Shown here piece by piece: positions 1-34,082 of a stretch of 34,082 nucleotides of DNA. The position numbers and the translations under genes are program-made. The stretch is from Halorhabdus amylolytica (GTDB lineage: Archaea > Halobacteriota > Halobacteria > Halobacteriales > Haloarculaceae). Within the stretch, counting starts at the first letter, position 1. Every line of letters begins with the position of its first letter. A model generated the notes under the pieces. It was not told the DNA's origin, made no database searches, and worked only from the letters and a program-made list of their open reading frames with translations. The stretch lies in contig NZ_SPQG01000022.1 in assembly GCF_004944975.1 (NCBI RefSeq), positions 1 through 34,082 on the forward strand. The letters are read 5' to 3'.

Positions 1-54
1 GGGGAATCTCGCGTGGTATCTGGCCGATGATGAGCGCGCACGGCCTGTTTCCCC
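1..54. repeat. Terminal direct repeat (circular contig overlap), left copy
   Basis: These 54 bases are identical to 34029-34082 at the other end of the window. An exact end overlap of this size is what a short-read assembler leaves on a circular molecule. A protein-coding frame continues through the join without a stop, which supports real circularity rather than a linear element with terminal repeats. Confidence 0.93.
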
Positions 55-352
55 AGAGCGATACTGGGTTTCTCGGCTGTGCGAAGAGGGACGAGCCATC
101 TCAGGCAATGTGTTACGTATTGGTGGTGTCGTCGCTCTTGCTGGAATGGTGATGATCGTGCTGTCCCTTAGTGCAGACCTCTACAGCTTGCAAATCGAGC
201 TTCTTCAGCCCTCAATGGCTGGCACTGTGGGCTATGCACTGACGTTGGCGGGGTTCGCTAATGTCGCTCTTGGAGGGGCGCTCAAATTTGGGCTGAGCAT
301 CACTGAGACAATCGTTTCCCGTCGTTCCTCACCGGCAAGTTCGCATTCGTGA
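1..352 (+). CDS. Winged-helix/membrane fusion protein, C-terminal part (starts at 33811)
   Basis: This is the C-terminal part of the protein that begins at 33811. Bases 1-54 duplicate the window end, so new sequence begins at base 55. Two hydrophobic segments are visible (starting near VLRIGGVVALAGMVMIVL and GTVGYALTLAGFANVALG), joined by a short loop, then a Ser/Arg-rich tail and a TGA at 350-352. Read alone, the piece looks like an 80-aa membrane protein starting at 110. The in-phase continuation across the join makes the 189-aa reading better. Function not recognised. Confidence 0.78.
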   Translation, partial: GNLAWYLADDERARPVSPERYWVSRLCEEGRAISGNVLRIGGVVALAGMVMIVLSLSADLYSLQIELLQPSMAGTVGYALTLAGFANVALGGALKFGLSITETIVSRRSSPASSHS

Positions 353-429
353 GTGGGAATTCTCACGCGGGCACACCTGCCTTTATGTATTAGAGTACTG
401 GTGATTGTGTGATAGTACTCTCTTTCAGC

Positions 430-858
430 TCAACCTGACTGGGATAATACAAATCCAATACCAAACAAGATGATTATCAAACTGAACATCTTTGCAAATG
501 AGAAAAGGGTCCCAGGAAGCAATAGGAAAGAAAGACCACCGACTAACGCGATAATGATTCCAGCAACCCCGTCAAAATTCTTTGACCGGAAGTTATGCCA
601 GAGATAGTAACCGGCGGCACTGGCACCGGACACGATCCCAGCAGTAAGTACGGCTATCAATTGTTCTCCTTGGACCATCTCGAGAGCTCTACTTATCCAT
701 ATCGACGAAAAATTCTGAAGAGTGAGACTGCTGTCTTGAATTATCACCTGAAAAAATGATATTATAGAGTTGTTGAAGAGGACAAGAGCAGCGATGCCAA
801 GTAGACCAGCCTTCCACCCCCGATGTATGGCTCTACTGACCAATTTTACGATATTCAT
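430..858 (-). CDS. Small multi-pass membrane protein, unknown function
   Basis: 142 aa. A short basic N-terminus is followed by about four hydrophobic segments: near residues 17-37, 66-86, 98-114 and 118-138, the last two separated by a short hydrophilic turn. There are no charged catalytic motifs and I do not recognise a family. The gene and its flanks are noticeably more AT-rich than most of the element, which suggests a different origin. It stands alone, converging on the winged-helix/membrane protein gene that ends at 352. Confidence 0.65.
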   Translation of the reverse strand: MNIVKLVSRAIHRGWKAGLLGIAALVLFNNSIISFFQVIIQDSSLTLQNFSSIWISRALEMVQGEQLIAVLTAGIVSGASAAGYYLWHNFRSKNFDGVAGIIIALVGGLSFLLLPGTLFSFAKMFSLIIILFGIGFVLSQSG

Positions 859-1058
859 CTTCCGTTAATTGAGAGTGATCTCACCCCATCTTTGAATATT
901 CTCCGCTAAATTCTGTTCGTCTCCATCAATCTCCTTGGTTTGATCCGGCAGAGGACCTCGTCAAGATTGAGACATGGCAGTATTGAGAACTATTTGAAGA
1001 CGCGGTAGACGTCGGAATCTCAACAAGCGTATGTCGCCGTGGAGGCAATCTTGTTTTA

Positions 1059-1499
1059 ATGCAGACAATTTCGCTTACGGATGGGCAAGAGGAACGGGCC
1101 CGGGAGATCTATCATCGGATCCAAGACGGGGGAATCACGCACCCGACCGATATTGTCGAATGGCAGGAGCCAACGAAATCGATAAACTATCAGGAGAAAG
1201 AGAGCACGCTCCCACGCTACGAGGGATTCATTGACCCTGCCGATATCAAGGGGGCTATTGGCTCTACAGATCGACTTGAGAGGAATAGGCTGAGTGCAGC
1301 GTTAGTCCGACTAATCCAGGGCGATTTCGAGGTCAAGAACAGCTATCCTCCTGTTCTTCGGAAGCTCGGCGACAACTATTACGTCACCACAGATGGACGC
1401 CACCGGTGTATCGCCGCGAAAGCAGTCGCTCTTGAAGAGTTCTACGTGGAGTACGAGGAGGTTCCTGATCGTCTGCTTGTCGATTCCGAGAGCGATTGA
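1059..1499 (+). CDS. ParB/sulfiredoxin-fold (ParB-like nuclease domain) protein
   Basis: 146 aa. The C-terminal half (VLRKLGDNYYVTTDGRHRCIAAKAV followed by a beta strand ending near EYEEVP) has the DGRHR motif and helix of the ParB/Srx fold: an uncharged strand, then D-G-x-H-R-x-x-A at the nucleotide-binding turn. The helix-turn-helix and dimer domains of true ParB are absent, so it is a stand-alone ParB-like domain, seen in plasmid and defence proteins as well as in partition systems. An upstream ATG at 1031 lies in another frame and is not used. No ParA gene is adjacent. Fold assignment is fairly sure; role unknown. Confidence 0.72.
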   Translation: MQTISLTDGQEERAREIYHRIQDGGITHPTDIVEWQEPTKSINYQEKESTLPRYEGFIDPADIKGAIGSTDRLERNRLSAALVRLIQGDFEVKNSYPPVLRKLGDNYYVTTDGRHRCIAAKAVALEEFYVEYEEVPDRLLVDSESD

Positions 1500-1578
1500 G
1501 GTGCAGCTGTCTATCGTCTTAGTTCTGTAAACTGAAACTCGTTACCAATCTCCGATAGCTACCTCGGTGATTCAACCC

Positions 1579-1716
1579 TCAATCCATACTGGCGAGAACC
1601 CGCTGACAAACCCACGCGTGGGGACCGTCGCTGTTGGCTTCGCGCTCGAGTTCCTCACGGTAGTCCTCGGGGAAGTTTCGATTCTGTTCTCCAGTCGTGG
1701 TGGTGTTGGTCGCCAT
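1579..1716 (-). CDS. Small acidic protein, 45 aa, end of the 1.7-2.5 kb operon
   Basis: A 45-aa frame begins with ATG at 1716, three bases after the stop of the preceding minus-strand gene (1719-1721), and has GGAGG just upstream. The product starts MATNTTTTGEQNR and is hydrophilic, with a run of acidic residues in EDYREELEREAN. No family recognised. Spacing and ribosome binding site are the main support. Confidence 0.5.
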   Translation of the reverse strand: MATNTTTTGEQNRNFPEDYREELEREANSDGPHAWVCQRVLASMD

Positions 1717-1718
1717 CT

Positions 1719-2504
1719 CTACGCCTCCGTGTCTGCGTGGCGGTCCTCTCCGGTTGAAGTGTGGGGGTTAGACGCTGAAGACCCACCTCCACCGCCCCGA
1801 TCCTGGCCGTCATCGTCGCCACTGTCGAACTCCGGCAGCAGATCTTTCGGCTCGAACTCCTCGCCACCGTCGAGCGACCACTCGTGCTCAAGTTCGAGGA
1901 AATCCAGGAGATACTCCTCGACGTCCCGTGCCGTTCGTTCCCTCTCGCCCGTGAGCGCGAGATGCTGCTCCCACAGTCGGACCCAGCGGACGATCTCGCT
2001 CGGCACCTCCGCCTTGACCTGTCCAGTCACCTCGCCGTAGTACTCGTTTTCGTGACCGGCCAGCGCACCCTCCAACTCTCGCATCACCCACTCGGCCGTG
2101 GTCTGGTCGTCCTCCTTCACGATATCGATCAACTCGATCATCGGCGAGGTGAGTTCGATAGTCACCGGGACTGCCCCGTCACGATCGGCGTCGGCGTGGC
2201 GTTGGTGGATGTCCCGCTCGGATGTCTCGGCCAGCTCGTGACTGTTCTTCCCTCCGTCTGTCGCCGGATCCTCGCCGAGACACTCGCCAGCAGCGGCCAG
2301 TGTGGCGGGATCGTCGGCAGCTCTGAGTACGACTCGGTCAAGCGCTTCCAGGGCGTTCATCACGTTCCCGCTCTGGTCGCCGAAAGAACTCCTCGGGACC
2401 CCCTCGAGTGCCTCCTTGGCGGTCAACGCTGCGACGAGGGCTTCAGGCTCGGGCGTCGGTTTCGCGTCGGTACTGTCAGTTGCGTCGGCGTTCGTGGTTG
2501 ACAT
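1719..2504 (-). CDS. Acidic hypothetical protein, 261 aa
   Basis: The start is at 2504 (MSTTNADATD), preceded by GGAGGT; an in-frame upstream start at 2615 would read through the TTAACCAACA inverted repeat and is unlikely. The N-terminal ~100 residues are low-complexity and acidic. The central part (ELTSPMIELIDIVKEDDQTTAEWVMRELEGAL) looks like a compact helical domain that resembles ribbon-helix-helix proteins in pattern only. The C-terminus is a Gly/Asp-rich linker. No catalytic motif. The inverted repeat at 2543-2570 lies about 40 bp upstream of the ATG, where it could act as an operator. Confidence 0.6.
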   Translation of the reverse strand: MSTTNADATDSTDAKPTPEPEALVAALTAKEALEGVPRSSFGDQSGNVMNALEALDRVVLRAADDPATLAAAGECLGEDPATDGGKNSHELAETSERDIHQRHADADRDGAVPVTIELTSPMIELIDIVKEDDQTTAEWVMRELEGALAGHENEYYGEVTGQVKAEVPSEIVRWVRLWEQHLALTGERERTARDVEEYLLDFLELEHEWSLDGGEEFEPKDLLPEFDSGDDDGQDRGGGGGSSASNPHTSTGEDRHADTEA

Positions 2505-2542
2505 TCGTGCGACCTCCGTGGGCCAGCCGCCTCGACGGGCGA

Positions 2543-2570
2543 TTAACCAACACCCGGCTATGTTGGTTAA
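2543..2570. promoter_or_regulatory. Inverted repeat IR1, TTAACCAACA / TGTTGGTTAA, 8-bp spacer
   Basis: A perfect 10-bp inverted repeat with an 8-bp spacer lies in the gap between two minus-strand genes, just upstream of the gene starting at 2504. It is the tightest of five copies of the same arms in the window. The position suggests a protein-binding operator. Confidence 0.8.
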
Positions 2571-2623
2571 ACTCCCATCGCCGAGACGGCGACCCGATCC
2601 GGGGCCGGCGGGCAAACAGCCCG

Positions 2624-2869
2624 CTACTCGTGGACATGGATGTGGGCGTGTACCTCGACGACGAGCCGGCCGTCATCGCCGACGTTGAGGCTGGCCGTCG
2701 CACCCGGCCCTGCGTCGCTCGTGGCCCCGTCAGGGGCGTCCTGATTGCTCTCGTGGACTGGGTGCTGTTTCCCACACGACGGGCAGCGTGTCGTGTCCTG
2801 GCCGGGAGCGACGCCGTCGCGGGCGGTGTCGAAGACGGTTCCGCACCGCTCGCACTCAACTTCGGTCAT
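2624..2869 (-). CDS. Zinc-ribbon protein, 81 aa
   Basis: The N-terminus holds two CxxC knuckles (CERCG near residue 6 and CPSCG near residue 29), the pattern of a zinc ribbon. The C-terminus is a short beta-type segment rich in His (EVHAHIHVHE). The ATG at 2869 overlaps the end of the upstream gene by 14 bp, so it is the last member of the operon that starts at 5559. Likely a small nucleic-acid- or protein-binding protein; specific role unknown. Confidence 0.65.
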   Translation of the reverse strand: MTEVECERCGTVFDTARDGVAPGQDTTRCPSCGKQHPVHESNQDAPDGATSDAGPGATASLNVGDDGRLVVEVHAHIHVHE

Positions 2870-3086
2870 CGTCCTGCCCCGGAAAGCACGCCCTGCAGGG
2901 GTCGTAGTGCGATTCGATCAGTGAGCGTTCTTTCTCCAGCAGGCTCCGGCCATCCGCCCCACAGAGCGGCCGTAACTCGCTGTCAGGCATCCGGACAGCC
3001 TTGTGGTACACTCTTCCGCCATTCCCAGCGAAGGTGAGGACCGTCTCTGTGGCGTTGTCCTCCCCGTCGTCGGTAGCGACATCCAT
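2856..3086 (-). CDS. Small cysteine/histidine-rich protein, 76 aa
   Basis: The start is ATG at 3086, overlapping the TGA of the TnpB-like gene (TGATG); a GTG three bases earlier is also possible. Cysteines occur in LCGADG and in HYDPCRACF, giving one possible metal site near the C-terminus. The N-terminal segment ETVLTFAGNGGRVYHKA looks like two beta strands. No family recognised. Part of the overlapping minus-strand operon. Confidence 0.6.
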   Translation of the reverse strand: MDVATDDGEDNATETVLTFAGNGGRVYHKAVRMPDSELRPLCGADGRSLLEKERSLIESHYDPCRACFPGQDDDRS

Positions 3087-3748
3087 CACAGCTCACCTTT
3101 GATCTTGTCGACGGCGCGTCGAGCGATCGAGACAGCGGCGCTTCGATCGCGATCGACGGTCTCGACAGGGCAGTCTGGCGTCGTACAGGTGATCGTCTCG
3201 TCCTCGACGTGAGCGAGCAGCTCGCACTCGTGGCAGGCGTTGGTCGTGTGTGTCGGATCGACGTACACGGGGTGATATCCGGCGTCACCCAGCGCGGTCT
3301 CCAGGCGGTCCTGAACGACGGGAAAGAGCCACGCGTCGAGGTCCTTCCCCTGGGTTCGCGCGTCGGTCAAGGACACCCACTCCTGGCCGAGTGCCTCGAG
3401 GGCGACGACGTCCGCGTCATGGGCCGCCAGATAGCCCAGCAGCGTCGCGATCGCGTCGTCGACGTGGTCCACGAGCAACGCCCGGTAGTGTCGATCGAGA
3501 CGGACAGCGTCGCTCTTCGCGTCGTCTGTCGTCGCCTGGCGCCGGCGAGTCGCTTCGCGAAGGTCAGCGAACAGCGCCCGGGCCGGCTCGCCGTCAACGC
3601 TGACGGCGCTCGCCACGTCGGGCGTGGCATCCGCTGGCGCGGCCGTGAAGAGCTGTCGAAGTCCCAGGTCCACGCCGACGATCGTGGGATCGTCGTCTGG
3701 CCCAGGCGTGGCGTTGGCCGTCGCGACGGGCGACGTGTGGCTACTCAT
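3086..3748 (-). CDS. TnpB-like RuvC/zinc-ribbon protein, lacking the N-terminal half
   Basis: 220 aa. TnpB is the RNA-guided nuclease of IS200/IS605 elements. The three RuvC blocks are visible: D27 in IVGVDLGL, E118 in VVALEAL, and DRDRSAAVSIARR with D199/D201. A zinc ribbon sits between blocks II and III (CHEC at 172-175, C188 and C193, preceded by the typical DPTHTTNACHEC). All three acidic positions are kept. The ~150-residue N-terminal part that binds guide RNA and target DNA in TnpB (about 370-400 aa) is missing. The ATG at 3748 overlaps the upstream gene by 8 bp, so the protein is built into an operon with no tnpA and no visible transposon ends. It may be a domesticated nuclease, a regulator or a shortened relic. 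Family assignment is solid; function is open. Confidence 0.82.
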   Translation of the reverse strand: MSSHTSPVATANATPGPDDDPTIVGVDLGLRQLFTAAPADATPDVASAVSVDGEPARALFADLREATRRRQATTDDAKSDAVRLDRHYRALLVDHVDDAIATLLGYLAAHDADVVALEALGQEWVSLTDARTQGKDLDAWLFPVVQDRLETALGDAGYHPVYVDPTHTTNACHECELLAHVEDETITCTTPDCPVETVDRDRSAAVSIARRAVDKIKGEL

Positions 3749-4097
3749 CAGCCACCTCCCGATCGAGGTGCTCCAGTGGGTCGATGTCGTCGGTACTCCC
3801 GCGGCCGATTGATTCGTGCATGACACGGTACGGGATCGGTGGAACTGGGTCGCCCCACGGTTCGACGCCCGCAACGGGTGCGGCGTAATCCTCGACACAG
3901 CGGCGTGCATGGTTCAACGCCAACCGTAGCTGGCGAACCTGTTCGTGGGTCACGGCCTCGCCCTTACGGAGTGTATCCTCGACGTCGTGAGACGCTTCTA
4001 CAAGCTCGGTACGGGCTTTGCCGAGCTCGCTACGCAGGAGCCCACGCCCCACGTCTTCCCACCTGACACCGCACTCTCGATCGTCGCGTGGTGTCAC
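3741..4097 (-). CDS. Helical hypothetical protein, 118 aa
   Basis: Mostly alpha-helical by composition: residues of about 18-70 form a continuous heptad-like helix (LLRSELGKARTELVEASHDV, then VRQLRLALNHARRCVEDYAA). A Pro-rich turn and an acidic tail follow. The start at 4097 overlaps the TGA of the upstream gene in ATGA. No family recognised. It lies directly before the TnpB-like gene and could be its partner by position only. Confidence 0.6.
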   Translation of the reverse strand: MTPRDDRECGVRWEDVGRGLLRSELGKARTELVEASHDVEDTLRKGEAVTHEQVRQLRLALNHARRCVEDYAAPVAGVEPWGDPVPPIPYRVMHESIGRGSTDDIDPLEHLDREVADE

Positions 4098-4480
4098 GCC
4101 GATCCCTCCAGTTCGGCCTCACGCTCGCGCTTTTTTTCGAGGACCTCGATGAACGCCTCGTGGGCCTCTTCATCGGCGTCGATCGCGTCGTAGTTGATGT
4201 CACAGGCAATCCAGCCGGCACAGTCACCGCAGAGTATCCCCGTGAGCCGGCCCGGAAGGTCCGCGGGCCCAAGCGGGAACTCCAACTCAATCGGGAACCC
4301 AGTCTCGACCGGGTCGCCACACTGCATACAGACGCCCTCAGGGAGATCGTGATCCTGCACGAGCTGGCAGGCACGGCAGATGTCCGCCTCGAGGGGCGCG
4401 ATCGGCGCGACGGTCGTGTGATCGACCATCTCCGGCAGCTTTTCCGCGCCACAGACCTCGCACTCCTGGCGGTCAGGCAT
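4094..4480 (-). CDS. Four-CxxC zinc-finger protein, 128 aa
   Basis: The start at 4480 (MPDRQECEVCG) overlaps the upstream gene by 8 bp. Four knuckles are visible: CEVC (7-10), CRAC, CMQC and CGDC, making two treble-clef or ribbon-type zinc sites, followed by a helical charged C-terminus (EAFIEVLEKKREREAELEGSA). No catalytic motif. Probably a nucleic-acid- or protein-binding component made together with the SWIM and TnpB-like proteins. Confidence 0.65.
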   Translation of the reverse strand: MPDRQECEVCGAEKLPEMVDHTTVAPIAPLEADICRACQLVQDHDLPEGVCMQCGDPVETGFPIELEFPLGPADLPGRLTGILCGDCAGWIACDINYDAIDADEEAHEAFIEVLEKKREREAELEGSA

Positions 4481-4775
4481 CGATTCCGCCACCTCCTGCT
4501 TCGTCCTTCGAGCCTTGAAGCGCCCGGGCGGCGTCCTCGGCGAGTTGTGGCCGTGGCGTGGTCGTCGCCGAGCGCCCAGCGTACTGATCGAGGACCTCAT
4601 CGATGGACAACCCGAACTCGCTGGCAGTCCGTCGGCCACTCGGCAGGGCCCGCGACGCCGTCGAGTAGTACCGGACACCGTCGTGTGGGATCCGCTTGCG
4701 GGCCTCCAGATCCCCCTCGTCGGTCACGAGAAGCGTGTAGTCACCGTCGCCGGCATCGTCGATGACGCGGGCCAT
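4473..4775 (-). CDS. Hypothetical protein, 100 aa
   Basis: The start at 4775 overlaps the TGA of the upstream gene (ATGA). The N-terminal 35 residues alternate like beta strands (YTLLVTDEGDLEARKRIPHDGVRYY); a helical stretch (ASEFGLSIDEVLDQYAG) and a Gly-rich tail follow. Not recognised. Confidence 0.58.
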   Translation of the reverse strand: MARVIDDAGDGDYTLLVTDEGDLEARKRIPHDGVRYYSTASRALPSGRRTASEFGLSIDEVLDQYAGRSATTTPRPQLAEDAARALQGSKDEAGGGGIDA

Positions 4776-5038
4776 CAGGCATCACCGCCGTCGCGGATGT
4801 GGGAGATGGCATCGACCAGTGCGTCCAGGCCCTCGCCGTCCAGCGTGAGCTCAACGCGGGTGTCTTCATCCGACGCGAACAGTGTCGCGTGTGGCTCGCT
4901 TGTACTCAGTGGCGTGTAGTCCGGCGCTTTGATGTGGAGTTTCGTGTCCGCTTGTGACTCCATCTCAAGCTTGCCCTCCTGGATCCGTGCGGTGACGGCG
5001 ACGTCGTCGATCGTGGTGACGTCTGCAAGGGGTGGCAT
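4775..5038 (-). CDS. Hypothetical protein, 87 aa
   Basis: The start at 5038 overlaps the stop of the SWIM-protein gene (ATGA). The composition suggests two or three beta strands, then a C-terminal helix (GEGLDALVDAISHIRDG). No cysteines and no known motif. Second gene of the minus-strand operon. Confidence 0.58.
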   Translation of the reverse strand: MPPLADVTTIDDVAVTARIQEGKLEMESQADTKLHIKAPDYTPLSTSEPHATLFASDEDTRVELTLDGEGLDALVDAISHIRDGGDA

Positions 5039-5559
5039 CAGATATCACCGTCCTCGGCGCTCGCCGGCGTCTCGAAGCCCTCGCGGTAGCACGCGAAGCA
5101 CGGCAGGTCTGCGTCAGTGTTCCACTCGCCGCACTCGCAGTCGTCGGGGCGGCCGTCGTCCTTGATGTCGGGCTCAAGGATCTCGCCGTCGTCACTGGCG
5201 ATGATGATCCCACCGTCAGCAGCTGCGACCTGTGGCGTGGCCTCGACGTGGTCGCCCAGCTGCTCGTCGATCGCGCCGGTGTCGGCCCACGACGGGATCG
5301 TCCGCTCGCCCGTCGCAAACTCCGCACGCCGGATGTGTTTACAGCGTGCCTCTCTGTACTCGTGGTCGGGACAGGTGCAACGCTCTTCGCGAAGATCGAC
5401 GCCGTAGGTGCCGCCGTTCTCGCCGACGACGGTGTAGACGTCACCCCCCTTCGGCAGGACGCTCATGCACTCCGTGAGCGCTCGGGCATCGCGATCATCG
5501 AGGTCGGTACGTCGGTCCGTGGCGGCAGTCTGAAGTGCCGCCGAGTCGTGTTTCGACAT
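5038..5559 (-). CDS. SWIM zinc-finger protein
   Basis: 173 aa. A SWIM finger (CxCx(n)CxH) is clear at about residues 61-76: CTCPDHEYREARCKHIRR, preceded by a beta hairpin (DVYTVVGENGGTYGVDLREER), as in known SWIM proteins. SWIM fingers bind DNA or protein partners and are common in haloarchaeal plasmids and viruses. A second possible metal site, CECG with CFAC, lies near the C-terminus. First gene of the operon running down to 2624, with its promoter in the repeat-bearing gap at 5560-5760. Confidence 0.75.
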   Translation of the reverse strand: MSKHDSAALQTAATDRRTDLDDRDARALTECMSVLPKGGDVYTVVGENGGTYGVDLREERCTCPDHEYREARCKHIRRAEFATGERTIPSWADTGAIDEQLGDHVEATPQVAAADGGIIIASDDGEILEPDIKDDGRPDDCECGEWNTDADLPCFACYREGFETPASAEDGDI

Positions 5560-5648
5560 GCTGTCTCAGAGCCGAGACAGAACCGCTCGGGTGCTCCAAC
5601 ACCCGGGCACTTCTCCGAACGAAGCGCCTCGAGGAGCGGGCCTGCCTT

Positions 5649-5713
5649 ACCCATACATACATCTGCATGGGTAATAAAAGTACCGGGTCATACATCTGCA
5701 TGGGGTTTTATTA
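5649..5713. promoter_or_regulatory. Divergent promoter region with two CATACATCTGCATGGG repeats
   Basis: Two exact 16-bp copies of CATACATCTGCATGGG (5656-5671 and 5689-5704) lie 33 bp apart, three helical turns. The first is also part of an inverted repeat ACCCAT/ATGGGT (5649-5654 and 5667-5672). TTTTATTA at 5706-5713 can serve as a TATA box for the plus-strand gene. The repeats sit between the minus-strand operon and the winged-helix gene, so the winged-helix protein is a candidate to bind them. Confidence 0.68.
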
Positions 5714-5762
5714 TTCCACGGATTCATCCACCTTTATGGGGAAGACGAGATCACATGGGGCC

Positions 5763-5990
5763 ATGCCCTACGATGAGCGTGACGAGGAGACTGGGCAGTT
5801 TAGCCCGACGTTTTCCGACTCAGACTTCCTCGAAGCTGTGGGAGATGGCGATCTCCCGACGACGAGTGATGTCGCGGACGCGGTCGGGTGTGAGTACCGG
5901 ACCGCCTACGAGCGGTTGAACCGGCTCGAAGATGAGAGCAGGGTTCAATCGAAGACAGTGGGGAACTCTCTCGTCTGGCAGCTGTCTTAG
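5763..5990 (+). CDS. Winged-helix DNA-binding protein, 75 aa
   Basis: MPYDERDEETGQFSP followed by FLEAVGDGDLPTTSDVADAVGCEYRTAYERLNRLEDESRVQSKTVGNSLVWQL is a typical short haloarchaeal winged helix: helix 2 TSDVADAVG, recognition helix YRTAYERLNRL and a wing ending in VWQL. I chose ATG 5763 by likeness to such proteins. ATG 5736, nine codons earlier in frame, lies 23-30 bp after the TATA-like TTTTATTA and would be a leaderless start. Likely a local transcription regulator of the divergent promoter it sits beside. Confidence 0.72.
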   Translation: MPYDERDEETGQFSPTFSDSDFLEAVGDGDLPTTSDVADAVGCEYRTAYERLNRLEDESRVQSKTVGNSLVWQLS

Positions 5991-5994
5991 AACC

Positions 5995-6417
5995 ATGGGC
6001 GAGGATGACGACGTCGATCCAGAGGATCCACGCCCGGAAGGACACTACCCTCGATTCGCCGATAACGAGTGGCACTATGTTCCTGACGAGCTGGCACAGA
6101 CGATCTCGCTCGGCCCAGCTGGCGACGGTGAGGAAAGTCAAGACTGGGTGCTGACGTACACACCGGAGAAGCGCGACGACACTGACAGAGAAAAGGTTCT
6201 CGTCCGGCTGACGCCGCGATCGCTGCACGAACTCTATATCGAGACGAAGGACCTCTCAGCTGACCAGCGGATGCATGGCCACAGTGCTGAGTGTGATCTT
6301 TGTGGCGACCAGGTCGATCTCGACGAGGCGATCCCGAACCCGCGGGGTGAGCCGTGTCACAAGCACTGCTGGGCGGAGTACACAGGTGCACCGGACTGGT
6401 TTGCTGATCACGTGTAG
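5995..6417 (+). CDS. Hypothetical protein with C-terminal CxxC/CxxHC motif, 140 aa (intact paralog)
   Basis: Begins MGEDDDVDPEDPRPEGHYPRF. The middle has a strand-rich domain (DWVLTYTPEKR ... EKVLVRLTPRSLHELYIETK) and the C-terminus a possible zinc site (AECDLCGDQ ... PCHKHCWAEYTGAPDWF). The same protein is encoded in broken form on the minus strand at 10160-10867, matching in DPEDPRPxGHY, VRLTPxxLHELxIExK, GHSAECxLCG and the C-terminal AEYTGAPDWF/AEAFGAPPWC, so this copy helps define the decay there. It starts five bases after the winged-helix gene, so the two are probably co-transcribed. Function unknown. Confidence 0.68.
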   Translation: MGEDDDVDPEDPRPEGHYPRFADNEWHYVPDELAQTISLGPAGDGEESQDWVLTYTPEKRDDTDREKVLVRLTPRSLHELYIETKDLSADQRMHGHSAECDLCGDQVDLDEAIPNPRGEPCHKHCWAEYTGAPDWFADHV

Positions 6418-6539
6418 TGGCGGCAGGCCGTCAAACCGGATGTAATGATAATCTGACCTCATACCAAGCACACTTGGCCCAATCGAAGACAGATGGTTAA
6501 CTCTCAGAGATAGTGGCAGCGGGGAGTGGCCAGTAAGCG

Positions 6540-6983
6540 CTACGGAAGCAAATCTCGGAGATCGTCTTCGTCGAGTGCGTCGTGCTGTTCAAGGTATGCA
6601 TCGACGTCGGAGACTGACTCCAGGTCCGTGACTTCTTCTGCCATCGTTTCTGCACTTGGACTATATTCGGCCAGAGCTTTGTACGGATAATCGTGGGTGA
6701 TATCGATGAAGAAGAGAAAGATGACGTGGTACTCAGTATTCCCACGAGGAATCTCGTCGACGACCTTCGTGTACAGTCGCCCCTGATCACCGACGGTGAT
6801 GATGTCGAGGTTTGCAATCCGCTCGTACACAAAAGAACTGGGCGGTGCCTCGCTCTCGACGATATTCAACAAACGTTGAATGACGGCTTCCTGTTCAGAA
6901 GCATCGAGTTCAGATAGATTCGCAGCAGCCTCCCCAGCAAAGATAACCCTTGTCTCTTCGTCCGAGAGGGGAACACGACTCAC
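6540..6983 (-). CDS. Possible RelE/ParE-like toxin of a toxin-antitoxin pair
   Basis: 147 aa. The core (ASEQEAVIQRLLNIVESEAP, then YERIANLDIITVGDQGRLYTKVVDEI and YHVIFLFFIDITHDYPY) has the helix-helix-strand order and the GRLYTKV...YHVIFLF strands of RelE/ParE-type toxins, with an extra acidic C-terminal tail of about 40 residues. It follows by 19 bp a 50-aa gene whose product looks like an antitoxin. The fold call rests on pattern only and the family is not certain; the gene pair arrangement is the stronger evidence. Confidence 0.6.
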   Translation of the reverse strand: MSRVPLSDEETRVIFAGEAAANLSELDASEQEAVIQRLLNIVESEAPPSSFVYERIANLDIITVGDQGRLYTKVVDEIPRGNTEYHVIFLFFIDITHDYPYKALAEYSPSAETMAEEVTDLESVSDVDAYLEQHDALDEDDLRDLLP

Positions 6984-7002
6984 AGCTACTCCGAGAAAAT
7001 AG

Positions 7003-7155
7003 TCAGTACTTCAAAATAGACTCGATGTCCTCTTTGCTTGCAGTACGCCCCTCGGCGATGTCTTCGATCCCGCGAAGAACCCCTTCTGGGACCTCGGGAC
7101 GCTCTTCGTCTTCGGCGTCGCCCTCGTGGTCGTCGCCGGTTGGGTGAAGACTCAT
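7003..7155 (-). CDS. Small antitoxin-like protein, 50 aa
   Basis: ATG at 7155, stop at 7003-7005. A short acidic disordered N-terminus (MSLHPTGDDHEGDAEDEERP) is followed by EVPEGVLRGIEDIAEGRTASKEDIESILKY. This short helical peptide fits an antitoxin that wraps a RelE-like toxin. It lies directly upstream of the 147-aa toxin-like gene on the same strand, the usual antitoxin-toxin order. Confidence 0.62.
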   Translation of the reverse strand: MSLHPTGDDHEGDAEDEERPEVPEGVLRGIEDIAEGRTASKEDIESILKY

Positions 7156-7243
7156 TGATCGAAACGTGCCTCCCCAAGGTAATAAGTCTGTGTCTTAATC
7201 GGGGGCACATACTAAGAAACGACTAGCCTGTGTCCGCTCTGAC

Positions 7244-7747
7244 TTAGGATCCCCCCTCTGAATCGATAGAAATCGTGACCTCAATATCATCCTGAGGGTG
7301 AAGATCACCACTCTCTCCCCTGGCAATCCCGTGTTGGAGCATGTCTTCACATACGTCCTTCCCCAGCGCCTCATACAAGAGAGCGAACAGACACGGTAGC
7401 GTTTCCAGTTCGAGTTCTTCCTTCGAAGAAAGCGATATGACGTCTTTTGAATCCACGTCCGGAGACAAGCTCAGACTCGGATCAAAGGCCTCCCAGTGGT
7501 AGAGGACGACGAAGTCGTATAGTGCTTCTTTGACTTCCGCGTGAATCTGTGCACACAGTGACCCCGGAAGCGTATCCTGGTTCCCGTGAATGAGTTCGGT
7601 GATAATGTGGTAGTCGTCTTCTCGCAGAAATCCAGTTGCGTCGTCGATCTCTTCGAGGGTGATCCCTGCATTGAGGAGGGCACCACAACGGGTACAGTAG
7701 TACGCGCTGTCCTCTACCGCTGAGTCGCATTGTGGGCAATCCTGCAT
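7244..7747 (-). CDS. Zinc-ribbon protein, 167 aa
   Basis: The N-terminus carries a double-CxxC zinc ribbon (CPQCDSAVEDSAYYCTRCG, residues 4-22), the domain widespread in archaeal regulators and chaperone-like proteins. The rest is acidic and mostly helical (LCAQIHAEVKEALYDFVVLY; LPCLFALLYEALGKDVCEDML). It is monocistronic by spacing. No enzyme motif seen. Confidence 0.65.
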   Translation of the reverse strand: MQDCPQCDSAVEDSAYYCTRCGALLNAGITLEEIDDATGFLREDDYHIITELIHGNQDTLPGSLCAQIHAEVKEALYDFVVLYHWEAFDPSLSLSPDVDSKDVISLSSKEELELETLPCLFALLYEALGKDVCEDMLQHGIARGESGDLHPQDDIEVTISIDSEGGS

Positions 7748-7763
7748 ACCTTAGCCCCCTCAA

Positions 7764-8096
7764 GCGAGAGATATAGAACTTCGCTCAAACAAATTCCATC
7801 GAAGAACCCCCTCTCCCTCTCTGCTCATTCTGTATCCTCACAATCCAAGCCAGCAGTAGAAGCTGATTTTACCCGATCGTGTTGCAGTGACGTGAGAGGG
7901 TTCTGTTGAGAATCCAATTTTTGGTTGATACAAGGAGTGGCGGCAAGAAAAAACCAATCTTCGATGTCCGAAGGTGGGGTTGAAGCAGGGAAAACCGAGT
8001 TGAAGGACCTCGACTACGTGGAGATCGTCGATTCCTCCGAGTGTGGGCACCGGGTACCAGACACTGGACACCAGGCGTTGACGGCGCTGGCGGGAT
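7764..8096. other. Gap with little sign of a gene
   Basis: About 330 bp, AT-richer at its left end. The only candidate is a 49-aa plus-strand frame (7964-8113, starting MSEGGVEAGKTEL and containing SSECGHRVPDTGHQA) that overlaps the 3' end of the next minus-strand gene by 17 bp. It has no ribosome binding site and may be a remnant. Confidence 0.35.
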
Positions 8097-8432
8097 TTAC
8101 TCGCTCGGGTTGACCGGCGCTTTGTACTTCGACCGGATCTTTTCGCCATCTCGCCACTGGTAGTAGTAGTAGCGGTTGTCGTTGATCTCCTTGATCACGA
8201 CGCTGGCCTTCCCGGGCACCTCGTCGGGGAGATCGTCGACTTCCTCGCTGGTCTCGCGAACGACCTCTTCGTCCTGGCCTTCGAGCTCGGCCTCGGCCTG
8301 TGCCTCCTTGTACGCCGCGAGGTCTTCGGCGTAGGCGGCGATCGTCCGTAGGTTGTCGGGGCTCTGGCGCTCAAGGCCGTCGGTGATGTACTGGGCAATC
8401 GCGTCGGGGGCGGTGGGTTCGGTCGGCGCCAT
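8097..8432 (-). CDS. Hypothetical protein with conserved C-terminal KIRSKYK segment
   Basis: 111 aa from ATG 8432 (MAPTEPTAPDAIAQYITDGL). The N-terminus is helical and acidic; the C-terminus (GKASVVIKEINDNRYYYYQWRDGEKIRSKYKAPV) is a strand-rich segment resembling the DUF6788-type domain (a short beta domain with an aromatic run and a basic KSKY end). Function unknown. The start codon lies directly against the TTAACCAACA inverted repeat at 8434, so whatever binds there should control this gene. Confidence 0.65.
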   Translation of the reverse strand: MAPTEPTAPDAIAQYITDGLERQSPDNLRTIAAYAEDLAAYKEAQAEAELEGQDEEVVRETSEEVDDLPDEVPGKASVVIKEINDNRYYYYQWRDGEKIRSKYKAPVNPSE

Positions 8433-8433
8433 C

Positions 8434-8477
8434 TTAACCAACATCTCTAACTCTATTGTTGTAAGAATGTTGGTTAA
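8434..8477. promoter_or_regulatory. Inverted repeat IR2, TTAACCAACAT / ATGTTGGTTAA, 22-bp spacer
   Basis: A perfect 11-bp inverted repeat in the divergent promoter between the minus-strand gene starting at 8432 and the AAA+ ATPase gene at 8562. Same arms as the copies at 2543, 9846, 10123 and 13373. Confidence 0.8.
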
Positions 8478-8523
8478 GGTGGTCGAATGGGGTACCTCGG
8501 CCGCGGATGACGCGTGTCTGACT

Positions 8524-8552
8524 TAATCTTAAGATTAGGGCTAACCTTAGGG
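8524..8552. promoter_or_regulatory. TAATCTTAAGATTA palindrome and TTAGGG-type repeats upstream of the ATPase gene
   Basis: A perfect 14-bp palindrome TAATCTTAAGATTA (8524-8537) is followed by GGGCTAACCTTAGGG, ending 10 bp before the ATG at 8562. The same AAGATTA core occurs at 9487-9512, 9929-9942 and 11386-11409 and nowhere else that I noticed. A site for autoregulation or partitioning is likely. Confidence 0.7.
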
Positions 8553-8561
8553 CAGGTGTGT

Positions 8562-9491
8562 ATGGCTGATCAGTTCACTGCGGCTCTCGACGACGTCGAG
8601 GAATCCCACGCTCGGTATGCCGAGCAGCTGGGGCTCGTCGAGGACCGCACACCGTTCGCGGCGGAGTCGCTTCCCGACACGCGCGTCGCGGTCCGGGTCA
8701 ACGAAGAGCTCCTCCAGGAGGTCGCCTCGCACATCCTCACGCGCGCCGGGCACGTCTCGGTGATCGACAAGCGGGGCGCGGGGAAGACGCACTTCCGAGA
8801 GCTCGTGTACGACGCGCTGAGCGAGGGCCCGCGCAGCGACGAGTTCGCCATCGCCCGCATCCGTGAGGTCGAGAGCATCACCACGCGCCGGCTCTACACC
8901 CGGCTGCTGGACGAACTCGCGGCGTACGATGCCCTGGACGTCCCCGAGACCTATCCGCGGGCGACTGACGAGGTCCGCCAGGTCGTCGAGAACGTCGCCG
9001 AGCAGCTGGAGGCGGCGGACCTCACGTGTATCGTCCAGGTGGACCAGCTCGAGGACGCCGCACGGAACACCCGCACTTTCGAGCAGCTGCTCGCGGGGCT
9101 CCAGAGCATTGGCGATCTCGGCGAGACCGGGCCGGCGTTCATCCTCTTCCTGTTCGGGACGCCGGAGGCGGCCGACCGGATCGACGAACTGCGCCAGACC
9201 CTGTCGTCACGGCTGGTCGCGAAGAACCGGTCGCTCGAGCGCTTCGGCTTCGAGGAGACCGAGGAGCTGATCGCGCGGTGGCTGGCGTGGGCCCGAGATG
9301 AGGAGTACACTCAGGGGTACCTCTCGGACCCCTACACGGCGCCGGCCATTCGCACGATCGTCGAACGCTCCGACGGGACGCCGCGGTCGGTCCGCCAACA
9401 GTGCTACCACGCCTACCGCGCCGGCGCTCGGCAGTTCGCTGATGGGGAGGGCGTCGAGATCACCGACGAGACGATCGAGACCTACGCTTAA
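8562..9491 (+). CDS. AAA+ family ATPase (Orc1/Cdc6- or TniB-like)
   Basis: 309 aa. Walker A is at about 69-76 (DKRGAGKTH; the first glycine of the classical motif is replaced), Walker B at about 155-162 (TCIVQVDQLED), and a sensor-like FILFLFGT sits near residue 200. The C-terminal lid is helical (APAIRTIVERSDGTPRSVRQQCYHAYRAG), as in Orc1/Cdc6, ExeA and TniB-type ATPases. It lacks the winged helix of a full Orc1, and the element already has one at 14.9-16.1 kb. The start at 8562 follows the repeat-bearing promoter; its stop codon lies inside the next AAGATTA repeat array. With the 104-aa gene after it, it may form a partition, replication or recombination-assisting unit; the role is inferred from context. 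Confidence 0.75.
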   Translation: MADQFTAALDDVEESHARYAEQLGLVEDRTPFAAESLPDTRVAVRVNEELLQEVASHILTRAGHVSVIDKRGAGKTHFRELVYDALSEGPRSDEFAIARIREVESITTRRLYTRLLDELAAYDALDVPETYPRATDEVRQVVENVAEQLEAADLTCIVQVDQLEDAARNTRTFEQLLAGLQSIGDLGETGPAFILFLFGTPEAADRIDELRQTLSSRLVAKNRSLERFGFEETEELIARWLAWARDEEYTQGYLSDPYTAPAIRTIVERSDGTPRSVRQQCYHAYRAGARQFADGEGVEITDETIETYA

Positions 9492-9512
9492 GATTAAGAT
9501 TAAGATTAAACC
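9487..9512. repeat. Tandem AAGATT array between the ATPase gene and the next gene
   Basis: Three consecutive 6-bp AAGATT units in register (CTTAAGATTAAGATTAAGATTAAACC). The array overlaps the ATPase stop codon and ends one base before the ATG of the next gene. The arrangement resembles iterons or a partition-type operator. Confidence 0.72.
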
Positions 9513-9513
9513 A

Positions 9514-9828
9514 ATGAGTGAGAACCCGATGACGGATGCGTTCGATGCGGCGGAGGAAGAACAGAGTGAGACGAACGGCGTCGGCGACGACTTCGACACC
9601 GAGCGGTACCTAGAGGCACTGAACAGCGACGGCGCGCCGAAGGAGAAGACCGTGGGGATCGCGGTGACCGCGGAGATGCACGCGTTTTATCACGAGCTCC
9701 AGAACGCCGACGAGGTTGAGGTGAACCCAGCGCAGTCGGTGCGGGACCACCTGGAGAAGCTCGCGCATCGGCACCCGGATGTTTTTGAGAAGGCGATGCG
9801 GAAGCTGGAGATCGAGCGCGAGTTCTGA
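9514..9828 (+). CDS. Small acidic protein paired with the AAA+ ATPase, 104 aa
   Basis: The N-terminal 40 residues are acidic and disordered; the C-terminal half (KEKTVGIAVTAEMHAFYHELQNADEVEVNPAQSVRDHLEKLAHRHPDVFEKAMRKL) has a strand followed by two helices, the order of a ribbon-helix-helix DNA-binding fold. It begins two bases after the AAGATT array, in the same transcript as the ATPase. A DNA-binding adaptor for the repeats is a reasonable guess, as in ATPase/adaptor partition pairs, but no homology is claimed. Confidence 0.65.
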   Translation: MSENPMTDAFDAAEEEQSETNGVGDDFDTERYLEALNSDGAPKEKTVGIAVTAEMHAFYHELQNADEVEVNPAQSVRDHLEKLAHRHPDVFEKAMRKLEIEREF

Positions 9829-9845
9829 TGGGGCTCTCCCATAGC

Positions 9846-9887
9846 TTAACCAACACTCGGCTGGACGCTCGGTCAGGTGTTGGTTAA
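9846..9887. promoter_or_regulatory. Inverted repeat IR3, TTAACCAACAC / GTGTTGGTTAA, 20-bp spacer
   Basis: A perfect 11-bp inverted repeat just downstream of the gene ending at 9828. Arm spacing is about three helical turns, as in the copies at 10123 and 13373. Confidence 0.8.
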
Positions 9888-9928
9888 TACTTGGAGGGGG
9901 CTTCTCCCTCCCGTCTGTGAGTTACTCT

Positions 9929-9942
9929 TAAGATTAATCTTA
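9929..9942. repeat. TAAGATTAATCTTA palindrome
   Basis: A perfect 14-bp palindrome of the same AAGATT/AATCTT half-site as at 8524 and 9487, lying in the non-coding stretch 9829-10122. Confidence 0.65.
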
Positions 9943-9976
9943 GGCTGATGGCCGGCCTGACAGCCGCCACGCCACT

Positions 9977-10090
9977 TGACACCAGCTGGATTCGAGGTGT
10001 CATGTAGCGCTACCTGGCGATCCCCTCTGGCCTGACACCGAAAGTTCAACCGATATAGGAAGGGGGTAGCCCTCCAAAAGAGGTGTCAGG
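9977..10090. repeat. Two TGACACC/GGTGTCA inverted repeats in a gene-free stretch
   Basis: TGACACC (9977-9983) pairs with GGTGTCA (9996-10002). A second, longer pair is CCTGACACC (10031-10039) with GGTGTCAGG (10082-10090), with a smaller GC-rich hairpin inside. No gene is visible between 9829 and 10122. The repeats could be a binding site for another regulator or a folded RNA. Confidence 0.55.
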
Positions 10091-10122
10091 TCGCTCCAGA
10101 CCGCTCGGGGCCGGGGCATCAG

Positions 10123-10163
10123 TTAACCAACAGACGCGCGCTCGCGTTGCTGGTGTTGGTTAA
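10123..10163. promoter_or_regulatory. Inverted repeat IR4, TTAACCAACA / TGTTGGTTAA, 21-bp spacer
   Basis: A perfect 10-bp inverted repeat at the 3' end of the broken gene 10160-10867. The TAA stops of both minus-strand frames of that pseudogene lie within its arms. Confidence 0.78.
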
Positions 10164-10867
10164 TCTCCATCGCACCACGGAGGCGCACCGAACGCCTCGG
10201 CGTAGCAGTCCGGGTAACAGGGCTCTTTCCGGTTGTTCGGCCACACCTGGTTGAGTGGGGCCGGCTCCCCGCAGAGCCCACACTCGGCGCTGTGACCCGC
10301 CTGACGGGCGTCCGGCGAGAGGTTTTCGCCTCGATGTGGAGCTCGTGCAACGCCCACGGCGTGAGGCGGACGGCGACGCGTTCCGCCGGCGCAGGATCCT
10401 CTTCCGAAGTCGTGGCCGAGAGGGTGAGTACCCAGTCGTCGCCCGGCTCGCCGTCAGTCGCGGGTCCGAGGGCGATCGTCTCCGCGAGGTCGTCGTCGAC
10501 GAAGAACCACTCGGCATCTCGATCGACGTGGTAGTGCCCCGAGGGGCGTGGATCCTCGGGATCGACGTTGTCAGCTATCGTCTCTCTCGCTGGCTCAGGC
10601 GTCGCCTTCCGGCCTCCATTCGACGATGTCGTGAGCGGGAGATCGACGTCGATCTCGTCGTACCACACCACCGGCCGCTTCGCGCGGCCGTCCCCTTGGA
10701 GTTCGACCAAGCCGTAGTCGGCCAGCTCGTTCACGTTCTCGAGGACCTCGATTCGATAGAGTTGGTTCACTGGGTTCGACGTCCTCGCTGGCGTCGATCG
10801 CCGCGAGACGATCCTCGAGGTCGCTTCGGTCGGTGGGCTTGATCTGGACGTGAAGTGTTCGGGTCAT
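10160..10867 (-). pseudogene. Broken TumA/HVO_A0114-type antitoxin fused to a second copy of the 140-aa CxxC protein
   Basis: Three frame pieces belong together. 10867 starts MTRTLHVQIKPTDRSDLEDR...EPTLS, the N-terminus of the haloarchaeal HVO_A0114-type winged-helix family (TumA-like antitoxins). About 40 residues are then missing, and the frame changes near 10755-10765 to NVNELADYGLVELQGDGRAKRPVVWYDEIDVDLPL, the C-terminal half of that family. This runs on into DPEDPRPSGHYHV...VRLTPWALHELHIEAK, a copy of the protein at 5995-6417. At a run of four A (plus-strand T at 10323-10326) one base is missing, and the rest (NLSPDARQAGHSAECGLCG to the C-terminus) continues in another frame. One internal deletion and two frame changes point to a pseudogene; a sequencing error could explain the second change only. 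Confidence 0.75.
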
Positions 10868-10939
10868 GATGGGTAGGGTATCGGTCGCGGGTCGCGGTCG
10901 GGGCGTCCGTCGCCGTGCTCAAGTGGACTACCAGTCAGC

Positions 10940-11224
10940 TCACTTCTCCGACGGGAGCGCTGCCCGCCAAGCGCGATAGAGCTCCACCAGTCCGGGGTAG
11001 TCGATCTCGATGGTCTGCTCCCCGAGGTGGACCTCGTGGACGCCGTGGTGGTTGTCGAAGCAGATGATCGGGTCGTCCGCGCCGGTCTCGCCGTAGTGGT
11101 AGGCGTACTTGATCCCTTCCTCGAATCATTCCGACGTCGGGACCGAGAGCACGCGTACCCTGGCGACGGTGCGATCGGCGTAGGCCTCGATCTCGTCCTC
11201 AAGCACGGTGACATCATCGCTCAT
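10940..11224 (-). pseudogene. TumE-like toxin gene with an internal TGA stop
   Basis: From ATG 11224 the frame reads MSDDVTVLEDEIEAYADRTV...SVPTSE, hits TGA at 11126-11128, then continues FEEGIKYAYHYGETGADDPIICFDNHHGVHEVH...VELYRAWRAALPSEK to a stop at 10940-10942. The FDNHHG...HEVH block and the EEGIKYAY segment are typical of the TumE-family toxins that precede HVO_A0114/TumA-type antitoxins, exactly the order seen here. The expected residue at the stop is Arg (CGA), so a single C-to-T change inactivates the toxin. The antitoxin next to it is also broken. Family call rests on motif and gene order. Confidence 0.75.
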
Positions 11225-11256
11225 CCACACCAGTACCGACGACCCGACCCGATGGG

Positions 11257-11276
11257 TGTTAGGGAAAAACCTAACA
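11257..11276. promoter_or_regulatory. Inverted repeat TGTTAGG / CCTAACA upstream of the toxin relic
   Basis: Perfect 7-bp arms with a 6-bp A-rich spacer, 33 bp upstream of the toxin ATG at 11224. The TGTTAGG arm recurs in the paired repeats at 13495 and 14404. Possibly the autoregulatory operator of the toxin-antitoxin locus. Confidence 0.6.
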
Positions 11277-11385
11277 GAAGAGGGCCGTCACCGTCGCGGC
11301 GGCCGACAGCTCCTTACCAAACATCTGAAACCTGCTCTCCCTCAGACGGTGCGCAGTCCACGCGAGAACGAGGGCGAACTGCAGG

Positions 11386-11409
11386 TTTAATCTTAAGCTT
11401 AGGGTTAGG
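11386..11409. repeat. AATCTTAAG / TTAGGG-type repeat
   Basis: TTTAATCTTAAGCTTAGGG followed by TTAGG, a close relative of the 8524-8552 site including the trailing TTAGGG. It lies 29 bp from the 3' end of the recombinase gene, in a 213-bp gap without a gene. Confidence 0.6.
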
Positions 11410-11437
11410 TCACCGGGCCGATGCTCACAGCGGCGGC

Positions 11438-13090
11438 TCAGGACGGCGAGTTCGCCGGCGGCTCCTCGAGGTCCGGCATGTCGTAGATCGCGTACGCCAG
11501 CCAGGCGACGAGAGCAATCGACATCTCGGGCGGCACCGAGCCGGGATCGACGATCGGATTCACCCTCAGGTGGGCGGTCATCACGCCGATCATCGTGGCC
11601 GACACCAGCGTCCCGGCGGCGACGACGACGGCCTCCCGGCGCGACGGGAGCGACGTCTCCGGGTCGTACTCGATGGCGGCTTTCTCGCGCTGAGCCCGCG
11701 CCTTCGCCAGCTGGGCCGACACCCAGGCGTGAGCGACGCCGGGGAGCCACGCGCCGACGAAGTCCTCGAGCGAGCTCTGACCGTCCTCGTCGGTGTCGGT
11801 GTCGCGGGCCGCGGCGATCTCTTCGGGTGCGACGACGACGTCAGTCGGGAACGCCGTCTCGAAGTGCTCGTAGGCGAACCGACGGAAGTGGTCTCGGGCG
11901 CGGTGGCTGGCGAGGTAGTGTTTGTCGACGATCTCTGCGGACGCACTCGACTGTGCCTCGGCGACATCCTCGATTTTGGCGATGTAGGCCTCGTAGGCGT
12001 CGAGGTACTCGTTGAACCAGAACTGCCGGAAGTGCTTCGGCGTCGGCTTCGAGCCGTCGGGCAGTCGGACGTCGGCCCGATCGACGATCTCCTCGATCTT
12101 GTTACGCACCCAGGCGTCTGACCGGGTGCCATCCTCGGAGAGCTCGCTCGGGAACAGCATCTCGTGGCCCGTCTCCTTGAGCAGCTCGATGTACTGCTCG
12201 AAGTAGTCCAAACCCGCCATGATCGGCGTGGTCCCCGGCCCGTTCTTCCGCTTTGCGTCGAAGCAAACCCGGGGGTCGCCTTGATCGAGGATGACGTCCT
12301 CCTGCGCGTTCGTGATCAGCGGGTCGCTGGTCCGGTGCCCACAGCCGGCGAGGCAGAGCAGCAGCACCTTCTCGACGAGGAGTTCCCGCAGACCCTCGGC
12401 GTCGGGGTCCTCGAGGGCACCGTCGTCGATCGACCGCGTCGCTTCCCAGCACTCCCGGACCTGTGCCGGCGTGAGAGTCTGTTCGGGCGACTCCCGGTTG
12501 TACGACCACCCCATCCGTGGGAGAACCTTCTCGGCCGGGTTCGAATCGACCTCGCCGATCATCTCCAGGTACTCGTAGAACGAGGCGAGCGTCGACGCGT
12601 AGTTGTACCGCGCCCCCTCGGCCTCGAGTTCGCCGTTCATCTCCCGGAAGAGATCGAGCGTGAGCCGGACGTTCTTCCCAGCAGGTGCGCGAGCCGGGCG
12701 GAGGAGGTTGGTTGACCCAAGGGCCTCTCGGGAAATCTCCATCAGGCGCCGCATGTGCGTCCAGGCGTTCCCGACGGAGGTGTCGTTGAGTCGATTGAAC
12801 TCCTCATCCTCGTCCTGGAGCCACTTGTGGATCAGCTGCTTCGTCTCGGCGTGCGTTCCCGGGAGGGGTTTGCGCTCTCTGGGCTCGAATCCACACTCGT
12901 CAAGGAGGACCTCGTCGACGGTCTTCTCCTGGCGCTCGGCGTAGCCCTGGATGCCGCTGAGCCCATGGTCACGGAGCCACTGATGGGTCGGCTTTACGTC
13001 CGGGTCCTTCCCGTCCGCCCGTCGAAGCTCCCGGACCTCAGCGGGGAACCTCTGCTGGACGTAGCCCGGCGTCCATTTACGATCCGACAT
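11438..13090 (-). CDS. Tyrosine recombinase-like protein with C-terminal membrane helices
   Basis: 550 aa from ATG 13090 (MSDRKWTPGY). The central domain carries tyrosine-recombinase marks: R253 in LCLAGCGHRTSDPL, a lysine near 280-282, KHFRQ at 352-356 where the family has HxxRH (first position Lys, last position Gln), and Y392 in IVDKHYLASH. The N-terminal ~200 residues would be the arm- and core-binding part. After the catalytic domain come an acidic linker and two hydrophobic segments (about 486-507 and 522-538), so the enzyme may be membrane-attached. It may resolve multimers or integrate the circle. The altered box II could lower or change activity. A palindrome-dense stretch lies just upstream. 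Confidence 0.78.
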   Translation of the reverse strand: MSDRKWTPGYVQQRFPAEVRELRRADGKDPDVKPTHQWLRDHGLSGIQGYAERQEKTVDEVLLDECGFEPRERKPLPGTHAETKQLIHKWLQDEDEEFNRLNDTSVGNAWTHMRRLMEISREALGSTNLLRPARAPAGKNVRLTLDLFREMNGELEAEGARYNYASTLASFYEYLEMIGEVDSNPAEKVLPRMGWSYNRESPEQTLTPAQVRECWEATRSIDDGALEDPDAEGLRELLVEKVLLLCLAGCGHRTSDPLITNAQEDVILDQGDPRVCFDAKRKNGPGTTPIMAGLDYFEQYIELLKETGHEMLFPSELSEDGTRSDAWVRNKIEEIVDRADVRLPDGSKPTPKHFRQFWFNEYLDAYEAYIAKIEDVAEAQSSASAEIVDKHYLASHRARDHFRRFAYEHFETAFPTDVVVAPEEIAAARDTDTDEDGQSSLEDFVGAWLPGVAHAWVSAQLAKARAQREKAAIEYDPETSLPSRREAVVVAAGTLVSATMIGVMTAHLRVNPIVDPGSVPPEMSIALVAWLAYAIYDMPDLEEPPANSPS

Positions 13091-13133
13091 ATACACTGAG
13101 GTAACCGGTGGTTTTGTAAAAGGGTAAGGGTGG

Positions 13134-13142
13134 TATAATTTA
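13134..13142 (-). promoter_or_regulatory. TATA-like element of the recombinase gene
   Basis: The sequence TATAATTTA on the plus strand (TAAATTATA read on the minus strand) lies about 44 bp upstream of the recombinase ATG at 13090. It is the only AT-rich element there and is followed by an A/T-rich initiator region. Distance is slightly long for a leaderless transcript. Confidence 0.5.
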
Positions 13143-13202
13143 TTGTACACACCAAACTGGCCGTCTGGTGGCGGTTTCTGTTGAATCAGTCAAAACCCCG
13201 AC

Positions 13203-13317
13203 CCCGACGCCGTCGGGCGGCTGGTGGCGCCGGGGTGATCACCCCAAATTGCCGACGGTGGGGGAAACGCCAGACGGCGAGAGTTTCCAGAGCGACGGAA
13301 AACGTACGTTTTCCGTC
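13203..13317. promoter_or_regulatory. Cluster of three perfect palindromes
   Basis: CCCGACGCCGTCGGG (13203-13217), GGGGTGATCACCCC (13232-13245) and a 24-bp palindrome whose half is GACGGAAAACGT (13294-13317) lie within 115 bp. The stretch 13091-13548, between the recombinase and coiled-coil genes, shows no convincing gene and also holds IR5 and one CCCAACACGCG repeat. It could be a recombination site, a centromere-like site or a control region. Confidence 0.68.
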
Positions 13318-13372
13318 CAATATCCAACACCGAAGCTCACCAGTATTTCGGACATCGTCAGGGCACTCAGAC

Positions 13373-13413
13373 TTAACCAACAATCGACGATGTGAGGCAT
13401 GAGTGTTGGTTAA
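13373..13413. promoter_or_regulatory. Inverted repeat IR5, TTAACCAACA / TGTTGGTTAA, 21-bp spacer
   Basis: A perfect 10-bp inverted repeat in the palindrome-rich gap upstream of the recombinase gene; same arm spacing (31 bp start to start) as IR4. Confidence 0.8.
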
Positions 13414-13494
13414 TCTGAGTGGAGGAAAGTCTAACCCGTCGAAAACGGGCATTTCACCCCCCATCGAACGATTTCTCTAAAACCACTCGTTGGT

Positions 13495-13518
13495 GTCAAC
13501 CCAACACGCGTGTTAGGG
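13495..13518. repeat. 24-bp repeat (CCCAACACGCG core), copy 1
   Basis: Matches 14404-14427 at 23 of 24 positions. The core is a near palindrome, CCCAACACGCGTGTTAGGG, with one unpaired position. It lies 31 bp beyond the 3' end of the coiled-coil gene. Confidence 0.75.
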
Positions 13519-13548
13519 TAGAGCGTCTTCGAAACAGTAGCGGACGGG

Positions 13549-14346
13549 TCAATGAAATCTCGATAGGAGGCCCTCTTCCTGGCGCTCCATGCGCTCTTCG
13601 AGATCGTCGAGACGGGCCTCCTGGTCGTCGACGCGGTCGGCGAAATCGCGAAAGTTTTCGTCAAGCTTGCTGACTGCATCATCGAGTGTGTTCAGGTGCT
13701 CGTGCAGGTCCGCAACCAGATCCTCATGATCGTCGCGAAGATCGGCCGTCGACTGGTCCAACCCATCGATGTCTTCTCGCAGCTGGTCCAGCGAGGTTTC
13801 GATCTCTCTAATGTCGGACTTGATCTCGGTTTCGATCACGTTGAAATTCCGGTTGACGATCCATACCGGGTCACCATCGTCCGATTCTTCGAGCGTCAGT
13901 ACGTCGCGGACTGTCTGGAACTCGTCTCGCACCGACTGGAACTTCTCCTTCCAGCGATCCAGCTTCACCCGCTGATTGTGGAGCGACGTCTCGACGGACT
14001 CCGCGATCTCGAGCGCCTCGACTGCGCGCTCGGTCGCTTCCTCGACCGACACGACCTTCGCTTTCAGGTCATGCTCGTCGACGAAATCATGTCCCTCCGA
14101 AGTGAGCTCCCACCGGCGGGCAACATCTGGGCCCACCACCTCTGGAGGACTCTGCTCGTCGACGAGGCCGGCGGGCTCGAGGTGCGTGTCCATCCGGTAC
14201 TTCACTTTCTGGCGACGGTTCGATTCGAAGCCGGCAGCCTCACCGAGCTCACCCGTCGGGAGTGGCTGGTCCGTGTCCGCGAGAGCGAGCAGCATCCGCT
14301 GAGAATAATCATCTATCGTATAATCATGGTATTCGAGCGAGGGCAT
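13549..14346 (-). CDS. Winged-helix protein with long coiled coil
   Basis: 265 aa. Residues 1-90 form a winged helix (YSQRMLLALADTDQPLPTGELGEAAGFESNRRQKVKYRMDTHLEPAGLV...RRWELTSEGHDFV). Residues of about 95-260 are almost entirely heptad coiled coil (for example IETSLDQLREDIDGLDQSTA and VDDQEARLDDLEERMERQEE). An AT-rich TAATATTTTT lies about 30 bp upstream of the ATG, at leaderless spacing. The gene is bracketed by two near-identical 24-bp repeats (13495-13518, 14404-14427). DNA-binding head plus rod suggests a structural, partition or regulatory DNA-binding protein; no specific family is claimed. Confidence 0.72.
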   Translation of the reverse strand: MPSLEYHDYTIDDYSQRMLLALADTDQPLPTGELGEAAGFESNRRQKVKYRMDTHLEPAGLVDEQSPPEVVGPDVARRWELTSEGHDFVDEHDLKAKVVSVEEATERAVEALEIAESVETSLHNQRVKLDRWKEKFQSVRDEFQTVRDVLTLEESDDGDPVWIVNRNFNVIETEIKSDIREIETSLDQLREDIDGLDQSTADLRDDHEDLVADLHEHLNTLDDAVSKLDENFRDFADRVDDQEARLDDLEERMERQEEGLLSRFH

Positions 14347-14403
14347 TCCGGGTAGGGAAACACCTGGGGGCGGGGTAATATTTTTCCTCCATTTCCCTCC
14401 GGC

Positions 14404-14427
14404 GTCAACCCAACACGCGCGTTAGGG
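14404..14427. repeat. 24-bp repeat (CCCAACACGCG core), copy 2
   Basis: Same orientation as copy 1 at 13495-13518 with one mismatch. It lies 58 bp upstream of the coiled-coil gene's ATG and just beyond its TATA-like element, a position where it could be an operator. Confidence 0.75.
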
Positions 14428-14560
14428 AAAGTGTGAATAAACAGATTTCGTTGGAAGCCCGGAGAAAATCGGCACAACAAACCCATCAGCAAGTTGGAAA
14501 GACTCTCAGTTAAGAGTCAGGACAAGCAGCGACGCGATTACGAGGATCAGTACGTGCCGG

Positions 14561-14809
14561 GTGAGGACATTTGTCTTCGTGGTCAGCGATGACGACAAGA
14601 ACGGACTGGATAGAGTCCAGATTGCGCCAGAAGTAGATGATGGGGCTGCTTACGATCCAAGCTACTACCGAAATGAGACAATCCGGGCGGCGGCCAGTAT
14701 CCTCGGGCCGCTCGGCTGGACTGAAGAGAGGATTGTCGACGAACTCATGGGACAGCAGGATTTGAAGATCAGCGAATTCCCATCAGAGACACACCACTGC
14801 TGCAAGTGA
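14561..14809 (+). CDS. Small hypothetical protein, 82 aa
   Basis: GTG start at 14561; reads MRTFVFVVSDDDKNGLDRVQIAPEVDDG...ETIRAAASILGPLGWTEERIVDELMGQQ. The strand-turn-helix pattern and composition look coding, but there is no clear ribosome binding site. The C-terminal codons run into the first origin-recognition-type repeat at 14787, giving THHCCK. Converges with orc1. Function unknown. Confidence 0.5.
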   Translation: MRTFVFVVSDDDKNGLDRVQIAPEVDDGAAYDPSYYRNETIRAAASILGPLGWTEERIVDELMGQQDLKISEFPSETHHCCK

Positions 14810-14812
14810 AGC
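14787..14812 (+). repeat. Origin-recognition-box-like repeat 1
   Basis: ACACACCACT followed by GCTGCAAGTGAAGC. One of five copies around orc1, downstream side, forward orientation. Confidence 0.75.
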
Positions 14813-14846
14813 ACGACGCAATAACGAGTAAAGCAGTCTCAATTTG

Positions 14847-14870
14847 ACCACACCACCGTTGCAAGTGAAG
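14847..14870 (+). repeat. Origin-recognition-box-like repeat 2
   Basis: ACCACACCACCG followed by TTGCAAGTGAAG. Forward orientation, 60 bp after copy 1. Confidence 0.75.
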
Positions 14871-14894
14871 AATCGAAATCGCAACCAACCGCCG

Positions 14895-14920
14895 GTTTCA
14901 CTTGTAAGAGTGGTGTGTCT
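14895..14920 (-). repeat. Origin-recognition-box-like repeat 3 (inverted)
   Basis: GTTTCACTTGTAAGAG then TGGTGTGTCT, the reverse orientation of copies 1 and 2. It overlaps the orc1 stop codon by two bases. Confidence 0.75.
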
Positions 14921-16148
14921 ATACGACGTCGTTCATCGTTGCGATTTCCCTGATCGTCTGGATTTCTCCATCCAACCGGAGTACATCCGACATGGCCTCA
15001 ATTGCGCTCGTGAAGGGAACGTCGAGTTGGTAACTGTAGTAGTTCCCCCGGGAGCCACTCCGATTTTCGTGGGCAGACAAGATCCCGAGCATCCGTAGAT
15101 CCGAGAGGTGGTTGTGTAGCGAGCGCTGAGCCAGCGTATCAGTTTCAGATGACTCACAGAGCGTGGTGTACTCCTCGTAGATGTCCCGAGTTCGGCACGG
15201 CGTCTCTTCCTTCGCCGCTTTGGAGATGACGGCCAACAGGGCGAGACGGCCATGCGTCGTCAGCTCGCGCATCCCTTCTTCGACGCGCTCCTGTTCGAGT
15301 CTCGAGCGTGCTGTCTCGACGTGATCCTCAACGATGACATCATCGCCCTGGTTCTCGGCTATCTCGCCAGCGAGGCGAAGTAGGTCCAGAGCCTGGCGGG
15401 CACTCCCGCTGTCACGAGCGGCGAGCGCAGCGCAGTAATTCAGAACACCGTTCTCTACAGCGCCCTCGGCGATCGCGACCTCTGCTCGCGAGGAGAGGAT
15501 GTTCTCAAGTTCAGGAGCATCGTACGGCGGGAACTGGAGTTCCCGTTCACAGAGCGTGTCTTGGACGCGAGGATCCAGCTGCTCGCGGAATTTGAAGTCA
15601 TTACTGATGCCGATGACACCGACTTTGGCTGACTCAAGGTACCCATTGGCGCGAGCTCGAGGGAGTTCGTAGAGGAGTTCGTCGCGACCGCCAATCGAGT
15701 CCACCTCATCGAGAATGATCAAGATCGTCCCACCGATGGCATCAAGCTCCTCGTACAGTTTCTTGAAGACGGTCTGCTGGGGATACCCCGTGGAACTGAT
15801 TTCCCCGCCAGCAGGACGGAGTTTGTTCACGAGTTCGACGGCAACCTGATACGAGGAGTTCAGTGTCTTGCAGTTCAGGGAGATGACTGAGAGATCGACA
15901 TCATCGTAATCAGTGACGTCTTCTTGGAGTTGATCCATCAGATAATCAGTCACGGCAGTCTTCCCCACACCGGTATTCCCGTAGAGAAAGATATTGTTCG
16001 GCTCCCATCCGTCGACGACAGGCTGAAGAGCATCCATGTACTCCTCGATCTCCTCGTCACGCTCCTCGATCCGATCAGGTTGATAGGACTCCCCCAGGGC
16101 ATCCTTGTTGCGGAAGATGTTCTGCTTCCGCTCAAACCGCCGAGACAT
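14919..16148 (-). CDS. orc1/cdc6: Orc1/Cdc6 replication initiator
   Basis: 409 aa, the usual length. Walker A is GNTGVGKT (57-64), Walker B TILIILDEVD (141-150), followed by the conserved GISNDFKFREQLDPRVQ initiator-specific and sensor region and, at the C-terminus, a winged helix (DIYEEYTTLCE...LAQRSLHNHLSDLRMLGIL). Archaeal Orc1/Cdc6 binds origin recognition boxes and loads the MCM helicase. Boxes of one family lie on both sides of this gene and nowhere else that I noticed, so it is very probably the initiator of this element. A TATATAAAA element sits 23 bp before the ATG, fitting a leaderless transcript. Confidence 0.95.
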   Translation of the reverse strand: MSRRFERKQNIFRNKDALGESYQPDRIEERDEEIEEYMDALQPVVDGWEPNNIFLYGNTGVGKTAVTDYLMDQLQEDVTDYDDVDLSVISLNCKTLNSSYQVAVELVNKLRPAGGEISSTGYPQQTVFKKLYEELDAIGGTILIILDEVDSIGGRDELLYELPRARANGYLESAKVGVIGISNDFKFREQLDPRVQDTLCERELQFPPYDAPELENILSSRAEVAIAEGAVENGVLNYCAALAARDSGSARQALDLLRLAGEIAENQGDDVIVEDHVETARSRLEQERVEEGMRELTTHGRLALLAVISKAAKEETPCRTRDIYEEYTTLCESSETDTLAQRSLHNHLSDLRMLGILSAHENRSGSRGNYYSYQLDVPFTSAIEAMSDVLRLDGEIQTIREIATMNDVV

Positions 16149-16170
16149 GAGCGACCCTTCTAACGACTGG

Positions 16171-16179
16171 TATATAAAA
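16171..16179 (-). promoter_or_regulatory. TATA box of orc1/cdc6
   Basis: TATATAAAA on the plus strand (TTTTATATA for minus-strand reading), 23-31 bp upstream of the orc1 ATG at 16148; leaderless spacing. It is followed upstream by a partial box (TTTCAAGTGAAAC, 16194-16206), so Orc1 binding could repress its own promoter. Confidence 0.68.
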
Positions 16180-16211
16180 CCACCCGTACAACTGTTTCAA
16201 GTGAAACACAC

Positions 16212-16239
16212 AGACACACACCACTGTTACAAGTGAAAC
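16212..16239 (+). repeat. Origin-recognition-box-like repeat 4
   Basis: AGACACACACCACTG followed by TTACAAGTGAAAC. Upstream side of orc1, next to the partial box at 16194. Confidence 0.78.
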
Positions 16240-16415
16240 AGTAGAGTAGTAGTAGCTAGTTGAGCAACAGTCCACAGTTTCATCTAAAGCGGTGACATGT
16301 AGACACTCATCTAAAGCTGATTCTACGGGTATTGTACTGTCTTCTAGCCGGGATTCAAGGATTCAGATGACTGCCTTCGACCATCGGCTCAGATTTGTAC
16401 TTGGGTCTTTTCTCG
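16240..16415. other. AT-rich stretch between inverted boxes: probable unwinding region
   Basis: Roughly 175 bp without a gene, AT-richer than its surroundings, bounded by a forward box (16212) and an inverted box (16416). It contains a short repeat CATCTAAAGC (16281-16290) / CATCTAAAGC (16308-16317). This is the standard layout of a haloarchaeal origin next to orc1, with inward-facing boxes around an AT-rich core. Confidence 0.62.
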
Positions 16416-16443
16416 GCTTCACTTGCAAGAGTGGTGTGTCTCT
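16416..16443 (-). repeat. Origin-recognition-box-like repeat 5 (inverted)
   Basis: GCTTCACTTGCAAGAG then TGGTGTGTCTCT, facing copy 4 across the AT-rich core. Confidence 0.78.
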
Positions 16444-16523
16444 GTCCTTCTTAGATCTCTAAGATAGTATTCCTTTCCAATCAATTTGTTGGTTAGCTCG
16501 AGATCTGTCTTTGTCCTGATTCG

Positions 16524-16712
16524 TTATTCGGGTAGATTTCCCGTCTCGTCAGTTATCTCTGTGTGATGTTCGACATCCTTGAGCATCTCCTCTGGATTCT
16601 CGAGGGCCACGTACAACAGTGCGGCATCCTCAATTGCCTCACGGGCTGTTCCGCCGTGCTCGTTCTGAAGCGTTGCGAAGACGTCGCCGGACAGTTCGAC
16701 GTTCACTGGCAT
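16524..16712 (-). CDS. Small acidic protein, 62 aa
   Basis: The start at 16712 (MPVNVELSGDVFATL) has AGGAG about 9 bp upstream; a start at 16754 would add a basic tail out of keeping with the rest. A first strand (VNVELS) followed by two helices (GDVFATLQNEH; AREAIEDAALLYVAL) matches the ribbon-helix-helix layout of small regulators and antitoxins. No toxin gene is adjacent. Role unknown. Confidence 0.55.
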   Translation of the reverse strand: MPVNVELSGDVFATLQNEHGGTAREAIEDAALLYVALENPEEMLKDVEHHTEITDETGNLPE

Positions 16713-16873
16713 CGATGTACTCCTGGAAGGAAGCCCCTTCCAATTGATCGCCAAAGGTCCGTTTGGAGTTAGTACTGCCCACCATCGTCATCAGCATGGA
16801 GAGACTCCTACCAGCTGATCGGAGTCACCAGCGTCCCGACTGATATACGTGACTGGGAGTCGAACGGCAATCT

Positions 16874-18445
16874 GTGACCGAGTTCGAGATCACGCCTCGT
16901 GGTGGGGTCGAAGAAGTCGGCCGGTCGTGCTATCAGGTCCAGACCGGCGATCGTGACTACCTCGTCGATTGTGGCCTCAAACAGTCCCACACGGCCGAGT
17001 TCCCCACGTTCCGGGGACTGGAGCCTGGGCAGATCGACGCGGTGTTCGTCACCCACGCCCATATTGACCACATCGGTGGGCTTCCCGTCGCTGAACAGCG
17101 TGGCCTGTTCGCCGACGACGCGTCGATCATCATGACACGGCCAACGAACGCCCTCGCTACGATTCTCCTTCACGACTCCCTGCAGATCCACAAGCAGGAG
17201 GCCGACGAACTCGGGCGGCCGCAGGAGTTCACCAGCGACGACGTCAAGCGCGTCCTCGATCGCGTCACCAGCGTCGGCTATGATCGCGACCATCACCTCA
17301 ACGTCACCTACGAGTTCGGCGACGCCGCGCACCTGCTGGGCAGCTCGTGGCTCGCCCTCGAATTCGACGAGCGGCGGGTCGTCTTCTCAGGTGACCTCGG
17401 CGGCCGTAGCGCCCACCTGGACGACATCGACGACCCGCCGGAGGCCGACGAACTCCTCCTTGAGTCCACGTACGGAGACACGATGCAGCACCGGTCGTTC
17501 AGCGATGCCCGGACTGAGGTCTACGAGCAGGCCAAGCAGGCCCAGGCGTCAGGGATACCGGTCCTCATCCCGACGTTCGCCGTCGGTCGGGCTCAAGAAA
17601 TCCTCCAGCTCTTCCGAGAACGTGAGGACGATCTTCGGAGCGCTGTCGATGGCGAGCCGTCGATCGTCTACGATGGGATGATCACGGACTCGATGCCCGT
17701 CTACGAGGTCTTCTGCCAGGACGAGTTCATGGGCGATTCCATAATCAACTACCGGATCAACTCCAACGACGCCGAGCCGTTCACGCCGGAGTGTGCCTGG
17801 ACGCCCGAGACGATGGACGAACGAGAGCGCCTTCTTGACGGCGACAACGCGCCGATCATCGTCGCGCCGTCGGGCATGCTCACCGGCGGCTGGTCGCCGT
17901 ACTACCTGCGAGACCTCGCCCGGCACTACGACGAGGCACGAGTGCTCTTCATCGGCTACCAGGCCGAAGGGACGCCTGGCCGAGAGATCCTCGACGCGCC
18001 GGGCGACGATGCCAACGTTCAGATCACGGCGCTGCCGGCTGCCGAAGACTACGATCCCGAGACCGACGACTTCGGCTTCCAGGAGCAGAAGATTCGTATA
18101 CCGACCGCATGGGTGCGTGAGATCGGCGGGATGTCTGGCCACGCCGCCGCGAACGATCTACTTGAGTTCGCTCGCGAAGCCGATCCGCTGGGGATTTCAC
18201 TCGTTCATGGGCCACCAGGCGCGGCAACACACCTTCGGGAGCACCTTGCCGACAACACCGACGCGGAGCGGGTGCAGACTGGGCAGCACCTTGCGACGAT
18301 CGAGGTCGGCCAGTCCGACGTGATCACGCCGGACGTCGAACGCCTGCTTGAACGGCAGACCCGTCTCGAAGAAGAACTGGATGCTCTTCGCGAAGAGATC
18401 GAAAAAGTGGCGAATCGCCAGCGAGCGCGTGAGAAAAAGAACTGA
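16874..18445 (+). CDS. Beta-CASP metallo-beta-lactamase-fold RNase-like protein
   Basis: 523 aa from GTG 16874. Motif 2 is HAHIDHIGG (61-69); later metal ligands follow in AAHLLGSSW and FSGDLGG; the beta-CASP marks are the central insert (VLIPTFAVGRAQEIL ... GMITDSM), GGMSGHAAANDL and the final VHGPPGA. This is the architecture of archaeal CPSF/RNase J-type enzymes, which process or degrade RNA. The N-terminal KH domains of aCPSF1 are absent, and a C-terminal coiled coil (about 490-523, LEEELDALREEIEKVANRQ) is added. Encoded just beyond the origin and alone in its transcript. It might control plasmid RNA levels; that is inference. Confidence 0.88.
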   Translation: MTEFEITPRGGVEEVGRSCYQVQTGDRDYLVDCGLKQSHTAEFPTFRGLEPGQIDAVFVTHAHIDHIGGLPVAEQRGLFADDASIIMTRPTNALATILLHDSLQIHKQEADELGRPQEFTSDDVKRVLDRVTSVGYDRDHHLNVTYEFGDAAHLLGSSWLALEFDERRVVFSGDLGGRSAHLDDIDDPPEADELLLESTYGDTMQHRSFSDARTEVYEQAKQAQASGIPVLIPTFAVGRAQEILQLFREREDDLRSAVDGEPSIVYDGMITDSMPVYEVFCQDEFMGDSIINYRINSNDAEPFTPECAWTPETMDERERLLDGDNAPIIVAPSGMLTGGWSPYYLRDLARHYDEARVLFIGYQAEGTPGREILDAPGDDANVQITALPAAEDYDPETDDFGFQEQKIRIPTAWVREIGGMSGHAAANDLLEFAREADPLGISLVHGPPGAATHLREHLADNTDAERVQTGQHLATIEVGQSDVITPDVERLLERQTRLEEELDALREEIEKVANRQRAREKKN

Positions 18446-18509
18446 CGAGAAGAGGGCCATCGTGGTACCGTCGCTTCAAGAAGTTCAAGAATCCAGTATA
18501 TTACCCCAT

Positions 18510-19361
18510 CTAATCGTTGACTGGGACTCTCCGTAATTTACCCTCTTTCGGCGGGTAGCAAAGACCACTCGTCAGTGTGTCTTCGATCGCATCTTTGGCC
18601 TCCGAACGGGTGATTTCTGCCTCTTCGGCGACTACTCGCTCAGTTCGATTTCGATCAGCGGGTTCGCCATCACTCGACAGCTCGTCGAGTGTGTCAAGAA
18701 CCACCCTGACAAGTTCCGGATTCTCGGGGTCTGGTGGAGTATGAAGTACATCTAACGGATGCTTATCCTCAAAGTGAAAGTCTAAGACATCCCATAGGCC
18801 TGGATATTCTGTATTAAACCCTCTTAGCTCACGACTCCTTTCTTCTGAGATATCTTCGACTAACTTGTCAATGTCAAATTCATCTTTGCGTTCGATATTT
18901 ATCGATACCTCGAATCTACCATACTTCCCCGTCTGTTCATAGTAATCTAAGGCGGCAGCCGTAGTCAACTCTTCCTCCACCATCCATCGGAAGTTTTCTG
19001 TCCCCTGGAACTCCCGGAAGAACGCCATCATCTCCTCAATGGCATCAAGAATCCGGCGGGTTTTCCGCCCCGATTCAGGATCGGTCGGTCCTTGCCACTC
19101 CCCAGTTTCATCAAGATATCCTACGTCGTCCTGCATCTCTTGGACAACTTGGCCCAGATCCCGTGTGTCCATTCGCTTCAAATAACTCAAGTCCTGAATA
19201 GCGTGGACCATCCGTTGTCGGAGCTGATATCGCTTCTGCCGAATCTCGTTGGCGTCAAGCTCGTCGTTGAGTTCGCCTGCCAAAAATCGGCGATCGCGTG
19301 ATGTGAAAATCCCTCGCTGACGATCAAAATCAGCCATCACAGTATCTACGTCGTTAGCCAT
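18510..19361 (-). CDS. Haloarchaeal hypothetical protein with C-terminal helix-turn-helix, 283 aa
   Basis: The N-terminus (FDRQRGIFTSRDRRFLAGELNDELDANEIRQKRYQLRQRMVHAIQDLSYL) is a helical block seen in many haloarchaeal regulator-like proteins; an analogous block starts the 488-aa protein at 26776. The middle contains FRWMVEEELTTAAALDYYEQTGKYGRFEVSINIERK. The C-terminal 50 residues (RVVAEEAEITRSEAKDAIEDTLTSGLCYPP) fit a winged helix. A CTAAC-G-GTTAG palindrome five bases from the ATG suggests autoregulation. No enzyme motif. Confidence 0.65.
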   Translation of the reverse strand: MANDVDTVMADFDRQRGIFTSRDRRFLAGELNDELDANEIRQKRYQLRQRMVHAIQDLSYLKRMDTRDLGQVVQEMQDDVGYLDETGEWQGPTDPESGRKTRRILDAIEEMMAFFREFQGTENFRWMVEEELTTAAALDYYEQTGKYGRFEVSINIERKDEFDIDKLVEDISEERSRELRGFNTEYPGLWDVLDFHFEDKHPLDVLHTPPDPENPELVRVVLDTLDELSSDGEPADRNRTERVVAEEAEITRSEAKDAIEDTLTSGLCYPPKEGKLRRVPVND

Positions 19362-19365
19362 GCAA

Positions 19366-19400
19366 CTAACGGTTAGATCTACTATGGGATAAATATTAAT
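19366..19400. promoter_or_regulatory. Divergent promoter with CTAACGGTTAG operator
   Basis: An 11-bp palindrome (19366-19376) lies beside the ATG of the 283-aa gene, and an AT-rich ATAAATATTAAT (19390-19401) about 30 bp from both divergent starts can act as TATA box either way. Confidence 0.58.
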
Positions 19401-19429
19401 GTCGGGAGGCCCATATCCAGAATGAACAG

Positions 19430-19564
19430 ATGCCGACTGAGATCACGACAGTATCTGTCCACCCTCAACGCGCCGAGAAACTCCGGGAGTTTCGCGACTC
19501 GCAGGACGATGTGTCAACTCTTGACGAAGCGCTCGGGCAGCTACTACGCGAAAAAGGAGAATGA
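19430..19564 (+). CDS. Ribbon-helix-helix antitoxin-like protein, 44 aa
   Basis: MPTEITTVSVHPQRAEKLREFRDSQDDVSTLDEALGQLLREKGE: a strand (ITTVSVH), helix 1 (QRAEKLREFR) and helix 2 (TLDEALGQLLRE), the layout of VapB-type and other ribbon-helix-helix proteins. It lies about 30 bp after an AT-rich TATA-like element. No PIN-domain or other toxin gene follows, so it may be an orphan antitoxin or a copy-number or transcription repressor. Confidence 0.6.
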   Translation: MPTEITTVSVHPQRAEKLREFRDSQDDVSTLDEALGQLLREKGE

Positions 19565-19856
19565 TGTCACTCATGGACAGTAGAATCGGGAAAAACGACG
19601 ACGGCCTGAACCTTGGCGGGGGCGGGCCGACGTCGTTTGAAGACACGGGCACGATCCCGAGTCACGGCGCCGCACTTACGCCGCGACCGGGATGTGGGCG
19701 CGACGGAAGTGCGACGGGCAGGCCTCCCCTGGGGGGTGATGCCTGTGCATAGTCTTACTCGCCGCACCCACAAATGTGTTACTCCCTCAGCTAACGGAGT
19801 GATCTCTGTGCCCGTCAAAGGCCTCGAGGAGGCCCGAACTCCTCGCCGAACGCTAG
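19565..19856. other. Gap without a convincing gene
   Basis: About 290 bp of GC-rich sequence. A 63-aa frame (19561-19752) starts inside the ATGATG at the end of the preceding small gene and reads MMSLMDSRIGKNDDG, but the rest is Gly/Pro/Arg-rich with no structure, so I do not call it. No promoter-like AT element is obvious before the 873-aa gene. Confidence 0.4.
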
Positions 19857-22478
19857 ATGACGGCATCAAGCTCAACTGAAACCTACACTCGAACGTACGA
19901 AGACGACACTACCACTCACGAACCGCGACTCATCTCGACCGAGCAACAACCTGCTGCGACGGCAGCGACAGTCACGCTCGACCAGTCACCCTCGAACGTC
20001 TGGGCGACGATCGCGACGGCAGACGGCTTCCAGGAGGCGTTGAAGGATGCCGTGCGCACGATCCTTCCTCATCCGCGACACTCGCCACCGGTCGCACTCG
20101 AGGAAGCAGGCGTGACCGCGCTCGACGGCGGCTACGCCCGGATCGTCGCCGGCCTCGACCGCGCGCCGGAGACGGATGTCCATCAGGACGCGCTTGACCT
20201 CACGGCCCAGCTCGGCCAGGACGGCATGACGTCCCTCGGACACGCGCCGATCGAGGCTGTCGAGGACGGGCCCGTCGCCACGCTCCAAGCTGGCGACGTC
20301 GTCCCGACGATCGAGGTCCGCGTTCCTGACGAGTTCAAAGAGCGATCCCGTGACCAGCGGGAGACAACGCTTGATCTACTCGCCACGCTGGCCTTGGCCT
20401 GTGAGGTCCACGTGGTCGCCGGCCGGATCACGACCCGCTGGCTGGCTCACAAGCATCGCGATGAACTTCCGACCGAGTTTAGCGAGCGCGCGACTGCCCG
20501 GGGTGACGAGGGATCACCCAGCGACGAAGTTGTGACGGCGACTCGCAGCGAGCTCGATCCCGACGGCCGAGTGGTCGAAGTACTCCGCCGGCTTGCCGCA
20601 GAACCCTCAGACTCGCTGTCCTACCACGAGATCAAGTCCTCGTTCGACGTGACGGCTGGCCGGATCAGTCAGGTCCTCGGCACGCTTGAGGAACTCGATC
20701 TCGCCCAGCGCTACGGACCGCGTTCGGAGCAGCACGTCGAACTGCTCCCAGCTGGATCGGCGTTCTTGGACGCTCTCGACGCCGAGATTGGACGACAGGC
20801 AGATCTCGATTCGGTGTTTAGCGAGGCCGGACAGGACTCTCCACAGGCCGTGTTAACCCGCGGGCAAGAGAGGTCCCCCACTGACGACGTCCCCTTCAGC
20901 ACGGCGTGGTTGGCTCGCCAGGAACACGCTCCCGCTGCGGCGACAGCTACCGAGGGGGCGATTTCCCTCCTCGACACACCGATTCCAGCCGATAAAACGG
21001 ACAATGAGCGACGAATCCGCTACGTCAGCTACGACTCGAGCCGTGATGAAGCCGTGGTCGCTGTTCGAGCGACTGGCCCCCTCAACTACATGACGAGCAC
21101 CGCATTGGCTTTAGCGAGCCCCCGATTCATCGACGCCGCACTCCCACCGTCCCGTCTCGAAGCCATCGACGAGCCCGAGATGATCCTCCGGAACGCAAGG
21201 CACATCGGCGGAATATCGTCCGAAGCGGCCGACGACGGTGAGGAACTCCGAGACAGGCTCGTCGAGTGGGGCGAGGAACTGGCCCAGATGACGACTGATC
21301 TCCACAATGGCGAGTACGAGGATCGCAACCGCTTCCGGGGACAAATCCTCAGCTCGGCTCACGGGCTCGCTGGCTCGTTGGTCCACCTCCTCGATGCCGC
21401 CGGCGTGGATCTCGTCAGAGAGTTCCGCCTCCCTGGCGGCTTGGACGCTGATCATCTTGAGGACCTCGCCGAGACGATCGCGACAGGGACGGCGATCCAG
21501 TCTGCCTACGGCGTCTTCGGTATGTACCGCCAGCTCTTCGAAACCCGTGAGGAAAAGCGCCAGACTGCAATCTCCCCGGATGTGGATCCGACCGAGTCCG
21601 TTGGCGAGTACATCGGGAGTCTCGTCGTCCGGGGCCCCGACGTCCACCGCTTCGAGCCGTACCTCGAGGACGCCCTCGCTGACCCGGCTGACGTCCACGA
21701 TGATGCCCCCGAGATCCAGGTCCGTGTCCCAATTCGCCGGCCAGACCGTACCGACGCGGCAGAGACGGCGACGAGAGTCCTCGGCCAGAAGAACCTCAAG
21801 CCGACACGGGACGCTGTCACGATCCTCAGGTCCCTTACCGACGATCCCTACGCGATCGCCGAGGCGCTCAACTGGCTGGGCACGGAAGATCACTCTCGGG
21901 ACGTCCGCCTCGACGAGGTCCGCGTTGCCCTGTCGAAGCTGGGGCCCGACCGCCTCCTCCCGGATGCTCCGCCGACGGCGTCGAAGGCCGTCGCGACGCT
22001 CCTCCGGATGGCTCGCCCACTGACGCAGTCCGAACTGGCCGAAAAAGCGGATGTCTCGACCCGCTCGCTGCGCCGACACATGGGCACTCTGGAGCTCCTC
22101 GATCTCGTCCGGGAGACCGAGCGTGGCTACCGGATCGCTCTCCCGGACCCTGACGACGAGCGTGGCCAGCGCATCCTCCCCGAGCCCGTCGAGGACGATC
22201 TCGCCGCCATGCAGGACTACGTCTTCGACGCCGCGTTCGACCTCGTCGAGGACCCGGCACGCCTGACCGACCCGGGCGATTCACTCGGCGCTGCGCTGTC
22301 GTTCCCGCCCGACTTCGACGCGGTCGCCGAGGAACTGCCCAGACTGGAGTCGTGGATCCCACTGGCTCGCCAGCTCTGCGACGATCCCGACCCGGACGAA
22401 CAGCGGACTGTCACGATGGGGCCGGAGATCGAGGCCCCACAGACCAGTCTCGACGCCGCCGCAGGAGGTGACCGATGA
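19857..22478 (+). CDS. Large multi-winged-helix protein, 873 aa
   Basis: The longest protein of the element. After a ~60-residue disordered start, several globular parts are visible. A winged helix lies near residues 235-290 (VVEVLRRLAAEPSDSLSYHEIKSSFDVTAGRISQVLGTLEELDLAQRYG). The middle is a strand-rich domain (RRIRYVSYDSSRDEAVVAVRATGPLNYMTSTALALASPRFID). A second winged helix lies near 705-760 (VATLLRMARPLTQSELAEKADVSTRSLRRHMGTLELLDLVRETERGYRIAL). No nuclease, helicase or relicase motif is seen. It is followed by two genes coupled through ATGA overlaps. It may organise plasmid replication, copy control or transcription; the exact family is not recognised. Confidence 0.72.
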   Translation: MTASSSTETYTRTYEDDTTTHEPRLISTEQQPAATAATVTLDQSPSNVWATIATADGFQEALKDAVRTILPHPRHSPPVALEEAGVTALDGGYARIVAGLDRAPETDVHQDALDLTAQLGQDGMTSLGHAPIEAVEDGPVATLQAGDVVPTIEVRVPDEFKERSRDQRETTLDLLATLALACEVHVVAGRITTRWLAHKHRDELPTEFSERATARGDEGSPSDEVVTATRSELDPDGRVVEVLRRLAAEPSDSLSYHEIKSSFDVTAGRISQVLGTLEELDLAQRYGPRSEQHVELLPAGSAFLDALDAEIGRQADLDSVFSEAGQDSPQAVLTRGQERSPTDDVPFSTAWLARQEHAPAAATATEGAISLLDTPIPADKTDNERRIRYVSYDSSRDEAVVAVRATGPLNYMTSTALALASPRFIDAALPPSRLEAIDEPEMILRNARHIGGISSEAADDGEELRDRLVEWGEELAQMTTDLHNGEYEDRNRFRGQILSSAHGLAGSLVHLLDAAGVDLVREFRLPGGLDADHLEDLAETIATGTAIQSAYGVFGMYRQLFETREEKRQTAISPDVDPTESVGEYIGSLVVRGPDVHRFEPYLEDALADPADVHDDAPEIQVRVPIRRPDRTDAAETATRVLGQKNLKPTRDAVTILRSLTDDPYAIAEALNWLGTEDHSRDVRLDEVRVALSKLGPDRLLPDAPPTASKAVATLLRMARPLTQSELAEKADVSTRSLRRHMGTLELLDLVRETERGYRIALPDPDDERGQRILPEPVEDDLAAMQDYVFDAAFDLVEDPARLTDPGDSLGAALSFPPDFDAVAEELPRLESWIPLARQLCDDPDPDEQRTVTMGPEIEAPQTSLDAAAGGDR

Positions 22479-22846
22479 GCAGTACTGACGATCCCGCCAC
22501 GACTACCATCGATTCCGACGTAGAGGCACTCCGTGCCGAGGTCGCATCGCTTCACAAGGAACTCGCCGAGGCCAAGCAGCGCATCACCGCCCTCGAGGAC
22601 CGCCTCGAAAACGGATCGACGCTCCCACCAGGAGCTGCCGACCATCGCGATGCCCGCGTTCTCGAAGCGATCGAGCCTGGCGACGTCGTCCAACTTCGTA
22701 CGCTCCGGTCGCTGTATGAGGATCGTACTGACATCCGCGATGAGGAGACGCTCCGGGAGCGCATCAAGGACCTCACGCGACGGGACGCCTTCGAGCTCGT
22801 GGGTCGGCAGCACTGGCAGTACCTCGGAGGTGAGGCGGACCGATGA
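22475..22846 (+). CDS. Coiled-coil/winged-helix accessory protein, 123 aa
   Basis: Starts at the ATGA overlapping the 873-aa gene's stop. Residues of about 15-50 are a leucine-heptad coiled coil (VEALRAEVASLHKELAEAKQ). The C-terminal part (LEAIEPGDVVQLRTLRSLYEDRTDIRDEETLRERIKDLTRRDAFELVGRQHWQYL) is a winged helix. Probably a dimeric DNA-binding partner of the large protein. Confidence 0.68.
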   Translation: MSSTDDPATTTIDSDVEALRAEVASLHKELAEAKQRITALEDRLENGSTLPPGAADHRDARVLEAIEPGDVVQLRTLRSLYEDRTDIRDEETLRERIKDLTRRDAFELVGRQHWQYLGGEADR

Positions 22847-23415
22847 CCTACGGTCCCCTTGTCGAAGTGCCCGACTCTCCTGTTCAGGTCGTCGCCAGTA
22901 TCCACTACGCAGACGACCAACCCGACGACGCCGTCGAGACCCTTCGGGAGATGCTGGAGGTGATGGCCGGCTGGATCGTCTGTGACTGGTGTCTCACCCG
23001 CATTCGGAACGTCCATCCAGCGTACGATAGAGCGAAGGCCCGCAGGCTGTCAATCGGAGATACAAGGTACGCTCTCGAAGCCAGTAGCTATCGCGTCACG
23101 TCGGAGGGCACGGTTGAGGCGTCTTTGGAGACCTCTATCCCAACGCCAGACACGTACGTAGGCTACGGCCCGGGAGACACGTCGAAATCAACCGCCTGCC
23201 CAAGCTGCGGACGGATGGATGGCGAACACCCGGGCAAGAACCGGACGAAGCGAGAGCGAGAGGACCACTTCAAGAACTTGGCCGCAGCGATCGAGGAGCG
23301 TGCCGACTTCTCACTCGATACAGAGGCCGGCATCGACGAAGTCTACGCTGCCAGTAAGAACTGCAACCTTGACGACTTCGATGTCCTCGCTCGGGCTCTG
23401 TACGCAGCGATCTGA
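22843..23415 (+). CDS. Hypothetical protein with CxxC pairs, 190 aa
   Basis: Starts in the ATGA overlap with the preceding gene. CDWC near residue 47 and CPSCG near residue 118 could jointly bind one zinc ion, separated by a strand-rich stretch. The C-terminal third is helical (EREDHFKNLAAAIEERADFS...DDFDVLARALYAAI). Third gene of the coupled operon; no known family. Confidence 0.65.
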   Translation: MTYGPLVEVPDSPVQVVASIHYADDQPDDAVETLREMLEVMAGWIVCDWCLTRIRNVHPAYDRAKARRLSIGDTRYALEASSYRVTSEGTVEASLETSIPTPDTYVGYGPGDTSKSTACPSCGRMDGEHPGKNRTKREREDHFKNLAAAIEERADFSLDTEAGIDEVYAASKNCNLDDFDVLARALYAAI

Positions 23416-23475
23416 GTGGATTACTTCCACTCCGGTTCCGAGGCTTTATCCGCCTTCGAATGTTATGTGTTAATA

Positions 23476-23575
23476 CACGCCCCCGCCTGGTCGCGGGCCT
23501 TGACCAGCCGACAGCGATCGGGTGCTTCCTCCTGGCCCTCTTGCGCGATTACCGACAGGTGGGGGAGGGGGCGTG
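23476..23575 (+). ncRNA. Candidate structured RNA or leader before the small-terminase-like operon
   Basis: CACGCCCCC (23476-23484) can pair with GGGGGCGTG (23567-23575). Inside lie CTGGTC (23487-23492) with GACCAG (23502-23507) and CCGA (23508-23511) with TCGG (23518-23521), giving a closed multi-arm fold of 100 nt. It ends 8 bp before an ATG. It is not a tRNA: there is no T-loop or anticodon arm. GC-rich sequence can pair by chance, so confidence is low. Confidence 0.3.
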
Positions 23576-23583
23576 ACGTACCC

Positions 23584-23712
23584 ATGCCGAGTTTTGGAAC
23601 CAACATCCGCGTGACCAGCGAGACGTATCGCCACCTCGAACAACGAAAGCGCGATGACGAGTCGTTCGACGACACACTCAAGCGTGCACTCGGCCTCGAC
23701 GATGCCGAGTGA
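23584..23712 (+). CDS. Ribbon-helix-helix antitoxin-like protein, 42 aa
   Basis: MPSFGTNIRVTSETYRHLEQRKRDDESFDDTLKRALGLDDAE: strand NIRVTSE, helix TYRHLEQRKR, helix SFDDTLKRALG, a VapB-like pattern very common in haloarchaea. No toxin follows; the next gene is the small-terminase-like protein. It could repress its own operon. Confidence 0.65.
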   Translation: MPSFGTNIRVTSETYRHLEQRKRDDESFDDTLKRALGLDDAE

Positions 23713-23751
23713 TCGCGGGACCGATTCCCACATTTTCGGGAGGTATTGCCC

Positions 23752-24225
23752 ATGAGCGGAGATTCTACAACCAGTAGCCAACATGCCACTGACCCCGAGA
23801 GCGTTATACTCGGTAATGGTGGCTCCGACTACGCAGCTGTCGAAGTCCCGACGACCAAGCCGCACGAGGAGTTCTCCGCCGAAGAACGGCGTGCTGCCAT
23901 CTTGGACATCATAACCGACGTCGGACACCCTTCTCGACTCAATCAAACCGAGCTCGCAGAGCGCTTCGGCGTCAGCCAGCCGATGATCCACAAGGACCTC
24001 GACGCGCTGTCGGACTACGTTGCCGACAACCTTGGCGATCGCCACGAACTCGAGATCGAGAGCGTGTTTCGCCGTTCGATCCAGGGCCTTCTCGACGAGG
24101 GCGAGTGGCGTAAGGCGGCTCGTACCGCGAAGGAGTACAGTGAATGGATGACGGAGCGGACTGACCTCGACGAAATTCAGGACGAACTGGAATTCCTCAG
24201 AGAAGCACACCAAGAGAAAGAATGA
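23752..24225 (+). CDS. HTH protein, possible small terminase subunit
   Basis: 157 aa from ATG 23752, with GGAGGT 7 bp upstream (a TTG at 23746 is the alternative). The N-terminus is disordered. Residues of about 60-100 hold a clear helix-turn-helix (RLNQTELAERFGVSQPMIHKDLDALSDYVADNL), followed by an acidic helical tail (WMTERTDLDEIQDELEFLREA). This order, HTH then oligomerising helices, is typical of small terminase subunits, and the gene opens the block that leads to tail genes. A plain transcription regulator is the alternative. No large terminase gene follows; the next gene overlaps by ATGA. Confidence 0.62.
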   Translation: MSGDSTTSSQHATDPESVILGNGGSDYAAVEVPTTKPHEEFSAEERRAAILDIITDVGHPSRLNQTELAERFGVSQPMIHKDLDALSDYVADNLGDRHELEIESVFRRSIQGLLDEGEWRKAARTAKEYSEWMTERTDLDEIQDELEFLREAHQEKE

Positions 24226-25157
24226 CACGTACTACCAAAATCAAGGACGACCTTGGGGACGTATCGGAAGAGGTTCTCAGCGAACTCACGCCCGACGAGC
24301 GCCTGCAACTGTTTATCCAGGCTTCCGCCGAGCATCGCGAGGACCGATTAGAACAACTCGCCGAGACTGCCCCCACGAAGACCTACGAAATGACAGAGGT
24401 CGAGTTCGCAAAGGGGATGCGACAGACGAAACTGCTGTCGCTCACAGCCCGTCACCAAATCCAGACACGGTACGCTGAACTCGATCTCAACCTTGCCCGT
24501 CGGGATCGGTACCTGGCGCTGTTCCTTCTGAACGGCGCACTGGATGAACTCCGGGATGGGATTTCCATCGACGAGTACGGCAACGTCACCACCAACAGTG
24601 AGATGGACGCTGATGGATCGCCGTCCCCATCGACTGGTGTCAAGGCATTAGCCGACGAGTACCGGGATCTGTGGGATGACGTATCGACTGATCCCCTGCT
24701 GTCGGAAAGCGAGCGTGATCGAGACCTCTTCGCCGAGCTCGCAGCATCAGGCCTCCTTGGCTACCCGAAGGACATCTCCGGCAGCGAGTTCGAGGATCTG
24801 GACGGTTCCCGTATCTTTTCGGAGGTCTGGCGAACTGAACTCAAGCTCGTCAAAGCCGCATCCGACTTCTACAGGGTCTTCATCGCGTGGCAGATCTTCG
24901 CCGAGGAGCACGTCGGCGTTTCCCTCGATGAGTTCCTCGGCGTCACTGACCTCGAAGACGATGGGAAGGTGGGCCGAGAGACCTTCGAGATCGATGAGGA
25001 GCTGTGCGAAAACATGCTGGAATTACATAGTGACTACGTGGACGCCTACGAAGGTTTTCCAGAGGAACTGCCGGGGGACGGTGAGGATGCAAACCTCGAT
25101 GCGGAAGCCAGGACTCGCGCCGAGCAGATGATCGCGATGTCGGAACTCCCGGTCTGA
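24222..25157 (+). CDS. Hypothetical protein coupled to the small-terminase-like gene, 311 aa
   Basis: Starts in the ATGA overlap with the preceding gene. All-helical and acidic, for example LTPDERLQLFIQASAEHREDRLEQLAE and TRYAELDLNLARRDRYLALFLLNGALDELRDG. No Walker motif, so it is not the terminase ATPase, and no portal-like or capsid-like pattern. By position it may be a partner of the HTH protein. Not recognised. Confidence 0.65.
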   Translation: MTRTTKIKDDLGDVSEEVLSELTPDERLQLFIQASAEHREDRLEQLAETAPTKTYEMTEVEFAKGMRQTKLLSLTARHQIQTRYAELDLNLARRDRYLALFLLNGALDELRDGISIDEYGNVTTNSEMDADGSPSPSTGVKALADEYRDLWDDVSTDPLLSESERDRDLFAELAASGLLGYPKDISGSEFEDLDGSRIFSEVWRTELKLVKAASDFYRVFIAWQIFAEEHVGVSLDEFLGVTDLEDDGKVGRETFEIDEELCENMLELHSDYVDAYEGFPEELPGDGEDANLDAEARTRAEQMIAMSELPV

Positions 25158-25164
25158 ACTTAGC

Positions 25165-25293
25165 GTGATCTCGCATCCGATTGTTGGGCCCGCTCCAGTT
25201 GTCGTCGATCTGGAGCATCGCCTTCCAACCGAGCCCCTGCTCTTCGAGTACTTCCTCGACGGGAAGGAATTCCCGCCGCTGGAAGGGGTCTGA
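25165..25293 (+). CDS. Possible 42-aa protein in the gap before the convergent gene
   Basis: GTG at 25165, seven bases after the previous stop, reads MISHPIVGPAPVVVDLEHRL...EYFLDGKEFPPLEGV with GC-rich third positions, but there is no ribosome binding site. The opposite strand also has an open, protein-like frame here (SDPFQRREFLPVEEVLEEQG...), so I cannot decide which, if either, is used. Confidence 0.3.
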   Translation: MISHPIVGPAPVVVDLEHRLPTEPLLFEYFLDGKEFPPLEGV

Positions 25294-25309
25294 GAAAACG
25301 GTTCGGAAG

Positions 25310-26776
25310 CTACTCTTTGCGGCTGTACTCCCAGTCCTCAACGCTGATCTGAGCGGCGGCCGCGTCGATCTTGGCGGCCTCGTCTGGCCCTGACTTGTGG
25401 CCCCCGACTGGTCCGAAGAAGTACCCGAACGCATCCTCGACGAGCAATTCGCCGTAGGGTGTCAGGCTCCAGCCGGTGTTATCTCCCTCGAGGATTGCGC
25501 GCTCGAACTCACGGCCCGCGAGGTCAGTGCAGAGCTTCGTGACGGCGGCCTTGTCGTCGACATCCCCGATCTCCTTGGCGATGTCGGCTGATCGTACCTT
25601 ACCGTCCTGCTCAACCACCTGCTCAAGGACCTCGGTGGCTTCGACGTTTTTCCAGTGGGCGTCTTCGATGGCTCCGGTGTCCTCCTTCACGAGAACGTTC
25701 AGTTTGCCCTTCGCGACGAGGTAATTCTCCGAGACGATTGTCAGAACGTCGTCCTCGTCGACGACTTCGGCAGGGTCGAACTCCTCCAGCGGACCGTACT
25801 GGCGCTGGAAGAGATTCCACTGGCCGCTGGTACCCGGCTCGTTGTGGATGAGCGGGTCGTCGTCAATGTCGTCGGGTTCGTCGACGAGGTGATCGATCAG
25901 ATGGTCCAGGACCTCGTCGGCGAAGATCCCGTCGTCGCTGGTCTCGTCATGGTACTCGTCGAGGTTCTCGTTCAGGCTTTCGGCCCGGTCCTCGTCGCGG
26001 TACTTGAGCTTCCCACCGTGCTTCGGCTGGATCGGGAGCCCGGCATCGTAGAGGACGTCACGAATGAGGTCCGTCATCTCGAAGCGCATCTGCATCCACT
26101 GGTCGGACCGCTCGCGATCCTCTTCATGCTGCTGGAGCCACTCGTCGTCGATATCCGCCTCACGTTCGAGGCGGTTCTGCTGGTACTCGATGAACTCCTG
26201 CTTCAGCTCCCGTCGGCCGTCGCCCATCACGGCGAACGCGGGTTCGTCGCCGCGGAAGAAGCCGTCCGTCAGCCCCCACGCGATCTCCTTCGCCATCTGC
26301 TCCTCGTCGATGCCCTCGGGGAACAGCATCAGCCGCCGGAGCGCGACACCGAACTGGAAGGCGAGCTGTTCGGGTGCCGACGACGGCCGGGCGCGCCCCG
26401 GCTGTGGGCTGACGCGGCACGCCTCGAGGATGTCGCTGTGGTCGGGGTCCTCGGCGATGACCTCCTTATCGTTGTGGGTCGATGGGACGCGGCGATCGGC
26501 CTTCGGTCGGTAGCCGGTGTCATCGAACCCGATGAAGTCGATCCAGGACTCGCCCCAGTGGTCGTCGTCGAGGTAGCTATTGTGCGCAAGTAGCTGGATG
26601 TCTGAGAGGAGGTGGTCGACGCGTTGCGGGAGAGCGTCGATCTTCTTCTGGACGCGCTTTTCCATCTCACCCTCTCGGTAACTGCCTGGATTCCCGGTCG
26701 CGACGAACTGACGCTCTCGGGTAGTGAGGGGATAAGACGGCCGGCCGTGCTTGGCTGTCGAATCGTCATCACTCAT
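25310..26776 (-). CDS. Repressor-like protein, 488 aa, divergent from the tail genes
   Basis: The start at 26776 (MSDDDSTAKHGRPSYP) lies 26 bp from the symmetric promoter palindrome at leaderless distance; the open frame extends further upstream but only antisense to the tail tube gene. The N-terminal block LTTRERQFVATG...GEMEKRVQKKIDALPQRVDHLLSDIQLL resembles the start of haloarchaeal HTH regulators such as the 283-aa protein here. The middle is acidic and helical. The C-terminus (residues of about 400-470, WKNVEATEVLEQVVEQDGKVRSADIAKEIGDVDDKAAVTKLCTDLAGREFERAILEGDNTGWSLTPYG) is a winged helix. Position opposite the late genes suggests control of the tail operon. Function inferred. Confidence 0.68.
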   Translation of the reverse strand: MSDDDSTAKHGRPSYPLTTRERQFVATGNPGSYREGEMEKRVQKKIDALPQRVDHLLSDIQLLAHNSYLDDDHWGESWIDFIGFDDTGYRPKADRRVPSTHNDKEVIAEDPDHSDILEACRVSPQPGRARPSSAPEQLAFQFGVALRRLMLFPEGIDEEQMAKEIAWGLTDGFFRGDEPAFAVMGDGRRELKQEFIEYQQNRLEREADIDDEWLQQHEEDRERSDQWMQMRFEMTDLIRDVLYDAGLPIQPKHGGKLKYRDEDRAESLNENLDEYHDETSDDGIFADEVLDHLIDHLVDEPDDIDDDPLIHNEPGTSGQWNLFQRQYGPLEEFDPAEVVDEDDVLTIVSENYLVAKGKLNVLVKEDTGAIEDAHWKNVEATEVLEQVVEQDGKVRSADIAKEIGDVDDKAAVTKLCTDLAGREFERAILEGDNTGWSLTPYGELLVEDAFGYFFGPVGGHKSGPDEAAKIDAAAAQISVEDWEYSRKE

Positions 26777-26785
26777 ATTGCGTGT

Positions 26786-26833
26786 GAAGGTAGTTTCACA
26801 GGATACATAAATGTATCTTGGGAAGCTACCTTC
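26786..26833. promoter_or_regulatory. 48-bp imperfect palindrome forming a bidirectional promoter
   Basis: The two 24-bp halves match at 20 positions: GAAGGTAG at one end, CTACCTTC at the other, and GATACAT-AA-ATGTATC in the middle. The centre (ACATAAATGT) can be a TATA box for both directions: it lies about 33 bp from the minus-strand ATG (26776) and about 31 bp from the plus-strand ATG (26841), so both transcripts would be leaderless. Confidence 0.75.
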
Positions 26834-26840
26834 TTTTGCA

Positions 26841-27065
26841 ATGGGCGAACCGGCCGGCTTCCACGCTGAGAAAACTATCGTGGACCAGTCAGCCATTGAT
26901 GGCGCGCTTGACTCGATGGCCGAATTGTATGAGTCCACCGGGCAGGAGAACAGCGTCGCCTCCGGAATGGTGGAGACGCTCCGCGAACACAACGCCGACC
27001 TTGACCAAGTCGACGAGGTCCTCGATGGCCGGCGCCGCGACCCCAGTGCATCTTGCAAGGAATAA
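26841..27065 (+). CDS. Small helical protein, first gene of the tail operon, 74 aa
   Basis: MGEPAGFHAEKTIVDQSAIDGALDSMAEL...GMVETLREHNADLDQVDEVLDGRRRD: acidic, two to three helices. The start at 26841 is at leaderless distance from the shared TATA centre; an in-frame ATG ten codons earlier lies inside the palindrome and is less likely. Unknown function; a helper or regulator of the tail genes by position. Confidence 0.58.
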   Translation: MGEPAGFHAEKTIVDQSAIDGALDSMAELYESTGQENSVASGMVETLREHNADLDQVDEVLDGRRRDPSASCKE

Positions 27066-27068
27066 TAT

Positions 27069-27143
27069 ATGAGACAGAACACGCTTTCCGAGCACGACGA
27101 AACGACCGACACCGCCGCCACTGAGGTGATGTACCGATGGTGA
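27069..27143 (+). CDS. Possible 24-aa leader peptide overlapping the tail tube start
   Basis: ATG 27069 reads MRQNTLSEHDETTDTAATEV and stops at TGA 27141-27143, just past the tail tube ATG (27137). Such an overlap could couple translation of the tail tube gene. Too short to judge on composition. Confidence 0.3.
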   Translation: MRQNTLSEHDETTDTAATEVMYRW

Positions 27144-28108
27144 GCGGTGTGAACACGGAGGTCGCGTACCTCCACGAGCCCGTCGACGACTACACCGGCA
27201 CGCCGACTGACAGCGACTACAAGATCCCCGGCATTGGGACGACCGTCGAGGAACTCGCTATCGACAACGCGCTCCAGCGAATCCGCGTCCCGAACGCCGC
27301 CCAGGCCGCCGAGACAGTCGCCGGGAACTTCGAGGGCGCGTTCAACGTGAACTTCACCCTCGGTAATCCCTGGTGGTTGAATCATGTATTCGGCGGCCCA
27401 CCTGAAGCTGGCGGCGAGTCCGACGCGCCGTATACCTACACCTGGGACTTCGAGACTGACCGCGTCCAGTCCTCGCGCTGGTACATCGGCGCGAACTTCT
27501 ACAACAACACCGTCGAGCGGGTGCTGAAGGGCGTTGTTTTCGGCGGTCTGCAGGTTCAGTGTCAGGTCGGCGAGACCGTCCAGGTCGACCTCACCGGCTT
27601 CTATGGTGACGAGGAACGCAACTCCTCGATCACGCCGGGGTCGACGCCCGACGAGCAGGCCAATCCGCTGGTCTTCCACGGTGCCACGCTTGAAGTCCCG
27701 AGTTCTTCGGAGCTGAAGAAGCTCCAAGACTTCACGGTGGACATCCAGACCGGCGCCCGGCCGGTTCAGGGTATGCAGCGCAAGCCCCATGACGCCGTGA
27801 TGGGTGCTGTCGAGACGGAGCTCTCCGTGAATGAGGTCCTCACCGAGACCGATCAGCTGGCGCTCGCCTACGGCAACTCGAACGCCCCGGTCAACGGCCG
27901 GATGGACGGCGCCGCTGACGGGACAGTCCGCTTCGACGGGCCGCCCTCAGGTAACACCGCGATAGAGTTCCAGATGACCGGCGTGAAGCCGAACGACTAC
28001 AGCTGGAACAACGTCGGGAACGCCGAGGAAAACCTCAGCGAGGCGATTACCTACTACGTGAATAAGGTGAGCGCGCTCGCCGAGAGCTCGCAGGACACCG
28101 CCCGCTGA
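27137..28108 (+). CDS. Major tail tube-like protein
   Basis: 323 aa. Composition and pattern fit tailed-virus tube proteins: strand-rich, with a long N-terminal loop region (YKIPGIGTTVEELAIDN), WYIGANFYNNTVERVLKGVVFGGLQVQCQVGETVQVDLTGFYGDE, where viral tube proteins have their main sheet, and a late segment (LQDFTVDIQTGARPVQGMQRKPHDAVMGAVETELSVNEVL) typical of the tube-type fold. The next genes are a frameshifted chaperone and a tape measure protein, the invariant order in tailed viruses. Name is based on both pattern and order. Confidence 0.75.
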   Translation: MVSGVNTEVAYLHEPVDDYTGTPTDSDYKIPGIGTTVEELAIDNALQRIRVPNAAQAAETVAGNFEGAFNVNFTLGNPWWLNHVFGGPPEAGGESDAPYTYTWDFETDRVQSSRWYIGANFYNNTVERVLKGVVFGGLQVQCQVGETVQVDLTGFYGDEERNSSITPGSTPDEQANPLVFHGATLEVPSSSELKKLQDFTVDIQTGARPVQGMQRKPHDAVMGAVETELSVNEVLTETDQLALAYGNSNAPVNGRMDGAADGTVRFDGPPSGNTAIEFQMTGVKPNDYSWNNVGNAEENLSEAITYYVNKVSALAESSQDTAR

Positions 28109-28183
28109 CGATGTTCGTGAACAGCCCGAGGATGACCCGACCGCAGGCGGTGCTCCCAGCCTGCCGGTCGGTGATCGAGCGAT

Positions 28184-28213
28184 CCAGCGCCACGGGAGCG
28201 CCGACGGCGCTGG
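28184..28213 (+). other. Hairpin between tail tube and chaperone genes
   Basis: CCAGCGCC (28184-28191) pairs perfectly with GGCGCTGG (28206-28213) over a 14-nt loop in the 147-bp gap between genes. It could reduce read-through and set a high tube-to-chaperone ratio, or slow mRNA decay. No T-run follows. Confidence 0.4.
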
Positions 28214-28255
28214 CAGTAGCTTCTCTCCCGCCCACTCAGGGCCGGAGGTACCACT

Positions 28256-28801
28256 ATGCCACGAACCACGAAAACGTTCGACCTGAAGGAAGAGGAACAG
28301 CGCATCGACCGCGAGATGAACGAGGCCGCCGACGAAGCCGCCGAAGCCGAGGACGGGAGCCGTACCCACGAGGAGGCGATGGCCCGCGGAAAGCTCCTCG
28401 AGCGAGAGCTCGCTGGCGTCCAGTGGGCGCTCTACCCCGACGAGGAAGAGGACCGCGACCCCTACGAGGAGGTGACGCTGGGGGCGCTGAACGCGCGCGA
28501 GTACGGCGAGATCGGCGACCGGGTGAAGACCGCAAAGGAGCAGTCCGCTGGGACAGCGTCCGGGCTGACGTCGATGGAGGGCGTCCAGCAGATCTTCTTC
28601 GTCGCCGGCGGGCTCGTCGACGCACCGTTTATCCCAGAGAACGCGAGTTTCGAGGAGAAGTCGCAGGCCGTCGGCGACCTCTCGCCGCAGTTCGTCACCT
28701 ACCTCCAGCAGCAGGTCGACGACCTCAGCACACCCAACGTCCAGGGAAACGGGTTCGCGCAGCGGGTCGCGGAGAGACAGTCGGCCGCGACGTCCGAGTA
28801 G
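28256..28801 (+). CDS. Tail assembly chaperone, short form (G-like)
   Basis: 181 aa, preceded by GGAGGTACCACT. Acidic and helical, with a disordered N-terminus (DLKEEEQRIDREMNEAADEAAEAEDGS) and a folded core (PYEEVTLGALNAREYGEIGDRVKTAKEQ...GVQQIFFVAGGLVDAPFIPENASFEEKSQAVGDLSPQFVTYLQQQVDDLS). It sits between the tail tube and tape measure genes, where tailed viruses encode the chaperone that coats the tape measure protein. Near its 3' end lies a slippery heptamer giving access to the -1 frame, so a longer fused form is also expected. Confidence 0.8.
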   Translation: MPRTTKTFDLKEEEQRIDREMNEAADEAAEAEDGSRTHEEAMARGKLLERELAGVQWALYPDEEEDRDPYEEVTLGALNAREYGEIGDRVKTAKEQSAGTASGLTSMEGVQQIFFVAGGLVDAPFIPENASFEEKSQAVGDLSPQFVTYLQQQVDDLSTPNVQGNGFAQRVAERQSAATSE

Positions 28802-28944
28802 CCTACGGGAAGGCGATGCTGATGTGGTGCGGCCACTCTCCCGACGAGATCGAGGAGTACGACTGGGCCGATGTCCAGCTGTTCCTCGAGGCGCTACCCG
28901 CAATCTGGTCGAACATGAACCTCATGGAGGCACCCGATGACTGA
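28256..28944 (+). CDS. Tail assembly chaperone, -1 frameshift extended form (GT-like)
   Basis: Ribosomes slipping one base back at GGGAAAC (28744-28750) leave the short frame after residue 165 (VQGN) and add 64 residues: RVRAAGRG...VAYGKAMLMWCGHSPDEIEEYDWADVQLFLEALPAIWSNMNLMEAPDD, ending at TGA 28942-28944, for 229 aa in all. The added part is the T-like domain: a helix with the MWCGHSPDEIEEYDW motif as in other viral tail chaperones. It has a possible internal ATG (28816) but no ribosome binding site in front, which favours frameshifting. It overlaps the tape measure start by 8 bp. Confidence 0.75.
28744..28750 (+). promoter_or_regulatory. -1 ribosomal frameshift heptamer GGGAAAC
   Basis: In the zero frame it reads caG GGA AAC, the X_XXY_YYZ phase needed for tandem slippage (GGA to GGG, AAC to AAA). 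It lies 48 bp before the zero-frame stop (28799-28801). A 7-bp stem, GTCGCGG (28766-28772) with CCGCGAC (28785-28791), follows 15 nt downstream. Confidence 0.75.
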
Positions 28945-30511
28945 CTTCTCCACCACCGCCAGTCTGTACGTACAGCTCGACGACAGCAGTGTCGGCGACG
29001 CCCGGGACCAGCTCGAAGACGAGCTGACGGCTGACCCCATCCAGGTTGAAGTCGAACCTGTCGAGCGCCCCGGCTCCGCGATGGAGGGCATCGGCGGGGG
29101 CGGTAGTGGTCGTGACAGCGGCGGCTTCAGCGACCTGTCCGAGCGGATGGAGTCTCAGGTGGGTGCGCTTGACGAGATCACCGACGCCTGGGATGAGAAT
29201 ATCGACCTGAACGAGCGCCGTAACGAGCTACTTGAGGAGATACAAGAGATCCAGGAGGATATCAAGCGAGCGAACTCCAGCCGCGCTCGGGGCGGTGGAC
29301 TCGGCAGCCTCCTTGGCGGTCCTGGAGGCATTGCTATCACCATCGGGCTGCTCGGGGCATCGAAGCTCATCAACGTGCTACGGAACTTCAGCTGGCCGGA
29401 ACTGCCTGACATCCCACCGATTGAGCCGCCGAAGATCCCACCGCTTGACGTTCCCGATAGCGTTCCGGTCGACATCTCGGATATCCCGGCACTCGATGTG
29501 CCGAACATCCCGCCGCTGGATATTCCGGACCTGCCGACGTTCACCTGGCCGGACCTTCCTGAATTCACGTGGCCGGATCTCCCCGGGTGGAGTTGGCCCG
29601 ATCTCCCCGAGTTCACCTGGCCCGATTTGCCTGAGTGGACGTGGCCGGACCTCCCCGAATTCACGTGGCCGGATCTCCCCGGGTGGAGTTGGCCCGATAT
29701 CCCGAAGCCCGACTGGCTCCCTTTCGGAGCGCCTGACGACGGGGACGGCGGAACCGGTAGTGGATCGCTAGTCCCGGATTGGATCCCTGGTCTCGACGAC
29801 GTCGGCGACGCCGGCGGGACTGCGTGGGACACGATCGCCGGCGTTGGCGAGGGTACGATCGACACCGTGACTGATGCCGGCGGGACTGCGTGGGACACGA
29901 TCACCGGCGCTGGTGGGAGTGCTGCGGATTGGGCCGGTGAGAACTCGGGGAACCTCCTCGCCGTTGGCTCTCTGCTCGGTGGCGGCGCCCTCGCCCTCGC
30001 TGACGGACCGTCCCCGATCGGAGACGCTCTCGGTGCGAATGTCGCCGCTGCAGGCGGTGGCAGTGCTTTACTTGGTGGTCTTCTTGGCGGCGCAGCGAGT
30101 GGGAATGACAGCGTCGGCGACTTCACGCAGGATCTCTTCGGCGACAACTGGGGAAGTTCCGCGACGGGCGGTCGGCACGGCTCACGCGGACAGGGTGTCG
30201 GTCCTATTGAGGGCTTCTTCGCCCGCCTGTACGAACCTCTCGCGCCGAACAGCGTTGGTGGCGGCAGAGGTACGAGTGTGGGCACCGCGTCGATGAGCGC
30301 CCACCGGAAGTACTGGGAGCGTCGCGACCGCAATCGACAGAGCCGGAATTCGGGGACTAAACCCCCGCAGATCAACTACAGCCCGACGTACGAAATCGAT
30401 ACACGAGAGCTCAAGCGTAAGGTCGACAGCGACATCAAAGAGGTAGAAAGACGGATTGGCGACCTTGAGAGCACGTTGGACAGAATTGAGAGAGCGGGGC
30501 GTGGAATCTGA
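28937..30511 (+). CDS. Tail tape measure-like protein with Trp-Pro repeats
   Basis: 524 aa, the longest gene of the tail block, starting 8 bp inside the chaperone's extended frame as is usual for tape measure genes. The N-terminal ~40 residues look like a small folded domain; a coiled coil follows (about 75-115, DENIDLNERRNELLEEIQEIQEDIKRA), then a hydrophobic segment (GGIAITIGLLGASKLINVL). Next is a Pro-rich region with seven 8-residue FTWPDLPE-type repeats (202-257), Gly/Ala-rich hydrophobic stretches and a final coiled coil (LKRKVDSDIKEVERRIGDLESTLDRI). At about 0.15 nm per residue the protein would set a tail near 80 nm. No lysozyme or peptidase motif seen. Confidence 0.75.
   Translation: MTDFSTTASLYVQLDDSSVGDARDQLEDELTADPIQVEVEPVERPGSAMEGIGGGGSGRDSGGFSDLSERMESQVGALDEITDAWDENIDLNERRNELLEEIQEIQEDIKRANSSRARGGGLGSLLGGPGGIAITIGLLGASKLINVLRNFSWPELPDIPPIEPPKIPPLDVPDSVPVDISDIPALDVPNIPPLDIPDLPTFTWPDLPEFTWPDLPGWSWPDLPEFTWPDLPEWTWPDLPEFTWPDLPGWSWPDIPKPDWLPFGAPDDGDGGTGSGSLVPDWIPGLDDVGDAGGTAWDTIAGVGEGTIDTVTDAGGTAWDTITGAGGSAADWAGENSGNLLAVGSLLGGGALALADGPSPIGDALGANVAAAGGGSALLGGLLGGAASGNDSVGDFTQDLFGDNWGSSATGGRHGSRGQGVGPIEGFFARLYEPLAPNSVGGGRGTSVGTASMSAHRKYWERRDRNRQSRNSGTKPPQINYSPTYEIDTRELKRKVDSDIKEVERRIGDLESTLDRIERAGRGI
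29540..29707 (+). repeat. Seven tandem 24-bp repeats coding for [FW][TS]WPD[LI]P[EGK]
   Basis: Seven 8-residue units (for example FTWPDLPE, WSWPDLPG) in the tape measure gene, preceded by a related Pro-rich part without Trp (IPPLDIPDLP). The 24-bp units are near-identical in DNA, which points to recent duplication and possible length change by slippage. Confidence 0.85.
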
Positions 30512-30551
30512 CGCCTCTATTCTTTTAATCCTGCGCCCGACACGTCAGTAT

Positions 30552-31250
30552 ATGGACCGACGCGCCTTCCTCACCAGCGCTGCCAGCGTCGCGATGGCCG
30601 CCAGTGCCGGCTGCCTCGGGACACAGGCCAGTGGCGAGGACAAGACGCCCACGGAGGACCGTGCCGTCGATATCGTCGACGTTCAACTCATCCACGAGGG
30701 CGAGGGCGCAGATACCGAGGTTCGCGCGGAGATCACGGCGGAGGCTGTGGCCGACCAGACGCTCGGTGAAGTCGTCGCGACGGCTACCTTCGTCGACGGC
30801 GAAACACTGCTTGGGAGTTGGGTCGCGGTGGTGAACGGGATGGAACCCGGCCAGCGCTGGCTAGTGTCAATCCGTAGCGGCGGCACCTCAGGTGAGGACG
30901 CGGCGGCCGTCGACGATGTTCAGGTGGTCGTTGAGGAGCGATCGCCAGCCTCGACGCTCGGGAGCGACCGGATCGAGATCGTCGACGAGGACCTCATCGC
31001 CGAGGACGGCGAGGCGCGGGTCGAGGGCGTCGCGAGGAACGCCGGAGAGGAGCGACTGGAGTACGCTACGGTCGTCGTGACGTTCGCCAGCGAGGATGGC
31101 GTCCTGCTCGGGCAGGCGCTCACGGACACGACGCGGGACATCGACGTCGGACAGCAGTTCGAGTTCTCCGTTCGGTACAGCGCACCCGTTCGGGCGGCCG
31201 ATGCGGTCGCCGACTACCAGCTGACCACCGAGGCCGATATTGAGAAGTAG
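30552..31250 (+). CDS. Twin-arginine exported lipoprotein
   Basis: 232 aa. The N-terminus is MDRRAFLTSAASVAMAASAGCLG: a twin-arginine motif (RRAFL), a hydrophobic core and a lipobox with Cys at residue 21, the usual signal of haloarchaeal surface lipoproteins. The mature part has two similar beta domains, VDIVDVQLIHEGEGADTEVRAEITAEA...GEVVATATFVDGETLLGS and IEIVDEDLIAEDGEARVEGVARNAGEERLEYATVVVTFASEDGVLLG, the FxLYD-type fold. A TTTTAATC about 27 bp before the ATG fits a leaderless promoter. In a virus-like block it could be a superinfection-exclusion protein; in a plasmid, just surface cargo. Confidence 0.8.
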   Translation: MDRRAFLTSAASVAMAASAGCLGTQASGEDKTPTEDRAVDIVDVQLIHEGEGADTEVRAEITAEAVADQTLGEVVATATFVDGETLLGSWVAVVNGMEPGQRWLVSIRSGGTSGEDAAAVDDVQVVVEERSPASTLGSDRIEIVDEDLIAEDGEARVEGVARNAGEERLEYATVVVTFASEDGVLLGQALTDTTRDIDVGQQFEFSVRYSAPVRAADAVADYQLTTEADIEK

Positions 31251-31560
31251 CCGTGAAGACGGCGCGATGCCGGCAGAGCGACACCGTGATTGTGTCGTCC
31301 TTACGCCTCGATCAGTGGTAGAACACGGTTTCGTCCTTGTTGACGTCGTCACAATTCGGTCGTTTACGGCTCTAAATCACGCGCGCGATCCTGTCCGGAA
31401 AGTCCAAGAAGTCCGCCGGTCGCGACGGCCTCCGATCACAGCGACGGCGTCCCTCTCGCACCAAGCCTGCCATCGTGCGTTCATCGGCTACGAGCCGTCC
31501 GAAAGAACGTAACACGTCCTCACAGAGGTGGACCTCACCGCGTAGAAACAACACAAGGCC
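31251..31560. other. Gap without a convincing gene
   Basis: About 310 bp. Open frames on both strands have low-complexity Arg-rich products and no ribosome binding site. I see no repeats of note. Confidence 0.4.
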
Positions 31561-31812
31561 ATGGACATCGGCGATACACCCTCCGGCGAGGGCATGAAGG
31601 GCGGAGGGCATGAAGACCCCATGGACCTCTCGGTTCTGGAAAACAAACACAAGGCCATGGACGTCAACGAAGACGGACTCGTCGGTCCTCCCTCCGACAA
31701 GATGCCGAAACAGGATCCGACCGACGAGTGGGGGGCTGACCCTCTCCCACGAAATAGCCTCATGGAGCTGTCGAAGCTGTCGGTATGGTGGGCAGTCAGA
31801 CAAGCGTCGTAG
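31561..31812 (+). CDS. Possible small acidic protein, 83 aa
   Basis: MDIGDTPSGEGMKGGGHEDPMDLSVLENKHKAMDVNEDGLVGPPSDKMPKQDPTDEWGADPLPRNSLMEL. The acidic bias suits a haloarchaeal protein; the DVNEDGLV stretch resembles an EF-hand loop. The DNA has an internal repeat (ACACAAGGCCATGGAC at its start and again near 31650). The opposite strand also has a long frame but with an Arg-rich, unlikely product. Moderate to low confidence. Confidence 0.42.
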   Translation: MDIGDTPSGEGMKGGGHEDPMDLSVLENKHKAMDVNEDGLVGPPSDKMPKQDPTDEWGADPLPRNSLMELSKLSVWWAVRQAS

Positions 31813-31868
31813 TTTCCGATAAACTCCGACGTTCACTTTCTTGTACCCCCCTCTCATCGGTCTAAGTC

Positions 31869-32486
31869 GTGCCGCCGAACGACCCCTCAGGAAATTCCGA
31901 CGTTCACAGTCGCGCGACCTCGTGGCTGAAGCCGGCGCAGGTCGAGGAGATGCGTGATGCGTGTCTGTCAGGGCGCTTCCCTACGTACCTCCAGGACCGC
32001 AACGAGGCGATCGTGGCGCTCCTCTACGATGCTGGCCTCCGGGCCAGTGAACTCGTCGGGCTCGACGTCGAAAATCTCGATCTCGACGACGGGACGATCT
32101 ACCTCACGACCGAGCTCCAGAAAGGCAACCCACCGCCGGCGACCCTCGCCCTCGATCGAGAGACTGTGCGTCTCCTCCAGCGCTACCTTCGCGATCGCTG
32201 GAAGGACTCCGAGGCCGTGTTCCCGAGCCGCTCGAGTCCGCGGCTCTCGACGCGCTCACTGGAACGGCTCGTGAAGGCGATCGCCATCGAGGCCGAGGTC
32301 CAGCCACAGCTTGCGAGTGGTGGCACCGGCGAGCCAGAAGACATCACTCCCCACACGCTTCGTCACTCTGTTGCGTATCGAATCGTCCAGACTGAGGGTG
32401 GCCGCCTTGAGGACGTCCAGCTGCGGCTACGTCATGCGACCCTCCAAACTACCGACGAGATCTACTCCCATCTCGTTCCGCGCTGA
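31869..32486 (+). CDS. Tyrosine recombinase, catalytic-domain only (XerC/D-like)
   Basis: 205 aa from GTG 31869. All catalytic residues are visible: R58 (DAGLRASELVGL), K85 (LQKGNP), H162 and R165 (TPHTLRHSVAY), H189 (LRHATLQTT) and Y199 (DEIYSHL). The N-terminal core-binding domain of full-length integrases is almost absent (about 20 residues before the catalytic domain), as in several short haloarchaeal recombinases. It could resolve dimers of the circle or integrate it. No att-like inverted repeat was found beside it. Confidence 0.85.
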   Translation: MPPNDPSGNSDVHSRATSWLKPAQVEEMRDACLSGRFPTYLQDRNEAIVALLYDAGLRASELVGLDVENLDLDDGTIYLTTELQKGNPPPATLALDRETVRLLQRYLRDRWKDSEAVFPSRSSPRLSTRSLERLVKAIAIEAEVQPQLASGGTGEPEDITPHTLRHSVAYRIVQTEGGRLEDVQLRLRHATLQTTDEIYSHLVPR

Positions 32487-32684
32487 CCACCGATCTTGTG
32501 ATGTTCTGGGATTTGATATGACTGGCCTGGGGTGTCGAACTGGGCCTCTTCCCATCCGGGGGCTCCTCTTCTGAAATCTCCAGGTGACCGTGCATTTTGG
32601 GGACCAATACACCCCTCATAGCGACCTGTCTTTTACCGAAGCACGTTCGACTCGCGACTGTAATCAACGGAGGTGACAAACATC

Positions 32685-32933
32685 ATGAAACTAAGCGAGA
32701 TCCCAGAAACAGTGAAAGAAAGCGAACATGTACTCGTGACAAAGCGATATCGGTATCACGAGCCAGTGATCTGTGACGAAGCAGACGGCGATGTTGGGTT
32801 CGTCAGGTACCGCCCTGCTTGCCTGCAGTCCCAACCTGGACCATTGGCAACTGTCGGCTACCTGCTCCCGTTAGAAGCAGCGAGACAGCACGATGAGAGC
32901 CCTGACTTGACTCCCTGCCAGAACTGCTTTTGA
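32685..32933 (+). CDS. Small hypothetical protein, 82 aa
   Basis: ATG 32685 follows an exact strong ribosome binding site (GGAGGTGA, 8 bp spacing), so the in-frame GTG at 32673 is not the start. The protein reads MKLSEIPETVKESEHVLVTKRYRYHEPVICDEADGDVGFVRY...LLPLEAARQHDESPDLTPCQNCF. Cysteines ICDEAD and CQNC could form a metal site. No family recognised. Confidence 0.65.
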   Translation: MKLSEIPETVKESEHVLVTKRYRYHEPVICDEADGDVGFVRYRPACLQSQPGPLATVGYLLPLEAARQHDESPDLTPCQNCF

Positions 32934-32936
32934 GCT

Positions 32937-33334
32937 GGTGGCCTTCCTGGCCTCCTTTTCTCAATCGTCAGGCGGCGCTGTCTACGTAGTCGCTGAGTGA
33001 CGTCGCTTCCGGGTGTGGTGACGCCGTCGGTTTCTGCTACCTGCTTGGTGGCCTCGTTCGACGGCGGGCAGAGGTCTTCGTCGGGGATGGGGTCAGGACG
33101 GTCGAGGCCACCGACGCTGAATGCGTGCTCGATGCGCTGAGCAAGCTGCCGCCCGGAAACACGAAGGTAGGCTACAGTGACATCGATACAGTTCCATCCC
33201 ATGATCGCCTGAAGGTAGTGGGCTTCGAGGCCGAGATCGGCCCAGAAGAGGCCGGCGGCTGCACGGAGGGCGTTCGGGTAGATATTGTCACCGCCAATGC
33301 CTGACAGATTGACGAGCCTTTCATTACCTTGCAC
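32937..33334 (-). pseudogene. C-terminal remnant of a phage-type integrase
   Basis: The frame beginning near 33334 reads IYPNALRAAAGLFWADLGLEAHYLQAIMGWNCIDVTVAYLRVSGRQLA, the last part of haloarchaeal tyrosine integrases: the ALR box, the MGW box in place of the second His, and the catalytic Tyr in AYLRVSG. The N-terminal ~250 residues and the first catalytic Arg are absent, and upstream frames do not supply them. The reading frame runs on into the opposite-strand gene, so the true 3' end is unclear. A dead copy left by an earlier integration or exchange. Confidence 0.72.
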
Positions 33335-33607
33335 GCGGTGATGAGCGCCGAGGCGGCCCCTGCCGTATTAGTGGATTGTAATATCCCAATTCTACTGCTG
33401 TCCCCTAAATCTACACAGGCCGACCACCTATCAACACAGCTCGAGTCGCTACTGACGACCAATCAACCTGAAGAGTGTGTCTCCGGTGTATAGCGATTGT
33501 ATCGACGAATTATGAAAGGTCTGGATATTATATACCTCCCCAGTCCGTGGGGTTTGGTGTGATGTCGTGTCAAACTGAGTCAACTGACGTACCGGACGGA
33601 GGAAATC

Positions 33608-33808
33608 ATGAGTGACGTCGCTGAAGGAATCGAAGGTGTGATTGCGCTTATTGTGGGTGGCTTCGTGCTTCTGTTGATGGGGTCGTCGGTTCAATCCAGT
33701 TCGGTCATCCACAATCTCAATATCTTCGGCATCTTCTTGATCCTGCTCGGAGTTGTCTTTGCAATCGCTTTGGTCGCGGCATTTATAGGAGGACTTTCCG
33801 GGAGGTAA
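33608..33808 (+). CDS. Small two-helix membrane protein, 66 aa
   Basis: MSDVAEGIEGVIALIVGGFVLLLMG and NIFGIFLILLGVVFAIALVAAFIGG form two membrane helices with a short loop between them. GGAGG precedes the ATG by 6 bp, and the next gene (winged-helix/membrane fusion) starts 2 bp after its stop, so they form one transcription unit. A TATA-like TATTATATA (33525-33533) lies upstream. Possible holin-like or anchor role; not established. Confidence 0.68.
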   Translation: MSDVAEGIEGVIALIVGGFVLLLMGSSVQSSSVIHNLNIFGIFLILLGVVFAIALVAAFIGGLSGR

Positions 33809-33810
33809 CC

Positions 33811-34082
33811 ATGGGTATCAGAAATCATCTCAACGAGAAAAAAGAGGGTCGAATCACCGATGAGAAAATTCTCAATGTGATCCGGGAGAGTGATGCTGGA
33901 TTCGTCGGCACAACCGAAGTTAGCGACGATGACCGTATCGACATAGGCGAGGATGCCGTTCGCAACCGTTTGGGAGACCTCCAAGAAGATGGCCGCGTGC
34001 ACAAGAAACGGATTGGCCATCCAGAACGGGGGAATCTCGCGTGGTATCTGGCCGATGATGAGCGCGCACGGCCTGTTTCCCC
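33811..34082 (+). CDS. Winged-helix/membrane fusion protein, N-terminal part (continues at 55-352)
   Basis: This is the first half of a 189-aa protein cut by the contig ends. The ATG at 33811 follows a strong ribosome binding site (GGGAGGTAACC), two bases after the stop of the upstream two-helix membrane protein, so the two are an operon. Residues of about 1-85 look like a winged helix-turn-helix: a helix ending in KILNVIRESD, then GEDAVRNRLGDLQEDGRVHKKRIG, the usual recognition helix and wing layout of haloarchaeal small regulators. The frame is open to the window end and continues in phase from base 55, where two membrane helices follow. A DNA-binding head on a membrane anchor suggests a membrane-tethered regulator or an anchor for the element. 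That role is inference. Confidence 0.8.
   Translation, partial: MGIRNHLNEKKEGRITDEKILNVIRESDAGFVGTTEVSDDDRIDIGEDAVRNRLGDLQEDGRVHKKRIGHPERGNLAWYLADDERARPVS
34029..34082. repeat. Terminal direct repeat (circular contig overlap), right copy
   Basis: Identical to bases 1-54. Removing one copy gives a circle of 34,028 bp. Confidence 0.93.

What the first reader, a model, noticed from the sequence alone, without database searches (positions are those of the whole stretch)
3086..3748. TnpB-like RuvC domain without its guide-RNA half, inside an operon
Seen: D27/E118/D199-201 and the CxxC...CxxxxC zinc ribbon intact in only 220 aa, ATG and stop overlapping neighbours on both sides, with no tnpA and no transposon ends. 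Known: TnpB is an RNA-guided nuclease whose N-terminal half binds guide RNA; nuclease-dead TnpB repressors have been described, but those keep the N-terminus and lose catalysis. This is the reverse. Inference: domesticated nuclease, possibly partnered by the small zinc-finger proteins around it, which may replace the lost recognition part.
Basis: partly seen in the sequence, partly recalled or inferred. Interest (0 to 1): 0.7.

Follow-up and report, generated by a model that had tools for sequence, protein, structure and literature searches.

The report
Stand-alone TnpB nuclease half, haloarchaeal plasmids
A salt-loving archaeon's circular plasmid carries only the DNA-cutting half of a TnpB gene scissor; the same half-protein is conserved as a stand-alone gene in many relatives, always with an intact active site, and in about half of its close relatives it sits beside Cas5/Cas7 genes of a CRISPR-derived system, suggesting it is a cutting subunit aimed by other proteins.

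Summary
A 220-aa protein on the minus strand (3086-3748) contains only the RuvC and zinc-ribbon half of TnpB, with D27, E118, D201 and four Cys intact.

It is not a broken insertion element. It belongs to an old stand-alone family in Halobacteria. The 47 stand-alone copies tested fall into two groups, A and B, separate from full-length haloarchaeal TnpB, and the catalytic residues are invariant wherever aligned. None has a TnpB N-terminal remnant within 2 kb upstream (control: 24 of 27 full-length genes). dN/dS is 0.13-0.37.

Its operon neighbours are co-conserved. The 128-aa eight-cysteine protein gave eight strong hits in 391 genomes, all beside this family. In 12 of 23 group-A loci the gene is linked to Cas7-like, uncharacterised and Cas5-like genes (intact or degraded), matching the array-less HRAMP system, for which HNH and PD-(D/E)xK nucleases are the usual ones reported. 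The window lacks those genes, but its 118-aa neighbour is 49% identical to the gene just upstream of cas7 in another HRAMP locus.

Best reading: a TnpB-derived effector nuclease subunit whose targeting is supplied by other proteins, RAMP-type in some loci and unknown small proteins here. The targeting mechanism is inference; the 2019 HRAMP paper could not be read.

The parts
3086..3748 (-). Stand-alone TnpB C-terminal protein, 220 aa: RuvC (D27, E118, D201) plus TNB zinc ribbon (C172, C175, C188, C193)
   Evidence: AlphaFold model pLDDT 81, pTM 0.78; best structural matches Cas12f/TnpB RuvC, Z up to 15.8
3741..4097 (-). 118-aa protein (family c13); overlaps the TnpB-C start by 8 nt; no zinc finger
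   Evidence: homologues in 6 of 23 group-A loci and 3 of 40 HRAMP loci; 49% identity over 80 aa to the gene just upstream of HRAMP cas7 in L184
4094..4480 (-). 128-aa eight-cysteine (4 x CxxC) zinc-ribbon-like protein (ZN8)
   Evidence: invariant Cys in 10 orthologues; 8 of 8 strong hits in 391 genomes and 3 of 3 plasmid hits are beside TnpB-C
4473..4775 (-). 100-aa conserved protein (c23)
   Evidence: found only in group-A TnpB-C loci in the set compared (3 loci)
4775..5038 (-). 87-aa conserved protein (c10)
   Evidence: 7 group-A loci; both plasmid hits are TnpB-C plasmids
5038..5559 (-). 173-aa SWIM zinc-finger protein, first gene of the operon
   Evidence: Pfam SWIM 1.3e-5; family found in many haloarchaeal plasmids, so not specific
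5763..5990 (+). 75-aa small regulator-like protein, divergently transcribed from the operon
   Evidence: counterpart of small genes annotated as transcriptional regulators beside TnpB-C in L038 and L040; related small regulators in HRAMP and group-B loci
2856..3086 (-). 76-77-aa downstream gene overlapping the TnpB-C stop
   Evidence: similar gene in one other group-A locus (L095)
2624..2869 (-). 81-aa zinc-ribbon protein, downstream, probably same transcript
   Evidence: Zn_ribbon_4 8.7e-5, below its cut-off; similar gene in L091

Best explanation
It is a domesticated TnpB-derived endonuclease subunit. An ancestral haloarchaeal TnpB lost its guide-RNA/target-recognition half, and the remaining RuvC plus zinc-ribbon domain became the cutting subunit of multi-protein, probably defensive modules carried by plasmids and integrated elements. 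In HRAMP-type loci a Cas7/Cas5 complex would bind a guide or target nucleic acid and bring the RuvC subunit to it, a role that HNH nucleases may hold in other HRAMP loci. In window-type loci the RAMP genes are absent and co-conserved small proteins (the 128-aa zinc protein, 118-aa c13, 87-aa c10) are the candidate recognition or adaptor subunits. Shown: conserved truncation, intact active site, selection, linkage to these genes. Inferred: nuclease activity, complex formation, the source of targeting, and the defensive role.
For: Stand-alone copies form groups apart from full-length haloarchaeal TnpB (A+B on one side of a 99/99 branch; B 100/100). D, E, D and four Cys invariant wherever aligned in 21 A and 26 B copies; 0 of 47 have an N-terminal remnant against 24 of 27 controls; dN/dS 0.13-0.37. 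Strong ZN8 hits 8 of 8 beside TnpB-C. 12 of 23 group-A loci carry cas7/mid/cas5, intact or degraded, in constant order; Cas7-like matches Csm3 2e-4 and RAMPs, Cas5-like matches Cmr3 1e-7. Other HRAMP loci carry HNH and RNase H-like genes just downstream, as reviews describe for HNH (PMC12669027, PMC8730458). The window's c13 is 49% identical to the gene upstream of cas7 in L184. The model matches Cas12f/TnpB RuvC, Z up to 15.8.
Against: The window and its whole genome lack the HRAMP Cas7-like gene, so RAMP-based targeting cannot apply here unless a different complex is used. Only a small share of HRAMP loci carry TnpB-C: the Cas7-like gene occurs in 105 of 391 genomes, and none of 40 further Cas7 loci fetched has a group-A TnpB-C beside it. 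No guide RNA, array or biochemical activity is known. HRAMP copies in one strain (Natrialba chahannaoensis) are degraded while some TnpB-C frames stay open, so the nuclease may work without them. Other HRAMP loci of the same Cas7 subfamily show no obvious nuclease in that slot. Group A is not a strict clade in the tree because one very long full-length branch (L002) falls inside it.
Confidence: 0.5

Rival explanations
1. Guide-independent nuclease: the RuvC domain acts like RuvC resolvase on branched or single-stranded DNA during plasmid replication, partition or competition, with the small zinc proteins binding DNA.
For: The model also matches bacterial RuvC Holliday-junction resolvases at Z about 12. 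The family often sits on plasmids and, here, on a circular element with a phage-type tail tube gene and Orc1/Cdc6. Window-type loci have no RAMP genes.
Against: The zinc ribbon and conserved positions are those of TnpB/Cas12f, and top structural matches are guide-dependent enzymes. Half of group A is linked to HRAMP genes.
Confidence: 0.25
2. Works in trans with the resident CRISPR-Cas machinery or another RNA-binding complex of the host.
For: The genome has a cas1 gene on another contig.
Against: No linkage to standard cas genes was noticed in the stand-alone loci compared.
Confidence: 0.1
3. Regulatory or structural role: the protein binds nucleic acid and no longer cuts.
For: Nuclease-dead TnpB repressors are known (from memory); a divergent regulator-like gene flanks the operon.
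Against: The catalytic triad is invariant wherever aligned in 47 copies, with purifying selection in the pairs tested.
Confidence: 0.1
4. A truncated insertion-sequence tnpB, an ordinary decaying fragment.
For: Truncated full-length-type tnpB genes do occur in haloarchaea (for example L098, 256 aa, nested within full-length TnpB).
Against: Separate group of short homologues, no N-terminal remnant, dN/dS well below 1, conserved operon position across genera.
Confidence: 0.03

Closest known systems
TnpB (IS200/IS605, IS607, IS1341; OMEGA nucleases) and Cas12f
   Same: RuvC motifs I-III, TNB zinc ribbon, predicted fold
   Different: N-terminal WED/REC half absent; no insertion-sequence context found; gene embedded in a conserved operon; Ser in place of the usual Asn two residues after the RuvC-III Asp in most group-A copies
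HRAMP (haloarchaeal RAMP, array-less type III-derived system; Makarova et al. 2019)
   Same: Relatives carry Cas7-like, uncharacterised and Cas5-like genes next to this nuclease, without an evident array; the window shares the c13 gene family
   Different: The window itself has no cas5/cas7; reported HRAMP nucleases are most often HNH and PD-(D/E)xK (PMC12669027); whether the 2019 paper mentions a TnpB-type one could not be checked
TldR-type nuclease-dead TnpB repressors
   Same: Domesticated TnpB derivative (from memory)
   Different: Opposite retention: here catalysis is kept and the recognition half lost

Membership tests
TnpB / OMEGA nuclease | RuvC D-E-D triad and CxxC...CxxxxC zinc ribbon | tested here: met
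TnpB / OMEGA nuclease | N-terminal WED/REC half that binds omega-RNA and target | tested here: not met
   220 aa, aligned only to positions 194-389 of 389 of guided_TnpB; 0 of 47 upstream regions with a remnant against 24 of 27 controls
TnpB / OMEGA nuclease | omega-RNA at the 3' end of the gene and transposon right end | tested here: inconclusive
   No Rfam match in the window and the stop overlaps the next gene, leaving little room; no expression data
TnpB / OMEGA nuclease | Associated Y1 TnpA transposase | tested here: not met
   none on contig C15; optional in this family
HRAMP | Cas7-like, uncharacterised protein and Cas5-like genes in the locus | tested here: not met
   Window and own genome: Cas7-like absent. 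Relatives: intact or degraded in 12 of 23 group-A loci
HRAMP | Associated nuclease gene, no CRISPR array | tested here: met
   Intact RuvC nuclease candidate; no array-like repeat family among those shown for 1500-6600 of the window and four relatives
TldR nuclease-dead TnpB | Inactivated RuvC with N-terminal half kept | tested here: not met
Type V CRISPR (Cas12) | Adjacent CRISPR array | tested here: not met

The most novel reading that the evidence does not exclude
A class 1/class 2 hybrid: the TnpB/Cas12-type RuvC nuclease has been detached from its own guide-binding half and serves as the interchangeable cutting subunit of a multi-subunit Cas7/Cas5 (HRAMP) complex, and in other branches (the window) of a wholly different set of small adaptor proteins.
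Probability: 0.35. Interest if true: 0.85.

Novelty: new variant of a known kind. Interest (0 to 1): 0.62.

Why it matters
TnpB is the ancestor of Cas12, and all characterised members I know of carry guide recognition and cutting in one chain. A conserved, catalytically intact stand-alone cutting half shows the two can be separated in nature, gives HRAMP a candidate effector nuclease, and offers a very small RuvC module whose targeting partner can be sought genetically. It also makes the open question of how array-less HRAMP systems act directly testable.

Tried and rejected
Direct scans of genome and viral contigs with the window protein alone gave nothing; with a group-A alignment, genome contigs gave 12 loci (11 of them group-A type, one a distant Metallosphaera TnpB) and viral contigs only two distant TnpB hits. 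ZN8 was not found in viral contigs. The AlphaFold model of ZN8 was too poor to search (pLDDT 56), and complexes could not be predicted. PDB sequence search gave no hit for the Cas7-like protein and only weak Csm4 hits for the Cas5-like one (E 0.3). No tRNA or Rfam family in the window. The coiled-coil partner of group B is common on haloarchaeal plasmids, so not taken as a specific partner. PADLOC gave no hit for the HRAMP accessory genes tried. The 2019 HRAMP paper is not held. Considered and rejected: chance ORF, decayed insertion element, nuclease-dead repressor.

Full report
What is there. The window's 220-aa ORF is real and lies on the minus strand at 3086-3748. It holds the C-terminal half of TnpB: RuvC motifs with D27, E118 and D201 and a four-cysteine zinc ribbon (Pfam Cas12f1-like_TNB 4.4e-6; guided_TnpB positions 194-389 of 389). 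A 12-sequence AlphaFold2 model is confident (pLDDT 81, pTM 0.78) and matches the RuvC/TNB part of Cas12f and TnpB, Z up to 15.8. Its start overlaps the 118-aa gene by 8 nt and its stop overlaps the next gene. No Y1 TnpA lies on this contig.

It is a family, not a fragment. A profile search of 391 genomes of the class found a top tier of short homologues (mostly 205-230 aa, group A; 230-330 aa, group B), then full-length TnpB of about 405-490 aa. In a tree of 78 RuvC domains, groups A and B together are separated from full-length haloarchaeal TnpB by a 99/99 branch; B is a 100/100 clade; A is broken only by one extremely long branch, L002. Catalytic and zinc residues are invariant wherever aligned in 21 A and 26 B copies; tblastn with TnpB N-terminal halves finds no remnant in 2 kb upstream of any of 47 stand-alone genes but does in 24 of 27 full-length controls; dN/dS of 12 pairs is 0.13-0.37. 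A genuine truncation (L098) behaves differently: it nests within full-length TnpB.

Neighbours. Gene calls on related loci show a recurring operon. In the window: divergent small regulator-like gene, SWIM protein, c10 (87 aa), c23 (100 aa), ZN8 (128 aa), c13 (118 aa), TnpB-C. ZN8 has eight invariant Cys and is more conserved than TnpB-C itself (51-61% identity to the window in most orthologues, against 30-41% for TnpB-C). All eight strong ZN8 hits in 391 genomes, and all three plasmid hits, are beside TnpB-C. c10 shows the same in plasmids (2 of 2). The SWIM protein is generic.

HRAMP link. In 12 of 23 group-A loci (L039, L048, L079-L083, L085, L087, L089, L133, L137) the TnpB-C gene is followed by genes, intact or degraded, for a Cas7-like protein (Csm3 2e-4, RAMPs), an uncharacterised 246-aa protein, and/or a Cas5-like protein (Cmr3 1e-7). 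This matches the published description of HRAMP, an array-less type III-derived system of haloarchaea with added nucleases, most often HNH and PD-(D/E)xK (PMC8730458, PMC12669027). The Cas7-like gene occurs in 105 of 391 genomes. A second Cas7 subfamily (L197, L198, L201) has HNH genes just downstream, and L198 and L199 have RNase H-like ones, consistent with the published picture. The window's genome has no such Cas7, but its c13 gene is 49% and 46% identical over 80 aa to the gene directly upstream of cas7 in two HRAMP loci, L184 and L195, tying the window operon to the HRAMP gene pool.

Mechanism. Shown by sequence: conserved truncation, intact active site, purifying selection, linkage. Inferred: that the protein cuts nucleic acid, that targeting comes from other subunits (Cas7/Cas5 in some loci, ZN8/c13/c10 here), and that the purpose is defence or plasmid competition. 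A guide-independent, structure-specific nuclease is the main rival, since RuvC resolvases also match at Z about 12 and degraded HRAMP copies sit beside open TnpB-C frames in Natrialba chahannaoensis.

Known or new. It cannot be filed as TnpB/OMEGA (N-terminal half tested and absent), as TldR (catalysis kept), as Cas12 (no array), or strictly as HRAMP in the window (no cas7 in the genome, no cas5/cas7 in the locus). In relatives it looks like a HRAMP variant with a TnpB-derived nuclease. I found no paper describing it in the held library, but the primary HRAMP paper was not available, so prior mention cannot be excluded.

Noticed in passing
window 1-54 and 34029-34082: First and last 54 bases are identical, so the contig is probably a closed circle of about 34.03 kb.
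   Followed up: yes
window 14919-32486: The circle carries Orc1/Cdc6, a phage integrase, a phage tail tube/minor tail protein, a phage-type replication protein (phrog_17376) and a beta-CASP metallo-hydrolase with RMMBL domain: phage-plasmid-like.
   Followed up: partly
L039, L040, L044, L045, L048, L079 (ZN8) and L182, L183, L193, L206, L214 (HRAMP accessory genes): Many small proteins of TnpB-C and HRAMP operons start with Tat-signal-like RRxFL sequences, suggesting export or membrane attachment; the window copies lack it.
   Followed up: no
L099-L118, L041, L090: Group B stand-alone TnpB-C genes (Natrialba-type) sit beside a divergent winged-helix-like regulator and are mostly followed by a coiled-coil protein; one (L042) is fused in a 735-aa protein.
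   Followed up: partly
L082-L086, L109 (Natrialba chahannaoensis, G359): One genome carries at least six stand-alone TnpB-C copies of both groups; group-A copies L082, L083 and L085 have degraded cas7 remnants beside them.
   Followed up: partly

Follow-up and report, generated by a model that had tools for sequence, protein, structure and literature searches.

What is a circular plasmid doing with the core of a viral tail and a protein resembling a small terminase (TerS), when it has neither a head nor a large terminase (TerL)? The question is raised by contig G000:C15 of Halorhabdus amylolytica (NZ_SPQG01000022.1, 1..34082), the whole 34,082 nucleotides of which were analysed and are referred to here as the window. 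A preliminary description had offered three readings: a decayed phage-plasmid, a satellite-like element using the heads of another virus, and a tail-derived structure with a use of its own. Satellites that hijack the packaging of tailed viruses are well described in bacteria.

The replicon

The ends of the contig overlap exactly over 54 bp, in the manner of an assembler-type overlap, and trimming gives a circle of 34,028 bp. It is on this overlap, and not on read mapping, that circularity is based, and the closed circle of the preliminary description stands on the same footing. The predicted genes (Table 1) identify the circle as a plasmid with its own RepH and Orc1 replication genes. RepH is the 873-aa protein that had been listed among the unknowns; it is 36% identical to the RepH of ChaoS9 and 42% identical both to that of a Haloterrigena plasmid and to that of G404:C6. 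The 190-aa CxxC protein matches its homologue in G320:C10 with 27% identity over 196 aa (1.8e-10; profile 1.5e-9), and five genes of the accessory operon match the same contig in tblastn searches (1e-7 to 2e-41). The XerC-type recombinase is 70% identical to its counterpart in NZ_CP100453, 69% to that in G429:C41 and 44% to Int2 of phiCh1. Overall the window is a mosaic, comprising a beta-CASP and Orc1 region that resembles other haloarchaeal plasmids, integrases and a TnpB-like gene.

Table 1. Features of the window, in order of position
Feature	Position	Strand	Basis or remark
Accessory operon: SWIM zinc finger, zinc-finger proteins, TnpB-like	2624..5559	-	Partly common to G320:C10
Orc1/Cdc6 replication initiator	14919..16148	-	PF22703 2e-25, PF09079 6e-21
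RepH plasmid/phage-plasmid replication protein, 873 aa	19857..22478	+	phrog_17376 7.8e-142
Coiled-coil/HTH-like protein of the RepH operon, 123 aa	22475..22846	+	4-bp overlap with repH; Pfam, weak coiled-coil matches only
CxxC protein, 190 aa	22843..23415	+	Homologue in G320:C10 lies between primase and TerS
TerS-type HTH protein, 157 aa, without TerL	23752..24225	+	phrog_15023 1.6e-35
Helical protein of a plasmid family, 311 aa	24222..25157	+	Two paralogues on NZ_CP100453, 44% and 35%
488-aa protein, divergent from tail operon	25310..26776	-	Homologue beside TerS in G119 element
Near-palindrome, 66 bp, operator/promoter-like	26777..26842	.	Fills the divergent intergenic region
Acidic protein, 74 aa, tail operon gene 1	26841..27065	+	ORF; no family match
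Tail tube protein, 323 aa	27137..28108	+	PF18906 6e-15; phrog_18409 2.5e-64
Tail assembly chaperone, zero-frame product, 181 aa	28256..28801	+	phrog_19457 1.6e-12; homologues in 22 loci
GGGAAAC slippery heptamer, -1 frameshifting	28744..28750	+	Correct register
Chaperone -1-frame extension	28751..28944	+	42-49% identity in related loci
Tape measure protein, 524 aa, WPxLP repeats	28937..30511	+	Profiles of both ends; related to provirus tape measures
Tat/lipoprotein-type protein (by look)	30552-31250		Last gene of the 23752-31250 span; not a tail gene
XerC-type tyrosine recombinase, 205 aa	31869..32486	+	PF00589 2e-27

An intact tail core

The succession of tail tube, frameshifted chaperone and tape measure noticed in the preliminary description is borne out by family profiles (Table 1). 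The tube is 52-53% identical to the tubes of the headless loci of G221 and G226 and about 50% identical to that of a Halomarina rubra provirus. All 22 chaperone loci have an in-register heptamer, which is GGGAAAC in 21 of them, and for this reason we accept the frameshift as real. The tape measure is 34.5% identical over 371 aa to that of the IMG/VR contig L177. By the custom head profiles described below, this contig and eight others (L142, L143, L147, L149, L150, L166, L169 and L170) at first seemed to be further headless cases; they were excluded from the count, since L177 has head genes and the other eight contain head-like ORF modules. No stop interrupts the tube, chaperone or tape measure ORFs of the window, and the slippery site is as intact as in all its relatives. 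The near-palindrome preceding the operon has 32-nt arms, complementary at 25 of 32 positions; the maximum in about 60 random 201-bp stretches was 21.

The same three genes in identical order are found in Graaviviridae-type proviruses (BJ1, CGphi46 and that of Halomarina rubra). There, however, a head module lies just upstream and a tip module just downstream, neither of which the window has, and the TerS is of another kind.

The nearest relative of the window tube (53%; grouping 89/83) belongs to a headless double tail locus conserved on the chromosomes of two related haloarchaeal species, G221 and G226. Such a relative might suggest a tailocin-like particle, or some other tail structure that serves the host. 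A self-standing particle would nevertheless need hub, tip and fibre; the chromosomal locus carries genes for all three whereas the window does not, and an F-type tailocin is a complete, headless tail with tip and fibre. We therefore regard the third reading of the preliminary description as unsupported for the circle and highly improbable.

Head, packaging and tip genes

The preliminary description had reported no TerL, portal, protease, capsid, baseplate or fibre gene in the circle, and the searches agree. Custom halovirus profiles, which overlook divergent heads, detected no portal, protease, major capsid protein or TerL in the circle; PHROGs and Pfam scans of most of its ORFs likewise gave no head gene and no TerL. 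Neither tail tip, fibre and neck genes nor remnants of head genes were found in it. The host assembly is also without a portal or capsid match; the broad portal profile used on it detected portals in six of the ten genomes searched.

None of the uncharacterised proteins could be identified as a portal, capsid or TerL. For the 311-aa protein, comparison of its family profile with portals gave no match, and the AlphaFold model, from single-sequence input, has a pLDDT of 40, too low for use. The family is duplicated on small TerS plasmids and is absent from the IMG/VR scan. The 488-aa protein, also listed as an unknown, is to be read on the minus strand; its homologue in the G119 element was found both by profile and by tblastn (6e-8), and its C-terminus reads as winged-helix-like.

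A TerS-type gene of separate descent

The HTH protein, likened to a small terminase in the preliminary description, was assigned to the viral TerS family from gene order, because members of phrog_15023 adjoin TerL in nine viral loci. Tailed haloviruses with a TerS of this family include HSTV-1, HHTV-2 and phiCh1. Five of 13 family members weakly match the phrog_57 TerS. Profile comparison with BJ1-type TerS gave no match and the two are separate families. The AF2 model (pLDDT 72) shows an HTH plus helices, and its matches in a PDB search are to generic HTH folds only. In the tree, ten copies without TerL, on plasmids or integrated, form a one-sided group (94/91) that includes the window TerS; the latter is nearest to those of 6-11.6-kb plasmids (97/92) and groups apart from phiCh1.

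The Halomarina rubra provirus, with a tail related to that of the window, has a different TerS. By these comparisons, the TerS and the tail of the window are of types that come from different virus lineages. This bears on the first reading of the preliminary description, in which a once-complete RepH phage-plasmid has lost its head, neck and tip and the TerS and tail genes are leftovers. RepH phage-plasmids do exist in complete form, with a related tail module besides portal, protease and capsid (the 57-kb plasmid of Natrinema halophilum, and G131:C13), and phiCh1 carries RepH, a phrog_15023 gene and an integrase related to that of the window. However, the window is closer to plasmids than to phiCh1 in its TerS, its RepH and its integrase alike, the tube is of another lineage, the genes that are kept are intact and no trace of a head was detected. 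Simple decay is made less likely by the separate histories of TerS and tail genes, and we judge it possible but improbable.

Relatives with TerS and no TerL

Relatives of the circle were found as elements of 6-27 kb that carry TerS and no TerL, the clade including circles and islands of 6-16 kb. In several, TerS is accompanied by a primase of the P4/D5 type or by RepH, by a tyrosine integrase, or by both kinds of gene, and TerL, portal and capsid are missing. Most have no tail genes. The clear case of a tail gene is G320:C10, which has TerS and a tape measure and shares part of the accessory operon with the window; its tape measure is of 994 aa (phrog_4200 5e-8) and there are no head genes. 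The G073:C20 circle, also headless, is a weaker case in that its tape-measure-like gene was called from iterated-type profiles plus a weak match to phrog_32118. An 'XkdF-like protease' in G073:C20 was given no weight, as it appeared only with an iterated profile already containing it and was invisible to PHROGs and Pfam. In G216, G312 and G119, the TerS relatives lie within larger contigs beside integrases; neither tRNA sites nor att repeats could be identified there.

These relatives also lend themselves to a quite different account, in which TerS was long ago co-opted as a plasmid DNA-binding protein with a part in replication, in the control of copy number or in partition, and the tail genes, a fragment recently captured from a provirus, have no present role. 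TerS directly follows RepH or a primase in several plasmids (in G404:C6 it starts 4 bp after repH), the TerL-less clade is a single old lineage, the window is plainly mosaic and its tail genes number only three, with no tip. Set against this are the two other TerS elements with a tape-measure-like gene and no heads, and the fact that the three tail ORFs, together with the slippery site and the -1 extension, are intact behind a palindromic control region. We hold this account to be the main rival of the satellite reading and a serious, if tentative, possibility.

A satellite of tailed viruses?

The existence of TerL-less relatives with TerS, a primase or RepH and, in some, an integrase, together with the headless tape measure of G320:C10, makes the satellite reading the best supported of the three. 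We propose, with a probability of about 40%, that the circle acts as a satellite-like plasmid towards haloarchaeal tailed viruses, diverting packaging and providing or modifying tail cores. On infection by a tailed virus, the plasmid TerS would recruit the viral TerL to the plasmid, which would then be packaged into the heads of the infecting virus. The plasmid tail core would replace, or compete with, that of the virus, so that tails would be built on the plasmid tape measure and joined to the tip and neck proteins of the virus. The intact tail genes and slippery site, and the operon's own palindromic control region, favour such a scheme. The different virus origins of TerS and tail, and a host assembly with no detected portal-bearing provirus, speak against it; a tail core by itself would depend on the helper for a matching tip and neck, and the frequent position of TerS directly behind a replication gene, as in G404:C6, would also fit a role in plasmid maintenance. 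None of the satellites encountered in the literature searched had a tape measure of its own.

Tail assembly, the tape measure especially, is a known target of the defences of mobile elements (PMC11364771, PMC10884400). The tube, chaperone and tape measure might thus disturb the tail assembly of invading viruses, as a structural-homologue counterpart of the inhibition of tail assembly by Tai and Tab; a tipless tail core could titrate tips or chaperones, and such a role is compatible with the satellite reading. As Tai and Tab are dedicated inhibitors rather than sets of tail genes (PMC11364771, PMC10884400), and defence alone leaves the association with TerS unexplained, we consider an antiviral decoy very unlikely.

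Comparison with known elements

The closest parallels are with the PICIs, including SaPIs and PICMIs. Both groups consist of small elements with a primase or replication gene and a TerS lying outside the phage TerS clade, and with no TerL or capsid; an integrase is also present in several of the elements described here. The elements described here differ in being archaeal and mostly plasmids, with some integrated, and in having RepH in place of primase in some cases and a tape measure in at least one besides the window; their mobilisation by a helper is putative. The window itself has TerS without TerL, portal or capsid, and a replication module of its own (RepH and Orc1, with a P4/D5-type primase in several relatives); at 34 kb, however, it is larger than the roughly 10-15 kb of PICIs. 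It carries a XerC-type recombinase and is an unintegrated circle. With P4 and the capsid-forming PICIs these elements share the P4/D5 type of primase and partial sets of morphogenesis genes, but the known satellites of that kind modify or build heads and rely on borrowed tails, whereas the window has a tail core and no heads. RepH replication is common to the window and the phage-plasmids phiH, phiCh1, ChaoS9 and the 57-kb plasmid of Natrinema halophilum; phiCh1 and phiH share the phrog_15023 gene and the Natrinema plasmid a related tail tube. Phage-plasmids, in contrast, carry full head and tail modules, with all virion genes present on a plasmid replicon, and the window is without TerL, portal, protease, capsid, neck and tip.

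No report of PICI-like satellites in archaea, or of headless satellites with a tail core, was found in the literature searched. It is conceivable, though doubtful, that haloarchaea harbour a PICI-like class of satellites, some of which, the circle included, would reprogramme the tail of the helper virion rather than its head, affecting length, DNA delivery or exclusion through a tape measure or tail core of their own. If so, the satellite strategy would reach both archaea and tail remodelling. The TerL-less clade offers small closed plasmids as test material, such as that of Halomarina sp. BCD28 (10.8 kb). In NZ_CP119995 the TerS element is present in tandem copies, near-identical repeats of 16.35 kb that are possibly an assembly concatemer.

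The replicon and its gene content

The 54-bp termini of the contig are identical to one another and match nothing else in the assembly, which suggests that the window is most likely a circle of 34,028 bp, carried by a haloarchaeal host. It encodes two replication proteins, Orc1/Cdc6 and RepH. The latter, an 873-aa protein proposed earlier for comparison with portal and capsid folds, belongs to phrog_17376 (8e-142) and is close to plasmid RepH. A Halorhabdus tiamatea plasmid matches about 11% of the first 20 kb at 90% identity; a beta-CASP metallo-beta-lactamase ribonuclease-like gene lies in the matching region, and its homologue (52%) is also close to TerS on a Natronosalvus rutilus plasmid (G374).

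The preliminary description reported no large terminase (TerL), portal, protease or capsid gene, and this is borne out: halovirus-derived profiles of all four found no match in the circle, and comparisons with PHROGs and Pfam, which took in most ORFs, revealed no head genes. In the host assembly there was no match to the nearest provirus's portal or capsid, nor to a six-member portal profile that recovered portals in 6 of 10 genomes searched. Heads are therefore supplied neither by the circle nor, to the extent searched, by its host.

The tail genes described alongside hold up as genuine, intact genes. The tube is recognised by Pfam Phage_tube_2 and by phrog_18409, and both ends of the tape measure resemble those of proviruses. 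The −1-frame extension of the chaperone is kept in relatives; the GGGAAAC heptamer lies in the sole useful register, and each of the 22 homologous loci checked has an in-register heptamer at the corresponding position. A near-palindrome of 66 bp, stronger than those in some 60 random window stretches, fills the gap between the divergent 488-aa gene and the tail operon. That the circle is a decayed phage-plasmid, as was also offered, seems unlikely.

Features of the window and of related elements
Feature	Location or size	Contents
Window TerS	23752–24225 (+)	phrog_15023
Window tube	27137–28108	
Window chaperone	28256–28801	−1 extension to 28944; heptamer at 28744
Window tape measure	28937–30511	
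Near-palindrome	26777–26842	
beta-CASP gene	16874–18445	
AAA ATPase gene	8514–9491	
Paralogous pair	5995–6417; 10159–10770	56% over 75 aa
G221/G226 headless locus	G221:C2 ~594–612 kb (L134/L135); G226:C1 ~1234–1253 kb (L138/L173)	Two divergent tail operons
G320:C10 (L216/L228)	27.4 kb	P4/D5-type primase, homologue of window 190-aa gene, TerS, 994-aa tape measure
NZ_CP100453, Halomarina sp. BCD28	10.8-kb closed plasmid	TerS, two 311-aa paralogues, integrase 70% identical to window's
G404:C6	7.0-kb circle	RepH, then directly TerS
G073:C20 (L125)	11,210-bp circle	TerS, tape-measure-like 341-aa protein, possible XkdF-like gene
G295:C15	9.2-kb circle	TerS
Halomarina sp. PSR21	16.35-kb units	TerS, P4-family primase, relaxase, T4SS-type ATPase
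G216, G312, G119	Within larger contigs	TerS near integrases

A probable small terminase without a large one

The HTH protein likened to a small terminase (TerS) can be identified as one from gene order: its family adjoins TerL in nine viral loci: one in HSTV-1, where the adjacency spans the record ends, two on IMG/VR contigs and six in genomes. Weak matches to TerS family phrog_57 are found for 5 of 13 members. Ten copies from TerL-less plasmids and integrated elements form one group of the tree (94/91), the window's standing beside three 6–11.6-kb plasmids (97/92); the small-plasmid label requires one change, and as few were seen in 0 of 500 shuffles.

Bacterial PICIs typically combine an integrase, a primase and TerS while lacking TerL and capsid. 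Some of the haloarchaeal TerL-less TerS elements, among them those tabulated, have a similar outline, and several carry D5/P4-type primases. Such islands have been described for bacteria (PMC11364771, PMC10803314); full-text searches, covering few subscription journals, found no haloarchaeal TerS satellites.

Tape-measure-like genes occur in 3 of about 14 such elements examined, a count confined to plasmids and elements with TerS. That of G320:C10 matches phrog_4200 (5e-8); five accessory-operon genes are common to this contig and the window, and no tube, head or TerL was found on it. The evidence is weaker for G073:C20, which carries the gene together with TerS and where no virion genes were found beyond those tabulated.

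The 16.35-kb element forms near-identical tandem copies on NZ_CP119995 (G094:C4, L119–L121), possibly an assembly concatemer, with a diverged chromosomal relative (L122).

Origin and possible use of the tail

The window tube is 52–53% identical to chromosomal tubes of two comparison genomes, G221 and G226, and ~50% to that of a Halomarina rubra provirus; the tree favours the former as relatives (89/83). Their syntenic headless locus, set between housekeeping genes, encodes tubes, chaperones, tip, hub-like and fibronectin-type fibre proteins, many of them 60–90% identical across both species, a level comparable with that of leucyl-tRNA synthetase (89%). The whole G221 genome gave no portal match, and this conserved locus is a candidate archaeal F-type tailocin-like system. 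Literature searches of the same scope found no archaeal tailocins, and for the window itself a tail-derived structure of this kind, another earlier suggestion, is very improbable.

Gene content, intactness, families and phylogeny are established; as to mechanism, we infer that the plasmid TerS would redirect the TerL of a virus onto the plasmid, and that tube, chaperone and tape measure would build tails, or spoil the virus's own, with tip and neck coming from the virus. In bacteria, prophages and satellites are known to interfere with tail assembly; antiviral interference as the purpose here appears improbable. Of the readings first offered, the satellite of tailed viruses is the one retained, at a probability of about 0.4. 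Several points count against it: no helper was seen, the TerS and the tail have their origins in different viruses, the majority of TerL-less TerS elements have no tail genes, and TerS beside replication genes also suits a plasmid role. The last point fits a mosaic plasmid with a co-opted TerS and stray tail genes, which we regard as only slightly less probable.

Homologues of the window's paralogous gene pair (46–78% identity) are present on the TerS circles G073:C20 and G295:C15. By eye, TTAACCAACA and TGTTGGTTAA motifs recur near several gene starts at ~2500–10200, and AATCTTAAGATTA-like repeats flank the AAA ATPase gene.

Follow-up and report, generated by a model that had tools for sequence, protein, structure and literature searches.

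A conserved slippery heptamer predicts −1 frameshifting in a haloarchaeal tail assembly chaperone gene

Judged by sequence comparison, −1 frameshifting that gives a G/GT tail assembly chaperone pair from one gene is in all likelihood the best explanation for an arrangement of overlapping frames in the window, by which we mean the whole 34,082-nt stretch of Halorhabdus amylolytica DNA that was analysed. The short chaperone, G, is encoded in the zero frame at 28256–28801 (+), has 181 aa, matches phrog_19457 (E = 1.6e-12) and ends at a TAG read at 28799–28801. Its gene is preceded by a Shine-Dalgarno (SD) sequence, GGAGGT, at 28244–28249 (+), a 6-nt match to the anti-SD complement. The heptamer G_GGA_AAC lies at 28744–28750 (+), in the G-frame codon context ...GTC CAG GGA AAC CGG...; as first described, it is exactly in X_XXY_YYZ phase and precedes the stop of the 181-aa ORF by 48 nt. 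The −1 frame was said to stay open for 64 codons beyond the heptamer and to contain MWCGHSPDEIEEYDW, and it does so: this T extension occupies 28750–28944 (+) and closes at a TGA at 28942–28944. The predicted G–T fusion is 229 aa long, with VQGN-RVR as the predicted junction.

In the mechanism we propose, most ribosomes would read G through to the TAG and make the 181-aa protein, and a minority would shift by −1 at G_GGA_AAC as the tRNAs in the P and A sites re-pair with GGG and AAA. From there, these ribosomes would resume at CGG (28750) and produce the 229-aa fusion. The analogy of lambda gpG/gpGT suggests that the role of G would be to coat the tape measure protein and that of T to bring in tail tube subunits, so setting the ratio in tail assembly. 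We infer the slippage itself, its efficiency and these roles of G and T.

The gene lies between a tail tube gene and a tape-measure-like gene, the place where a G/GT chaperone pair is classically found. The upstream gene, at 27137–28108 (+), encodes a 323-aa tail tube protein (PF18906 Phage_tube_2, E = 6e-15; phrog_18409, E = 2.5e-64), and tail tube homologs are found upstream of the chaperone in 41/43 homologous loci. Immediately downstream, at 28937–30511 (+), is the gene for a 524-aa tape-measure-like protein, whose first 104 residues align with the gene in the tape measure position of a complete provirus from another haloarchaeon (tblastn, 35% over 104 aa, E = 1e-6); weak matches to PHROG tape measure families were also obtained. 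The gene shares its first 8 nt with the end of T, stop codon included, and has an SD sequence of its own, GGAGG, at 28926–28930. The tape-measure-like protein contains a tryptophan/proline-rich tandem repeat (TWPDLPEF/GWSWPDLP; window 29540–29720), which is unusual for a tape measure protein. Directly after its gene, at 30549–31250, is a lipoprotein-like ORF with a twin-arginine plus lipobox-like start, and a homolog of this ORF is present at the same place in a second contig, G413:C66.

Homologous loci were collected with a profile of nine homologs, which was searched against 391 sampled genomes of the class and gave matches in 36. The window G used alone as a query against viral contigs, genome contigs and phages returned no homolog; the family profile, run over whole genomes, succeeded. 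No homologs outside the class came from a phylum-wide sample of 295 genomes, which yielded solely genomes already found. The conservation set comprised 43 loci, being the window and 42 further haloarchaeal places that encode a PHROG 19457 protein. An in-phase heptamer near the 3′ end of G was GGGAAAC in 38 of these, GGGAAAT in two, and AAAAAAC, AAAAAAT and AAATTTG in one each. After reduction for kinship by clustering at 60% identity, 29 lineages remained, with GGGAAAC in 26 and GGGAAAT, AAAAAAC and AAATTTG in one each. The second slip codon is almost always Asn, AAC or AAT, across the family.

Background rates were taken from 400 kb of the host genome (97,647 host codons), in which the rate per codon is 3.3e-4 for in-phase X_XXY_YYZ heptamers (Y = A/T) and 3.1e-5 for in-phase GGGAAAC, the latter representing three occurrences. 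At these rates a single heptamer near one gene end is only mildly surprising. The original prediction had suggested an alignment of homologous loci as a check, and the heptamer was indeed kept, with GGGAAAC/T or AAAAAAC/T in phase in 42/43; in the comparison of sequences this recurrence is the decisive point. Only 3/201 Gly-Asn pairs of the host are spelled G_GGA_AAC, and therefore conservation of the amino acids fails to explain the heptamer. Three further observations were made in passing. The divergent homolog L051 (G382:C46) carries A_AAT_TTG right at the G stop, with a 13-nt overlap; L030 (G126:C1) has tandem slip sites, GGGAAAGGGAAAC, both in phase; and in the host genome sample (L059–L078) X_XXY_YYZ was counted 32 times in codon phase vs 67 and 42 times in the other phases, as if avoided.

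A homologous T domain is present in the −1 frame of all 43 loci, and the products align over their whole length. Conservation of T begins soon after the heptamer with LRRxARGE, which in most loci falls inside the overlap with G, and continues with GHxPxxxxExxWRDxE. For pairs of intermediate similarity, dN was lower than dS in the T frame in 31/31 cases, and the differences at the three −1-frame codon positions of the T pairs numbered 432, 366 and 725. These codon comparisons show purifying selection on the T frame. The point of entry into T is delimited by stop codons in relatives. In four loci a −1-frame stop directly abuts the heptamer, so that the −1 frame opens exactly there; in L005 the zero-frame stop follows 3 nt after the heptamer; and in L051 the whole stretch in which a shift is permitted is 13 nt long and holds the slippery heptamer. 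Therefore, the family-wide frame change must occur at the heptamer.

This arrangement bears on whether T could instead be a separate protein of ∼40 aa, arising from an internal start or from re-initiation beyond the G stop, with the heptamer a coincidence. Two in-frame ATGs, at 28816 and 28822 (28816–28824, +), lie shortly after the G stop of the window and just before the conserved T core, and some ATG before the T core is present in 21/43 homologs. These two ATGs are the sole possible internal starts in the window and have a weak SD context, as against the GGAGGT before G and the GGAGG before the tape measure gene. The conserved LRRxARGE of T is upstream of both, within the G overlap, and under separate initiation the conservation of the heptamer would not be expected. 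Relatives whose T had its own start and ribosome binding site were to count against the original prediction; however, no ATG, GTG or TTG at all lies in the required stretch between heptamer and T core in 15/43 loci, and an SD match of at least 5 nt for T was found in just 3/43. The startless loci and the rarity of convincing ribosome binding sites speak against a T with an initiation of its own in the family and, since the window has its two ATGs, this no-own-start argument rests on the relatives. Overall, we consider a separately initiated T very unlikely.

We give almost no credence to the −1 frame being a functionless overlap, or to an indel from sequencing or assembly having joined two real pieces. 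High-GC genomes give long open frames by chance, and the −1 frame of the window is already open for 678 nt upstream of the heptamer, but the arrangement is found again and again, in 43 loci and two isolated viruses at 19–46% identity, T shows conservation in the −1 frame and has dN below dS, and in several relatives −1 stops sit directly upstream of the heptamer. Such recurrence across loci already refutes this explanation for the family. A change of frame through slippage of RNA polymerase at the run, rather than of the ribosome, can yield the same fusion, and two relatives do have six consecutive A residues; however, the heptamer keeps its codon phase, a property to which transcription is blind, and GGG AAA is a short mixed run of a kind that is a poor substrate for polymerase slippage. 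Thus, polymerase slippage is extremely improbable here. For ribosomal frameshifting, the original proposal that haloarchaeal ribosomes use the −1 signal here is strongly supported at the level of sequence by the gene order, the conserved heptamer and T frame, the dN/dS comparison and the startless T of relatives.

A stem 15 nt downstream of the heptamer had also been reported. A 7-bp stem-loop (28766–28791, +; −14.4 kcal/mol) does exist there, and its stretch, which was picked by hand after the fact, folds better than 98% of its dinucleotide shuffles. The stem is not conserved, and over the full 60 nt beyond the heptamer the window folds no better than shuffles (z = +0.3), with a mean z of −0.49 over the 43 loci. 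In 40-nt windows downstream the mean z lay between −0.35 and +0.22 and no position stood out. No consistent downstream structure was found in the relatives among simple stems, the class of structure that the folding covered (pseudoknots lie outside the model). The stem was rejected as a conserved stimulator and is probably incidental. As a candidate upstream stimulator, SD-like 4-nt matches were frequent around the site, at −16 to −5 in 11/29 cases, by a noisy measure. There being no conserved downstream structure, slippage may depend mainly on the heptamer. Almost exclusive use of Asn as the second slip codon and the lack of a conserved stimulator structure together suggest which features archaeal ribosomes may require for slippage.

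Predicted structures were confident and gave few matches. The AlphaFold2 model of G (pLDDT 93) has long N-terminal helices and that of T (pLDDT 89.6) is helical. No convincing match to the G model was found in the PDB, and its two best matches in BFVD are unnamed viral proteins; the fourth BFVD match is annotated as a tail assembly chaperone of an Arthrobacter phage and is weak (E = 0.03, TM about 0.3). The T model gave no fold match. In PHROGs the G family, phrog_19457, is annotated as of unknown function (39/39 members). The analysis amends existing annotation: phrog_19457 very probably corresponds to the chaperone G, and the viruses BJ1 and CGphi46 each carry a T that their records lack.

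Terminase large subunit, portal and capsid genes were not recognised on the window contig. The Terminase_6N and Phage_capsid models had no match in the host genome, though they matched in control genomes; a TerL query from one provirus was also silent in the host genome, which is weak evidence, as the same query missed other proviral genomes. Two contigs of 32 and 38 kb, G247:C22 (L083, L085) and G413:C66 (L086, L087), resemble that of the window, and all three have in common a replication protein gene (phrog_17376), the minus-strand ORF at window 25313–26827, the tape measure gene, and G/T with GGGAAAC. On none of the three was a head gene recognised, and the tail tube gene is absent from two, G247:C22 and G413:C66. 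The minus-strand ORF, which runs opposite to the tail genes, encodes a 505-aa protein (GSYREG...VQKKID); this protein was found in 5/391 genomes of the class, near G/T in three and without G/T in G109 and G150. The simplest reading is that these three contigs of 32–38 kb are degraded proviruses. A less likely reading, which we regard as a long shot, is that they are satellite-like elements whose own tail-length module serves to divert or block the tail assembly of a helper virus; if true, it would account for an intact frameshift signal without a complete virus. Given a contig without recognised head genes, the use of the G/T product in a complete virus may be doubtful.

What was a single predicted site is now a signal conserved throughout a family (29 lineages of <60% identity) in one group of archaeal viruses, and the natural constructs it offers make −1 frameshifting by archaeal ribosomes directly testable. 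That experimental proof in archaea is sparse, as originally stated, agrees with a 2021 review, which lists one experimentally demonstrated archaeal −1 frameshift, in the alpha-fucosidase of Saccharolobus (De Lise 2021, PMC8211752). The novelty suggested for the site is small, the phenomenon having been reported in haloarchaeal viruses since 2013 and the same heptamer in HCTV-1 (PMC5009743; PMC8211752). A passage of an earlier review credits −1 frameshifting in HVTV-1 and HCTV-1, -2 and -5 to Sencilo 2013 and Pietila 2013 and gives the slip sites G_GGA_AAC for HCTV-1, A_AAA_AAC for HCTV-2 and G_GGA_AAG for HCTV-5 (Atkins 2016, PMC5009743); the halovirus cases are repeated in a passage of the later one (De Lise 2021, PMC8211752).

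We verified the heptamers in the sequences of HCTV-1, HCTV-16 and HCTV-2. HCTV-1 (genes 122/123) and HCTV-16 resemble the window in having an in-phase GGGAAAC near the end of G, with a −1 shift, between the tail tube and tape measure genes, and in both the chaperone is annotated as a joined CDS, for HCTV-16 with the wording 'putative programmed translational -1 frameshift'. The match of the HCTV-1 G to the family profile is weak (20.8 bits). HCTV-1 and HCTV-16 differ from the window in belonging to another virus order (Thumleimavirales), in the additional genes that separate T from the tape measure gene, and in a T without detectable similarity to that of the window family. Closer relatives are ORF61 of Halorubrum virus BJ1 and HALG_00051 of CGphi46, which fall within the G family of the window (148 bits against the family profile) and have the same GGGAAAC, a homologous T in the −1 frame and a tail tube gene just upstream. 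T is unannotated in the records of both, after GGGAAAC (BJ1, L055 4891–5500; CGphi46, L056 2059–2660). These are isolated viruses, whereas the window contig is without recognised head genes. Halorubrum virus Hardycor1 (HrrHc1_110/115) has a published slip site, G_GGA_AAT, which, like the heptamer of the window, is followed by the tape measure gene (PMC7911831).

Lambda gpG/gpGT shares with the window the gene position, a −1 shift near the end of G, a short T extension and the tape measure gene next in order (PMC5009743). Lambda G is a binding partner of the tape measure protein and lambda T of the tail tube protein, and neither is present in virions (PMC5009743). No sequence similarity or clear structural similarity of lambda gpG/gpGT to the G and T of the window was found. 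The lambda slip site is G_GGA_AAG, so that its second codon is Lys, in contrast to the AAC or AAT (Asn) almost always present in the window family. The mechanism in haloarchaeal viruses is already published and is not new; added here are the unannotated T genes of BJ1 and CGphi46, the near-exclusive AAC/AAT second slip codon and the presence of the module on elements without recognised head genes, and the comparative basis for the frameshift is better than in the literature found.
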